64,000 bases of DNA, taken from assembly GCF_041381155.1 (NCBI RefSeq), contig NC_091134.1, positions 14,200,008 to 14,264,007 on the forward strand, given 5' to 3'. The position numbers and the translations under genes were made by a program. Position 1 is the stretch's first letter, and each line of letters begins with the position of its first letter. The DNA comes from Argopecten irradians (lineage: Eukaryota; Mollusca; Bivalvia; Pectinida; Pectinidae). The notes beneath the pieces are model-generated. The model was not told the origin of the DNA, ran no database searches, and worked only from the letters and a program-made list of their open reading frames with translations. Positions 1 through 64,000 of this stretch are shown piece after piece.

Positions 1-1813
1 ACAATGAACATGATGTTTTCTGCCAGAAAGATTAGATGTGCAATTGAATGTAGACTATAACATTTTAACAATATCACATTTACAGTGAAGGGCCCTGTCT
101 AAACACAGAAAACGTACGAAAAGTGTATGTTCGAGTATACTACCAATTCTACTACGAGCAAAATTACTTCGATTCAAAACTTTGGTCCGAATGGTGCAGA
201 AAAGTACAGAGAGTTGCAACACAACCCATGTATCAGTTTGTCTAGAATTCTGTATGGCATATGCTCGACACTATAAAATGCCGATACAAAGAGTATTTTA
301 GTGACTTGCCTTGTTTTCTGCCAAAACGGCCGGGGCCGCCATTTTAATTCGTTTAACACACCAACTACAGACCACGGAATTCCCAACCGTGGATACCAAG
401 TGCTGGACAACAAGGCACAAGGGAGGAGATATAAATATTTTAATGCTGCCTAGCAACACTGCTAGAAGGTCCCAAGCCCTTGAAAAAGCAGAGGGGAAAT
501 ATTTGTATTCGCTGGAAAAAAATAAACACTGCGATAAATCATGTAGTGTTGATAGCAGTTCCTATGGTGAAGTGGTTATCACACTTGTCACTATGTGGCA
601 GGAGATCCGGGTTCGATTCCCGGTGGGAATTTCAGCACAATTTGTTTGTTACAGCTTTTCGGTCAGATTTTAATATCTCAAAACTTCCAAACAACGTTGA
701 CACTTGCTTACTCTTTACTTACTGTATCTTTTCGTCATTTGAACTTGACGCTCTGGATATACGGTGTATTTTTCCCACCTGAAACACTTTTCACATAAAA
801 CAAAGAAAAATAAAAAATAAAAATAAAAACATATTTCACTCTGACTTTCTCACTTATAATATTTAGTATTTCTTGAATGTCTTGGCTTCAGTCACCAGTA
901 TTTTTTTTCCTACGATGTATTTTGTTTCATTTTTTTTATTTGCTGAATTTATTGTACTTTCATTTGAAAATCTTCAGTGTTTCTAGATTTCAAAGATGCA
1001 TTTGGTGTTTTGATGTCCCACCAAAGAATTTCTTTCCGGGGGTAGTCATTAAGCTTGCCATAAAACTATTCTAATCCCGAAGTTCGAACGATCCATACTG
1101 TACATCTATGATGGTATAAGGGAGGCAACTCTAGAAAAGAACCTCGCAAAACTCCTTGGACGTGTGCTTGGAAATTAAATGACGCTTTAGAAGTACGTTA
1201 CAGAAAATTGATAATTTGACATGACATTTTACAGAATATAGCTTCTTTTACATTAAAATATTCGTCCAACCTATGTGAATCGTGAAGCAAAACTGAACCA
1301 ATTGACTATCTGACCAAAGCACATGTAGATGTCTATTAAATAAAGTATTTATGAAGTTGTTTTAAAGGAAATTCAAGGATGAGGTGTTTACACAGTTCAT
1401 TAACCATTAACACCCTTATCAACACAATTAAAGACCATTATACAATTCAAAAAAATATATCTTATAAATGATAAAGATGAAAAAGTGAAACCTAAAATTG
1501 AAAATGAATGGAAGAAAACGGGAAAAAATAATAAAGTTATGATAGCACTTTGTCACACAGTTATTTTCTTAAGCCTATTTAAATCCATATTTATCATTAT
1601 CATTCTTTTGCCAATCCCCAACTTCCCGGCACAAAGCCGAAATTGTTTTTTTTTTTTTTTTTTTTTTCCCATTTTTATACGTTATTCCAATGAACATATT
1701 GTTCCTCCGTCTCCATCCTACCTTGACCTTTCCAACTTTTCTTTATATTTTTTTTCTTTCTTCCTAACGATGTTGCTATTTTTTTCTTCTAACCCTGTCT
1801 TTGGTTCCTTTCC
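1..1813. other. intergenic, no gene seen
   Basis: AT-rich sequence with only short unsupported ORFs, a tRNA-like segment at 558-630 and a poly(T) run near 1649-1668. No splice-consistent coding exons recognised. Confidence 0.5.
558..630 (+). repeat. tRNA-like segment (SINE head or tRNA pseudogene)
   Basis: 73 nt with a seven-pair acceptor stem (GTTCCTA/TGGGAAT, two wobbles), a GTGA/TCAC D-stem and a perfect T-arm CCGGGTTCGATTCCCGG. The anticodon arm is irregular and position 33 appears to be C rather than T, so a pseudogene or SINE promoter is more likely than a working tRNA. Confidence 0.5.
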
Positions 1814-2544
1814 TTAAAGATGCTAACCGCCGACAGAGCATAAACGATATTTTCCATTTGAACAATAACTACTGGTGTTAAATCGTATTTAAGGATTAAC
1901 TTGAATAGATTTTTTATGTTATGGAGATATAACACAAAAATCTGAGTGTACTCTAAATAAACCGCGAAGCGGTTTATGATGAGAGTACACTCAGATTTTT
2001 GTGTTATATCTCCATAACATAAAAAATCTATTCAAATTAATCCTTATAATTCAATTTACTAAAGATAATCTCTTCAAAATTTAAAATTCATTTTGGGACT
2101 CTTTTGTCTATGAAATTATTACGCCGTCATCTCAGCCAATCAGAAGCGACGTTACAAACGGCGACGCCATTTTTTCCTTTATGGGCTGATAAAGTAAATT
2201 TTTAAGCCAATGGAAATGCTCGTAACAAGCAACATTGAATTATATACATATATGTCTAATTAAACACAAAAAATTATATAAAATAATTCATTTTGCCTTT
2301 GGTGCATGCGCAATCAGTACTTCCTTCCATACAGGATATAGTGCCACAGATTTTATTCGGGATGCAATTAATTATTTATTTTTTTTAATATTTTCAACTT
2401 GAAGTAAAATTAGAAGCTCAAACTTTTCAATAGTGTTTATGGTGTAAAGTAAGTAACTTTTGCAACTGAAGAAAAATACTAAATCGTCAGCCTCTGTTTT
2501 TGATAGTGAAAAAATATCATTTGTCAGCGGTGGAGCATCTTTAA
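1814..2544. mobile_element. MITE with TTAA ends, family 1 copy 1, carrying a secondary insertion
   Basis: Inverted termini TTAAAGATGCT.. / ..AGCATCTTTAA. The interior matches the copy at 29557-29921 in opposite orientation, but a block of about 350 bp (roughly 1888-2240), including a large palindrome, is extra here. TTAA at both ends fits piggyBac-type target preference, which is inference. No transposase ORF. Confidence 0.75.
1891..2045. repeat. near-perfect foldback, 64-bp arms
   Basis: Arms 1891-1954 and 1982-2045 are reverse complements with one mismatch by eye. The 27-base spacer contains its own stem AAACCGC-gaa-GCGGTTT. It lies inside the extra block of the MITE at 1814-2544. Confidence 0.9.
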
Positions 2545-3041
2545 TATTCAGTGCAATATAATTTTTTTCTCATCTTCAAACTTCTACGCAAAAAATCATT
2601 TTTAGTAATTATTGTATGTGTTTGGATGTATATGCATGTGTTAAATATAGAAGTTATTTTTTTATAGAATGTGTGTATATGTATTGAGTATATTAGTATA
2701 TTGTACTGAATGAAAATCCAGAATAAAAAGATGATTATAAAAAAAGTTGTTTTAAAAAGTATAATTGAAAATCGGTAATATTAACTCGTTACATGTATGC
2801 TGACAAGGGATTTTTGAGGCACATATCAGCAAATATTGTACTGCTAATATAACTAAGTTGAATACCTATAAATCAATGGTTTAGGGCTATTTAATATTAT
2901 TTTTTCATAGCAATGGTAACTATCACTGAAGTGTGTGATGTGTCACATCATATGCATCAATTCATATGTGACAACAATTAGGTTTGAACGGATTTACTCG
3001 AAAGGCAAGTTTTATGAATAACTAGTCATTTTACAAAAAAT

Positions 3042-3102
3042 ATCGTCGGTGACCCACGGTTGATAGCGTGATGTAGTGCAATCGCCCGTGGGTCACCAAC
3101 GA
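3042..3102. repeat. short inverted repeat
   Basis: ATCGTCGGTGACCCACGG (3042-3059) faces CCCGTGGGTCACCAACGAT (3084-3102), allowing an 18-bp stem with few mismatches. Confidence 0.7.
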
Positions 3103-3595
3103 TGTATAAAAACCTGTTACATAGTTTTCATGGTATCATGCCAATCAAAATTTCGATAAAAGAAAATCAGTCTTCATGCACATCTACAAGTAGTTATCAA
3201 CATTGTTCGAAATATCGTTGAAATTGCCCTGTACTTCAGCAGTTGTTTGGATAATGATTTTCTTAAGAAAACGTGTACATTTATGATGACCAGCTAGTTT
3301 ACGTTGGCAAAAGAAAAACTACATGGTATCAAATATTGGGTTCATTGAAATTGACCCAGAGGTTAAGAATTTTTCTATAGACAGACAGCTACGTACAGCT
3401 AGAACAATAAATACTAGTCTACTGCATTGTTTCGGCTAAATGAAAAGTGTGTGCTGGGTTAAGATCATTTAAGATTAGAATCAGTTACAGTTTGGACCCA
3501 CGTATACTGTAGAAGGAAAATTTTACTATTTGTTCTATATAAAATACTACAACGTCTAAAAATGGTCTATATGCACTCTGGTGGGTCTAAATTGA

Positions 3596-3796
3596 TATAA
3601 ATATCCCTTGCACAAATTTTTGGCCTCTTGGTCATCTTCAGGTACATAGAAACACAAGAAAAAGCTAGGTGAAATCCATCTTGAACGTTTTGATATTTGA
3701 TCAAAACGTTCAAGATGGATTTCACTTAGCTTTTCTTGTGTTTCTATGTATCTGAAGATGGCCAAGAGGCCGAAAATTTGTGCAAGGGATATTTAT
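3596..3796. repeat. large foldback, about 97-bp arms, 5-base loop
   Basis: 3596-3694 and 3700-3796 are near-exact reverse complements with a few mismatches, separated by about five bases. This looks like a foldback element; no coding content. Confidence 0.9.
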
Positions 3797-4018
3797 ACTA
3801 TTTAATGTTTATATATATTCTCCCTCTGGAGAACTAGTATTTAAAAGTTTAAATTGATATAAGTTGTTTCAAATCCCTGTGTATCTTATAGCTCACAACC
3901 ACTTCACCAGAAATGACATCATGACCTTAGCCTAAAGCTACTAATGACGTTTCTTGTTATATAGTCAACCCTGATTTCGATCACGATTGGATAAATCACA
4001 GGTACCTGGCTCGATTTT

Positions 4019-4600
4019 GAAACAAAAGGCCCAGTGAGCCTGTATCGCTCACCTGGTTATTGTAATGCCAAGTAATGTTCTGATTACAGGATCATTGATT
4101 TACCTCTAATTTCCCTATTGGAACCCATTCTTTCTGCTCCAGGGGGGTCAGAGCCAAAATTGATACAAACTATGTTCGGTTACATTCCATGCAGAACTCT
4201 ATGACTAGTAGCGATTTAAAGGCTTTATCTTTATTTCCCCTATTGCACCCCACCCCTCCTGCCCCCGGGGGATCAGAGCCAAAATTTATACAAGTTCTGT
4301 TCCCCTTCACCAAAGGATGTTTCTGGCTAAATTTGGTAACATTCCATGAAGAATTAATGACTAGTAGTGATTTAAAGGATTTACCTCTATTTCCCCTATT
4401 GGGCGCCGCCCCTCCTGAACCCGAGGGGTCAGAGCCAAAATATATACAAACTCTGTTCCCCTTCTCCCAAGGATATTTCTTGCCAAATTTGGTCATATTC
4501 CATACAGAACTCAATGACTAGTAACGGTCTAAAAGAAATGTTGACGGACGGACGATGCGCCGCGACATAAGCTCACCAGCCCTTCGGACCAGGTGAGCTA
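4019..4600 (-). mobile_element. hairpin-capped tandem-core element A (pearl/HINE-like), small copy
   Basis: Minus-strand copy of the element at 22305-23620. The right end carries the AGCTCACCTGGTCC-gaa-GGGCTGGTGAGCT hairpin and a short GTCC-type stretch. The left end matches the '..ggtgagcgatacaggc..gggcct' terminus. Between them are about two and a half degenerate core units (with 'ttctgttccccttc' and 'gatttaaaggatttacctctatttcccc'). No protein coded. Confidence 0.75.
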
Positions 4601-4847
4601 AAATCGACATCATAATACATAATATATGTATAACAATAATAGTAATTACATGATGTGATTTTTTTTAAACGAGCCAGTTACTTCTGGATAAATGGAAGAG
4701 AATATTTTCTGACTGCATTCAGACTGAATGTCTACAATAGATAGGGACTTCCTTTCATCTTTTTTTTTTTTTTTTTACTAATATGACAATCTTGACCTTT
4801 AATATAAAACGCGATTATCAAGGTCATTTATTCGAACACACTTCAAA

Positions 4848-5080
4848 GTCGGTGGCCAAGTGGTTTAGATGTCCAGACATATTTCCAAAAGCCCTCCACA
4901 TCTAAGATGCGAGTTTGAATCCCATGTGGGGCATTTGCCATATACTAACCGTTGGTCAAAGGTTTTTCTCTGGGTACTCAAATTTTCCTCCACCAACAAA
5001 CCTGGCATGTCCTTAAATGACCCTGGCTGTTAAAAGGAAGCTATTAGCGTCATACTAAACTAATAATGAACCTACCCGCA
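4848..5080 (+). repeat. tRNA-derived SINE
   Basis: Head 4848-4932 resembles a class II tRNA with A box (GTGGCCAAGTGG) and B box (GAGTTTGAATCCC). The body includes ctccaccaacaaacctggca and tccttaaatgaccctggctg, a tail motif shared with other repeats here (for example 14340-14360, 39060-39085 and 62670-62690). Confidence 0.7.
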
Positions 5081-6165
5081 TGGGGGGTAACTCTGTAATG
5101 TGCAAAGATGGAATAACTTCTTACCAGATAAAACAACACAACAAAATTTGTATTACATCAGCATTTTTTAATAATAAAATGTGACCTTGACCTTTAAGAA
5201 TCATGATCACGTATGCCCTTAAAGGCAATAGACTTGGTACAGAGTGACCAAGCATCAAAATGATTAAGACAATTCAAAGCTGGGACGACATTCTGTCGCC
5301 CATAATATAATAGTTATATATATACACAGATATATGCCCTCAAAAGTTAACATGGAGAGCTATTGATAGCTATTGTTATATCAATGATTTCTTTCAAAAG
5401 TTGATCAAATTAAATTTAAATTAATCTCAAAATTATAGTAATGAGCTGTACTTTACTGTGAACTTGGAATTTATTTCTGATAGATATGTATATTGTTAGA
5501 TAAAGAAAACAGAACAGATGTTAGTATACAAAACCCTATCATATTGATATTGATATCTCACTAATTACTTTTGTTAATCATAGCATCTTAGAGGTGTCTA
5601 GGGAAGATTTTGTCAAACACCTGCTCAGGGATATACATCTGAGAAATAAGAGTTTGACATTGAGACAATTCCTTCTACAAAACAATAGCACTACCTTTAT
5701 CATAAGAATGACATTGATGAATTTTCTTGCATTTTTAAAACTCAAAATCTCGCAACGAAATAATGATAATCTCAGTTCTTTGTAATTTTAAAAACCGCTT
5801 CTAATATCCTGTATCAACTCATTTTGAAGAACAAAAGCTACATTTTAATTTGTGTTAAAAACTTTCAAACTCCCACAAGCATTCTTGATTTGGCCTAGAA
5901 AGGGAATCCCTAGCCTTTGATTTTTAATCTAGTGTTAAATTATAATAACAAATAAATACTTCAACAAAAATCCTACTAAGTAACAGTGCTTATAGTGTAT
6001 ATATATATACAAGTTCATACTGGATAATGAGGGGCGCTATAGAATTTATATCTGCATTCTGGTGTTATCTACATATATTGCCAAATCTGTCAGTTTAGTC
6101 ATTTGCTAAGTGTATGATGTGAGTCACCATCTAAAACCACTATGATACAGTAGTTAACTGTGTCA

Positions 6166-6590
6166 GTTACCATGGTAGCAAAGTGATGCTAGAACCAGCA
6201 GCAGAAAGTAGTCACTAAATATAATCACTATAAGTTACCATGGTAATCAGGTGATTTTAGTAGTACCAGTAACCATGGCAACTAAGTATTACCAGTAACA
6301 GTTACCATGGTAACTAATTAACATCAGAATCAATTACCATGGTAATTGGTTGTTTAGTGATAAGTTTTAAACTTATGGAAATAAAAGAACTGCTACAAGA
6401 TTCATAGTAACCAAGTGATACTTGTATCAGTATCCATGGTAACTGTTACTAGGGTAACTTAAGAAATAAAGTGTCTGTTTCCATGGTAACTGATGGTTTC
6501 AATGGCAACTTCAGTATGAGCAGCATAGGTACCTGAGTAACCTAAGTATTATAGTATAATAGCATTTATGTTATCTGTTACCATAGCAAC
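6166..6590. repeat. cluster of GTTACCATGGTAAC-type palindromes
   Basis: About eight copies or near copies of the 14-mer occur at roughly 6166, 6233, 6269, 6301 (perfect), 6334, 6431, 6478 and 6577. The motif matches the X-box consensus bound by RFX factors. Spacing is irregular, so it may be a decayed satellite. Confidence 0.65.
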
Positions 6591-7485
6591 AAAGCTATGT
6601 AAGCATGAAGAGTATATTTACATTGATGGCAGTGAACTGTAAACAGGATTTCCTGGATTAACTCTAATTTCATAAGCATCTTAATCTTATATTCCTGTCT
6701 ACTACATAATTATGCGTGTTAACGCTTTCAAGTACTGGCTGAATTATCAAAGTTCAGAGGTCACCTGAGAGACAATTTGGATCTCTATGATATACATATG
6801 ATGGTGCATGATTGTCTAAAAGGTTCTAAACATACACATAATTTCATAAGCAGAGTAATCCATTACACATGTTAAAACTCTCAACAAAGTGGCCTACAGT
6901 ATAACACAAAAAGTCTTTTTACAAGCCAGCAAATTAATGCTACGTCCAGTAAATTAAATATCTTGTTTCAGTTTATACAATTACTGTAAATTAATTCAAT
7001 TTGTAATAAAATTATAACTTGTAACAGAATAAAGAGGAATACATGTGCATAATTTTCGTTATTCTGGAATATTGTACAGCATGCCGATTCACAAAATTTG
7101 TTCTTTCATACATGCAATCAATAATTAAGAAATCTCCCGAGATGGGAACTAGCTTTTTGTTAAGCTTCTTGTAAGGGAACTTTCAATTGGCCAAGAAATG
7201 GCTACTGGTTAGTTTCCTGTAAAAGAACTAGTGATTGGCTAGACCTCTGTAACAGAACCTCCCATTGGCTAGTTCCCTGGCTATAGACTGTTAGTAATTG
7301 TAGATGATGTGCTGTTTCGATGCTTGTTCGAGCCTGACAAGCTGATTTCCCTGATCCAGCTCCCCTCATGATTCTATCACACACCAGAATTTGTCACCAG
7401 CACATTTATGTTGCGTTTCTTTTATATAAGGAAGTGACATATGACCCCTATCACTGAGAATGACCTATGACCTGGAGGTCGTAGC

Positions 7486-12789
<5,304 letters not shown>

Positions 12790-13511
12790 CTGTAAAACAA
12801 AAAGTCTCTGTTAAGCAACATAGGAGTTAAAAGAGCTTACAATTAAGTTAAACTGAGTTAGTGAGCTACATTTATCTATGTCCAAATTCAACAAAAAATG
12901 ATAGCAAGACTGGGTAACAGCCTAGGTATCCATGTCTTTAGAACAAGGTTGTGGGCAAAAATATATAACATAAGCTAATAAAACCCTAAAAAATATTTCA
13001 ATTTACATGTAAATACAATTGCTGCCATTTTGTGGGTTACATCTTAAATTGAACTTTAATCTGGAATGTTTTTCAATTTTTTGAAAACCCCTTTAAAATT
13101 ATATAATAATCAGCTAAATATGCTTAGGCTAAATACATTATTGGCTGACAAAAATGGGGAAAATAAAAGAAATTGGACCTGTTCTTTAAATATGATAACC
13201 AACAGGTCTACTTATGTCTCCGAGTCAAGGTGAGTGGCATTTACTTTTATGTAGAACTTATTAACATATATATACATATAGACATTAGACAACCATTCAG
13301 TATGAAGACGTCTGTGAAGGCAGAAAGGCCTTGAAACAAAGTCTTGAGTATTTTTATTATTATTTTTTTTTCTTCACTTTTTGATATACATACCTTTACA
13401 AGGAAGTGTTGATTTTTTTTACTTTACATAGACTACTAGTATATGTATGCCATTTATTTTGATCAATAAAAAAATTGTCAGAACTACTGACGGTAAATTC
13501 TTAAACATACA

Positions 13512-13789
13512 AGGAAGAAATTAAATAATCAGTAAATTAGGTCATGATCAGGTGTGTCAGGACCGGAGGTCTAATCTCTCTTATTTGTTAAGCTTTCTTC
13601 TGAAGTATCAGTTACAATTACCACTATGTACTAAGCCTTTATTTACTGTTAGGAAGAAATTAAATAATCAGTAAATTAGTTCATGATCAGATGTGTCAGG
13701 ACTGGAGGTCTAATCTCTCTTATTTGTTAAGCTTCCTTCTCAAGTATCAGTTACAATTACCACTATGTACTAAGCCTTTATTTACTGTT
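13512..13789. repeat. 139-bp head-to-tail tandem duplication
   Basis: 13512-13650 and 13651-13789 are the same length and differ at only a handful of bases, including ggtcatgatcaggtg versus gttcatgatcagatg. Confidence 0.9.
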
Positions 13790-13859
13790 ATAATACAATC
13801 ACTGACTATTTGTTACATTACAATCGCGATATTAAATAAGTGGATGCTTGCATGTTTGT

Positions 13860-14400
13860 TTGTCCTGCAGGTAGAGCGTTAGAATTGTACCTGCTGCCCC
13901 TTTTGCATGATCGTAAAAGGAGACTCAATTTAGGTTCTTATCTTCTTTTCTTTCTTCCTACATTACTTTATTCTTCCTAACATCTCCCTTGACACCACCT
14001 CACTTTTGGCCTTTGGTTGAGCGCTCGCCCCTGTGAGGAAGGCTCTGGATTCTGTCCCCTGGCCGTGACACACCAAAGTCTACAAAAGTGGTAGCGTCTG
14101 TTCCTGCTTAGTACTCAGCATAACGGGAGTAGGACGACTGGTTCGCCCGTTGTTAGTATAATGCGACCGGGTGGGGTGTGTTGCTTGGTGTCTTCGGCGA
14201 CATGCTTCAGTGATCATGATATAGCACTATAAAAAGGGCAAGAGTTCCACTATACAAGAAGACTCAACATGAATATACTGCAGTCTCCCAAAACACATAC
14301 ATCACACAACATACACGCGACACACCGCATACATGGGAGGCCGTCCCTACATGACCATAGCTGTTAATAGGACGTTAATTAATCAAACAAACAAACAGAC
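13860..14400 (+). mobile_element. SINE-like retroelement with CAAA-repeat tail, copy 1
   Basis: Landmarks: tgcaggtagagcgttag, tgaggaaggctctggattct, cactataaaaagggcaagag, catgggaggccgtcc and ctgttaataggacgtt, then a (CAAA)n tail. Related copies lie at 50340-50885, 51535-52068 and beyond. Family not named from sequence alone. Confidence 0.7.
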
Positions 14401-15171
14401 AATTGCACTTTTGTCTCTTTGTATGCAAATGAAAAGTTGAGAAACATGCTGTTGAAATGAAATTGTAATTTTACCATTTTGAAGCTTAAATCAAACCTTT
14501 TAAATAACTCTATATGACATATCAATTTGGTACATGCTTTTAATATATGGTTATTCCAAACTGTCTCAAGGACACTTTTTTAAATAAACATGATTTGGTT
14601 AGTGGGCAAATTAATAAATTATCTTCAGTGACTATGCTATATATGTTTATGTTATCTAGTTTATAGCAGCAGAGTTATCCTAAAATATATTTTGGGAGGC
14701 ATATAAATTATCATGTGGTAATATTCCATCAGTGTACAGCCATTGAATATGCCACCATTTCATTTCAAATGTGCTTTAATTTTAAATAAAGTAATGTGGT
14801 TATAATTATGACTAAACCTGCTGGATGTTGCATCCCAGAAATAGCATATTAATACAAATTTATTTACCCATTATATCATCAAGGAAAAAGATTTTTAAGA
14901 AAGGGAGATAGCCTTGGAACAGTGACCATGCATGTAACTCAGTTGGTACTGGGTATACATAGGTATACATACTGAGTATGCATGAATTAATACGAATTAC
15001 AGTCTAATTGTCTCTTCTTTGGTTGCAGAATTAACACCAAACAATATATCCATGGTGGTATATATCTTTCAGGGTGAAAATTGAAGATGTCTATATGGCA
15101 AAATACACAGGCAAAAAATAGAATCTGTGTTGCAAGCTACATGTTGATCGATCATTGTCATCTTCTAGCTT

Positions 15172-15235
15172 AGTCTGTAGAGCGGCTTACCAGTAAGTCC
15201 AGGGTCGCAGGTTCGAGCCCGGCTGGCAGTACAAA
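15172..15235 (+). repeat. tRNA-like B-box segment
   Basis: Contains TAGCTTAGTCTGTAGAGC (A box/D arm) and GCAGGTTCGAGCCC (B box) at tRNA spacing, but no matching acceptor stem. A tRNA pseudogene or SINE head. Confidence 0.45.
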
Positions 15236-16149
15236 TGTTATTGTTTCCTATCTCAACCAAATAATGTTGGACTAAAAATATTCACATTGGGCTAAAAATA
15301 ACTCGAATTGTCATATAAATTGTATTGTCTCTTGTGTGACTTATATGTAACTACATACAGAATTGTGTATTAAGTGTAATCTATAAAACAGTAACTTGCT
15401 AATATTAGTCATTTATGTGCAATACACAAATCACACAAAAATGTTCTAATAGTCAGCATATTTTCATTTTGCAACGAAACAAAGGACAAAGCTTCATGGT
15501 CGAGCTTTTACAAGGCAAACATCTGATATCAATTTATCAATAGCTTAGGGTAACATTGCGTATAAACTTATCGTAAGTTATCTCAACGATTTTCTGACAC
15601 CGATCTGAACATCACAAGCGACTTGGACACCTCCCATCCAATGATCACTCCTGTTGGCGAGTCGTTATTATGCGTTGCAGACCCAAAGTACATCTAGCAC
15701 ACGTACAATTCAACAACATTCGTGAATCGACATTTCAATATATTAATTTCATCGATACAAACCATTTTATAACTATTTTTTCTTCAATAAATCTCTTCCA
15801 GGAAGCGATAGATCAAAGAGTATGGCTTCTTTCAACCCGGTCCCGAGGAGTTCAGAAAATATACAACTAACATCCGGTTATGTATTGATACGAAAACATC
15901 AAAAGCCTTCCGAAAATCCGTTAAGGAATTCCCTTTTAGGATTGACCAATCAAATTGCAGAAATGATTTTTCTCCATTTTTGGGCAGAAGAGAGGATTTC
16001 ACCTTTCAAATAAGAAACACTTTCTACCACCTAAATCAAGATATTTTGACACCAAGAGTCTTGCATATGTGTACAAGACATACTTTGTTATTAAAGAAGT
16101 GTTAGGAATAGCAGAAGAACAAAATTCTGTTCTTGATCGGCTTACAAAT

Positions 16150-16175
16150 CACGTGACTTCCGGTTTATTGTAAAC
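16150..16175 (+). promoter_or_regulatory. putative aPKC core promoter/5' UTR with E-box and ETS-like site
   Basis: CACGTG at 16150-16155 directly abuts ACTTCCGG (16156-16163), about 13 bases before the ATG. ETS-type CCGGAAGT and E-box elements are common in TATA-less housekeeping promoters. It lies between divergent CAPZB and aPKC, but no transcription start is visible from sequence. Confidence 0.35.
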
Positions 16176-16192
16176 ATGGCCGACAAGTATGA
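16176..16192 (+). CDS. aPKC: candidate 5' exon of aPKC: short uORF or N-terminal extension (MADKYE)
   Basis: An ATG in strong context (aaacATGG) opens a five-codon reading frame and runs into a good donor (ga|gtaagg) at 16193. Joined to the acceptor at 17909 it makes a ten-codon upstream ORF ending in TGA. Joined to AG acceptors at 17920 or 17935 it reads in frame into the aPKC start and adds about 9-14 residues. The 17909 acceptor has the best pyrimidine tract, so the uORF form may be the main one. That this exon belongs to aPKC is inferred from strand, spacing and splice signals. Confidence 0.45.
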
Positions 16193-16724
16193 GTAAGGTG
16201 CCGAGCTATCCAGCCTGATGTCACTTTCTTGATTTGTAACTGGTAAATGTTGTGCATGATTGATATGCTTTAATCATAGTATCTTACATAACACAAAATC
16301 AATGATTAAGGTTTTTGTCCACACAAAACCATCGATGAATCATATTCATTTTGAAATTGTCGCCCAAAAAGAAACTCGAAACTTATTTCCTGAAAGGTTA
16401 GAATCTGCAGAATTTTAACATATGAATGTAGTCATACATTGTACACTGCTTTTTTATTCGAATTGATGAGTGGCAAGACACATGATGATATGATATTGGT
16501 ATAATGTTTCTTGGATAAAATTTTCTGCAAATGTATCTCATTGTTTTTGAAAGAAACATGCCCAGTTCAAATTTTGTTCGGAAATAAATAAACAATATAG
16601 CCTACATTGTACTGGCCAACGCCCTTCTGATATGAACATTAATTAGCAGATACAAGGTTATAGCGTAGTAGTACTAGGGTATTGACTATCATTAAATAAA
16701 TGCAAGGTACTGCAAGTTAAGGGA

Positions 16725-17545
16725 TCGCCAAATAATAACATATCGTCTCGCGAACCAATCTGGAGAAGTCATACTGGAAAAAATTGTCAGCGAAAAAGAC
16801 ATAAGAGTAACGGTAGATGCCAATTTGGACTGTCGGTCCCATATTCAAAATTCTATAAATAAAGCAAACTCAATCCTCAGCATTATCAGAAGATCGTTTA
16901 CATATCTGGACGAAACAATGTTTAAACAGTGTTTAAACAGTTATTTAAGGCACTGGTAAGACCGCACTTGGAATATGCAGCCAGTGCATGGAGCCAATAT
17001 CAACTTAAAGACTGTCAGGATGATAGAAAACGTACAACGAGAGAGCTACCAAGCTTCTACCAGGATTTAAAGATCTGTCATACGAAGAGCGATTAAAAAA
17101 ACTGAAACTCCCAACACTTAAACATCGCAGGATTAGAAGGGATTTAATAAACGTTTTTAAGATTGTAAAAAAAAAAATTCGACGAGAGAGTTACCTCTAA
17201 CATATTTGTTTATGATACGAACGAAAGAACTCGAGGCCATAAATTTAAGCTGTATAAACAACGTTGCAACACAGAGCTAAGGAAAAACTTTTTCAGGTTT
17301 AGGGTAGTTGATACCTGGAATTGTCTACCAGAGTCTGTCGTTAATGCAGAGACTACTAAAGATTTTGAAGATACTGCTAGATAACCATATGAAGGACAAT
17401 ATCTATAATAATTACTGATAAATAATTTTATTGAGTACTTGTTTACAACTTTACCAGTGACAATATAATTAGTTTATATTATGTCTTATGATATGGACAT
17501 ATAGGCTTCTAGCCTGCATCCATTATTTTCCATTAAATCCATTAA
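16725..17545 (+). pseudogene. dead non-LTR retrotransposon, 3' part (CR1/L2-like ORF2 C-terminus)
   Basis: Broken-frame translation shows typical LINE ORF2 end motifs: EKIVSEKDIRVTVDANLD, NKANSILSIIRRSFTYLD, ALVRPHLEYAASAWS, DLSYEERLKKLKLPTLKHRR, RDLINVFKIV and RVVDTWNCLPESVVNAET. Frames are shifted near 16930 (a small duplication) and near 17020. The 3' end has an (ATTAAATCC)-like repeat near 17525-17550. Lies upstream of the first core aPKC coding exon. Confidence 0.85.
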
Positions 17546-17947
17546 ATTAAATGTAAACGATATTGTTTGATAAAAAAAACATGTATACAACTTTATAAGA
17601 TAATTGTTTAAGATTATTCAACATCCATGATCAACATATCTTTTCACTATCATAGAAAGAGAGGAGTACATGGCTCAGAGTTCTATTATATAAGATGATG
17701 GATACAAATTACCTTAGTAACATATGTCTAATGTTTTTTGAAGGAATTTTATAAAACAAATTGGTAAAGGCTTAAATTACTAAAGCATTTATACATTTTT
17801 TTTTTATCTAGGTCTTATTTTGTACATTTTAAATGTGTTTATTTGTGCTAACATGAAGCTGCAATGTTACCAGTTAGTACAACCATTTGTTATTTTTTCT
17901 TTCATCAGATTGATACCAGATTGAACACTTGCAGACACAGCTTCAGG

Positions 17948-18006
17948 ATGCCAACTGTTGATCGAGATGAAGAAAATGCTATCCGCATGAAAGTTGGATA
18001 CAATGG
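17948..18006 (+). CDS. aPKC: aPKC first core coding exon (residues 1-20)
   Basis: Begins [19 protein letters not shown], comparable to the short N-termini of other aPKCs. 59 coding nt, ending in phase 2 with donor gtaaca. The exon itself starts at 17909, 17920 or 17935 depending on the acceptor used. Confidence 0.9.
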
Positions 18007-21000
18007 GTAACACTTTACTACACATTCTACTTCAGACCTTATATTTATCTGAATATAAACCTTCATATCCTAACTGTGAAATCAGAAACTAACTCTGAAT
18101 CACCCAGAGCAACATCATCAAAGCTATATTTACTATATAAGGTTAAAAAAAAATCTGTTCATTGGCAAAAAAAATAGGGTTGGTAGGTAGGGATTTTTTT
18201 TAAAGTGTCATTCACTCGAAAGTAATGGCTGGAACCAGAGTCGTATTTTTTTTTCATAGAAAGGTGGGAAAAAAATTAGGGTCGGTCGAGTAACACTTAA
18301 CAGACATTTTTTAGCCTAATGTAAAATGTGTCCAATGCATAATATTGTAATTTCAAAAATTTAGCTAATCTTATGATGTACATGTAATTGTAATTTGAAT
18401 CAAGAAAAATGTTTTGCCTCCATGCTTTATACAAGTTTAATAATCCTTATTCATGCAGTTCAGAAAGTTATGTTTATTTTACAGAGACATTCTCATCACT
18501 AGCGTCAATGTTGAGATCAGCTACCTTGACTTCTGTGCAGAAATCAAGGATATATGCAAGTTTGATGATCAGCAGCCATTTACAGTGAAATGGCTGGATG
18601 AGGAAGGTAAAGAAAAACCAGATGATAATCCACTATTCAGTCTTAATAAGTTCAGTTAAAAAAAAAGATAATTGATAATTGCAAGTACATACCCTATAAA
18701 TCTTATAATATTTATGATGAAGATGACGGAGGATAGATGCTTGCCATTGAAACATCACATACAATTTAAGGAATATCTGATAATATTCTTTGTTTTTATA
18801 TAAACATGAATCTGATCTAGAGCACTAAAATTATTTAAGACTAATGAATCTGGATCCATTTTATGGAATCTCTATGAATTGAAACCCATGAGCTCAAAAA
18901 GATAAATGTTTTATTATAATATTATGGAAAGCCTGCCGACTGAACTAGAGTTGTTTAAAATAACTACACAATGACAGACTAATTTTACTTCCATATTAGT
19001 CACTTGGGATTACAAGCAGCACTCCAAGCTTTTACACCATGACTTTATTCGCATCAATATGTTTTCTGTGTTTTACTAATCCAGGTGATCCGTGTACCAT
19101 TTCCTCCCAGTTGGAGCTAGATGAAGCCATCAGGCTGTATGAAATCAACAAGGACTCTGAGATCACCATTCATGGTCAGTTCTTCTCTTAATGTCAGTTG
19201 TACATGTTATATAATTAAGTAATGTGTTAGATGAATGGTTAAGATGACCTAAAGTAACTGGCAAACTGATTGATTAAAGTCAGGAAGAATGAGTTTCTAC
19301 TTGCCATACTTGTTTGAATATATATTACCTATGTACAAAATGAACCTCTTCAAGAATGAAAGATTTGGACCAAATAAATAGCTATGTTGTTGAACGTTGT
19401 TACCTTAGCTCTTATACTGCGAAGACTTTTTAATTTATATTTTATGGATCACAATTTAACTTCATATTCAGTTAAACCAATTTGAATCACTTGTTTTAGC
19501 GTGATTGACTGTATATGATGTAACCTTGTAATCTCAAGTCTATTGGACTAAGATAAAAAAATTGACAGTAACAAGAATCTGATCAATGTGTTTCGATTAA
19601 TCAGTATGTATATTATATATGTTCACACAGTGTTTCCCAATGTACCAGAGCGACCAGGGATGCCATGTCGCGGGGAGGATCGTAAGTTTTATACATCTAA
19701 TCAGGGACTGGCAAAGGCTTTTTAAAGCCATGTATAACTAGAAATGGTATTTTTTATATCTGTGTGCCTGTCTGTTTTCAATGTCAAATTTGGTAGATTA
19801 ATAATTAATTATAGCAAAGGAGATATTTTAGTAGCCAACAGCTTCATACTTTAAATACAAACAAATTATCTTGCTTATTTCACTGAACTTACGATCCATA
19901 CAGGAAACATGTACCGAAAAGGTGCTCGGCGATGGAGGAAGCTCTACCGAATCAACGGCCATCTTTTCCAGGCAAAGCGCTTCTCCAAAGTATGTTTGAG
20001 CGATTTTCAGTAAACACAGGGATTAGTGATATATAGCAGTTGTCATTTAAACTGCGCTGAACTCCATACTAATTTTGATAGTCAAGTTTCTTCCTCACCA
20101 CTCGAAGTTGAGCTTTGGATTTTTTTCATAATAATTAGCCTGTAAAAGTAGGTCAGATTGTTTATGTATGTGGTATTTGTTACCAAATTTCATGACCTTG
20201 ATCATAGTGGGTCTCTATTAATATTCAAACATGAATATATTTTACTACAACCATTAGTGAAACAAGCAAAATGTTGCAACATACCGGTATGTAAACTATT
20301 ATATACTGGTACTGTGATATAAGAAATTGCATTTTAAAAATGTATAAATGTACACTACATTTATAAATGTAGTACACGTACATAGTGTAAAAAGACATCT
20401 GAATTTACTTAGATTGAACAATTTTCTATTTTTCCCACAGAAAGCATTCTGTTCATTCTGCTCGGACAGGATCTGGGGTCTTGGTCGCCAAGGTTACAAG
20501 TGTATAACATGTAAACTTACTGTCCACAAACGGTGCCACAAGTTCCTCAAGGTCGTTTGTGGGGCTCCAGTCATGGTGAGAACTAAAGAGGATTTCCTAG
20601 GAATGGGTTTCAAGTTAATACAAACCTGAAAGTGTGTGTCCCTTTAAGTCCTTTACCATATTTATCCATAGACCAACTCAATTTGCCTTCTTCTTCTTAT
20701 AGAATATAACTGCCGATCACTAAATTTTTGTAAAAGTTCTGCTTTTGAAAGATCTTGAGAAAGTTCCTTTCTGAGATAAGCGCAAATTTAGTTGGATCTG
20801 TAGGAGAACAAGAGTTTTACAAAAATAGTGTATACTAATTAAAGGTCTATGAGTGATTAATCATTATACATTTGTTGATTGTTATCAGCCTCCGACAGAC
20901 ACTCGGCCAGACCAACCGCCTGCCTACAATTCAATGACGTATCCAGGCAAACATTCCAATGGGGACAACCCTACAGGTAAGCTTCGAGATTTGGTTTTTC

Positions 21001-24000
21001 ATCATTTAATTATAAAAAATAGATGATTTTACAAATATGTTATAGAGTATTATACTCTTGTGGCTATGTATAAATGTAAAGTCTATTGAAGAAGTTGACG
21101 CCAGAATACGCCACAAAGGCTAATTCTTTTACATAACCAAGAAGCAAAATATGGCATAAATGTATTGTTCTACATTTCTTATGAAACATATAACGTAAAA
21201 CATTGACAAATTCCACGACATTGTTAAGTATTTTAATTAATATCGTTGAAATAACAAATCGTTGATCAATGCGACTAAGCAGGTACAATATGGACGCTGT
21301 ACCCATACCCGAGCCAAAGTCACACACGTAAAATAAATAAACTACATAACCACTGAGAAGGGTATAAAATGATTTAAGGCAAGACAATTCACCTGATAAG
21401 GTAAAAACACTACTGTCAAACCGATTTGAGCAGTTCTAGATAAAAATTGCATTACTCGACGAGCAAGGGACAGGGTTCGGCATACAAGAAGTTCGATCAC
21501 ACTGTGTAATGGCGGACAGCGAGCGAGTTTGAACATCTACATACATGTCACAAACATGGGCTTTTCAGGCATATCACAGTAAAACCGACTGATCTAATTT
21601 CCATTAGAACTGGGTTTTTTCAATATATAATGTTCCCTTAGACTGAATTGTCCCTTTAAAGAAATTGGATACGCCACAAACATGTAAGTGAGTGACATAT
21701 CAAATTATTTAAGGAGTTTAATCAGTTTTAATATTTTATAACTATGACCGTAAGATTTTATTCATAACATAATTAATATTAATGAAACTATAGGCAAAAC
21801 TTTCAATTTCATTTCTGTACAAGACAAAGCAAATTATGACTAGTATGTGACATTTCTGAAAATTTACTTCCATGTTGTGACTTTTGTTAGATCCTTTTTC
21901 CATTAAGTTTGTGGAATTTATGCCTAAGATGTTGATAGATTGTAGACATTGATGTATTTTTAAATTGGTTGTGTTATAGACCATGGGACTTCGGTGGAGG
22001 TTGATAAAGAGGTAAGTAAATACAAACATGTCTGGTCCAGACGTTATTTTTTATTCTATTCCTCTTGGTGTCTAGTTTTCATACCACTGGGCAGGGCCTC
22101 TCAGTTCACTTTTGGTGTTAGATTCTTCCTTGCTGTACTTTGTCTCAAACAATATGAGAATTCTGAGAATCTAGTCACCCCTATATATAGATAAAAACGT
22201 TTCTGATTTGTCTTTGAATTTTCAATAACTATATTAAAAAAGACTAAACTAATAATAATTTTTTTTCAATTGTCTGCTTTAATGAAAGAAACCTGGTTTT
22301 TTTTAGCTCACCTGGCCCGAAGGGCCGGTGAGCTTATGTCATGGCGCGGCGTCCGTCGTCCGTCCGTCCGTCCGTCGTCCGTCCCGTCCGTCCGTCCGTC
22401 CGTCCGTCCGTCAACATTTCCTTTAAATCGCTACTAGTCATAGAGTTCTGCATGGATTGTAACCAAATTTGGCCACAAACATCCTTGGGGGAGGGGAAAC
22501 AGAACTTGTATAAATTTTGGCTCTGTCCCCCCCGGGGCAGGAGGGGCGGGGCCAAATAGGGGAAATAGAGGTAAATCCTATAAATCGCTACTTGTCCTAG
22601 AGTTCTGCATGGATTGTAACCAAATTTGGCCACAAACATCCTTGGGGGAAGGGGAACAGAACTTGTATAAATTTTGGCTCTGGTCCCCCGGGGGCAGGAG
22701 GGGCGGGGCCCAATAGGGGAAATAGAGGTAAATCCTTAAAATCGCTACTAGTCATAGAGTTCTACATGAATTGTAACCAAATTTGGCCACAAACATCCTT
22801 GGGGGAAGGGGAACAGAACTTGTGTAAATTTTGACTCTGGTCCCCAGGGGGCAGGAGGGGCGGGGCCCAATAGGGGAAATAGAGGTAAATCCTTTAAATC
22901 ACTACTTGTCATAGAGTTCTGAATGGAATGTAACCAAATTTGGCCACAAACATCCTTTGGGGAAGGGGAACAGAACTTGTATAAATTTTGGCTCTGATCC
23001 CCCGGGGGCAGGAGGGGCGGGGCCCAATAGGGGTAATATAGGTAAATCCTTTAAATCGCTACTTGTCATAGAGTTCTGAATGGAATGTAATCAAATTTGG
23101 CCACAGACATCCTTTGGGGAAGGGAAACAGAACTTGTATAAGTTTTGGCTCTGACCCCCCGGGGGCAGGAGGGGCGGGGCCCAATAGGGGAAATAGAGGT
23201 AAATCCTTTAAATTGCTACTAGTCATAGAGTTCTGCATGGATTGTAACCAAATTTTGCCACAAACATCCTTAGGGGAAGGGGAACAGAACTTGTATAAAT
23301 TTTGACTCTGGCCCCCCGAGGGCAGGACGGGTGGGGCCCAATAGGGGAAATAGAGGTAAATCCTATAAATCACTTCTTGTCCTAGAGTTTTGTTTGGATT
23401 GTGACCAAATTTGGCCATAAACATCCTTGGAAGAAGGGGAACAGACCTTGTATAAATTTTGGCTCTGACCCCCTGGGGGCGGGAGGGGTGGGGCCCAATA
23501 GGGGATTTAGAGGTTAATATTAAAATTACTTCAGAAAAGAAACAATGAACCTGTATTCAGAACATTACTTGGCATTACAAACCAGGTGAGCGATACAGGC
23601 CCTCTGGGCCTCTTGTTTTTTCAATTTTGTAACAAGTATTTTTTATTTTGTCATTTAATATTAAGCTGTTAATTAAATTAATTATTAAACAATTTGGTAA
23701 CAATGGTATTTGAAACAGTGTGATTAATAATGCTAATATTTGATAAAGTAATTTTGCTGCATAGTTTTTAAGCGTAATAGATATAATTAATCTGAGTAAA
23801 ATCATCTGGTCATAGGGCTGCCGCGATACGGCAGAAGCGTACCACGATATATTGCGATACACAACAACTGTATTGTGATATGTATTGCAATATTTTGACC
23901 TTAACATATGTGTTGTCTATTTTGTATATATTCCATAATAAAAACACCCATTACATTATACAAACATACAGTGCTATGTTATGTAGTTTTACATCGATTT

Positions 24001-27000
24001 GAACCATGTTGTTGAGTAACAAAAATGTTCAAATATGTTCTTGTTTTAAAAAAATATGAGTCTGTTTGTGAAAACGCTAGGCTAACTGTTACAGACGATC
24101 GTAACCTAATAATGCAATAACTAAACATGATAGTGTCTGCAAAATATTTACACTTTTGAACCTAAATGATGAACAAATTTACGTACAATTGTCCTGGCAA
24201 AATAAGCTTACGATCGTGATTAAACTTCAAAGGGCTGACCGGCTTGCAGTGTTGTTTTGACACACGTGTAGGAAATCGAAAATGGCGGCGGACGATGAAG
24301 CCTGAAAAAGCTGGCAAAATCCCTGCAGCCATGTATTCACCGGGCCTTAAATGTGTTTAGAGAATTAGATATTCCGGTATTGTTGATTGATGGAGCGAAT
24401 CAGCTTGATAATATTTCAGAAACTAGCCTAATGTAATATTGTTTATATTCAACGTCATGCAAATGTTTGAATCATTTGAACATTATACACGTTAGTTACA
24501 AACATTTGACCGACATCTGAATCGAATGAAAACGAAAGGGATACCCACATGGCTTCATATTATCGGAAAGGAAAACAAATACAACTTGCTGGTTTTGTTT
24601 TAATGACAGGACGTTTTAATTATATCAAATTAATGAAATTATGATACTAAGAAAATATATCGTAAAAAAACCGGTACAGGTAAACTGTATCGCGGTACAA
24701 TATTTTTTTGGTGGTGTATTGCAATATCCCAATATACCGGTGAACCGCGGCAGCCCTATCTGGTCATAGCCTTATTTGCTAAGTAATCTGGTTCAGACAA
24801 TGGTAATGAACAAGTCATGAATGGATGATTTTAATCACATTGAATTAAAATAAGTTTAACTTAATATTTAAACAAAAATAACAATTATGAAAAGATAACT
24901 GCTAGACAATATTTACAAATCTAACACTATAAACGATTTCTTGTTTAAGATTTCACTATCACAGGAGGAGGTGTCTGTTAGTTCACCAGAGGTACAAAAT
25001 CATCTCCCTTTATATACTGTGTTGATTGCCTCCCTTTGTTTGATAAATTGTCTCCCTTTGTTTGATCACTGTATTAAAAAGGCATGTACTATCATCACAG
25101 ATCATTTGTTGTTTAGTTTGTTTGTTATGCATAACCAGAAAGATTAAACCAAGGGATGCATTTAAAAATTACTTTGAAAACACTGCTCTTTTTTCAGTGT
25201 ATTTTGAGAGAAAAATTTCTTGAAATTTAATCTAAGACTAGATTAGTTTAGAGTATGATTTTGATTTTGTGTTGGCTGATTTAAAAAGAAGAAAAAAATG
25301 AAGGAAAAAAATAACATCAATACACCTGTATCCTATAAAACATAATTTTTTCATAAACTATTGGAACTGACAAAGGGATAAAGATATTTTTTTTTTGTGT
25401 GTGGCTAGAGTAGATGTTGTGTGTATTATAAAACCATTACTCTGAAGCCAGCAGTATACCAGGTATGGGGAATGGCAGTAGCTAATATATGTAGTATTAT
25501 TACCTTGGTCTGACTTCAGAAGTATGCATAGAAATATAAAATCTAAAGTCTCATCTGCACCATTGAGTGTAGAAAAAATTATCAAAATCTGAAAATTTGA
25601 TAAATTCAGAAACACATGTTTGATATTCAAGTGAAAAAAAATCTAGTGCAATGATATAAAAAGACCAGTTCAACTTTATGTATAAAACAAAATTTGGTAT
25701 TAAAGGATGAAATATCTGTTGAAAATATATGTTGAAATTGACTTGTGCTGAGATTTTGGAGTTACAAGAAATGTTGATACTTTTGAGAGGAGTTAACTTT
25801 ATGATTCTTTTAGGGGAACTACTTACCTATGGCAATTAGTTTTGCAAAAAGAATCTCTATTTATTTTCATTGCCTGAAGCTTTTATCCTTATTTACCTTC
25901 TCGGCGTTGGCAGTGACAATGTTGATGTTACTGTGATTTGTCACATGTTCTTTAGCCAGTCAAACTCAACCTTCATACATCAAAGTGCTTGCCTGGAATT
26001 GTTTTGCATGTCTTCAGGTTAAATATTTAGGTAATTTTCTGAAAATGTAAAATTTATTTCTGCATCAAATAATCATATTTTAGCTACTTTGCATTGGCTG
26101 TGACCTCGACAATTTTGATATTTCTATGACATATTTGCCTTGAGTTAATCAAGCACAAGCTTCATACACCCTTTTTTATCAAATACTGGGTGTTCAAAGG
26201 TCAAGATTGCTGTTACTGAAAAAAGAACCATTTTTCCATGTAATTACTTAAGTTGTAGGTATCACATTCACTAAGTGAACTTTTGTCAGTGAGCTTTGTA
26301 TTGACTGTCAAAAATCACTGGTTATTAAGTATAAGCTGTTTTGTTATTGACTAGTGTTACGTTTAAGCTTCATATAGCCAACCTATTAAATATTGGTCTT
26401 CTGTGCTAGATTATTGTTTTAAATTATGAATTTTCCATCTGGAGTAATATGTATGTACTTATGTTTGGATCAGAAAAAACGGAGTAAAGATGTCCGAAAA
26501 CATGATGTTAATGTATGTATATGTCTCACGGTGGCCAATATATCGGAACATCACAGAATTATAAACAGACATATAACTACATTAACAATGTATCTCTCTT
26601 TAATTCTCATTTAGTGTTTAAATGTATGCATGTTAACATACCAACAGTGCTAATTGATATAATATGATTTTAATGTTTATCAATTAAATTTCTTTTGGTT
26701 CCCTACTGTTATTTCATATATAAAAGATTATGTAATCGTATATGAATTGGTCTAACATCTCAAGCTCCTATATCAGTATATTCAGATATCAGAATGATAT
26801 TATTACGTTGTATTAATATTATATTTCATCGATTCATGGAAACGAGAACTTAAATATAAAATTATATGTATAAAATGTTTAGGTTACGTTCTGATATTGG
26901 GTTGCACTAGCATAACAGCCTCTGGATTTATCATTAAATTAACAAAAACTAATTATGAAAATAAATGATTTAATTGTTTTAGCTGTGAAGTGATATCATA

Positions 27001-30000
27001 GAACATAATAAAGAATTCAGTAAGAACAGAATGTTTTGGAATGGGTAAAATGATATAATTCATTAAAGGCAATCTAAGACAAGTCTATGTCCCTAATATT
27101 AATTTTGAATTCCGATTTGAAGTGTTCTTCAATGTATACACCATATTTATGATAATTAGCACCCTTGTGCCTAGACAAACCCTTCCCCTGTTCTTAGGGG
27201 TGTTCAATTGGTTCATAAAATGCTTTCCCTGGGTGCTAATTACGGTAAATATGGTAGTACTATGATGTATACCTGTTGTGTAGTAACGTTTTGCTGTTGT
27301 ATTTTTGTTGTACTAACACCTGTTGTCCTTCTCTGTACCTGGTTACCATGGATACTAACAGTCTGACCAGTCAGGGGTACGTACAGTAGACTGGAGATTT
27401 CATTTAATTGTTATTCTTACTAACATTTCTAATGTTACATCTAGTATATATGAAAACAACATTTCAATATTAATAAATCCAATAATTATTTCCAAATTTC
27501 CTAGACTGGCTACTCTATTGATTTTTTTTAATGATGATTTTTCAGATGATTTTAAGTTATCTCCCCCTAAATTAAAAGGTAGAGATGATCTACATGTTGA
27601 TGTCTAATCAACCTTTTGTAATTATACATTTATCTAGATCTCTCTATCTCATAATGGCTAAGATATCAGAATTGTAATGTGGAACAAAAATCAAAATCTT
27701 ATTCCCTAGTAAAATTATGGGGAAAATCTAATATGTAGCTTTCACTTTCTGTCCCTCATCTAATAATGAAGTAATATTTGAGTTAAAATGCAGCTTTTAA
27801 ATTTATGCCTTTTAATTCAAAGAAGAAAGTGTCCAAATGCTGGTATAAATATTCTAACCACTTTATTTTTCAAGGAAATAGGAAAGAAAACAGGTTTAGA
27901 CAAATGAAGGAACATCTTTATTCACTGAACATTTAATTGAGATAATAGGATTACATTTTAATCTGTCTTTACAAGAAATATGTAACATGATAAGGAAGCT
28001 AGATAAAAAAATTGTGATATACAAATTATTTTCTAATTATGATTTATGATACAAAATTGTTGTGTTCTGATATGAAAACATTTCAAAGTATATATGGGGA
28101 AGAAAATTGAAGCTTTAACAAATATATCCCTGATATTTTTATGCTGTTACCATGTGAACACTTTCTGTTGTCATGGTTACAGATGGGATCTGAATCTGAC
28201 GGCAGGACCGTTTCTATGGACGAGTTTAACATGCTACGTGTGATAGGACGGGGTAGTTACGCCAAGGTACTAATGGTAGAACAGAAGCGAACAAAACGTA
28301 TCTATGCCATGAAGGTGATTAAGAAGGAGCTGGTGAATGATGATGAGGTAAGGGTCACAGAGGTCACAGGGGTCATGAGATAAGGGTCACAGGGGTCAGA
28401 AAAGGTTATGGAGGTCACAGGGGTCACACAGCAATGTCATCTTTGTAATTCAGATCTCAATATTTGCGATATTTAGATGTAAAATTGGGAGCTGCTTCAG
28501 TGAATGCATTAAAGTATTTTGACTTATTTGTTTTTACTCTTTCAATATTACTCTTTTGACACTTATACAAGTAAACATTTTAAAATTAGATTTGGAGAGA
28601 AGTTTGATATATTGATAAGAAATGGTGCATCAATAAAAAAAAATATTAATGCTCCATTTGGATAATTTCTTGACAGTTGTCCTTTCATCTCAGGTAAATA
28701 ATTATGTTAAAAACTGAAATTAAATATTGAGAATGCTACTCTGAAATAGTAAATGTGTATATTAATATGAAATTGTTTGTCAATCCCCTGACCTATTCTG
28801 ATCAGCGTATCATACAAGAACTTGTATAAATTCTGAGGACATTAGTTGTTCTTTATGTATTTTTCTGTCATTCTGACCTGTTTTTTTTATCTCTTTTCTG
28901 TGATGAAATGATGTTGTTCCTGTCATTGATAACACACTATTTTACACTTATTATACGCTTTCCTTCAATTGTTTTCAAGACAAACAGAATAATCAAACTT
29001 TTCTCTATTCTTTTGCTGATATGTTAAGAATAAATTGAATGATTTTGATGGTATCAGAAATAATTCTTTACACACAAAATAGTACATGTATATTGAATAC
29101 AGTACTTACCTGTAAAGGAAAGATAAATTGCCTTAAAAGTAATAAGAAAGGAAATTGGCTTTAAGTGAACATAAATCTCTTACAAAGAACAAAAAGCAAG
29201 ACCTGTTTACACTGTTAAAATTATTGTCAAAAAATTATTGTATCGGCTTACTACAAAGAATTTGTGTGAAATTTGATACATATTTATAGTATTCTTCGGC
29301 TATGAATTAATCTTGTCGGACCTGTTGTTATTTCCCTCCTCTGTTTACAGGATATAGACTGGGTCCAGACAGAGAAACATGTCTTCGAGACAGCCACTAA
29401 TTATCCATTCCTTGTAGGACTACATTCCTGTTTCCAGACACCCAGTAGGTTAGTGACACATTTTTTCTGAACTATAAAGAGTTTATGGGTCATATGTCAG
29501 GTTTGTAAATTAATCCCATTTTTTGAAGTCACAAGAACAAACTGTATCTGTTTACCTTAAAGATGCTCCCCCGCCGACAAATGGTGTTTAATCACTATGA
29601 AAAACAGGAGCAGACGATTTAGTATTTTTCTTCAGTTACAAAAGTTACTTACTTAACACCATTACCACCATTGAAAAGTTTGAGCTTCTAATTTTACTTC
29701 AAGTTAAAAATATGAAAAATAATTAATTGCATCCTGGAAAAATTCTGTGACACTATATTCTATATGGGATGAAGTACTGATTGCGCATGCACCAAAGGCA
29801 AAATAAATTATTTTATATTATTTTTTTGTGTTAGTTAGGCATATATATACACGATTAAACACCAATTATTGTTCAAATGATTAACATCATTTATGCTCTG
29901 TCGGCAGTGGAGCATCTTTAACAGTATTGAACATGCAAGATGTTGGTAGCTTCCTTGAATAATGACCTTGACCAACTTCACCTTGGGCCTAAATCTAAAT

Positions 30001-33000
30001 GATTCTAGTTTTGACATTTTAAGATACTGATAAGAAAGGAGAAAATTTAACTGTATTGTTTTTGATAAAAAGAAGGACAAATGGTAAGCCCTAGACAGCA
30101 TTTATGAGGTTGTAGACACAGTTTGATATTTTAGAGTTGTCTCCCCTTTCTTTTTCTAATACTATAGATTGTTGAGTGCTCTATTTGTAGGATTTATCTC
30201 CCTTGTTAGTTTCAAAAACATGTGTATTTCTGTTTGTAGGTTGTTCTTTGTGATAGAGTTTGTAAGTGGGGGAGATTTGATGTTCCACATGCAGAGACAG
30301 AGACGACTGCCAGAGGAACACGCCCGGTTCTATGGAGCTGAGATTTGTTTAGCACTCAACTTCCTTCATGAGAGGGGTCAGTGTTTGTTTCCTCTCTTTA
30401 TTATGTACAAAAAATATTTTGTATTCCAACCTAGTAGTTTGTATATAGATAAGTGGATTATATATCCTAATTCTGATTTTGTTCTATCCGTAGGTATTGT
30501 ATACCGAGATTTAAAGTTAGACAATGTATTACTGGACCAAGAAGGCCATGTCAAACTAACTGACTACGGAATGTGTAAGGTACGGTATATGTAGTGTATG
30601 TATTGTATATTTATATTGTATGGCTATTGAAGCTATCGTTATAAGTGAAGTATATACCAGGGTAGATGTTGCTGTTTTATCGTTTAAACTTGTGACTCCT
30701 TCAGTGTGAATTCTGTCTTTTTGATTTGTAGAATTATCTGACCCGAAGGGTCAGGATGACCTATAGTCATCATGTTTCGTCCGTCGTCGTCCGCCGTGCG
30801 CCGTGCGCCGTGCGCCGTGCGCCGTGCGCCGTGCGCCGTCCGCCGTGCGTTAACTTTTCACATTTTGAACTTCTTCTCAAGTTTGACCAGTGGGATTGAG
30901 CTGAAACTTACCTGAAATGATCCTGAGATGGTCCCGACAAAGTGTTGTTATTTTTCTGGTCGATCCGAAATCCAAGATGGCCGCCACAGCCGCCATCTTG
31001 AAAACACATTTTGAACTTCTTCTCAAGTTCTACCGGTGCGATTTGGCTGAAACTTGCATGAAATGATCCTGACATGGTCCCGACAAAGTGTTGTTATTTT
31101 TCTGGTCGATCCGAAATCCAAGATGGCCGCCACAGCCGCCATCTTGAAAACACATTTTGAACTTCTTCTCAAGTTCTACCGGTGCGATTTGGCTGAAACT
31201 TGCATGAAATGATCCTGACATGGTCCCGACAAAGTGTTGTTATTTTTCGGGTCGATCCGAAATCCAAGATGGCCGCCACAGCCGCCATCTTGAAAACACA
31301 CATTTTAAACTTCTTCTCAAGTTCTACCGGTGCGATTTGGCTGAAACTTGCATGAAATGATCCTGACATGGTCCCGACAAAGTGTTGTTATTTTTCGGGT
31401 CGATCCGAAATCCAAGATGGCCGCCACAGGCACCATCTTGAAAACACATTTTGAACTTCTTCTCAAGTTCTACCGGTGCGATTTGGCTGAAACTTGCATG
31501 AAATGATCCTGACATGGTCCCGACAAAGTGTTGTTATTTTTCGGGTCGATCCGAAATCCAAGATGGCCGCCACAGCCGCCATCTTGAAAAACATTTTTAA
31601 ACTTCTTCTCAAGTTCTACCGGTGCGATTTGGCTGAAACTTGCATGAAATGATCCTGACATGGTCCCGACAAAGTGTTGTTATTATTCGGGTCGATCCGA
31701 AATCCAAGATGGCCGCCACAGGCGCCATCTTGAAAACACATTTTGAACTTTCTCAAGTTCTACCAGTGCGATTTCGCTGAAACTTGCATGAAATGATCCT
31801 GACATGGTCCCGACAAAGTCTTGTTATTTTTCGGGTCGATCCGAAATCCAAGATGGCCGCCACAGCCGCCATCTTGAAAACACATTTTGAACTTCTTCTC
31901 AAGTTCTACCAGTGCGATTTGGCTGAAACTTGCATGAAATGATCCTGACATGGTCCCGACAAAGTGTTGTTATTTTTCGGGTCGATCTGAAATCCAAGAT
32001 GGCCGCCACAGTCTCCATCTTGAAAACACATTTTGAACTTCTTCTCAAGTTCTACCGGTGCAATTTGGCTGAAACTTGCATGAAATGATCCTGACATGGT
32101 CCAGACAAAGTGTTGTTATTTTTCGAGTCAATCCGAAATCCAAGATGGCCGTCACAGCCGCCATCTTGAAAACACATTTTGAACTTCTTCTCAAGTTCTA
32201 CCGGTGCGATTTGGCTGAAACTTGCATGAAATGATCCTGACATGGTCCAGACAAAGTATTGTTACATCTCTGGTTGATCCCAAATCGAAGATGACAACCA
32301 TGACACTATGTATAATTAAGTTCCTATATTTAAAGGCCCTTGGGCCTCTTGTTTGAAATAAAATTTGTTGAAAGAAATTGAAAATGATCCTGACATGATC
32401 CTGACAAAGTGACACCATATATAATTAATTTTACTATTGTCAAGGTAGTCAGATGACCGTTAAGGCCCTTTGGGCCTCTTTTTGATTTGTAGAATTATCT
32501 CCCCTACTAAATGGGTATTAATTATGGCATTATTAGTTTGAAGGCAAAACTTTTTCTCATGTGACAAATATCATGTTATGCTCACAAACAAATGGTGTAA
32601 CAATCAATACCTACCACCAAGGGCAGATAACTCTGTAATATACAAATACAGAATACTTAAGGTCACTCAAGGTCATCTCATGATCACTCAAGTGGTATCC
32701 CAGTCGGATGTTTAGATATCATATCAGTGGTTTTGACAAGCATTCATACATTTGTGTGCCACTGAAATAGCGTAAATAGATCTTCAGATCTCTTCTGTAG
32801 AAGAAACCAATGAATGGCATATAGGCAAAGATGCAGTCAGTGTTTGTGTTTGAATAGTGTTTTAAAGGGACATGAACCTAAATAAACCATGCAAATTTGA
32901 GTAAAATACATATTTAAGACGTGTCAGATACCTTACTAAGTAATATATATCAGTTATTGTGCAAGTGTGTCAAATAAAATAATTATAATGGAAATTCCAT

Positions 33001-36000
33001 CTTTCTGTATTTTGAACCAGCCTGGTCTCGTTTGACTTTTGACTTATCATTCATACGCTAAATGCATATTGTTTTATAACAAATATGGCTTAAACTTCAT
33101 TTGTCAACCATCCTAAATTAGAAAATAATCATAAAATGTGGAAAACTGATATTCCTTGTCATGTCAGCAAGTTTCTTGTTCATCATAACTTTGCTTTCGG
33201 CCAGCTTTCGTTTTGTGTTCTAAAAATAGAATATGACGGTCTATTTTTATCAATTTTGAGGTAGGTATTCCCCACGTTTTCCTGTTGTTTTAGATAACCA
33301 ATCATTGTAATAAAATATTCATTAAACATCTGAAAACCATATCTAAGCATACAGAACAAATTATTTAAGGTTCATGTCCCTTTAACAGATGGACTGGTTA
33401 TCTATAAAAACAGATTTACCATCTTCATTCAGTTGGTGCAAAGTGTAAGCGTTACAGATATTGTGAATTTGATCAGTTTCAAAGATCTACACTGCATGTG
33501 TGAAATCAGGTATTTCTTCCTTACAAAAATCCTGCTGAGGCATGTATGTGAACACTCACTTTTATCGGTCAAGATTTCAACACAGCTCTAGGCAGAACCA
33601 ATCCAATGGCAATGTGATATTTCCACCTGGATCATAAGATGTAACTGTTACTTGTTGACAGGTTTTGAAATCTTGATTTAAATATGTATGAAAAGACTAT
33701 TTTATCACATAATATTCTTGATCTGTTATGATATGGTAGATAAAAAACGTTCTAAGATTGCATGAAATTGTAGAATTCATATATGGTAGACATGTGTCTG
33801 AAAAAAGCTATAAAAAGTCTTTACGATTGTTTTCATCTGTTAGCCATTGTGCTAGACATTAGTATTATCATTTTTGAGTCTCTCATTCATGATCAGGTGG
33901 TTCATTTCCCAGCTACAACATATTAATAAGTCTATTGTGTGTTGTCTACTAAGGTATTGAACATTCAAGCTTATCTTTAAATCTATTATTTAATAAGATA
34001 GACACTAGACACAGCCTATGTATAGGTCTATGGTGTGTTAGCTGTCATCCATCTCTGTGTCTGTGTTACCAGTTTAGGTAGCATCCACCTACAATTAACT
34101 AGTAAGACTGTTGTCCAATGAATAAAAAACGGAATGAGGAAAAAAAAAGAAGGGGAAAAAGTTTCTCCAATAGCATTAATTCTTAGAAAGACTTTGTTCA
34201 TCACTCAATAATCTCACCAAAATTGCTATAAAATCTTAATTATTTACAAGCAAAGAAATATTTGTATAACAGTATCATTTATGATTCTGACGATGAAAAG
34301 CAGATAAAGTAAATAATCCTAATAAAATGGTCTTTAATATTAAAAGCCACAAAATAAGGATTGATAATGATAGGGTCCTGATTTTACTCTTGTTATTGAC
34401 CACCTAGGAGGGCCTGAGGAATGGAGACTTGACCAGTACTTTCTGTGGCACCCCAAATTACATAGCCCCAGAAATCCTCCGCGGTGAAGATTATGGTAGG
34501 TTAATCACCAGTTCTGACTAGACCTGTCAGGTGGTGGTACACAGTAGAATTGGTGTGGACACAGTATTCATGATTTTATCCTCCACTAATTTACTTCTCC
34601 TTTTCAGGGTGTTGGAGTTTTTCAGAAATTATTTATCTAGTTATCTCCCATGTCTAGATTATCTCCCTTTTCTAGATTATCTTAGGCCAAATGACATAAT
34701 AAACCCATGCAATATTGGTTAGAAGCATATTTTTTGCACAATTGTTTAAAATCAGTCTTTTAAGCTCATGATTTAGTTAACTAAAATCACTTTGTATTTT
34801 ATGTGTACATTAATTTGGTTACAGATAATTGTGATAAAGGGAGATAACTGGATTTTTTGTATATATGAAGTGTGTAGGTCAATATGAATCGACAAACCAA
34901 TCAGGCTACTGCAAGCTTAATCCAGGTAAAATTCAGAATGTTTATTTCTAATTCTTATCCGTCGTTCCTTCAAACTTTTACAGGTTGTTTATGTCATGAA
35001 TAAAAACCATTTTGTCCTGACAAAAATTTCAATCGAAGAAACCTAAGAAGCTTGCAGTTGTTTTTTTGTTTGTTTGTTGGTTTAGACCAAGTAACAAATT
35101 GTAACTTTTGTAACCTCGTTGTCTGACACATTGTTTGTAACAGGAGGGGTTGTTGCTAGGAGACCGGACTAACACTTTCTGTGGAACACCAAATTACATC
35201 GCTCCCGAGGTGCTCAGGGGAGAGGATTATGGTATACATCATATCTACATCATCGATATGCATGTACATCAGCAAATATGCATGTATATCATCACTGATA
35301 CATGTGTACATTGTCATAGATATTCGTGTACATGTCAAATTTCAGTGTAGCTGAAATGCATTTATATCAGGATTATGCGTTAACGTGTACATGTCAATGT
35401 TCATTGTCAAATATGTGACTGTGCATTTTGTCACAGATAGGTGTGTACATTGTCACTAAAATGTGTGTACATTGCCACTGATATGCCTGTAAAGTGTCAC
35501 TGAAATACATGCATCATCACTGATATAAGTGTAACAAAAAATGTGTACATGTCATTGAAACTTGTGTACATTTGTCACTGATGTGTGTGTACAATGTCAC
35601 AAATACATGTGTACATGTCTTGGGTTCATATCACAGTTACGCATTCAGGAAAGACAGGTTCCTCGGGTCAAACAAACACAAAAAAGATATTTATTGCACA
35701 AGCTTCAGTTTTACTCACCTTCGTCACATTGTATTTCGGAATATTATATTAGTTCAAAATGTAGAAAAAGATTTATTCAAAATACAATAGTAAATGAATT
35801 TACATACATTTATACATTGTATTAAATACAGTATGGTTAGTGGTGTCAGCATACCAGTGTATTCATACTACATATAAATGATCTTGGAAATCTTCTGATT
35901 TATGCTACCATGTACATTGACCCTTTTCCTATTTAACCATTGATATTGGATGCCACGGTCACTTATACAATTTTGTACCCAGAAATCACTTTGCTTAAGT

Positions 36001-39000
36001 CCCTCTGACTTTCCTACTGTCACATCACCATGTGTTTGACCTGAGGGATTTATGTCTGTGGCTGCACGTACTGGGCTTCATAAGGTCGTATCTCATAAAT
36101 CTAATAAGTTGAAAAATTTTAGCACTTTTACACAACAATTCTGAGCTCTATAGCTAGCATAGGGCTTCAATATCCAATTGGCTCAGATGTTCCATCATTC
36201 TATAACTAGCCCCAAACTGTATCATTGAAGTAGATGTATTTACATGATAAAAAAATCAATAATTGTACAACCATGTAATATTCAGTGTATACAGATTCTT
36301 AATTTCAAGTGAAATCTTGGTATTTCTTCACATATCTTTACCAGTTATCGGGTCAAGTCTATCCAATGAACATATTCAAAAAGGAGAAGATCTATGTAAG
36401 CACTGCCTGCTGTCTAATCCCATTGAGTTTTGTCAAGTCATTGTTTGGTAATGAAACATGTCAAAAACAATTGATGGTGGTGGTAGGGGAGGGGATGACA
36501 CTTTTAGTTCCGGATACTTTTCCTCTATCGCCTTGTCACATCTGCTTGTAGATCCCTTATTAAATGCAGAATTACCTTGCAAATCATGGTCTGCTACCAT
36601 ATACAGTAAAACACAGTTATAACAAACACGCATACACCAAATTTATGGTTAAAACATAATAATTTTCATTCCCCGTCAATGTTCCTATACTATATCTATA
36701 ATATGTGTATAACGAACTATGCTTATAACAAAGTTATTTTTGTATTCCCCAACGGTTTGTTATAACCATGTTTTACTGTATTCTAAAAAGAGTTCTGTCT
36801 GTCTTGTATATGGAATTGGAGCTTATTCTTAAGTAAATAAGGATGTATGCTAAATATGGATACACGGATATAGTAGTTTACTGAGAATGAATTATCAGTA
36901 AGAGAATAAGTTAATAAAGCAATTTCGGTTCTTCGTGTTATACTCATTATCATCCCCAATATTCTAATGTCTGTATATGTATACACTACCATTACTTTAC
37001 AATTTGATATTTAAGTTGATCAGGTCTTAAAATATGTCTGAATTACTTCATATATTGTTAAAGGCTGTGATGTACTTGTCTTGACAATGTATTACTAACA
37101 TTTGAGTTGTACATATATACAAAATGTACCCGAAAATCTGAATGTATGGGAACATATTCCATCCTTGCATACTACAGAGTTATATGTCCTATCAGATGGG
37201 TATTGATCGTGACGTCATGTGTTTGCAAGCGTAACAACGTCATTTCCAGAGATTAAAAAATTTGTGTACCCACAAGTGAGTTAACTCTGTAATATGCAAA
37301 CACAGAATATGATATGTACTATTGTGTATAATTAATATTTCATGTTTAACTCTTATTAAAATGTTTTATAATATTCATTATATATTCATGTATTAGTATT
37401 TATCATATATATTGAATTATGTATTTTATAAATACACATGAATGAATATATTATGTTAATTAAGGTTGGAATTTAGACCATTCAGAAGGAAGTTATCATT
37501 AAGAATATGGTAGCGATAATTGATTAATCAAATACAGTTTAATTAAGCTTCCATGAATATAAATGTAGGGGGTCAATGTAGAAATTTCTGATGATAAAGT
37601 TTTATATATGTAAGTAGGGTTCCATTTTCATGTCTTTAACCCTTAGTCAGTCTTATGAGATATGAGTACCATGATATTGTACATATGCCAGGGTATTGGT
37701 TGTGTACTTACTTTTATGTCTCATTAATTTCACTATAATCTCAAAAAATTAATTCAAAATCAATGGGTGTAAAGTATATTCACATTTTGTAATTACGTTT
37801 TATACAAAATAATTTGGAAAATATTTGAACTCTTTCATGAAATTATGCAAAAGTTTGAATTTTGCGAAAATAAATTTAGTTTGGTTGCCCTATACACTAT
37901 AGACTGGTTTATATATAAAACATTCAGTTTGGATGTCCTGTAGATTTCAGTGTCGACTGGTGGGCCCTCGGAGTACTCATGTTTGAGATGTTAGCCGGAA
38001 GATCACCTTTTGATGTGGTTGGAGCAGCAGACAATCCTGATCAGAATACTGAAGACTACCTCTTCCAAGGTGACTTATCTCCCTTAGATATTTGTTGGAA
38101 GAGTTATATCCCTTGGACTATATATGGGAATCCTTTTTTTTGTATAAGTTGATTTTCAAGTTCTATTTGTTAAAGAAATCCTTAATAAATCTTCTCAAAT
38201 ATCTGCAAATGCTATGGGATATTTTCTTTGACATTGCATAAAAAGCACAATTATTAAAACAAATTAATTTTCAGACTCTCAGTTGTCGGCAACCTAATGC
38301 TAATTATTAAATCATTATTTCAGTTATTTTGGAGAAAACAATAAGGATTCCCAGGTCTCTCTCTGTGAAGGCAGCGTCTATACTCAAAGGATTCCTGAAC
38401 AAGGTACAGTGGTTCAAAGTTGAAGTAGATATTATATTAAAACTTTACTGAGGTTAAATATTCCATCTGATATGGAAGTTATATCAAGCAATAGATATGT
38501 AAATCTGCATTTTTTGTGCATCCTGAGCCTATTTAGTCTTTTGAATTTCTGTATATTTATACTGTATTATACCAGAACTCAGATGACTGTGAAGATAATT
38601 GACCTATGTATTCTTAAGTGTTGTCTGTTAGGTAATGTTGTTTGAATCTCTTAACCTTAATCAATACACCTTGACATTTCTTATTCATAGAACCCTGTGG
38701 AGCGTCTAGGATGTCATCCTCAGACCGGTTTCTCCGACATTCAGTCACATCCATTCTTCCGATCCATCAGCTGGGAGTCTCTGGAACAGAAGCAGATCCC
38801 ACCGCCGTACAAACCCCAGCTTAAGTCTGACCGTGACCTTGAGCACTTTGACCCTGCATTTACTGATGAGCCAGTTCGTCTGACACCTGACGACCCGTAA
38901 GTTAGATTAAGGAAAAATCTGATTCCATATGTAGTTTCCTTCAAAAATATTCGTCTAATAATGTACCTTTTTGAAGATTTCTGTTTTCATCCTTGAATGG

Positions 39001-39267
39001 GTATCAGTCAAGTGGCCATGGTTTTCTTCCAAGTACTTTGGCTTTTTTTTCACCGCCTAAATCTTGCAAGTCCTTAAATGACTATCACTGTTAGTAAGAC
39101 CAAAAAAAAAAGCATTTTGCAATTGATAGCTTATAATTTTCATTTGTAATTCATGTAATTGATTTATTGTCTTTTACAGGAAAGTTATAGACAAGATTGA
39201 CCAGTCCGAGTTCGATGGTTTTGAGTATGTCAACCCACTGCTTATGTCAATGGAGGATTGTGTATAA
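17948..39267 (+). CDS. aPKC: atypical protein kinase C (PKC iota/zeta/aPKC type), multi-exon
   Basis: Serine/threonine kinase of the Par6-Par3 polarity complex. Coding exons: 17948-18006, 18485-18606, 19085-19174, 19631-19681, 19904-19989, 20441-20575, 20889-20976, 21980-22011, candidate microexons 24965-24991, 26474-26512 and 27362-27376, then 28183-28347, 29351-29448, 30240-30376, 30494-30579, one of 34408-34495 or 35144-35231, 37944-38069, 38324-38403, 38691-38896, 39180-39267. All junctions keep frame. Without microexons the protein is 578 residues, with all three 605; human PKC iota is 596. Domains: PB1 about 14-91, pseudosubstrate [12 protein letters not shown] (111-122), a single C1 with the HX12CX2CX13CX2CX4HX2CX7C pattern (127-176), kinase glycine loop IGRGSYAKV (242-250), Lys265, Glu284, YRD Asp360, DYG 378-380, T-loop Thr394, APE 403-405, turn-motif Thr546, and hydrophobic motif FDGFEY with Glu565 in place of Ser/Thr, an aPKC hallmark. 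C-terminus EDCV. Confidence 0.98.
18485..18606 (+). CDS. aPKC: aPKC exon: PB1 domain, first half
   Basis: 122 nt. Encodes [16 protein letters not shown] through [16 protein letters not shown], the first part of the PB1 fold that binds Par6 or p62. Confidence 0.95.
19085..19174 (+). CDS. aPKC: aPKC exon: PB1 acidic OPCA motif
   Basis: 90 nt. Encodes [20 protein letters not shown] and NKDSEITIH. With the preceding WLDEEG this forms the acidic OPCA surface of a type I/II PB1 domain. Confidence 0.95.
19631..19681 (+). CDS. aPKC: aPKC exon: linker to pseudosubstrate
   Basis: 51 nt. Encodes [16 protein letters not shown], matching the family's FPxVPxxPGxxCxGED block. Donor gtaagt. Confidence 0.95.
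19904..19989 (+). CDS. aPKC: aPKC exon: pseudosubstrate and start of C1
   Basis: 86 nt. Carries [12 protein letters not shown] (111-122), with Ala115 in the phospho-acceptor position, followed by His127 of the C1 zinc site and FQAKRFSK. Confidence 0.96.
20441..20575 (+). CDS. aPKC: aPKC exon: C1 zinc-finger domain
   Basis: 135 nt, phase 0 to 0. Supplies Cys140, 143, 157, 160, His165, Cys168 and Cys176, with [11 protein letters not shown] in the middle. The spacing fits the C1 consensus exactly. aPKC C1 domains are atypical and do not bind diacylglycerol. Confidence 0.97.
20889..20976 (+). CDS. aPKC: aPKC exon: variable hinge, Pro-rich part
   Basis: 88 nt. Encodes [20 protein letters not shown] and KHSNGDNPT. 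The sequence is poorly conserved, as expected for the hinge; support comes from the cag acceptor, the gtaagc donor and phase agreement. Confidence 0.85.
21980..22011 (+). CDS. aPKC: aPKC small hinge exon
   Basis: 32 nt encoding [10 protein letters not shown] after a split Asp codon. The acceptor is gttatag and the donor gtaagt. It is phase-compatible with both neighbours and returns the frame to phase 0. Confidence 0.75.
22305..23620 (+). mobile_element. hairpin-capped tandem-core element A (pearl/HINE-like), large copy
   Basis: Opens with the palindrome AGCTCACCTGGCCC-gaa-GGGCCGGTGAGCT, then a (GTCC)n microsatellite (about 22350-22412), then about seven tandem units of roughly 157 bp each containing agttctgcatgg, ggccacaaacatcctt and aataggggaaatagagg. 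It closes with ggtgagcgatac and AGGCCC-tct-GGGCCT followed by cttgttttt. Known bivalve pearl elements share a tandem core plus ACGG-type microsatellite and are related to Helentron-derived HINEs; assignment to them is inference. In an aPKC intron. Confidence 0.8.
23813..24758. mobile_element. non-autonomous hAT-like element with perfect target-site duplication
   Basis: Perfect 13-bp terminal inverted repeats TAGGGCTGCCGCG / CGCGGCAGCCCTA, flanked on both sides by TCTGGTCA (23805-23812 and 24759-24766). 946 bp, no transposase. Subterminal regions carry repeated GCGATA/CAATAT motifs. In an aPKC intron. Confidence 0.88.
24965..24991 (+). CDS. aPKC: candidate aPKC hinge microexon 1 (27 nt)
   Basis: Encodes EEVSVSSPE between a tttcactatcacag acceptor and a gtacaa donor. 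Phase 0 on both sides, so it can be included or skipped without breaking frame. Acidic and Ser-rich, like the preceding VEVDKE. No homology is available to prove use. Confidence 0.55.
26474..26512 (+). CDS. aPKC: candidate aPKC hinge microexon 2 (39 nt, basic)
   Basis: Encodes [13 protein letters not shown] between a ggatcag acceptor and a strong gtatgt donor; phase 0 to 0. Inclusion would place a basic, NLS-like patch just before the kinase domain. The acceptor's pyrimidine tract is weak, which would fit regulated use. Confidence 0.5.
27362..27376 (+). CDS. aPKC: candidate aPKC hinge microexon 3 (15 nt)
   Basis: Encodes SDQSG between an actaacag acceptor and a near-ideal gtacgt donor, phase 0 to 0. 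Very short, so this rests on splice signals and phase only. Confidence 0.4.
28183..28347 (+). CDS. aPKC: aPKC exon: kinase N-lobe, glycine loop and catalytic Lys
   Basis: 165 nt. Starts [20 protein letters not shown], then [14 protein letters not shown] and [15 protein letters not shown]. An ATG is present at the exon start, but the matching acceptor and homology make this an internal exon. Confidence 0.97.
28348..28428 (+). repeat. AGGGGTCAC/AGAGGTCAC tandem repeat directly after a splice donor
   Basis: Immediately downstream of the kinase N-lobe exon donor, the intron has about eight RGGTCA-type half-sites, several spaced by three bases (AGGTCAcagGGGTCA). It looks like a short local expansion. 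Confidence 0.6.
29351..29448 (+). CDS. aPKC: aPKC exon: kinase alpha-C helix
   Basis: 98 nt encoding [20 protein letters not shown] and [12 protein letters not shown]. Glu284 of TEKH is the alpha-C glutamate pairing with Lys265. Confidence 0.97.
29557..29921. mobile_element. MITE with TTAA ends, family 1 copy 2 (uninterrupted)
   Basis: 365 bp, inverted termini TTAAAGATGCTCC.. / ..GGAGCATCTTTAA, in an aPKC intron. It includes the shared interior landmark tgcgcatgcaccaaaggc, which is also in copy 1. Confidence 0.8.
30240..30376 (+). CDS. aPKC: aPKC exon: kinase hinge and alpha-D/E
   Basis: 137 nt encoding [34 protein letters not shown] and LALNFLHER. Donor gtcagt. Confidence 0.97.
30494..30579 (+). 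CDS. aPKC: aPKC exon: catalytic loop and DYG
   Basis: 86 nt encoding [20 protein letters not shown] and LTDYGMCK. Asp360 is the catalytic base; DYG replaces DFG, as in all aPKCs. Confidence 0.98.
30718..30739 (+). repeat. 22-bp direct repeat, left flank of element B
   Basis: Identical base for base to 32479-32500. It also resembles the start of MITE family 2 (attctgtc..ttgtagaattatct). Confidence 0.8.
30740..32478 (+). mobile_element. hairpin-capped tandem-core element B in aPKC intron, about ten 146-bp units
   Basis: Opens with TCTGACCC-gaa-GGGTCAGGATGACCT and a (CGTGCGC)n stretch (30781-30850), then about ten tandem units of about 146 bp with aagatggccgccacagccgc and tctcaagttctaccggtgc. 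It closes twice with gggcctctt ends (about 32354 and 32478). Each unit is open on the minus strand for about 63 codons, but 146 is not divisible by three, so this is repeat structure and not a gene. A 22-base direct repeat flanks it. Confidence 0.82.
32479..32500 (+). repeat. 22-bp direct repeat, right flank of element B
   Basis: Identical to 30718-30739. It continues into the rest of a MITE family 2 copy (to about 32654). Confidence 0.8.
32479..32654. mobile_element. MITE family 2 copy, interrupted by element B
   Basis: Left terminus fragment before element B (about 30711-30739) and body after it: ctactaaatgggtattaatt .. gtaacaatcaatacctacc .. gataactctgtaatatacaaa. Confidence 0.6.
32862..33385. 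mobile_element. MITE with TTAA ends, family 3
   Basis: Terminal inverted repeats TTAAAGGGACATGAACCT / AGGTTCATGTCCCTTTAA, perfect over 18 bp, with TTAA at both ends. 524 bp, no transposase. In an aPKC intron. Confidence 0.85.
34408..34495 (+). CDS. aPKC: aPKC activation-loop exon, copy 1 (mutually exclusive candidate)
   Basis: 88 nt between a cctag acceptor and a gtaggt donor. Encodes [20 protein letters not shown] then PEILRGEDY, with T-loop Thr394 and APE. This copy is closer to vertebrate and fly aPKC at the TSTF and EIL positions. Same length and phase as the exon at 35144-35231. Confidence 0.95.
35144..35231 (+). CDS. aPKC: aPKC activation-loop exon, copy 2 (mutually exclusive candidate)
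   Basis: 88 nt between a gtaacag acceptor and a gtatac donor. Encodes [20 protein letters not shown] then PEVLRGEDY. It differs from copy 1 at residues 387, 388, 391, 393 and 406 and at silent sites in roughly half the conserved codons, so the duplication is old and the protein has been under selection. Splicing both copies together would shift the frame. Confidence 0.93.
35236..35640 (+). repeat. degenerate TGTACATTGTCACTGATA satellite after activation-loop exon 2
   Basis: More than ten imperfect repeats of a roughly 20-30 base unit (tgtgtacattgtcactgata) begin within a few bases of the donor of exon 35144-35231. It gives spurious short ORFs on both strands. Confidence 0.7.
36602..36780. 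mobile_element. TA-flanked MITE, family 4
   Basis: TACAGTAAAACACAGTTATA (36602) faces TATAACCATGTTTTACTGTA (ending 36780). The 26-bp arms pair with few mismatches, with TA at both ends as in mariner-type elements. 179 bp. Confidence 0.8.
37154..37310. mobile_element. MITE family 2 copy in aPKC intron
   Basis: atattccatccttgcatact and cagagtta face taactctgtaatatgcaaac; internal ggtattgatcgtgacgtcat. About 157 bp. Confidence 0.7.
37944..38069 (+). CDS. aPKC: aPKC exon: kinase C-lobe (FSVDWWALG)
   Basis: 126 nt encoding [20 protein letters not shown], then [20 protein letters not shown]. The split codon with either upstream exon gives Asp413, where human and fly aPKC have Gly. Confidence 0.96.
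38324..38403 (+). CDS. aPKC: aPKC exon: kinase C-lobe
   Basis: 80 nt encoding [20 protein letters not shown] and KGFLNK; donor gtacag. Confidence 0.96.
38691..38896 (+). CDS. aPKC: aPKC exon: end of kinase and turn motif
   Basis: 206 nt. Encodes [35 protein letters not shown] and the AGC tail to VRLTPDD, with turn-motif Thr546. Donor gtaagt. Confidence 0.97.
38995..39100 (+). repeat. SINE tail remnant
   Basis: Contains caagtccttaaatgactatc and ctgttagtaaga, a degenerate copy of the SINE 3' region seen at 4980-5045. Confidence 0.4.
39180..39267 (+). CDS. aPKC: aPKC last coding exon: hydrophobic motif and stop
   Basis: 88 nt with TAA at 39265-39267. Encodes [20 protein letters not shown] then LMSMEDCV. 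Glu565 mimics the phosphorylated hydrophobic-motif residue of other PKCs. Confidence 0.97.
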
Positions 39268-40463
39268 TTGTATCCATAGCAACGACCTTGACCTTTCGCA
39301 GCTTGGTGCTTTAGTACAGCATGGACATATTGTTACCCTTATATAGAAGGACATAACTAGAGTAAATGGACTTGACCACTCCAGATGGACTTGACCATAG
39401 ACAGCAAATTATCAATAGTGGACCAAAATTGCCAAAATGCTTTTTTCTACGTCACTGAGCTTTGTTTACAAATGTGGTTGTGATGTTTTCCCAAGTCTGG
39501 TTGCTATAGAAACAGTACAGGTGATACTCCTGCTAACTGATAGTAAGTTCTGTGTAAATTACTTCCCAGTAATATTTTCTCTGTCGTCAGTAACGTTGCT
39601 GATTAATGTTTCTGTTTTAAAGTTAAATGTGATATTTACACTAAGTATGGACATTGGGATTACTTACAATATGTCAACATCATGTACATGTGTGTAATGT
39701 TTTTATCACAATTATAAGCTACTTGTTGGCCATCACATTAAAGATGTTGTCCTTGACAATGGGTGCTGATGACCTTGAAAGTGTCGTTGACCTCGACCGT
39801 GATATTATTGATTAATGCATGCCTATTCAGTTGAGGATCAAATGAATATGTTTCCTAATGCTGACTGATCTTTCATATCATTGCTATGCAAATTGGTGTT
39901 GAAGTCTTTCTTGGTTGGTTTAGTATCTGTATTATATAATTTGCTGTTGATAGCTGTTGTCAAGCCCCTGTTGGCTTAGGTTATGTTATAATTATGAAGG
40001 AAAAGTTTTTATTCATTCGTCAAATGGAGATTTGTATTCATTCTTCACAGATTTTAATAATGTGCAAAATTACAAGAAAGGAGATAGTATATATGTTGAT
40101 TTATAAAGTTAACTGGCATTCCAGATTCTTTAGATATACAATGTACAAACTGAAGAGCTCTTTACAGAGCTGGACTGAACAACATGAAGTTTAGAGTAGT
40201 GGAAAGACTGATTAAGTATCCAAATGCAGAAGTGATAACACATATCTTTTGACAATATAGATAACTTTGTTACATTATGGTGGAATGCCTTTGTGTTATA
40301 CATATATATACATGTACAGATCAATTACTTCTATGTAATACTGACTCTCATAATGAGAATCGTTTCAATTTTGAATTCTGTCACTTTGTCACTTATTTAT
40401 CAGGGTGGCTAAAAATCCTTTTCACTAAAATCTCAAACCACTAGTAGTTTTGTCACTGGTGTT

Positions 40464-40675
40464 TGTTACCATGGTGATGCTTATCGTCAAGTGTGTTGCC
40501 ATGGTGAGGCTTTATATCAAGTTCGTTATCGTGATGGGGATGTTTACCAAGTTTGTTACCATAGTGAGGTTATTTGTCAAGTTTATTGCTATGGTGATGC
40601 TCATTGCCAAGTATGTTGCCATGGTAAGGCTTCATGTTAGATATATTACCATGGCAAGTTAAATGTTAACTTTTA
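40464..40675 (+). repeat. seven 30-bp tandem repeats in aPKC 3' UTR
   Basis: Unit of about gttaccatggtgatgctt plus 12 bases, period 30, seven degenerate copies. Because 30 is a multiple of three it stays open for 70 codons (a hydrophobic 10-residue repeat), but there is no splice or homology support for a protein. Confidence 0.8.
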
Positions 40676-40769
40676 TATAGGTTGTGTTCCTTTTTGGGCC
40701 CAGATTTCCACTGAAGTGTAACAACCTGTGGTATTTAGGTATGTGAAATGAGGTAGTGCTTGTGTAAGA

Positions 40770-40920
40770 CACTGTCGTAAAGAGCTTGTTGAAGATCCTG
40801 ATGTAAAGAGTTTGTTTGGAGAACTTAATGCATAGAGCTTGTTAAATGCCCTGTTGTAAAGAGCTTGTTAGCCTGAGGTAAAGAGCTTGTTGGGGGCCTA
40901 TTTTTAGAGCTTGTTGGATC
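40770..40920 (+). repeat. degenerate TAAAGAGCTTGTT tandem repeats
   Basis: Six or so copies of a roughly 25-30 base unit centred on taaagagcttgttg, in the probable aPKC 3' UTR. Confidence 0.65.
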
Positions 40921-43900
40921 CCCTTGCCACTTCTGATTCCTGTATTCTTGCCTTATCTATTGCATGTTTATACCTACGCATGTTACAATTTTACCGTTAC
41001 ATGTTAATGCTGTGTTAATTTTGAAATGTTCATTCCAATTTAACTAGTCAGGCAATAATCAAATTACTGTATCTCCACTTCACATCGCAGGGTAGCTTCA
41101 GTCAGGCCCCATTCCTTGTATGTTTTAAGTAATGCTTCAACCTGTTCTAAAGACTATAAGTATTGTACCTGTAGTAGTGACCAATGCAGTTTCTCCTAGT
41201 AACATGTCATGCTCGCCGATTTAATTGAAAGAAAATCTTCATTATGTAAGTTTTTGTCAAATTTGTATCAAAGGAAGACAATATTCTCTATAAATTGATA
41301 TTAATTCATATGTATGTTCAAGGACAGTGATTTCATTTACAAAGCTTACTTTGAGGTCAATTGAGGTTTTTTACCACTTGCACTGAAGATTAGAATTTAT
41401 TTTTAGTCTTGATATACTTTACACCAATGAAAATTGATGTAGCAATTTAACTGTCAATTGTTGATTGACTAGTTGATCCTGGTGAACTTTCCAGCCTGAA
41501 AAAATTAGTTATCGATTAGTTGAGCCTTTTTAACAAAGTATGTGTTGTATGTGCAATCCAAATGTTCAGCATTCCTCATGCAAATATTGAAGACTAATTC
41601 CATTGAATTTAAAATGTTCAGACGATTCTAATGATATATAGTTATGTGCATAATTATTTTGTTTATAGCATTTAGAGCGAATTGTATATTAACTATATAT
41701 AGTTATGATACCAATTGTGTCCATCTTGTAGATGAATATTTTGCCTGTATTTGTTCTCTGTTAATCAAGTCTAATTTGTGTTTGCATATCATTTATTAAG
41801 AATTTATAACATTTTTGTAAAAAAAAGAAAGGTATTGCTAAAGGTTGTGATTTATGTACCACTAGGTTCTGTTATGTACCATTTTGTAGATCTATAATGT
41901 GTGTCCTGTGTATTACAAACTATTCAGTAAGCTAATAGATCTGTTTATTTTTCTATGTGAAAATTTGCATATATTTTGTTGATGTCATATCATGTTTATT
42001 ATAAATTCTGTTTTTGGTTATGTGTGGATTATATTATCACATTTTTGTAAATTTTCTGCATATGATTCCTATGGTTTTGATAACCATCCATTACCTTAGA
42101 TTCTTACAATGTATGTACATAGCTTGTTATCAATGTACGTGTATATTATGATACAACATGTGAAGCTGCAGGTATCCAATTTCAAACGGTCATTTTCATG
42201 GAAAGACATGAATTATGATGTCAAAATTTGAGATATACACCCAAAATATACAAAATACAATGAAGTCTTGTGATATCAAAGTTAGAGGAACAAGGCTGTG
42301 TTTGAGTTTAACATGAATATTTGGGTGAAGTTTGACTTTGGTCAGCAAGATGCAAGATACTTTGATAGTTTTAAATAACTAGGCTAAATGGTACCTGTGT
42401 TATGACCCATGAACTTGAAAATTTAAACTGTTTTATAGAAAAATATGCCAATCAGAAAATTTTCAACATTCATAGCTGCTGTGTTGTGACTGTGATAGTG
42501 ACCATGCCAGTTTTATGAAATCTTAAGAATTACGAAGTTAATTTGAAAAAGGATAATGTTTAAAAAGTAGAACAATCGTTTTACAATTTCCAATGTGTTG
42601 TGAATTTTGACAATGACCATATAACATTTTGGATCTTTTTTTAAGACATGAAGCAACAATTGTCTGAGGTGTACTATTTTGAAGTGCTTTATCCTCGTAC
42701 ATGTTTATATCTAGCCATTACCTTTTAAGGAGCTATCTGTATTTGGTTTGTGTAAGAAAACTGGGTATTTTTTTTTTTACAAAATTGTTAATGTCATTCT
42801 CTCATGAAAAATGACTTATCACAACAAAAAGACTGAATTTTGATGTACAGCACGTTTTGTACAGTACAACTACAATCAGTTTGCTTTTCTATGCATCGTG
42901 TTGTGATATCAGACGGCTCGCTGACTGGCTGCAGTGGCTGTAGGTGCTGAATTAGTGCTGAAAGGATTGATCTGTGTGAATCAGACTCCAAGTCTATTTG
43001 ATGTAAAAGGTTATGTAGATTAGATAGATTGTAAAAATCTGCAATCCCTTTTCGTGAATTTTTGTTATCATCTGTTCGTCCATGAAATAATCTGCGATTA
43101 CTTTTTGGTGAATTTCTGTTTTCGTCTATTCGACCAATTGATATTATACTATCATTACATTGAAGAAGCCAGACTTATTTCTGGCTATTCAGCCATTCTG
43201 TGCTGTGGTTTGATGTTGTGTAACTTCCTTACATTCACAAGTTGTGGTACCATAAGTGTACCTGCCTACTTCTAAGGCGTTAGCGGCCAATAGAAATATA
43301 CCGTATAATGGCGATAGTGTGTAATATTAGTAGTATGTAATATACATCCCATGTATAATTCCTGTTTCTGTAAAGTTTGTACAGTTATTTTCTATTTACA
43401 CCTTAAGGTTTTGTACACATTTCCTTGTTATTTCCAACTGTTATTGCCTTGTGTTAAAAGCCTTGACCTTTGATGAGGTGATGGCCTTGACCTTTGGTGC
43501 TTTTAATGGTTAATTGGGAGACAGTGTCCTACACACATGTATGCATTATTGTGTATGAAATCGCTTTTTTAAATTATGTAAGATTATGTACTGGTATGAA
43601 ATGACTGAAATTTTCAAATTAGATTTTTTAAAAACGTTCACTATCTATGTATGTTTTTTTTTCTTTTTCATTTTGAAGCAAATTTGTGACTTTTTTCGGC
43701 GTTAAATTCTTTCTGTTAATCTGAATGAAAGATTGTCAAATATTGAGGAAGAAAGTATATAAGTTTAAAAAAGAGGAGAAATAGGCTACTAAGTGCTACC
43801 AGCATCAATATACCAAGTGTTGTTTTCCAAGGCTTCTTTTTAAAAAAGACTTTATTCCATATTGTGTGTATTCATTTGGTAATAGGGAGAGATTTATGAT

Positions 43901-44166
43901 ATTAAAACAGTACTTTCTAAGACCTGTATGCGGTAGATCAAACTAATAATTATCTTAGTTTATATATCAAGGACATTAATAATCACTAACCCTAACTGTA
44001 AACACTTTATTCATCAGTTTATGTATTAACTTATCATCTGCCAATATAGAAGTGTCTCTCCACGAAATCAATATAAATTATACATATAGCTGCACTATTT
44101 ACATGTTTTCACGACTACATGTATTGTTACTGAGAGCTTGCTGGATGTCTGTAATAGATGGTATGG

Positions 44167-44172
44167 AATAAA
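44167..44172 (+). terminator. poly(A) signal AATAAA with downstream GT-rich element
   Basis: AATAAA is followed 20-45 bases later by a T/GT-rich run (cattgttgtgtttttgtc), the usual layout of a strong polyadenylation site on the plus strand. Confidence 0.5.
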
Positions 44173-44599
44173 AACTCTTTGACACCGGAACTCATTGTTG
44201 TGTTTTTGTCTAATCTGAAAAACGAGGATAACAATGATAATTTATCCATTTCATTCTTTTTTTATATGAATTTTACACCAAAACTGCAATACAGGGTAAA
44301 TCGATACCTCTGTCCCATCATTTGACATTCTTCTCTTCGAGATCCGAAATATATAATTCAATCTTAAGAGAAAGGTATTTCAAATGAATAAATAACAAGA
44401 TTTAATTGTGACGGGTGCCGTCACATAAAGTTCCCCCAAACTCCACAGAGCCTAATTTGACAAGAGTGACCTCCCCTAAATGATGATCTGACATTGTTTT
44501 ACCAGTAAATAAATTTTATTTCGCAGAAAAAAGAAGCTTTTTGAAAAGTCAAATCATTTAAATTTAATATATTAGGCACAGCAATGTCTGTCAATGTAT

Positions 44600-45440
44600 T
44601 AGATTTGTGTTCTCGGCCATGTTCCTTTTTGTTCAACTTTGACCAATTGCATGCTGTGGCGGCCATCTTGATTCCCGATTTGCACATTTACAAAAATGAC
44701 CTCAAAATAGTTTTGTCACTAGTAATAATATGATCTATAACTTAAAAAAACAACAACAAAAATTATCTTGGACCTAAAACGGATCCCTGCTGATCAGTCA
44801 ATAAAGGGATATAACTCTTAGTGGTTTTAGAATATTTGAAACGGTCACAAAAATTGTTGGGTTTTTTTACTTATAATTATGGTATTTTCACTTCATATAT
44901 TGAAAACAATTTTCTGTCGAATTGGAACAGTCCTTTAATATCTATAAGCAGTTAAATTTTGACCAATCAAAAGCCGTGGCAGCCATCTTGGATGCCGGTT
45001 AGAGATAGAATGGAACCAGTCTGCATATTGATCATGTCACCAGAAATGAACTCTCAAAATTTTATGGGGATCTGACTTTATTATATTTAAAAATGTAATA
45101 CCAAAGGAAAAAATATCATTCATATCTTTAATAAAAAATAATAACAAATAAAAATGGACCTAAAACAGCTCCCTGAGGAACTCCAGGAGATCTGGGTTCG
45201 CAATTTGAAGTGGTCACAAAAAGTTTTTTTTGGCATAAAAGGTACTGGAAATATTTACACTTTATACATTTAAAATATGATTTAATCTACTCGTCGGCAA
45301 AAAATTGCCTTTTATTTTCAAAATGGCAGCTGTGGTCAGGATCATTCATTTTATATACTGTTATATCAATGGAAAAATTATCTTTTATATCAGAAAGACA
45401 CAACAACAAGAAGTGGACCTAAAATGGATCCCTGATGAAC
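44600..45440 (-). pseudogene. tandem degenerate copies of a reverse-transcriptase fragment
   Basis: On the minus strand three blocks read as the RT palm motif: near 45130-45190 PGVPQGAVLGPFLF, near 45400-45435 VHQGSILGPLL, near 44760-44795 DQQGSVLGP. Each block also carries a gccatcttg segment and caccagaaatga or similar, so a unit of roughly 330 bp appears to have been repeated. All are broken. Confidence 0.5.
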
Positions 45441-46431
45441 TAAAAAGGTTGTAAAGGTGGGGTTGCAAAATCCGCCCATGCGCCGATTCTTTTTCCAAAT
45501 TTTGCAGTAATAAAGGTCTAGGTACATAACTTTTTAAGTGCTTTTTATTTATTTTGTATGCTTAAAAAAGGCATAAAGGGCCTGAAATGATGTTTTCTAA
45601 AATTAATTTGGGTATGTGGCAAGGGGACCCCTTGTGTCCATCTTTTGAACATATTTTTTTTTTATTTTTGAATTATTTTTGATAATAAAAGATACTCCAT
45701 TCTTTATTTTATATCCATTTATAATAATATCTACAAATTATTTTTACGGCATTTGATTTTGAAGCAAAAAAAAAAAAAAAAAAAGCTAAAATTTTTGTCA
45801 GGATAAAAATCGAGGATATTGGGTTTGCTCGAAATATTTGGCATGTTATCGATTTTGTCCACACTTTTAAACCATTTTAAAACATGCTATAGGTATAATC
45901 TTATAACAGATACTTTTGAAAAAAAAATAAAATCCGGGAAAATAGCATTTCATAGGCTGAAATGTAGCGAGGGAAATTTTCTAAAAAATCAATATTTGCC
46001 CTAGTTGACCATAAATTTAAAATTGATCACAGACACCATAATAAAACAACAGTTAGTGATATTTTTTTGTTAATTAACATATGTACTCTAAAATTATTGC
46101 ATTTTTAATTACAGCATTTCCCCAAACAGTACATAAAAGCCTAACAACTAGATATGCTCTTGGGTGAAAGAAATAGTTTCACTTTTTATATTAGAAATCA
46201 AATAATTATTGGAAAGAAGTATATTTTCGTCAGCACCTTAAACGCAAAAGATACAAATTAAGATTATCCACCTCTCTTATGTAGATAAAAACTATTTTAA
46301 ATTGAATTAAAAATGATTGAAGAGAAAAACAGAGTTACATTTGATTTTCAAATAAAATATTTATAATTTAAAAATAATACCAGCACCACAAAGGCTACAA
46401 TTTTAATTTTGAACAATCAAATGGCTTTTAT

Positions 46432-46735
46432 TTCGAAACAATGGTAACAATGTATTTAAAACTGTTACTATCTCATTCGGCATACCCCATAACCCATATG
46501 TACCAATTTTCACTAATATCTAATGATATCTAATTTTCAACCAATCAGAGACCTCCATTTTGTTTCCATGGCAACCAATCTTCTAAAAAGTGATTCCATG
46601 TTACTCAGCATATTCTATTACCCCTATATACCAATTTTCACTTAAATCTGAAAATATCTAAATTTCAACCAATCAGAGGCCTCCATTTTGTTACCATGGC
46701 AACCAATTTTAAAAAGTGTTACCATGATATTTAGC
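46432..46735 (+). repeat. two-unit degenerate tandem repeat
   Basis: Two units of about 135 bp share caaccaatcagag-cctccat, tttgtt-ccatggcaaccaa and taccaattttcact. Confidence 0.75.
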
Positions 46736-47699
46736 ATCTAAAATTATTGCTGTACACTGATATTCACTTATATTGGACTCTGGAATCATAAACTGGAAAT
46801 GTATAACTAGGTACATGTATACAAAAATGTACTAACAAAGAAGTGTTCCGTTGCACTCTCTATTTCTTAGTCACTCAAAACATGTTTTCCCGGATTTTAA
46901 TTTTGAACCTAATTTACACATAGACAGAAAATGCCATGGGATTATTTTTAATTGAGGGTAAAATTGTGGGCAAAACCAGTAACAGGGTGATATGAGATGA
47001 CAAAGAGCAATGTTTCGTTTTCGTTTTTTCCAAAAAGTGTTACTTTTTCTAAAAACATGTTATTCAAACAAAATTTTCCGTTAAAAATCTAAAAGAAATG
47101 ACTTGAATATAAAGTATACGATCTACTCAAATGATTTATGAAAAAAAATGTGGAATATTTAACAAAGGCAAAACCTTTTTTGGCGTGTTTGTGCAGATAG
47201 TTTTGATGAAAACGATTACAAAGAGTTCAGGGACAACTAGTAGTACTTTCAATATGCAAAGTTTCAAGAAAATTGGGCTGTGGGCAGTTTCTATGGGATT
47301 TTAACATTAGCTTGAACACAACCTTTGAAACAGTCCAGAAAATTATGTATTATATTTAGTTATTTACATAATAATGGTATTTTTCACTTAAATCTTATTT
47401 AAATTACATATTAAAACCGATTCCAGGCAAATCGGACCAGTAGTTAGATATACCTAAGCAGTTCAATTTGAACAATGAAAGCGTGTGGCGGCCATCTTGG
47501 GTGCTGGTCTGAAAAATGAAACCGGTCGACACATCTGCAGGGCACCAGAAATGACCTCGCAAAATGTCAAAAGAATGAATACTTTATTTTTTTACGAATA
47601 GGGTTACAATACCTCGCGATTTCAGGTACCTTTCAGGTACCCGTAGGGTGTCCATATTTCGCTATAAAAATCATAAGTTAATTTATGTCCAAGAAATTT

Positions 47700-48250
47700 A
47701 GTTTGTTCAACTACTGGATTTTTAATTCCATTGAGTGTGAGATCGGGATCGTTGTGCTATTTCCGTATTTGACAGAAATGCATGCCGACAGATTTTGATC
47801 TTGAAAATTTAAATCGTCAGCCCAATTTTGTAATTTGCCTAAATATTGTCTTAGGTGTCGTTCTATAGTGTGCATGATTTTTTGTGTGTCTGTAACACAG
47901 ACTCTTCTGTAGATTGACATTTGGTTCTGCTTTTATTTTTTATGCCAAAAAGTGTGAAGACAGGATACCACTCTGAAGGACACTCATATCCTGTTTCTGA
48001 ATAATTTGAACACGTTCGACTTTGGCAAATGACCACGTATACCGATATCAAGGGAGATCGTTCATGAATCCATATTGCCAAGTTATGTTGTACACCTTTT
48101 CAAGGTCAAAGAATACGGCCAAAGGTTTCTCGTATGTTTATAGCCTGACTAAGTGGTCTACCGTTCCCCTGCGGTTTCTAAAGTCGCTTTGCAGAGGACT
48201 TAGAATAAAAAGAACGCCATACGTGAGAAAAGAAGAAAATGAAAAAATAC
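47700..48250 (-). pseudogene. dead Jockey-like LINE reverse transcriptase
   Basis: In broken frames on the minus strand: RGTVDHLVRL, AVFFDLEKVYN (RT motif A), QYGFMNDL, a degraded VPQG..LS..LF block, then IERHLRQYLGKLQNWADDLN. The order and spacing match Jockey-group RTs. Stops and frameshifts throughout. Confidence 0.8.
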
Positions 48251-48285
48251 CAGTATTGTAAGAATCCTACTAATAAGGCAAACTA

Positions 48286-48730
48286 CACACGAGCAAAACA
48301 GCCCAAAACATAGTACAGCCACTAACTATTAACTTCCAAAAATCATTGGATGAAGAATGTGTCCGAGAGATTTGGAAAACAGCAAACATCACAGCCATCC
48401 ACAAAAAAGGTCTAAACAATCCAGCAAGCAACTTTAGACCACATTATGAATCACATGGAAACAAATAACCTTTTCTCAAACATCAGCATGGCTTTAGAAA
48501 AAAGATACTCCTGTGTTACTCAACTTATTGATGTGTTAACCTTTTGGACAAAGGAGCTAGACAGCAAACAAACAAACAAACAAAAATCGATGTTATCTAC
48601 TTAGGCTTCCAAAAATCTTTCGACTCTGTACTACACGAAAGAAATTACAGGGATATGGGATCCGTGGCTCGCTTTTCCTGACATGGATAAGTGTCACAGA
48701 AACAGCAGAGTGAGCGTCTTGTGAAAACGA
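48286..48730 (+). pseudogene. dead LINE reverse transcriptase, opposite strand
   Basis: In broken frames: VREIWKTANITAIHKKG, HIMNHMETNNLFSNI, the residue run RYSCVTQLIDVLTFWTKELD and GFQKSFDSVLHE. These are RT fingers and motif A of a CR1-like LINE. It carries an AAAC-repeat insertion near 48563-48585. Confidence 0.8.
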
Positions 48731-49399
48731 TGAAGTGTGACTGAACACTAAGTGTGGTAAACCATTACGAAGACAGTGGATCTTAAATTGTTTTATACGA
48801 AGGCCGAACGTTGTGTTGAAGAATACCGATACTATACTTACATACTTACGAGGCTCTCATTCCCGGGAACATGAAACCCACTCAGCATACGAGCTCTCCT
48901 GAATTAAATAAAATTTTTATTCCCATGGAACGATACTAATATGCTTATATTTCGACTGTTAAAAAGATTGAAGCGTCTTGGCTTGTGATTATAGGACATA
49001 GCTTTAGTGGTGTACAATACGTCGGGGTTGGAATCCAATTTAATTTTACTCACCCACAACAGATCGTCGTGGCGTTAGACATACTATCTAAAATTCTCTG
49101 GCCGTTGAAATAATTTAAGATTACTATTGGTATATCCTGGTTAGGGCTCCACGCTACACAAATACAATTACAAAAGTTTTCAAGTTAACATCATGACACA
49201 ATTAAGAATGCAAGGAATAAGTTTTAAGTACATGAAATCCAGATGAGCATGTTTTCCTCTTTGTGTGACAAATAAAGACCCTAGAAAATTTCCAAACTTA
49301 CCACGTAATGCCTCTATAAGCAACAGGGCCTTGTGTTGCCAGACGCTATTTAATAACCTAAGAAAATCAAGAAAATCCATGTTGGTATACATAAAATTT

Positions 49400-50070
49400 A
49401 TAACATAAGAACTGCTTGCGGTGTGTACTCATCTCCTCGCCTTGGCCGATTGCCTATGCAGCCTGGCAACAAGGGCAATCCTCAGACAGTCACATTTAAG
49501 CCTTTCGTTCATTACCAGCATGACGTCATGCTTACTTTTTCCGTTTGGAGTTGAGAACACCAGCATTCATGGAGAAGTGAAATATCATGAGTTTGCCTGT
49601 TGTTTTATGCAAATCTTCTGCTATAACCGTGAATAAAAATTGTGGAAAATTCATTATGAACCAAGATCGGCATTGTATTTGGTAGCATTTTATATCATTA
49701 TCATTTTTTGAAGTTGAATCATCAAGCGATGGTAGAAAGTTTGAAATACATCTTCCTGTACTAATACACACCCTTGTTTTTTGGAGACTTTGAATTAGTC
49801 ATATTTCAATTTTGTTCCATTAAATACTGAATCAAACTTCTTTATTTTTTTATCAGGTATGGCGTATAACAAATGTTAGAAAACGGCATTCTGATGTGCA
49901 ATATTAACTACAAGACACCGATGACCATAGGACGTCACCCTGAAAAACACTGCCATATGTAACTAATTTCTTATTCTACACCAGGCATGAATATTTTTTA
50001 TGACAATTGTTACATTTGCCAATTTTTCAAAATAGCGATCGTTGTCGTAGACTTTTCGATAAGTTTACGT
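49400..50070 (+). repeat. segmental duplicate, copy 1 of a 49.4/53.3 kb pair
   Basis: Shared landmarks with 53320-54720: cagcctggcaacaag, aagcctttc, tccgtttggagt, the agaacaccagca region, then gaccataggacgtcaccctg and ccaggcatg. The spacing differs because copy 2 has extra insertions. Confidence 0.7.
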
Positions 50071-50156
50071 GAACCCCCACTCTCAGTTTTGCTTTGAATA
50101 AGGCTAGCATTTCCATCAAGGCGCACATTCGGATGATCCCAAAATAACTTATTCTC

Positions 50157-50216
50157 TAATCCGGTCTCAATCTGATTAAAATAAGGATCTGTGTTTTAAT
50201 CAGATTGTAATCCGGT
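50157..50216. repeat. compact palindrome related to the MITE at 57043
   Basis: aatctgattaaaataaggat faces tgttttaatcagattgtaat, flanked by aatccggtct on both sides. The same atctgattaaaata core forms the ends of 57043-57447. Confidence 0.65.
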
Positions 50217-50339
50217 CTATTTGTGTTTTTTTTTTCAAAACAATTTGAAACCTGCATACAATTTACAATGAATGTACCTATTTTAGAACATAATTGATTT
50301 TCAAAATGTCTGTCAAAGAAGGGAACATGCTTTATAAAA

Positions 50340-50885
50340 ATATTGCCGTGGCCCTGACAACATGGTCAGGCTGTTCGTAAAGGATCTGCTACCTCTGGTT
50401 TTCCAAGGTAGAAAAAAGGCGACTAAAATTTAGGATTTTATCTTAACTTAATTTTTTTTTTGCTAATATCTCCCTTGACATAGCCTCATTATTGATCTTC
50501 TGTTGAGCACTTGCCCCTGTGAGGTAGGCTCTAGGGTCTGTCCCCTGGCCGAGACACATTAAAGTCTATAAAAGTTGTAATTTCTGCTCCTCCTTAGCGC
50601 TAAGCATATCGCGAGTAGGACGACTCTTTTTTATACCGTTGGTCAGTATACTGTGACCGGTGGGATGCGGCATTCACTGATTCAGCAATTTATAAAAAGA
50701 GGCAAGAGTTCAAGTGTATAAGAAGGCACAACACACGAGTATACCGCAGTCTCACAGAACACGCACCGCGATACACTACATCACACGCAACACACAGCAT
50801 ACATGGGGACGGAGGCCGTCCTTACATGACCATAGCTGTTTAATAGGACATTCAATTAAATCAATCAAACAAAACAAAATAATGG
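50340..50885 (+). mobile_element. SINE-like retroelement, copy 2
   Basis: Degenerate relative of 13860-14400: tgaggtaggctctagggtct, tataaaaagaggcaagagtt, catggggacggaggccgtcc, then an AAAC-rich tail. Confidence 0.65.
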
Positions 50886-51534
50886 GACGTTGATTATATC
50901 AAACATAAACAAACAAAATAATGGGGACGTTGATTATTTCAAACAGAAATAAAACAAAAGTTCAAACTTAGTAAGGCACTGGTACCAGACGTTGATTTGG
51001 CGCCGGCCACACAGCGGAAACAAAGCCATATGTTTTTCCTCGGAATCGTCGGGAGCACTTTCTTGTGCAGCTCTTTTTTCAGGTCTTCTGACAGCTCAAG
51101 TCCTTGACTGAACATTCTCATTGCATGTAAAGATCGCTTTGCCTGGCATGAGTTAGTGGCATGGAAACGGAAAATTGAGTTTGCATCACACTACATATCC
51201 ACATTAGAGGCAGACTAGCGTGGAAAACTCTCACTTATTACATGTAGTTTGAGTGTCCACTTTAAACTACTTGCAGTCTTCTTTGATCTGCAGGGCAGAG
51301 CCTCCTGAATCACCCCATGGCCAGTAGCTTGTCCCGATGTATACCGTCTAGGTAGTGTTATATATATATATATTATAATTGCCTAGTCTTGCTTGTTTTT
51401 CCATTACAAATTATTATGTGTCTAGAGTTCTTGTATAAATCAAAGTTCAATTGGGGACTATGGCTATGAAGATTATTATTAATTATGATTTCTTCAGGGA
51501 TATAACTTGAGCCTACAATGCCAAGTCTTTGTCA

Positions 51535-52068
51535 TGAGAGCCCTGCAGGTAGGGCATTAGCATTGTACCTGCTGCCCCTATTGCATAATCGTAAAATGCG
51601 ACTAAATTTAGGATATTGTTTTCTCTCTTCTTCCTAACTGACTTTATCTTTCCTCAGCCTCCCTTGGCACCGCCTCACTTCTGGCCATGAGTTGAACGAT
51701 CGCCCTTGTGAGGAAGGCTCTGGGTTCTGTCCCCTGGCCGAGACACACCAAAGTTTATAAAAGTGGTAGTTTCTGCTCCTACTTGGCGCTCAGCATACAG
51801 GGAGTGGGACGACTGGTTCGCCCGTTGTCAGTATTATGTGACCGGGTGGGGTGTGTTGCTTGGTGTTTTCGGGGCATGTTTCAGTGATATAGCACTATAA
51901 AAAGGGCAACAGTTCCACTATACAAGAAGACACAACACGAACATACCGCAGTCTCTCAAAATACGCACCTCGCACTTCACACACGCTACACACTGCATAC
52001 ATGGGAGGCCCGCGCTTACATGACCCTGGCTGTTAATAGGACTTTAAAATAATCAAACAATTAAACAA
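51535..52068 (+). mobile_element. SINE-like retroelement, copy 3
   Basis: Full-length relative of 13860-14400 from ccctgcaggtagggcattag to the ctgttaataggactt and aatcaaacaattaaac tail. Confidence 0.7.
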
Positions 52069-52340
52069 ACCGTTGTCAGTATAATGTGACCGGAAGGGTG
52101 TGTTGCTTGGTGTCTTCGGTGGCATGCTTCAGTGATATAGCACTATAAAAAGGGCAACAGTTCCACTGTACAAAAAGACACTACATTATTATACCGCATG
52201 TCTCCCAAAATACGCACCTCGCACAACATACACGCAACATCACAGCATACATGGGAGGCCGTCCTTGCATGACAATAGCTTGTTAATTAGGACGTTGATT
52301 AATCAAACAAATATATAAAGTACAAACCTAGTAAGGCCGC
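51683..52340 (+). repeat. tandem segmental duplication, copy 1
   Basis: From ggccatgagttg to gtacaaacctagtaaggc, repeated at 52627-53315 with high similarity. Each copy contains the SINE body plus a second truncated SINE 3' part. Confidence 0.8.
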
Positions 52341-52626
52341 TGGGGTACCAGACGTTGATTTGGCGCTGGACACACAGCTGGGGAACAAATCCATACGTTT
52401 TTCCTCGAAATCGTCGGAGCACTTTATTGTGCAGCTCTTTTACAGGTTTTCTCTCAAATCCTTGATTGAATCATTCTCATGCATGTAAAGATCGCTTTGC
52501 CTGGCATGAGATAGTGGCATGGAAACAGGTAATTGAGTTGGAGTTTAGATCTGTCAAGTATTACTTTGCATTAAACTACACATCCATCCTTAGAGGCAGA
52601 CTAGCGTGGCAAACGCCACACTTATT

Positions 52627-53315
52627 GGCCATGAGTTGATCAGGCAAAGCCTCCGATCGCCCTTGTGAGGAAGGCTCACTGGGTTCTGTCTGTCCCCTAG
52701 GCCGGCCGAGACACACCAAAGTTTATAAAAGTGGTAGTTTCTGCTCCTACTTGGCGCTCAGCATACAGGGAGTGGGACGACTGGTACGCCCGTTGTCTGA
52801 ATAATGTGACCGGATGGGGTGTGTTGCTTGGTGTCTTTCGGCGGGCATGCTTCAGTGATATAGTACTATAAAAAGGGCAACAGTTCCACTATACAAGAAG
52901 ACACAACACGAACATACCGCAGTCTCTCAAAACACGCACCTCGCACTTCACACACGCTACACACTGCATACATGGGAGGCCGCCCTTACATGACCATGGC
53001 TGTTAATAGGACTTTAAAATAATCAAACAATTAAACAAACCGTTGTCAGTATAATGTGACCGGGTGGGGTGTGTTGCTTGGTGTCTTCGGTGGCATGCTT
53101 CAGTGATATAGCACTATGAAAAGGGCAACAGTTCCACTGTACAAAAAGACACTACATTAATATACCGCAGTCTCCCAAAACACGCACCTCGCACAACATA
53201 CACGCAACATCACAACATACATGGGAGGCCGTCCTTGCATGACCATAGCTGTTAATAGGACGTTGATTAATCAAACAAACAAACAAAAGTACAAACCTAG
53301 TAAGGCGCTGGGTAC
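52627..53315 (+). repeat. tandem segmental duplication, copy 2
   Basis: Same order as 51683-52340. A short insertion near 52645-52655 (tcaggcaaagcc) and other small indels distinguish it. Confidence 0.8.
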
Positions 53316-53319
53316 TTCA

Positions 53320-54720
53320 GACCATGGCCTATTGCTTAGCAGTCTGGCAACAAGCATTTGACGTCACAATAAGCCTTTCATCATTACTATTATGACGTCA
53401 TACTATTGTTTCCGTTTGGAGTAGAGAAGACCAGCACATTAATGGAGAATGCGTTATTGCCGTGAAAAAATAATTTATGTAAAAGCATTAAGGACAAGAT
53501 CGGCATTCTATTGGTAGCATTTAAATCATTATAAGTTGGTGGCGTGAAGCATCAAGTGGATAATGTCTGTTGTATATAGTTCTCGACTAGAAATATGGAA
53601 ATTCTATTGTAAAATACCAACGTTGACATAATGATATCATTGGCATTAGATAATTTATGAAATGCATTTTTATAATAATATATATTCTAACAAACATCCT
53701 TCTTTATGGAAACTTCAAATTAGTCATATTTTAATGAAATTAAAACGTAAATATCAATTACAGACCTTTGTACCATAAAGACCGAACCAATCTTCCTTAT
53801 TTTTTTTTTCATTCTGAAACTGCCCCACATACTGACGAATAAGTACTGTCGGATTGACTTGTGCTTTATCCGTCAATACAAAATGCTTTATCTGTCAACA
53901 CGAACACGTGAATTTGTTCCATATCTAACGGAACTTTTTCTAACTTGACCAAGAACTTTAACCTTCCGGTGAATGAAACGTCATCCAATCTCGCTAAAAT
54001 GTGACGTCATATTCACCGGAATGACGTAATTTTTACGATATCGAAAATCTCGTATGGCGGTGTCGTCTTTTTCTTGGCTCATAGCAAAGGTATGTATAGT
54101 AAAGGAGTTCTTTGATGTTTTTTGAGTATTTTTATGTTGTTTCAATATTACACACTGAATAGAATCACTGTTTGGAATTGCGCTTATATATTTACCACGG
54201 AAGTAAAAAGGAGTAGGCCCACACTATCATTCGATTAATCTTTTCCTCCGCATCAAAGAAGCGTCTCGCTTCGACCGAAACCAAGTTAATAACTGACAAT
54301 TTACTTTGGTTTTGAATGTCATAATGGTTGCAGGATAAACAGAATACACGGTTAGTATTGTACAATATATGGTTTATTTTGGTGCGAGACTTAGGAAAGC
54401 CGAGTGTTTCTAAGACACCAAAATAGCCGAGTCATCTCGGCTTTCCTAAGTCTCGCACCAAAATAAACCGTGTATTGTACAATACTAACCGTGTATTCTC
54501 TTTATATTATCTATCTGATGTGCATATTAACTACAAGAAATCCGATGACCGTAGGACGTCACCCTGAATAAACTCTACCATATGTACGTACATACATGTA
54601 CTGTATGTTACGATTTCCATTGTGCAAAATGATTTCTTGAAAATTTATTCTCCATCAGGCATGCATTTTTTGTAACAAGTCATTTTTTAAAATAGAGCTC
54701 GTTCTCTACATTGTACATTA
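53320..54720 (+). repeat. segmental duplicate, copy 2 of a 49.4/53.3 kb pair
   Basis: Diverged relative of 49400-50070 interrupted by unrelated DNA, including the palindrome at 54342-54498. Confidence 0.65.
54342..54498. repeat. near-perfect foldback, 63-bp arms
   Basis: 54342-54404 and 54436-54498 are reverse complements with about two mismatches and a 31-base loop. No coding content. Confidence 0.92.
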
Positions 54721-55572
54721 TCAGCTCCTCATGGCATGTATATTAGACTGATATGTATTACATCAGTACGCAAAACATAGTCGTTGAAACTTTTGCCAGC
54801 TGATGAAAGCTGTTTTTCCCCAAAATAAATTCCAAAATGATATTTTTAATACCGGTTTATTTTGGTCGCTTGTTGACTTTTATAAGAAACAATTTTTTTT
54901 TTTTAAATTGTGGATCCAAACAATTAAAGTTAGTAACATAGGACTAGCTGTTACAGACCTACCAATGAATTTTGCCCACGAAACCAATTTAACAAAACCC
55001 AGTGTATTTTAGTAGTACTATGACCTAGAACCTGAAAGATGCATTTAAACAATTAAAAAATGTTGCAGTGACCTGTGCTTGGGATGATTTAATGTTGCCT
55101 TTCCGAGGTGTACATCAGGGTTCCCTTTTACGTCCAAAACAACTGACTTTATATAAGGCCGTTTTCGATTATACGGTTTGACTGGTTGGACCTAGTTGTT
55201 CGTTTATTAATTAAAGACGGATTTCGATTTTAAATTGTTTTCAGACGAGCCTTGACAAAGCCCTCACAGGCCTGTATCAAAAAAGGTCCGTCAGGTTTAA
55301 TACTTGAAATGACTTTAACCAACAGTCGAACCGGTTGTTCGAATTTAAACTAAACGGCTTGGTGTAAAAGGTCCTTTAACACTGACAAAAAATTCCAAAA
55401 AATATATACAGTTGACTACTATAATATGTGTACAATACCCTCCCGAGTATTGGCATTAACATGTTTAATAAACGAAATTCTGGCCTACTATCCTGTACGA
55501 TGTTGTCGCAATCTTGCGTAGTTCAACCGAGGAACGACAACCTTTTCAGTTGCGATGTCAAGTTTATTTCCT

Positions 55573-55602
55573 ACATCCGGTTTTCTTTTTTATAACTTCC
55601 GG
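55573..55602 (+). promoter_or_regulatory. putative promoter with paired ETS-like sites
   Basis: ACATCCGG (55573-55580) and ACTTCCGG (55595-55602) lie about 100-130 bases upstream of the ATG at 55702. The same ACTTCCGG core sits just before the aPKC 5' exon. Confidence 0.3.
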
Positions 55603-55701
55603 TTTCGGAATTATATAGCTATAATCCACAACAATATGCATGAAAGTGATTTAAACTGGACGTGAGACTGGTGGGCACTTGTGCCAGAAGATAAAGTAAA
55701 T

Positions 55702-55768
55702 ATGGCAGAGGCTACTGATCATCAACGGGGACGAGACACCATGCCCAGGCAGGGCAAAGTGGAAAATG
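55702..55768 (+). CDS. first coding exon of the unrecognised 3' gene
   Basis: ATG in context aaatATGG, 22 codons plus one base, donor G|gtgagt. It is preceded by a promoter-like stretch with two ETS-type cores. Confidence 0.6.
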
Positions 55769-58700
55769 GTGAGTTGATTGATTTGTCATTGTAAACTCTG
55801 AATCATTGCACAAATAGGCCTAAGCTTACCGACTGATATATGCAGACAAGCGTATATCAACAATGAAGATCTTCGTAGACATCATGATATACTTACGATT
55901 TCTACTAATTGTGGAACCGAATTGATTAGTGGTCGACATTGAACAGGTTAGATACAGTCACCTATTATTTTCTACATCGTAACGTTAGCATTCAAAATTG
56001 ACTGTCAAGTGCTGTGCCCCCCCCCCCCCTTACCCTGCTTGAATATTTTACTATAAATGTATTTATATCCCTATATATTAGGCCTTTTATATTCCAATGA
56101 ATAAATCAACCACATCAACATTGCTTCAAACTGAATAATTATGTATACAATAAATTGCAAAATAATGATAATAACAATAATTTCTACAGTGTATGTTGGC
56201 AGAACACGGGAAAAGTGTGACAATCTACAGGAATAAAAACGGTTTTGACTGGTAAAATTGCATGCCTATTAAAGGTACATGGAAACTCTTCTGCTTTTGA
56301 TTAAGTGAGCTAAAATCTTATCTTATTTAAAACTTGTCTGGACTGTTAACCCACAGAGATTGTTATCCATAGACTCTCATGATTGGTTTTTCTTATGGAT
56401 CTTAAAGACCTAAATTACATTTAATTGTGTACTGTATATGTTTTACTGTGCTTTGCAAGCTGATTCTTGCATGTTTGACCTATTAACTTATCAACATCAT
56501 TAATCATGATTGCATCAATTGGCAGCTAATTTGAAGGAATTTCCAATTTTGAGGGTTTTTCATGTTTTCAACAAATATGTTATTGAAATTGAACAGGGAT
56601 TCAAAGTCAGGTCTGGTTGCTACCTTTTCTCCTCTCCTGTTACAAACTTGATGCCCAACTAGGGTGAAGATTTTGAAAATGGAGAGAGGAGTGTAACGGG
56701 ATTGTACATTTCTCTTGGTCAGCATTATCAGTGACCAGGTAGCTCAGTGGTAGAGAATCCAGCTAGTGCTCAGAGGTTCTGGGTTTGAATCTCGGTCTGG
56801 TTACTACATTTTCTCTTGTCAAATTGTTTCTTAAAGTAATAACTGTAAAATTTAGGTAGCAAAATTTTTAGTTTTAATTACTTCTTTGATCAATCACCCA
56901 TACCAAGCTGAAAATTAACGGTTTTTTTTAGTGAGGGGGAGATTATCTAGCATCAGAATCATAGGAGAAAGAGTCTGGTGGTCAGTTATAAAAATTATTA
57001 CTATGCATACCGTACCAAACTAACACAAATATGATACTGTCCGACAATCTGATTAAAATACAGATCCTTATTATCACTACGTTTGATGAGAGTATTTGAG
57101 AAAATTCCATAAGGGGTCATGTCCAGGTGACCTTTGGAAATGGCCAGCCAATTAAATTGCTACTTGGAAAATTTTGACAGGGAATTTCAGGGAAGAGATA
57201 GTTTGAAAAAAACTGTCAGAATTACTTTGTAGTACGCAGTCATCTGGCCCAAAGAGCACAATAAAGCTAATTGTATATGTATACTGGGACGAAATGTTAT
57301 TTCAATGGATGTGCCAAGGTGTAGAAAATGTATCTGATATGAAGACCACATGGTATAAAGGTCATCTGGACGTGACCCCCTATGGGATATTGTCTGATCC
57401 TTTATATAACGGAGTGGTTATAAGGATCTGTATTTTAATCAGGTTGTACTGTCCCCCCACCTAACCCCTATGATTTAAGGTTCATAGACTTAAGGTTGAA
57501 TCCTACTGGTAACCATGCATGAAAGTTAAAAACACAACTACTTGTGACAAATTATCTATTGATAGCCAGTGATGATCATCAATATTTTCCACTTCACTAA
57601 TCATGACTTTAAGATACTGAACTGTTAGAATAGACTGTATCGTCACTGTATTTTGTTTTGTTCATGAGCTAGAAAACAATTTTTTTTATGCCTTAGGTCA
57701 AGCTATATCTAATAAAAAGCATTGATTTGTGTATCATATATCTCTCGGTCATTATTTAAAAATCTGGCCAATTCACCTGATATATTTTACAGCCATTTTC
57801 AGCTGAGTTTTTTTTTATAATTTTAATTGTTTAAATGTATACATCTTGTGTTTACATATAAACAACTGGTTATTATTAGGTGAAAAAGCTGCAACTGGAA
57901 ACAAAGGTTGGTATTTTTGGAGCAAATATATATTCATTGCTTTTTTATTGGCTAGTTCAAACAAAGTCAAACCATGGAATTGTGGAAATTAACGTGTATT
58001 TTATCTTTGTTTTACAGCACTAATATACTTATTGGTGATTCATTTCCGTGTGTTGCTATCTGATTTATTTCTTTTCTAATGTATATTTGCATATTATAGA
58101 GTTATCTGCCCTTGCGGGTAGGTATTGATTGTGACATAATGTGTTTGCTAGTGCAACGTGATACTTTCCTGTGGAAACAACATGAATTGCACCCACGAAA
58201 TAATGTTGTCACAATATATACCTAACCGGCAAGAGAGCTAACTCAAAGACAAATTCAAAGATGAAATATGATCCATAGAATTGTAAAGTACTACTGTCAA
58301 TTTTGACATTATATTAGAAATCAAAACGGTGATTGAAAAAGACTTAACTATTTGAATTTTCATTTCACCAGAATTCTTGTCTGTATATGCTTTGCTCTCC
58401 GTGAACTTTTCCCCATCCTGATGCTTTTATAGGTGCAAGATCTGGAATAGGTAAAATGTTGTGACATACAAATGAAATTCTTTAATCAGAAACTCATACT
58501 TTGATACGTCGTATGTGTGTACTTGTTTAACAGGGATATTGTGTTACATATATATAAAGTAAACAATATTTGTTTTGGTTGTGGATTCTGTTTACATGGG
58601 AGGTATAAAGCCAGAGACATTGATAAATATATATGGAAAACATGTGCTTGCAATATAGGTGGGACCTCGAAGTGTCATGTGCCTTCAGGTGATCATGTGG

Positions 58701-61700
58701 TATAGGTGTTGATGTATAGTCAACATCAATGTATATCTGTACCTAATACACTGTATGCTCATTTTATTGTATATTTGGGTATTCAAAGCAACTTGCATGA
58801 TGATGTTGAACAGAAACAAGGATATTTATATTAAATACAGATAAACTTTCTTAACTTAGCTATTTTTAGCCTACCACCATCATCAGATCATGAGCATCAT
58901 CTAGTTATTAATTATATAAGCAGCTACCTTTTTTGACACTTTCTTGGAAAATGTTAATGAGATCACATGTGGACTAAGATTTGTAAAATTAGCTTGGACC
59001 CAAGTTCTGCATATACAAGTTTTGGAACAAATACAAACACAGCATGTCTGATGGCGATCTTAAAGTGAATAGTCGAGCATAGAAAACCAGTCTAAATGTG
59101 TTCATTGGCCTTCCAAAAGTTCTCACATATAATAGGACGGTCAAGTTCTGCTTAATTTCCCAGTTCTGACCATTGAAGTAAACTTTCTGGTTTGGTGACA
59201 AAAATCTTTACAGAAACCATTCTTTTGAGTCCCAGTTAATAAAGAAATGTTTGAAATTATCAGAAATGTAGTTATGCTTGAAGAATTAAAATTTCAACTG
59301 ACTATGAATAAAGTGCTTTAAAATAATATCATCATTTATTTTAATCATTTGCATGCCATTCAATGAAAAATATTATCATTTAACAAGATAATGAGAGACT
59401 GATTATATACATGCACATATATAAAGGGCTTAACAAACTTGTCTGGTATGCCACATGTAACTTCAAACTTTAACTTAGATATTCAAAATGTATACCATAC
59501 ATCATTCAAAGATTCTAATATATGATAATATGTTCACAGAAAATAATTGAATGACATTAAATTAATACAGTAAAAAATTCTCATGAATTGCTATATAAAG
59601 AATACATCAATTAAAGTCTTAAAATATCTAGAGATTAATTCATACAGAAATTGAAAGGAATGACTAAGTAAAAATAAGGTATCTTCAATGTATAATGTAC
59701 TCTAATATTATTGTTGTATGATAACTGAAGAAGCACCTTATTTTTGTACACGGATCATGAGTCATATCCGTAATATGCTTTAGGATCAACTTTGAATTTT
59801 TGATGCATGTATTCGCTGACTTCAAAGATTTATTTATGTACAATGTGACCATGATAAAATCCGGCTGTCTTGATTCTGTCGACACTTGCTAAACAAGTTT
59901 GCCTGCTTTATTTATAACGTATTGTTGGATATAGGTATTAGTACAGAGTTAGCACTTAAAGTGCTCAAGTTATTGAACACATATAATACATTCAAATCAA
60001 TATTAAAAGGGCTGATTTAAATTTGATGTTTACATAAACAGATAGATATGCACTGCTTGGGTAACTTAAAGGTTACTTCACCTGTGACAAAATTTAAATG
60101 CCATTGTATAGTCAAGTGAAAGTCATATAGCTATATATATTTATATATATATATATGTATATGCACTTCCATTTATAAAAAGTCAGCATATAGGTGTCAA
60201 ATAATAGTTCATCCTCGGGAGTTTAGTTATGATATATATAACACAACATATGGTCCATTGGCTGAATCATAACACATATATATATGTAAGCTTGATAGCA
60301 GAAAAAGAAGAACATTTTAGCAATTTATTACAGTTAAAATGATCTTACCAGTAATTGCTCCAAATTAGCGTGCACATGTATATAATGTATGTTTGCTAAA
60401 TTTAATACATTATCAAATTGCTGTGTTTATGTTCTCCCAGTATATGAATGTCATTATACTTTAGTAAATGTAAGTGTCATTATTCGATGTAATTTATATC
60501 CAGTATATATTTAATAGCAAATTATGGAAGATTGCCGACCTTTTATCATGTGTATTCACATTATTTGAATAGCTCTCAGTATAATTAATATCATATGTAG
60601 CAGAGTGGTTGATGTTTTCAACTTTTAGGTCATCTGACCGAAGGTCAGGATGACCTATATATTGTCATCATGTTTTGTCCGTCGTCGTGCGCCGTGCGTC
60701 GTGCGTAAGACTATTTATACAAAAGCCTACTCCTCCTTAACCCTGGAGTGGATTACATCCATATTTGGTGTGAAACATCATTGGGGAAGGACAATCATGT
60801 TTTGTATAAATGAGCCTGGTCCGACCCCTAGGGGCTGAGGGGTGGGGCTCCAAAAGGGTAAATTTTCTTATTTTAAGCTTTAAAATCCTACTCCTCTTTC
60901 ATCCTTGGATTGATTTCATCCATATTTGGTGTGAAACATCATTTGGGAAGGACAATCATATTTTGTATAAATGAGCCTGGTCTGACCCCTAGGGGCTGAG
61001 GGGTGGGGCCCGAAAAGGGGAAATTTTCTTATGTTAAGCTTTAAAATCCTACTCCTCCTTCATCCTTAGATTGATTTCATCCATATTTGGTGTGAAACAT
61101 CATTGATGAAGGACAATCATATTTTATATAAATGAGATAGGTCCGACCCCTAGGGGCAGAGGGGCGGGGCCTCAAAAGGGCAAATTTCGCAATTTTAGCT
61201 TTAAAATCCTACTCCTCCTTCATCCTTGGATGGATTTCATACATATTTGGTGTGAAACATCATTTGGGAAAGACAATCATTTTTATATAAATGAGTTAGG
61301 TCCGACCCCTAGGGGTGCAGAGGGGCGGGGCCCCAAAAGGGCAAATTTTCTTAATTTAAGCTTTAAAATCTTACTCCTCCTTCATCCTTGGATGGATTTC
61401 ATCCATATTTGGTATGAAACATTATTGGGGAAGGACAATCATATTTTATATAAATGAGATAGGTCCAACCCCTAGGGGCAGAGGGGCGGGGCCCCAAAAG
61501 GGCAAATTTTCTTAATTTAAGCTTTAAAATCTTACTCCTCCTTCATCCTTGGATGAATTTCATCCATATTTGGTGTGAAACACCATTGGGAAAGGACAAT
61601 CATATTTTATATGAACGAGTTAGGTCTGACCCCTGGGGACAATTAAAGGGGCGGGGCCCCAAAAGGACAAATTTTCTTAATTTAAGCTTTAAAATCTTAC

Positions 61701-63773
61701 TCCTCCTTCATCCTTGTATGAATTTCATCCATATTTGGTGTATGAAACATCATTGGGAAAGGACAATCATATTTTATATGAACGAGTTAGGTCTGACCCC
61801 TGGGGACAAAGGGGGTGGGGCTCAGAAGGGGGAACTTCAATGAAATTATCTTTAAAATCCTACTCCTCCTTAACTCTTGAGTGGCTTTTTTCCATATTTG
61901 GTGTAAAACATCATTAGGGAAGGACAATCATATTTTATATAAAGATTTTGGTTATCCAAGATGGCCTCTGGCCCATTTCATGTTTTCAGGTTTTAGTCTC
62001 CGATCTCACTGAAAATGGGTCTATAGGGGTTTTAAAGGATGGCGAAAAACATGCAAACATATTCGTAAAGATTTTGGTATTCCAAAATGGCCGCTGGCCC
62101 ACTTCCTGTTTTCAGGTTTCGGTCTCTGATCTCAACGAAAATTGATCGATAGGGGTTTCAAGGGATGGCAAACAACATGCAAACATGGGGATGGAACCGC
62201 AGGGGTCCAAAATGGGAGCTTTGCTGAAATTTGGCTTTAAAATCTTACTCCTCCTTAATCCTTGAATGGGTTACAACTATATATGGATGAAGGGCTACCA
62301 AGTTTGTTCAACAAATGACCTTTACCTATTTCAGAAACCTACATATTCAACAAAGGAGTTCCTTGTATCGCTTATATTAATTATTAACCACTACTTTATA
62401 CTGTGAATTTGTTGTTTTGTGCCATGAGTCAGATGAACGTTAAGGCCCATGGGCCTCTTGTTTAACTCTAGGGCCAATTTGGTTTATATGTTCTGTTAAA
62501 ACTAATCAAACCCTAGTTAAATAGTATAAACAAAAACAGCACAGCTATTCACTCTTGTCTCAATTTTTAAATCCACACGGGGTAGTTGACAGGGTGCTGG
62601 TCTTTGGCCCATGTGTTTTTTCCATTAGTACAATTCCTGTGACCACCCACCAGGAATGCTAGGTTCTCCCTTAAATGACCATAGCTGTTAAAAGAACATA
62701 AAAGAAAACAAAACTAATTATATATGTTCCTGCTACAATCACTAACAGTATATTGTATATCATACTCATATTCTGACCCCAGATGGTTAAAAGGTCTGGA
62801 GTTAACTTCTGTAACTTTGGCACAGGACCATGTGTAATACTGTGTGGCTGTGGTAGCTTCTACTGCTGTTTATAATGAGATGGAAACAACAAAGTACTGT
62901 CAGCTTAATCAGGAGATAATGGTCAAAGAGCTGTGATAGAAAATCAAAGAGATCAAGTTAACAAAACACCACATAAGTTTGTAAACAGATTTAGGAAGTA
63001 ACAAACAGTATAGACATGATCAAGAGATTTTGTAAGGTAACAATGAAATCCCCCCTCCCCCTCCTCTTCCATCTTTCGTAAACTTTACCCCCAAATTATA
63101 CATTCCTCCCTCCATTATGTATAAGTGGAGGTCTATACTGGACGTAACTTTCGGATTCTGAGGAAAATGATCTACATATGTATAATAAGTGATTGTTCTG
63201 TTGGAACTTTACATATCTCTGTACAGAAAGTGTTTGAATACTGTATGGTTTAAACTCGCACATATCGGTTCTGGCTATAGTTGAGTCTAGGACACAATGC
63301 TGTATTTATGTACAAGATTTATGACTACCAGATTTATCAATCACTCAGAGTCTGCATGTGTTTCTCATGGACTTCATGTTCAGAATTTTTATTTTAGGAA
63401 CTAGAAAATGTATGTTAAAAAATTTCAAGTTCTAAGAACATGATTATTTTCTTCTCTTTGAATTAAGTTACCTAGCTATCACCCAGAATTTCTTGTACTA
63501 ACTGATGCATGTAATAGGAGAAATGGTTAATTATCTTTGTCTGATTCTAGTACATGATATTACGTTAAAACTATATATTAGTATATATATAATATTCAGT
63601 GATCAATAACATCATAAATAAACAAGACTTGGTAAATATCAACAAGAAAAATTGTGACCAAGAGAAACGTTAGTAGAAATCTACATCAGTGATGGATGAA
63701 GCTGATCCCACATATATGCATCGCAGATATCGGCTACACAACATCTCTCTGATGCGCAAGTACCGCACTCAAA
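55702..63773 (+). CDS. 5' part of an unrecognised gene (small exons, runs off the window)
   Basis: First exon 55702-55768 starts MAEATDHQRGRDTMPRQG and ends in phase 1 at a strong gtgagt donor. Later candidates share phase 1 on both sides: 57880-57906 (EKAATGNK), 58433-58450 (ARSGI), 58659-58688 (GTSKCHVPS) and 63690-63773 (MDEADPTYMHRRYRLHNISL then MRKYRTQ). The agreement of phase across independent splice pairs is the main support. The N-terminus is polar and charged with no signal peptide; the last visible exon has a basic cluster (HRRYR, RKYR). I do not recognise the family. The small middle exons may be optional cassettes. Confidence 0.5.
56733..56802 (+). repeat. tRNA-like segment (Ala-type D arm), probably SINE-derived
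   Basis: A seven-pair acceptor stem GACCAGG/TCTGGTT (with wobbles), TAGCTCAGTGGTAGAG A box and GGGTTTGAATCTC B box. The anticodon stem pairs poorly. A second B-box-like piece sits upstream near 56600-56625. Confidence 0.5.
57043..57447. mobile_element. MITE, family 5
   Basis: Terminal inverted repeats caatctgattaaaatacaga and tctgtattttaatcaggttg, extended by ccttat / ataagg. About 405 bp, no ORF; in the first intron of the unrecognised gene. Confidence 0.75.
58085..58262. mobile_element. MITE family 2 copy
   Basis: tttgcatattatagagttat, gcccttgcgggtaggtattg and tgtgacataatgtgttt on the left; ttgtcacaatatatacctaa and agagctaact on the right. Confidence 0.7.
59058..59190. repeat. interspersed repeat, copy 2
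   Basis: Same-orientation relative of 11461-11600 with the same ordered landmarks and moderate divergence. Confidence 0.6.
60627..62463 (+). mobile_element. hairpin-capped tandem-core element B, 3' gene intron copy
   Basis: Opens with AGGTCATCTGACC-gaa-GGTCAGGATGACCT and a GTCGTGCGCC stretch, then about eight units of about 160 bp with ctactcctccttcatccttg, catatttggtgtgaaacatc and ggggcggggcc. A different two-unit block (61945-62190) follows. It closes with gttaaggcccatgggcctct tgttt. Same terminal hairpins as 30740-32478 but an unrelated core sequence. Confidence 0.8.
62570..62705 (+). repeat. SINE remnant
   Basis: ggttctcccttaaatgacca and tagctgttaaaagaac match the SINE tail at 4980-5045. 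Confidence 0.45.
63690..63773 (+). CDS. candidate exon of the unrecognised 3' gene
   Basis: 84 nt, phase 1 to 1, acceptor ctacatcag and donor gtaatt. Encodes 27 residues with an acidic start and two basic clusters. Matches the phase of exon 1. Confidence 0.5.
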
Positions 63774-64000
63774 GTAATTATACAGCCCTATTGTTGAAAG
63801 ACTCTCCGTACTTAACTTTACATGGTGCTCTGTCTTTTTGTATGGTAAAGCTGAATTATACATGCATTCTCATGTCAACATGTATTTGTGTGAAGAATGA
63901 TGTTATATTACTCTTGTAAAATAGCTGATTATACATCACTTGTATAAGTATTTTGTTTTAAACTATTGATTAAGATAAATTAGTACACATACTGCTAATC

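Follow-up and report, generated by a model that had tools for sequence, protein, structure and literature searches.

The window, that is, the whole 64,000-nt stretch of Argopecten irradians DNA that was analysed (C1:14200008-14264007 of an 845.8-Mb genome), contains a complete gene for an aPKC (Table 1), which was modelled exon by exon using tblastn with the Pecten maximus protein P0049. The mRNA has 18 exons whichever of two loop exons is used, all internal junctions are AG/GT, and the 592-residue frame stays open with either exon. PB1, C1_1, Pkinase and Pkinase_C domains all scored above the Pfam cut-offs in one protein (a 518-residue partial model with exon B), giving the combination of PB1, C1, kinase and Pkinase_C by which an aPKC of the PRKCI/PRKCZ type is recognised, and the aPKC-type loop in both copies as well as the C-terminus fit the same assignment. 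A loop signature containing TDYGMCK is characteristic of this type. Excerpts of PMC7104321 additionally give a Glu at the hydrophobic-motif phosphosite as an aPKC trait. A partial query carrying exon A, without the first exon and the three hinge exons, scored best with P0049 of P. maximus (84% identity) and with P0029 (89%). The hinge exons themselves come from the P. maximus-guided model; in Aplysia, the aPKC hinge is alternatively spliced, as described in the accessible part of PMC6539039.

Table 1. Positions of the aPKC gene, its loop exons and repeats in the window
Feature	Position	Strand	Remarks
Complete aPKC (PRKCI/PRKCZ-like) gene	17948..39267	+	592 aa
Three small hinge exons	20889-20976, 21980-22011, 24950-24991	+	C1-kinase interval
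Constant exon before the pair	30494..30579	+	ends ...TDYGMCK, phase 0
Exon A, canonical aPKC activation loop	34408..34495	+	88 nt, AG before, GT after
A-B intron	34496..35143	+	648 nt
Exon B, alternative activation loop	35144..35231	+	88 nt, AG before, GT after
Constant exon after the pair	37944..38069	+	entered in phase 1, starts DFSVDWW...
Dispersed repeat, about 75 bp	32574-32655, 37165-37309, 8719-8769, 12202-12391, 58084-58166		both orientations
Tandem array in the intron before the pair	30859-32293		146-bp unit, 9.8 copies at 95%
7-bp CGTGCGC array	30788-30849		just before the 146-bp array
Open frames with similar peptides	4170-4521, 22334-22650, 23059-23424		probably dispersed-repeat copies rather than genes

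The activation loop is encoded twice, and the initial annotation had placed the two exons exactly: they are equal in length, lie 648 bases apart with GT/AG borders, and share their phases (0 in, 1 out). The loop of exon A has the same residues as P. maximus isoform X1 (P0049) and matches human PKC iota at 28 of 30 residues (human residues 402-431, the exon plus one residue). Exon B replaces 5 of 29 residues of A, and the changes listed earlier (R/L, N/L, L/R, S/N and I/V) were confirmed on translation; their numbering was corrected from 387, 388, 391, 393 and 406 to 401, 402, 405, 407 and 420 using the full 592-residue model, in which the T-loop Thr is residue 408 rather than 394. At the DNA level the exons agree at 64 of 88 bases, silent differences are present in 12 of the 24 codons for conserved residues (about half, as had been noted), and the 100-nt flanks match at 27 and 22 of 100 positions, which is chance level. 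The dN/dS comparison proposed as a check gave a ratio of roughly 0.07 (dN 0.16, dS 2.15 with pS 0.71, saturated; Nei-Gojobori with Jukes-Cantor), which upheld the view that both copies are old and selected. A and B found each other at E = 1.7e-14 when the window was searched with tblastn, and no third loop copy was found there (next best E = 1.3). They are neighbouring, homologous, equal in phase and mutually replaceable, the features by which tandem-duplicate exons are recognised.

Searching the whole genome with the B-loop protein returned at least 32 matches, of which the top two (100% and 83%) were the exons B and A themselves. Thirty of the 32 matches became loci, and all 30, on plus and minus strands, were read: the third-best match (62%) was a PKN-type loop, and there was no aPKC loop among the other 28 loci. 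The closest two other matches are separated by about 64 kb and have opposite orientation, and no second close pair of T-loop exons was found among these at least 32 matches. By this loop search, in which the number of matches is a lower bound, a single aPKC-type locus is seen in the genome, carrying both activation loops, where mammals have two aPKC genes. Two loops in this genome carry Arg three residues before the T-loop Thr, which I take to be of PKN type and of PKA type GRTWTLCGTPEYLAPE. At a further locus (L020, minus strand, G000:C3:67796698-67796766), a PKC-like loop ends in TFCGTPDYIAPEV and is followed by GSWTPDYIAP, as if PDYIAP were repeated.

Splicing of the pair

Including both exons leads to a stop at codon 436 and including neither leads to a stop at codon 414, so that the frame break expected from the initial annotation holds in both cases. 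Premature stops before the last junction are expected to cause nonsense-mediated decay, and since both stops lie upstream of that junction, decay of either mRNA is expected. The loop exon of the aPKC gene is duplicated in tandem, with splicing probably taking one copy per mRNA, and exclusivity would rest mainly on the frameshift and the ensuing decay of double-inclusion and skipped products.

Splice sites of the two exons were scored. Donor B (ATG/GTATAC) reached 3.71, lower than A (6.34) and lower than all 16 other donors (5.25-11.66), although the matrix was built from these 16 donors of the same gene and therefore favours them, with donor A also being low in the list. The acceptor tract of B contains 53% pyrimidines, which ties with the lowest of the 16 others, as against 71% for A. 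The lower-scoring donor and the poorer tract of B suggest that A is the default exon and B the regulated one; with its weaker sites, B would need a tissue- or stage-specific activator.

Known devices that keep exons apart are a U12/U2 mismatch, a very short intron, and competing RNA pairing, and none of these was found here: the donors are not U12-like, the A-B intron (intron 2) has 648 nt, and its ungapped pairing with introns 1 and 3 or with itself was at or slightly above the level of shuffled sequences (scores, with the maximum of 20 block shuffles each in brackets: introns 1-2, 34 (35); 2-3, 41 (39); 2-2, 42 (38)). Pairing of introns 1 and 3 scored 80 (42), but was rejected as an exclusion device, being the dispersed repeat that has more copies in the window. 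An inverted pair of this repeat flanks the A/B exons. As such devices are optional, the assignment of A and B to mutually exclusive exons stands.

Loop forms in other species

In two other molluscs, paired isoforms are distinguished by this exon only, which agrees with the mutually exclusive use that the initial annotation considered probable. Of 596 residues, only 405, 409, 411, and 424 distinguish X1 from X2 of Mytilus californianus (P0122/P0009), and X1 and X2 of Gigantopelta aegis (P0086/P0011) differ at 5 of 587, all within the loop exon; the members of each pair come from contigs of equal length. These X entries are computed models, of a kind that is usually supported by RNA-seq. Four further proteins are uninterrupted over 580-596 residues: Mytilus-like P0121 (A form, 2416-nt contig) and P0008 (B form, 2593 nt), which show two differences outside the loop, P0043 (B form, 2100-nt contig), and P0029 (A form, contig of at most 2003 nt). 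Contigs this short with uninterrupted proteins most likely come from spliced RNA, the alternative being an intronless copy. Evidence for mature mRNAs with either copy thus consists of isoform models and transcript-sized contigs, both of other molluscs. The Pinctada imbricata model P0002 contains A, an out-of-frame stretch, and B in one protein, and is probably a prediction error given that stretch. Read in the wrong frame, the middle stretch fits a further loop copy (26 of 29 residues, compared with at most 16 in 2000 shuffles), and the copy number of the loop exon may therefore vary.

To survey loops more widely, the best 120 of 5559, 4881, and 5482 matches from three protein searches were combined into 211 distinct proteins, in which a pattern scan found 201 loops. 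The protein set was clustered at 90% identity, which hides isoforms, so that a missing B form means nothing for a given species. The fish protein P0001, and P0003, P0004, P0005, P0006, P0013, P0054, and P0088, with two loops each, look like duplicated or mis-joined models and were not counted as exon pairs. Of the 201 loops, 12 combine Asn just before the Thr with Val after APE, 14 have only the Asn, none has only the Val, and 175 have neither. The Fisher P of 1.5e-12 for this pairing is not a fair probability, since the proteins share ancestry and two of the searches favoured N-type loops. Ten of the 12 loops have species names, and all ten belong to molluscs, namely the bivalves Pinctada imbricata, Mytilus californianus, M. 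coruscus, Saccostrea echinata, and Mercenaria mercenaria, and the gastropods Babylonia areolata, Gigantopelta aegis, Littorina saxatilis, Aplysia californica, whose isoform X1 (P0015) has the B loop, and Pomacea canaliculata; the other two are P0008 and P0043.

The 14 loops with Asn only, which were left out of the B count, comprise two from Octopus, one from Argonauta, three cephalopod-like ones, two chiton isoforms, one each from a horseshoe crab, a nemertean, and an ant, and P0018, P0041, and P0129. Six cephalopod or cephalopod-like loops (P0165, P0184, and P0185 from Argonauta and Octopus; P0153, P0161, and P0186) read ETNT with EILRGEPYD or EILRGESYD, and have the Asn of B but an acidic residue at -3. 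P0018, for which a species origin is not given, combines K at -3 with N at -1 and has Leu after APE, so this residue pair is not proven to be limited to molluscs. Leu occupies -3 in the B-like Mercenaria loop, and a basic charge is thus not a strict hallmark of B. The initial annotation was right that copy 2 has Arg at -3 and Asn in place of Ser, but the argument drawn from the basic residue at -3 is less strong than it seems: 12 of 174 aPKC-like loops, including those of Bemisia and Brachionus, pair Ser at -1 with K or R at -3, and T, K, S, R, L, Q, A, M or E are all found at position 409 in the 174.

Age of the pair and predicted function

A and B loops were compared in five genera: the window gene, Mytilus, Gigantopelta, Pinctada, and Saccostrea (A from S. 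cucullata P0019, B from S. echinata P0012). Three differences are fixed (human PKC-iota numbering): T, S or L in A against K or R in B at 409, S, C or G against N at 411, and I against V at 424. The A and B proteins might be interchangeable all the same, with the pair serving the control of expression, either by tissue-specific splicing or by unproductive splicing that lowers aPKC. The PDK1-type core is unchanged in A and B, position 409 varies among the 174 loops as described above, and double inclusion and skipping both end in early stops, all of which would suit this explanation. However, B holds its N (411) and its V (424) across the five genera while A drifts between S, C, and G at 411, and since this retention of copy-specific residues argues against interchangeable copies, the explanation is considered rather unlikely.

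Mean differences per 29 residues were 5.2 between A and B within a genus, 4.6 among A loops, 2.7 among B loops, and 5.85 between A and B of different genera, and the five B loops grouped together in a neighbour-joining tree (29 residues, no support values). With B loops closer to each other than to A of the same genus, and with the fixed residues, the best reading is one duplication before the bivalve-gastropod split, for which the 29-residue tree is suggestive. That several mollusc lineages duplicated the exon separately and arrived at the same residues by convergence is very unlikely in comparison: tandem exon duplication does recur independently in animal genes (PMC9741552), and Pinctada seemingly has a third loop copy, but such convergence would have to produce the same three differences in all five genera, as well as the closeness and grouping of the B loops. 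Exon B could also be a decaying, rarely used copy, as its weaker donor and poorer pyrimidine tract might indicate; this is highly improbable given that its frame is open, its sites are intact, dN/dS is about 0.07 (at saturated dS), and B isoforms occur in other molluscs. An assembly artefact or haplotype duplication is extremely unlikely, since dS is saturated, the introns are unrelated, and the same pair appears as isoforms in other species.

Taken together, tandem-duplicated, mutually exclusive activation-loop exons that are old and under purifying selection are the best reading of these sequences, and I put the probability of an A/B splice switch of old age at roughly 0.87. The comparison with other molluscs, which had been suggested as a means of dating the duplication, recovered the same A/B loops in bivalves and gastropods. 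Because the same pair is present in mussels, oysters, and snails, swapping of the aPKC loop by splicing probably goes back to an early stage of molluscan evolution; dating from before the bivalve-gastropod split, the pair would be over 500 million years old.

Copy A retains the canonical animal aPKC loop, while copy B is derived: the T-loop Thr is preceded by Asn, APE is followed by Val, and the residue at -3 is usually basic. The swap may tune the contact of the phosphorylated loop with basic substrates and with the inhibitors Par3 and Lgl. In published structures with human PKC iota, K+4 of Par3 contacts pT412 and a substrate R+2 bridges pT412 and G398 (excerpts of PMC4998004, a paper in which T409, S411, R405, and I424 are not mentioned), and R655 of Llgl2 contacts pT412 (excerpts of PMC11996676). 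As the K or R at 409 and the Asn at 411 lie close to pT412 in sequence, B may weaken the binding of basic partners. The R/K-x-x-T motif in B, basophilic as in PKA and PKN, could also allow priming by other kinases, an idea that is weakened by autophosphorylation motifs often being unlike substrate motifs (excerpts of PMC10359097). Ordinary loops with K or R at -3 and the Leu of the B-like Mercenaria loop count against both ideas. That the A/B swap tunes aPKC function is a possibility I would put somewhat short of even, and any functional difference may be modest, as K or R at 409 is also found in ordinary aPKCs. A more elaborate proposal is unlikely: a switch older than the bivalve-gastropod split would rewire aPKC priming, with A an ordinary PDK1 site and B (K/R-T-N-T) also a basophilic site for PKA, aPKC itself or related kinases, so that priming and sensitivity to Par3 and Lgl would be altered, in Aplysia perhaps those of PKM.

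Comparison with known systems

Tandem-duplicated, mutually exclusive exons are of a known kind, of which the aPKC activation-loop pair appears to be a new instance: no description of it was found in the open-access literature searched, and the accessible parts of PMC13282866, PMC3517905, and PMC7104321 do not mention aPKC loop variants. aPKC is a cell-polarity kinase of animals and is studied in Aplysia as a memory-related kinase. Should the two loops confer different priming or different control by Par3 and Lgl, the pair would amount to a natural T-loop swap experiment in an AGC kinase, and as Aplysia X1 carries the B loop, studies of PKC Apl III/PKM could address which of the two loops is present in its clones and used in neurons.

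The nearest kinase case found is that of exons 7a/7b of JNK1 and JNK2 (Mapk8/Mapk9; excerpts of PMC5026472), which likewise form a pair of kinase-domain exons used one per mRNA, and whose swap alters substrate interaction and activity (PMC5026472 and PMC8746764, in part). These are MAP kinases (studied in mouse) and their differences are placed in the substrate binding site rather than across the phosphosite of the activation loop, whereas the aPKC exon swaps the T-loop itself. Exons 7a/7b of FYN are also tandem duplicated exons of a kinase gene, with differently regulated isoforms (excerpts of PMC9741552 and PMC5026472), but FYN is a tyrosine kinase and the exon encodes the linker between SH2 and kinase domains together with the N-terminal kinase region that includes the ATP site. 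PKN and PKA loops resemble B in having Arg three residues before the T-loop Thr, yet are encoded by separate genes, while the B protein is otherwise an aPKC. Alternative splicing of mollusc aPKCs is described in the available text of PMC6539039 for Aplysia PKC Apl III (hinge inserts with a calpain site) and for Helix aPKC (delta-C1 and X1 isoforms); as far as that text goes, the catalytic loop is not involved.
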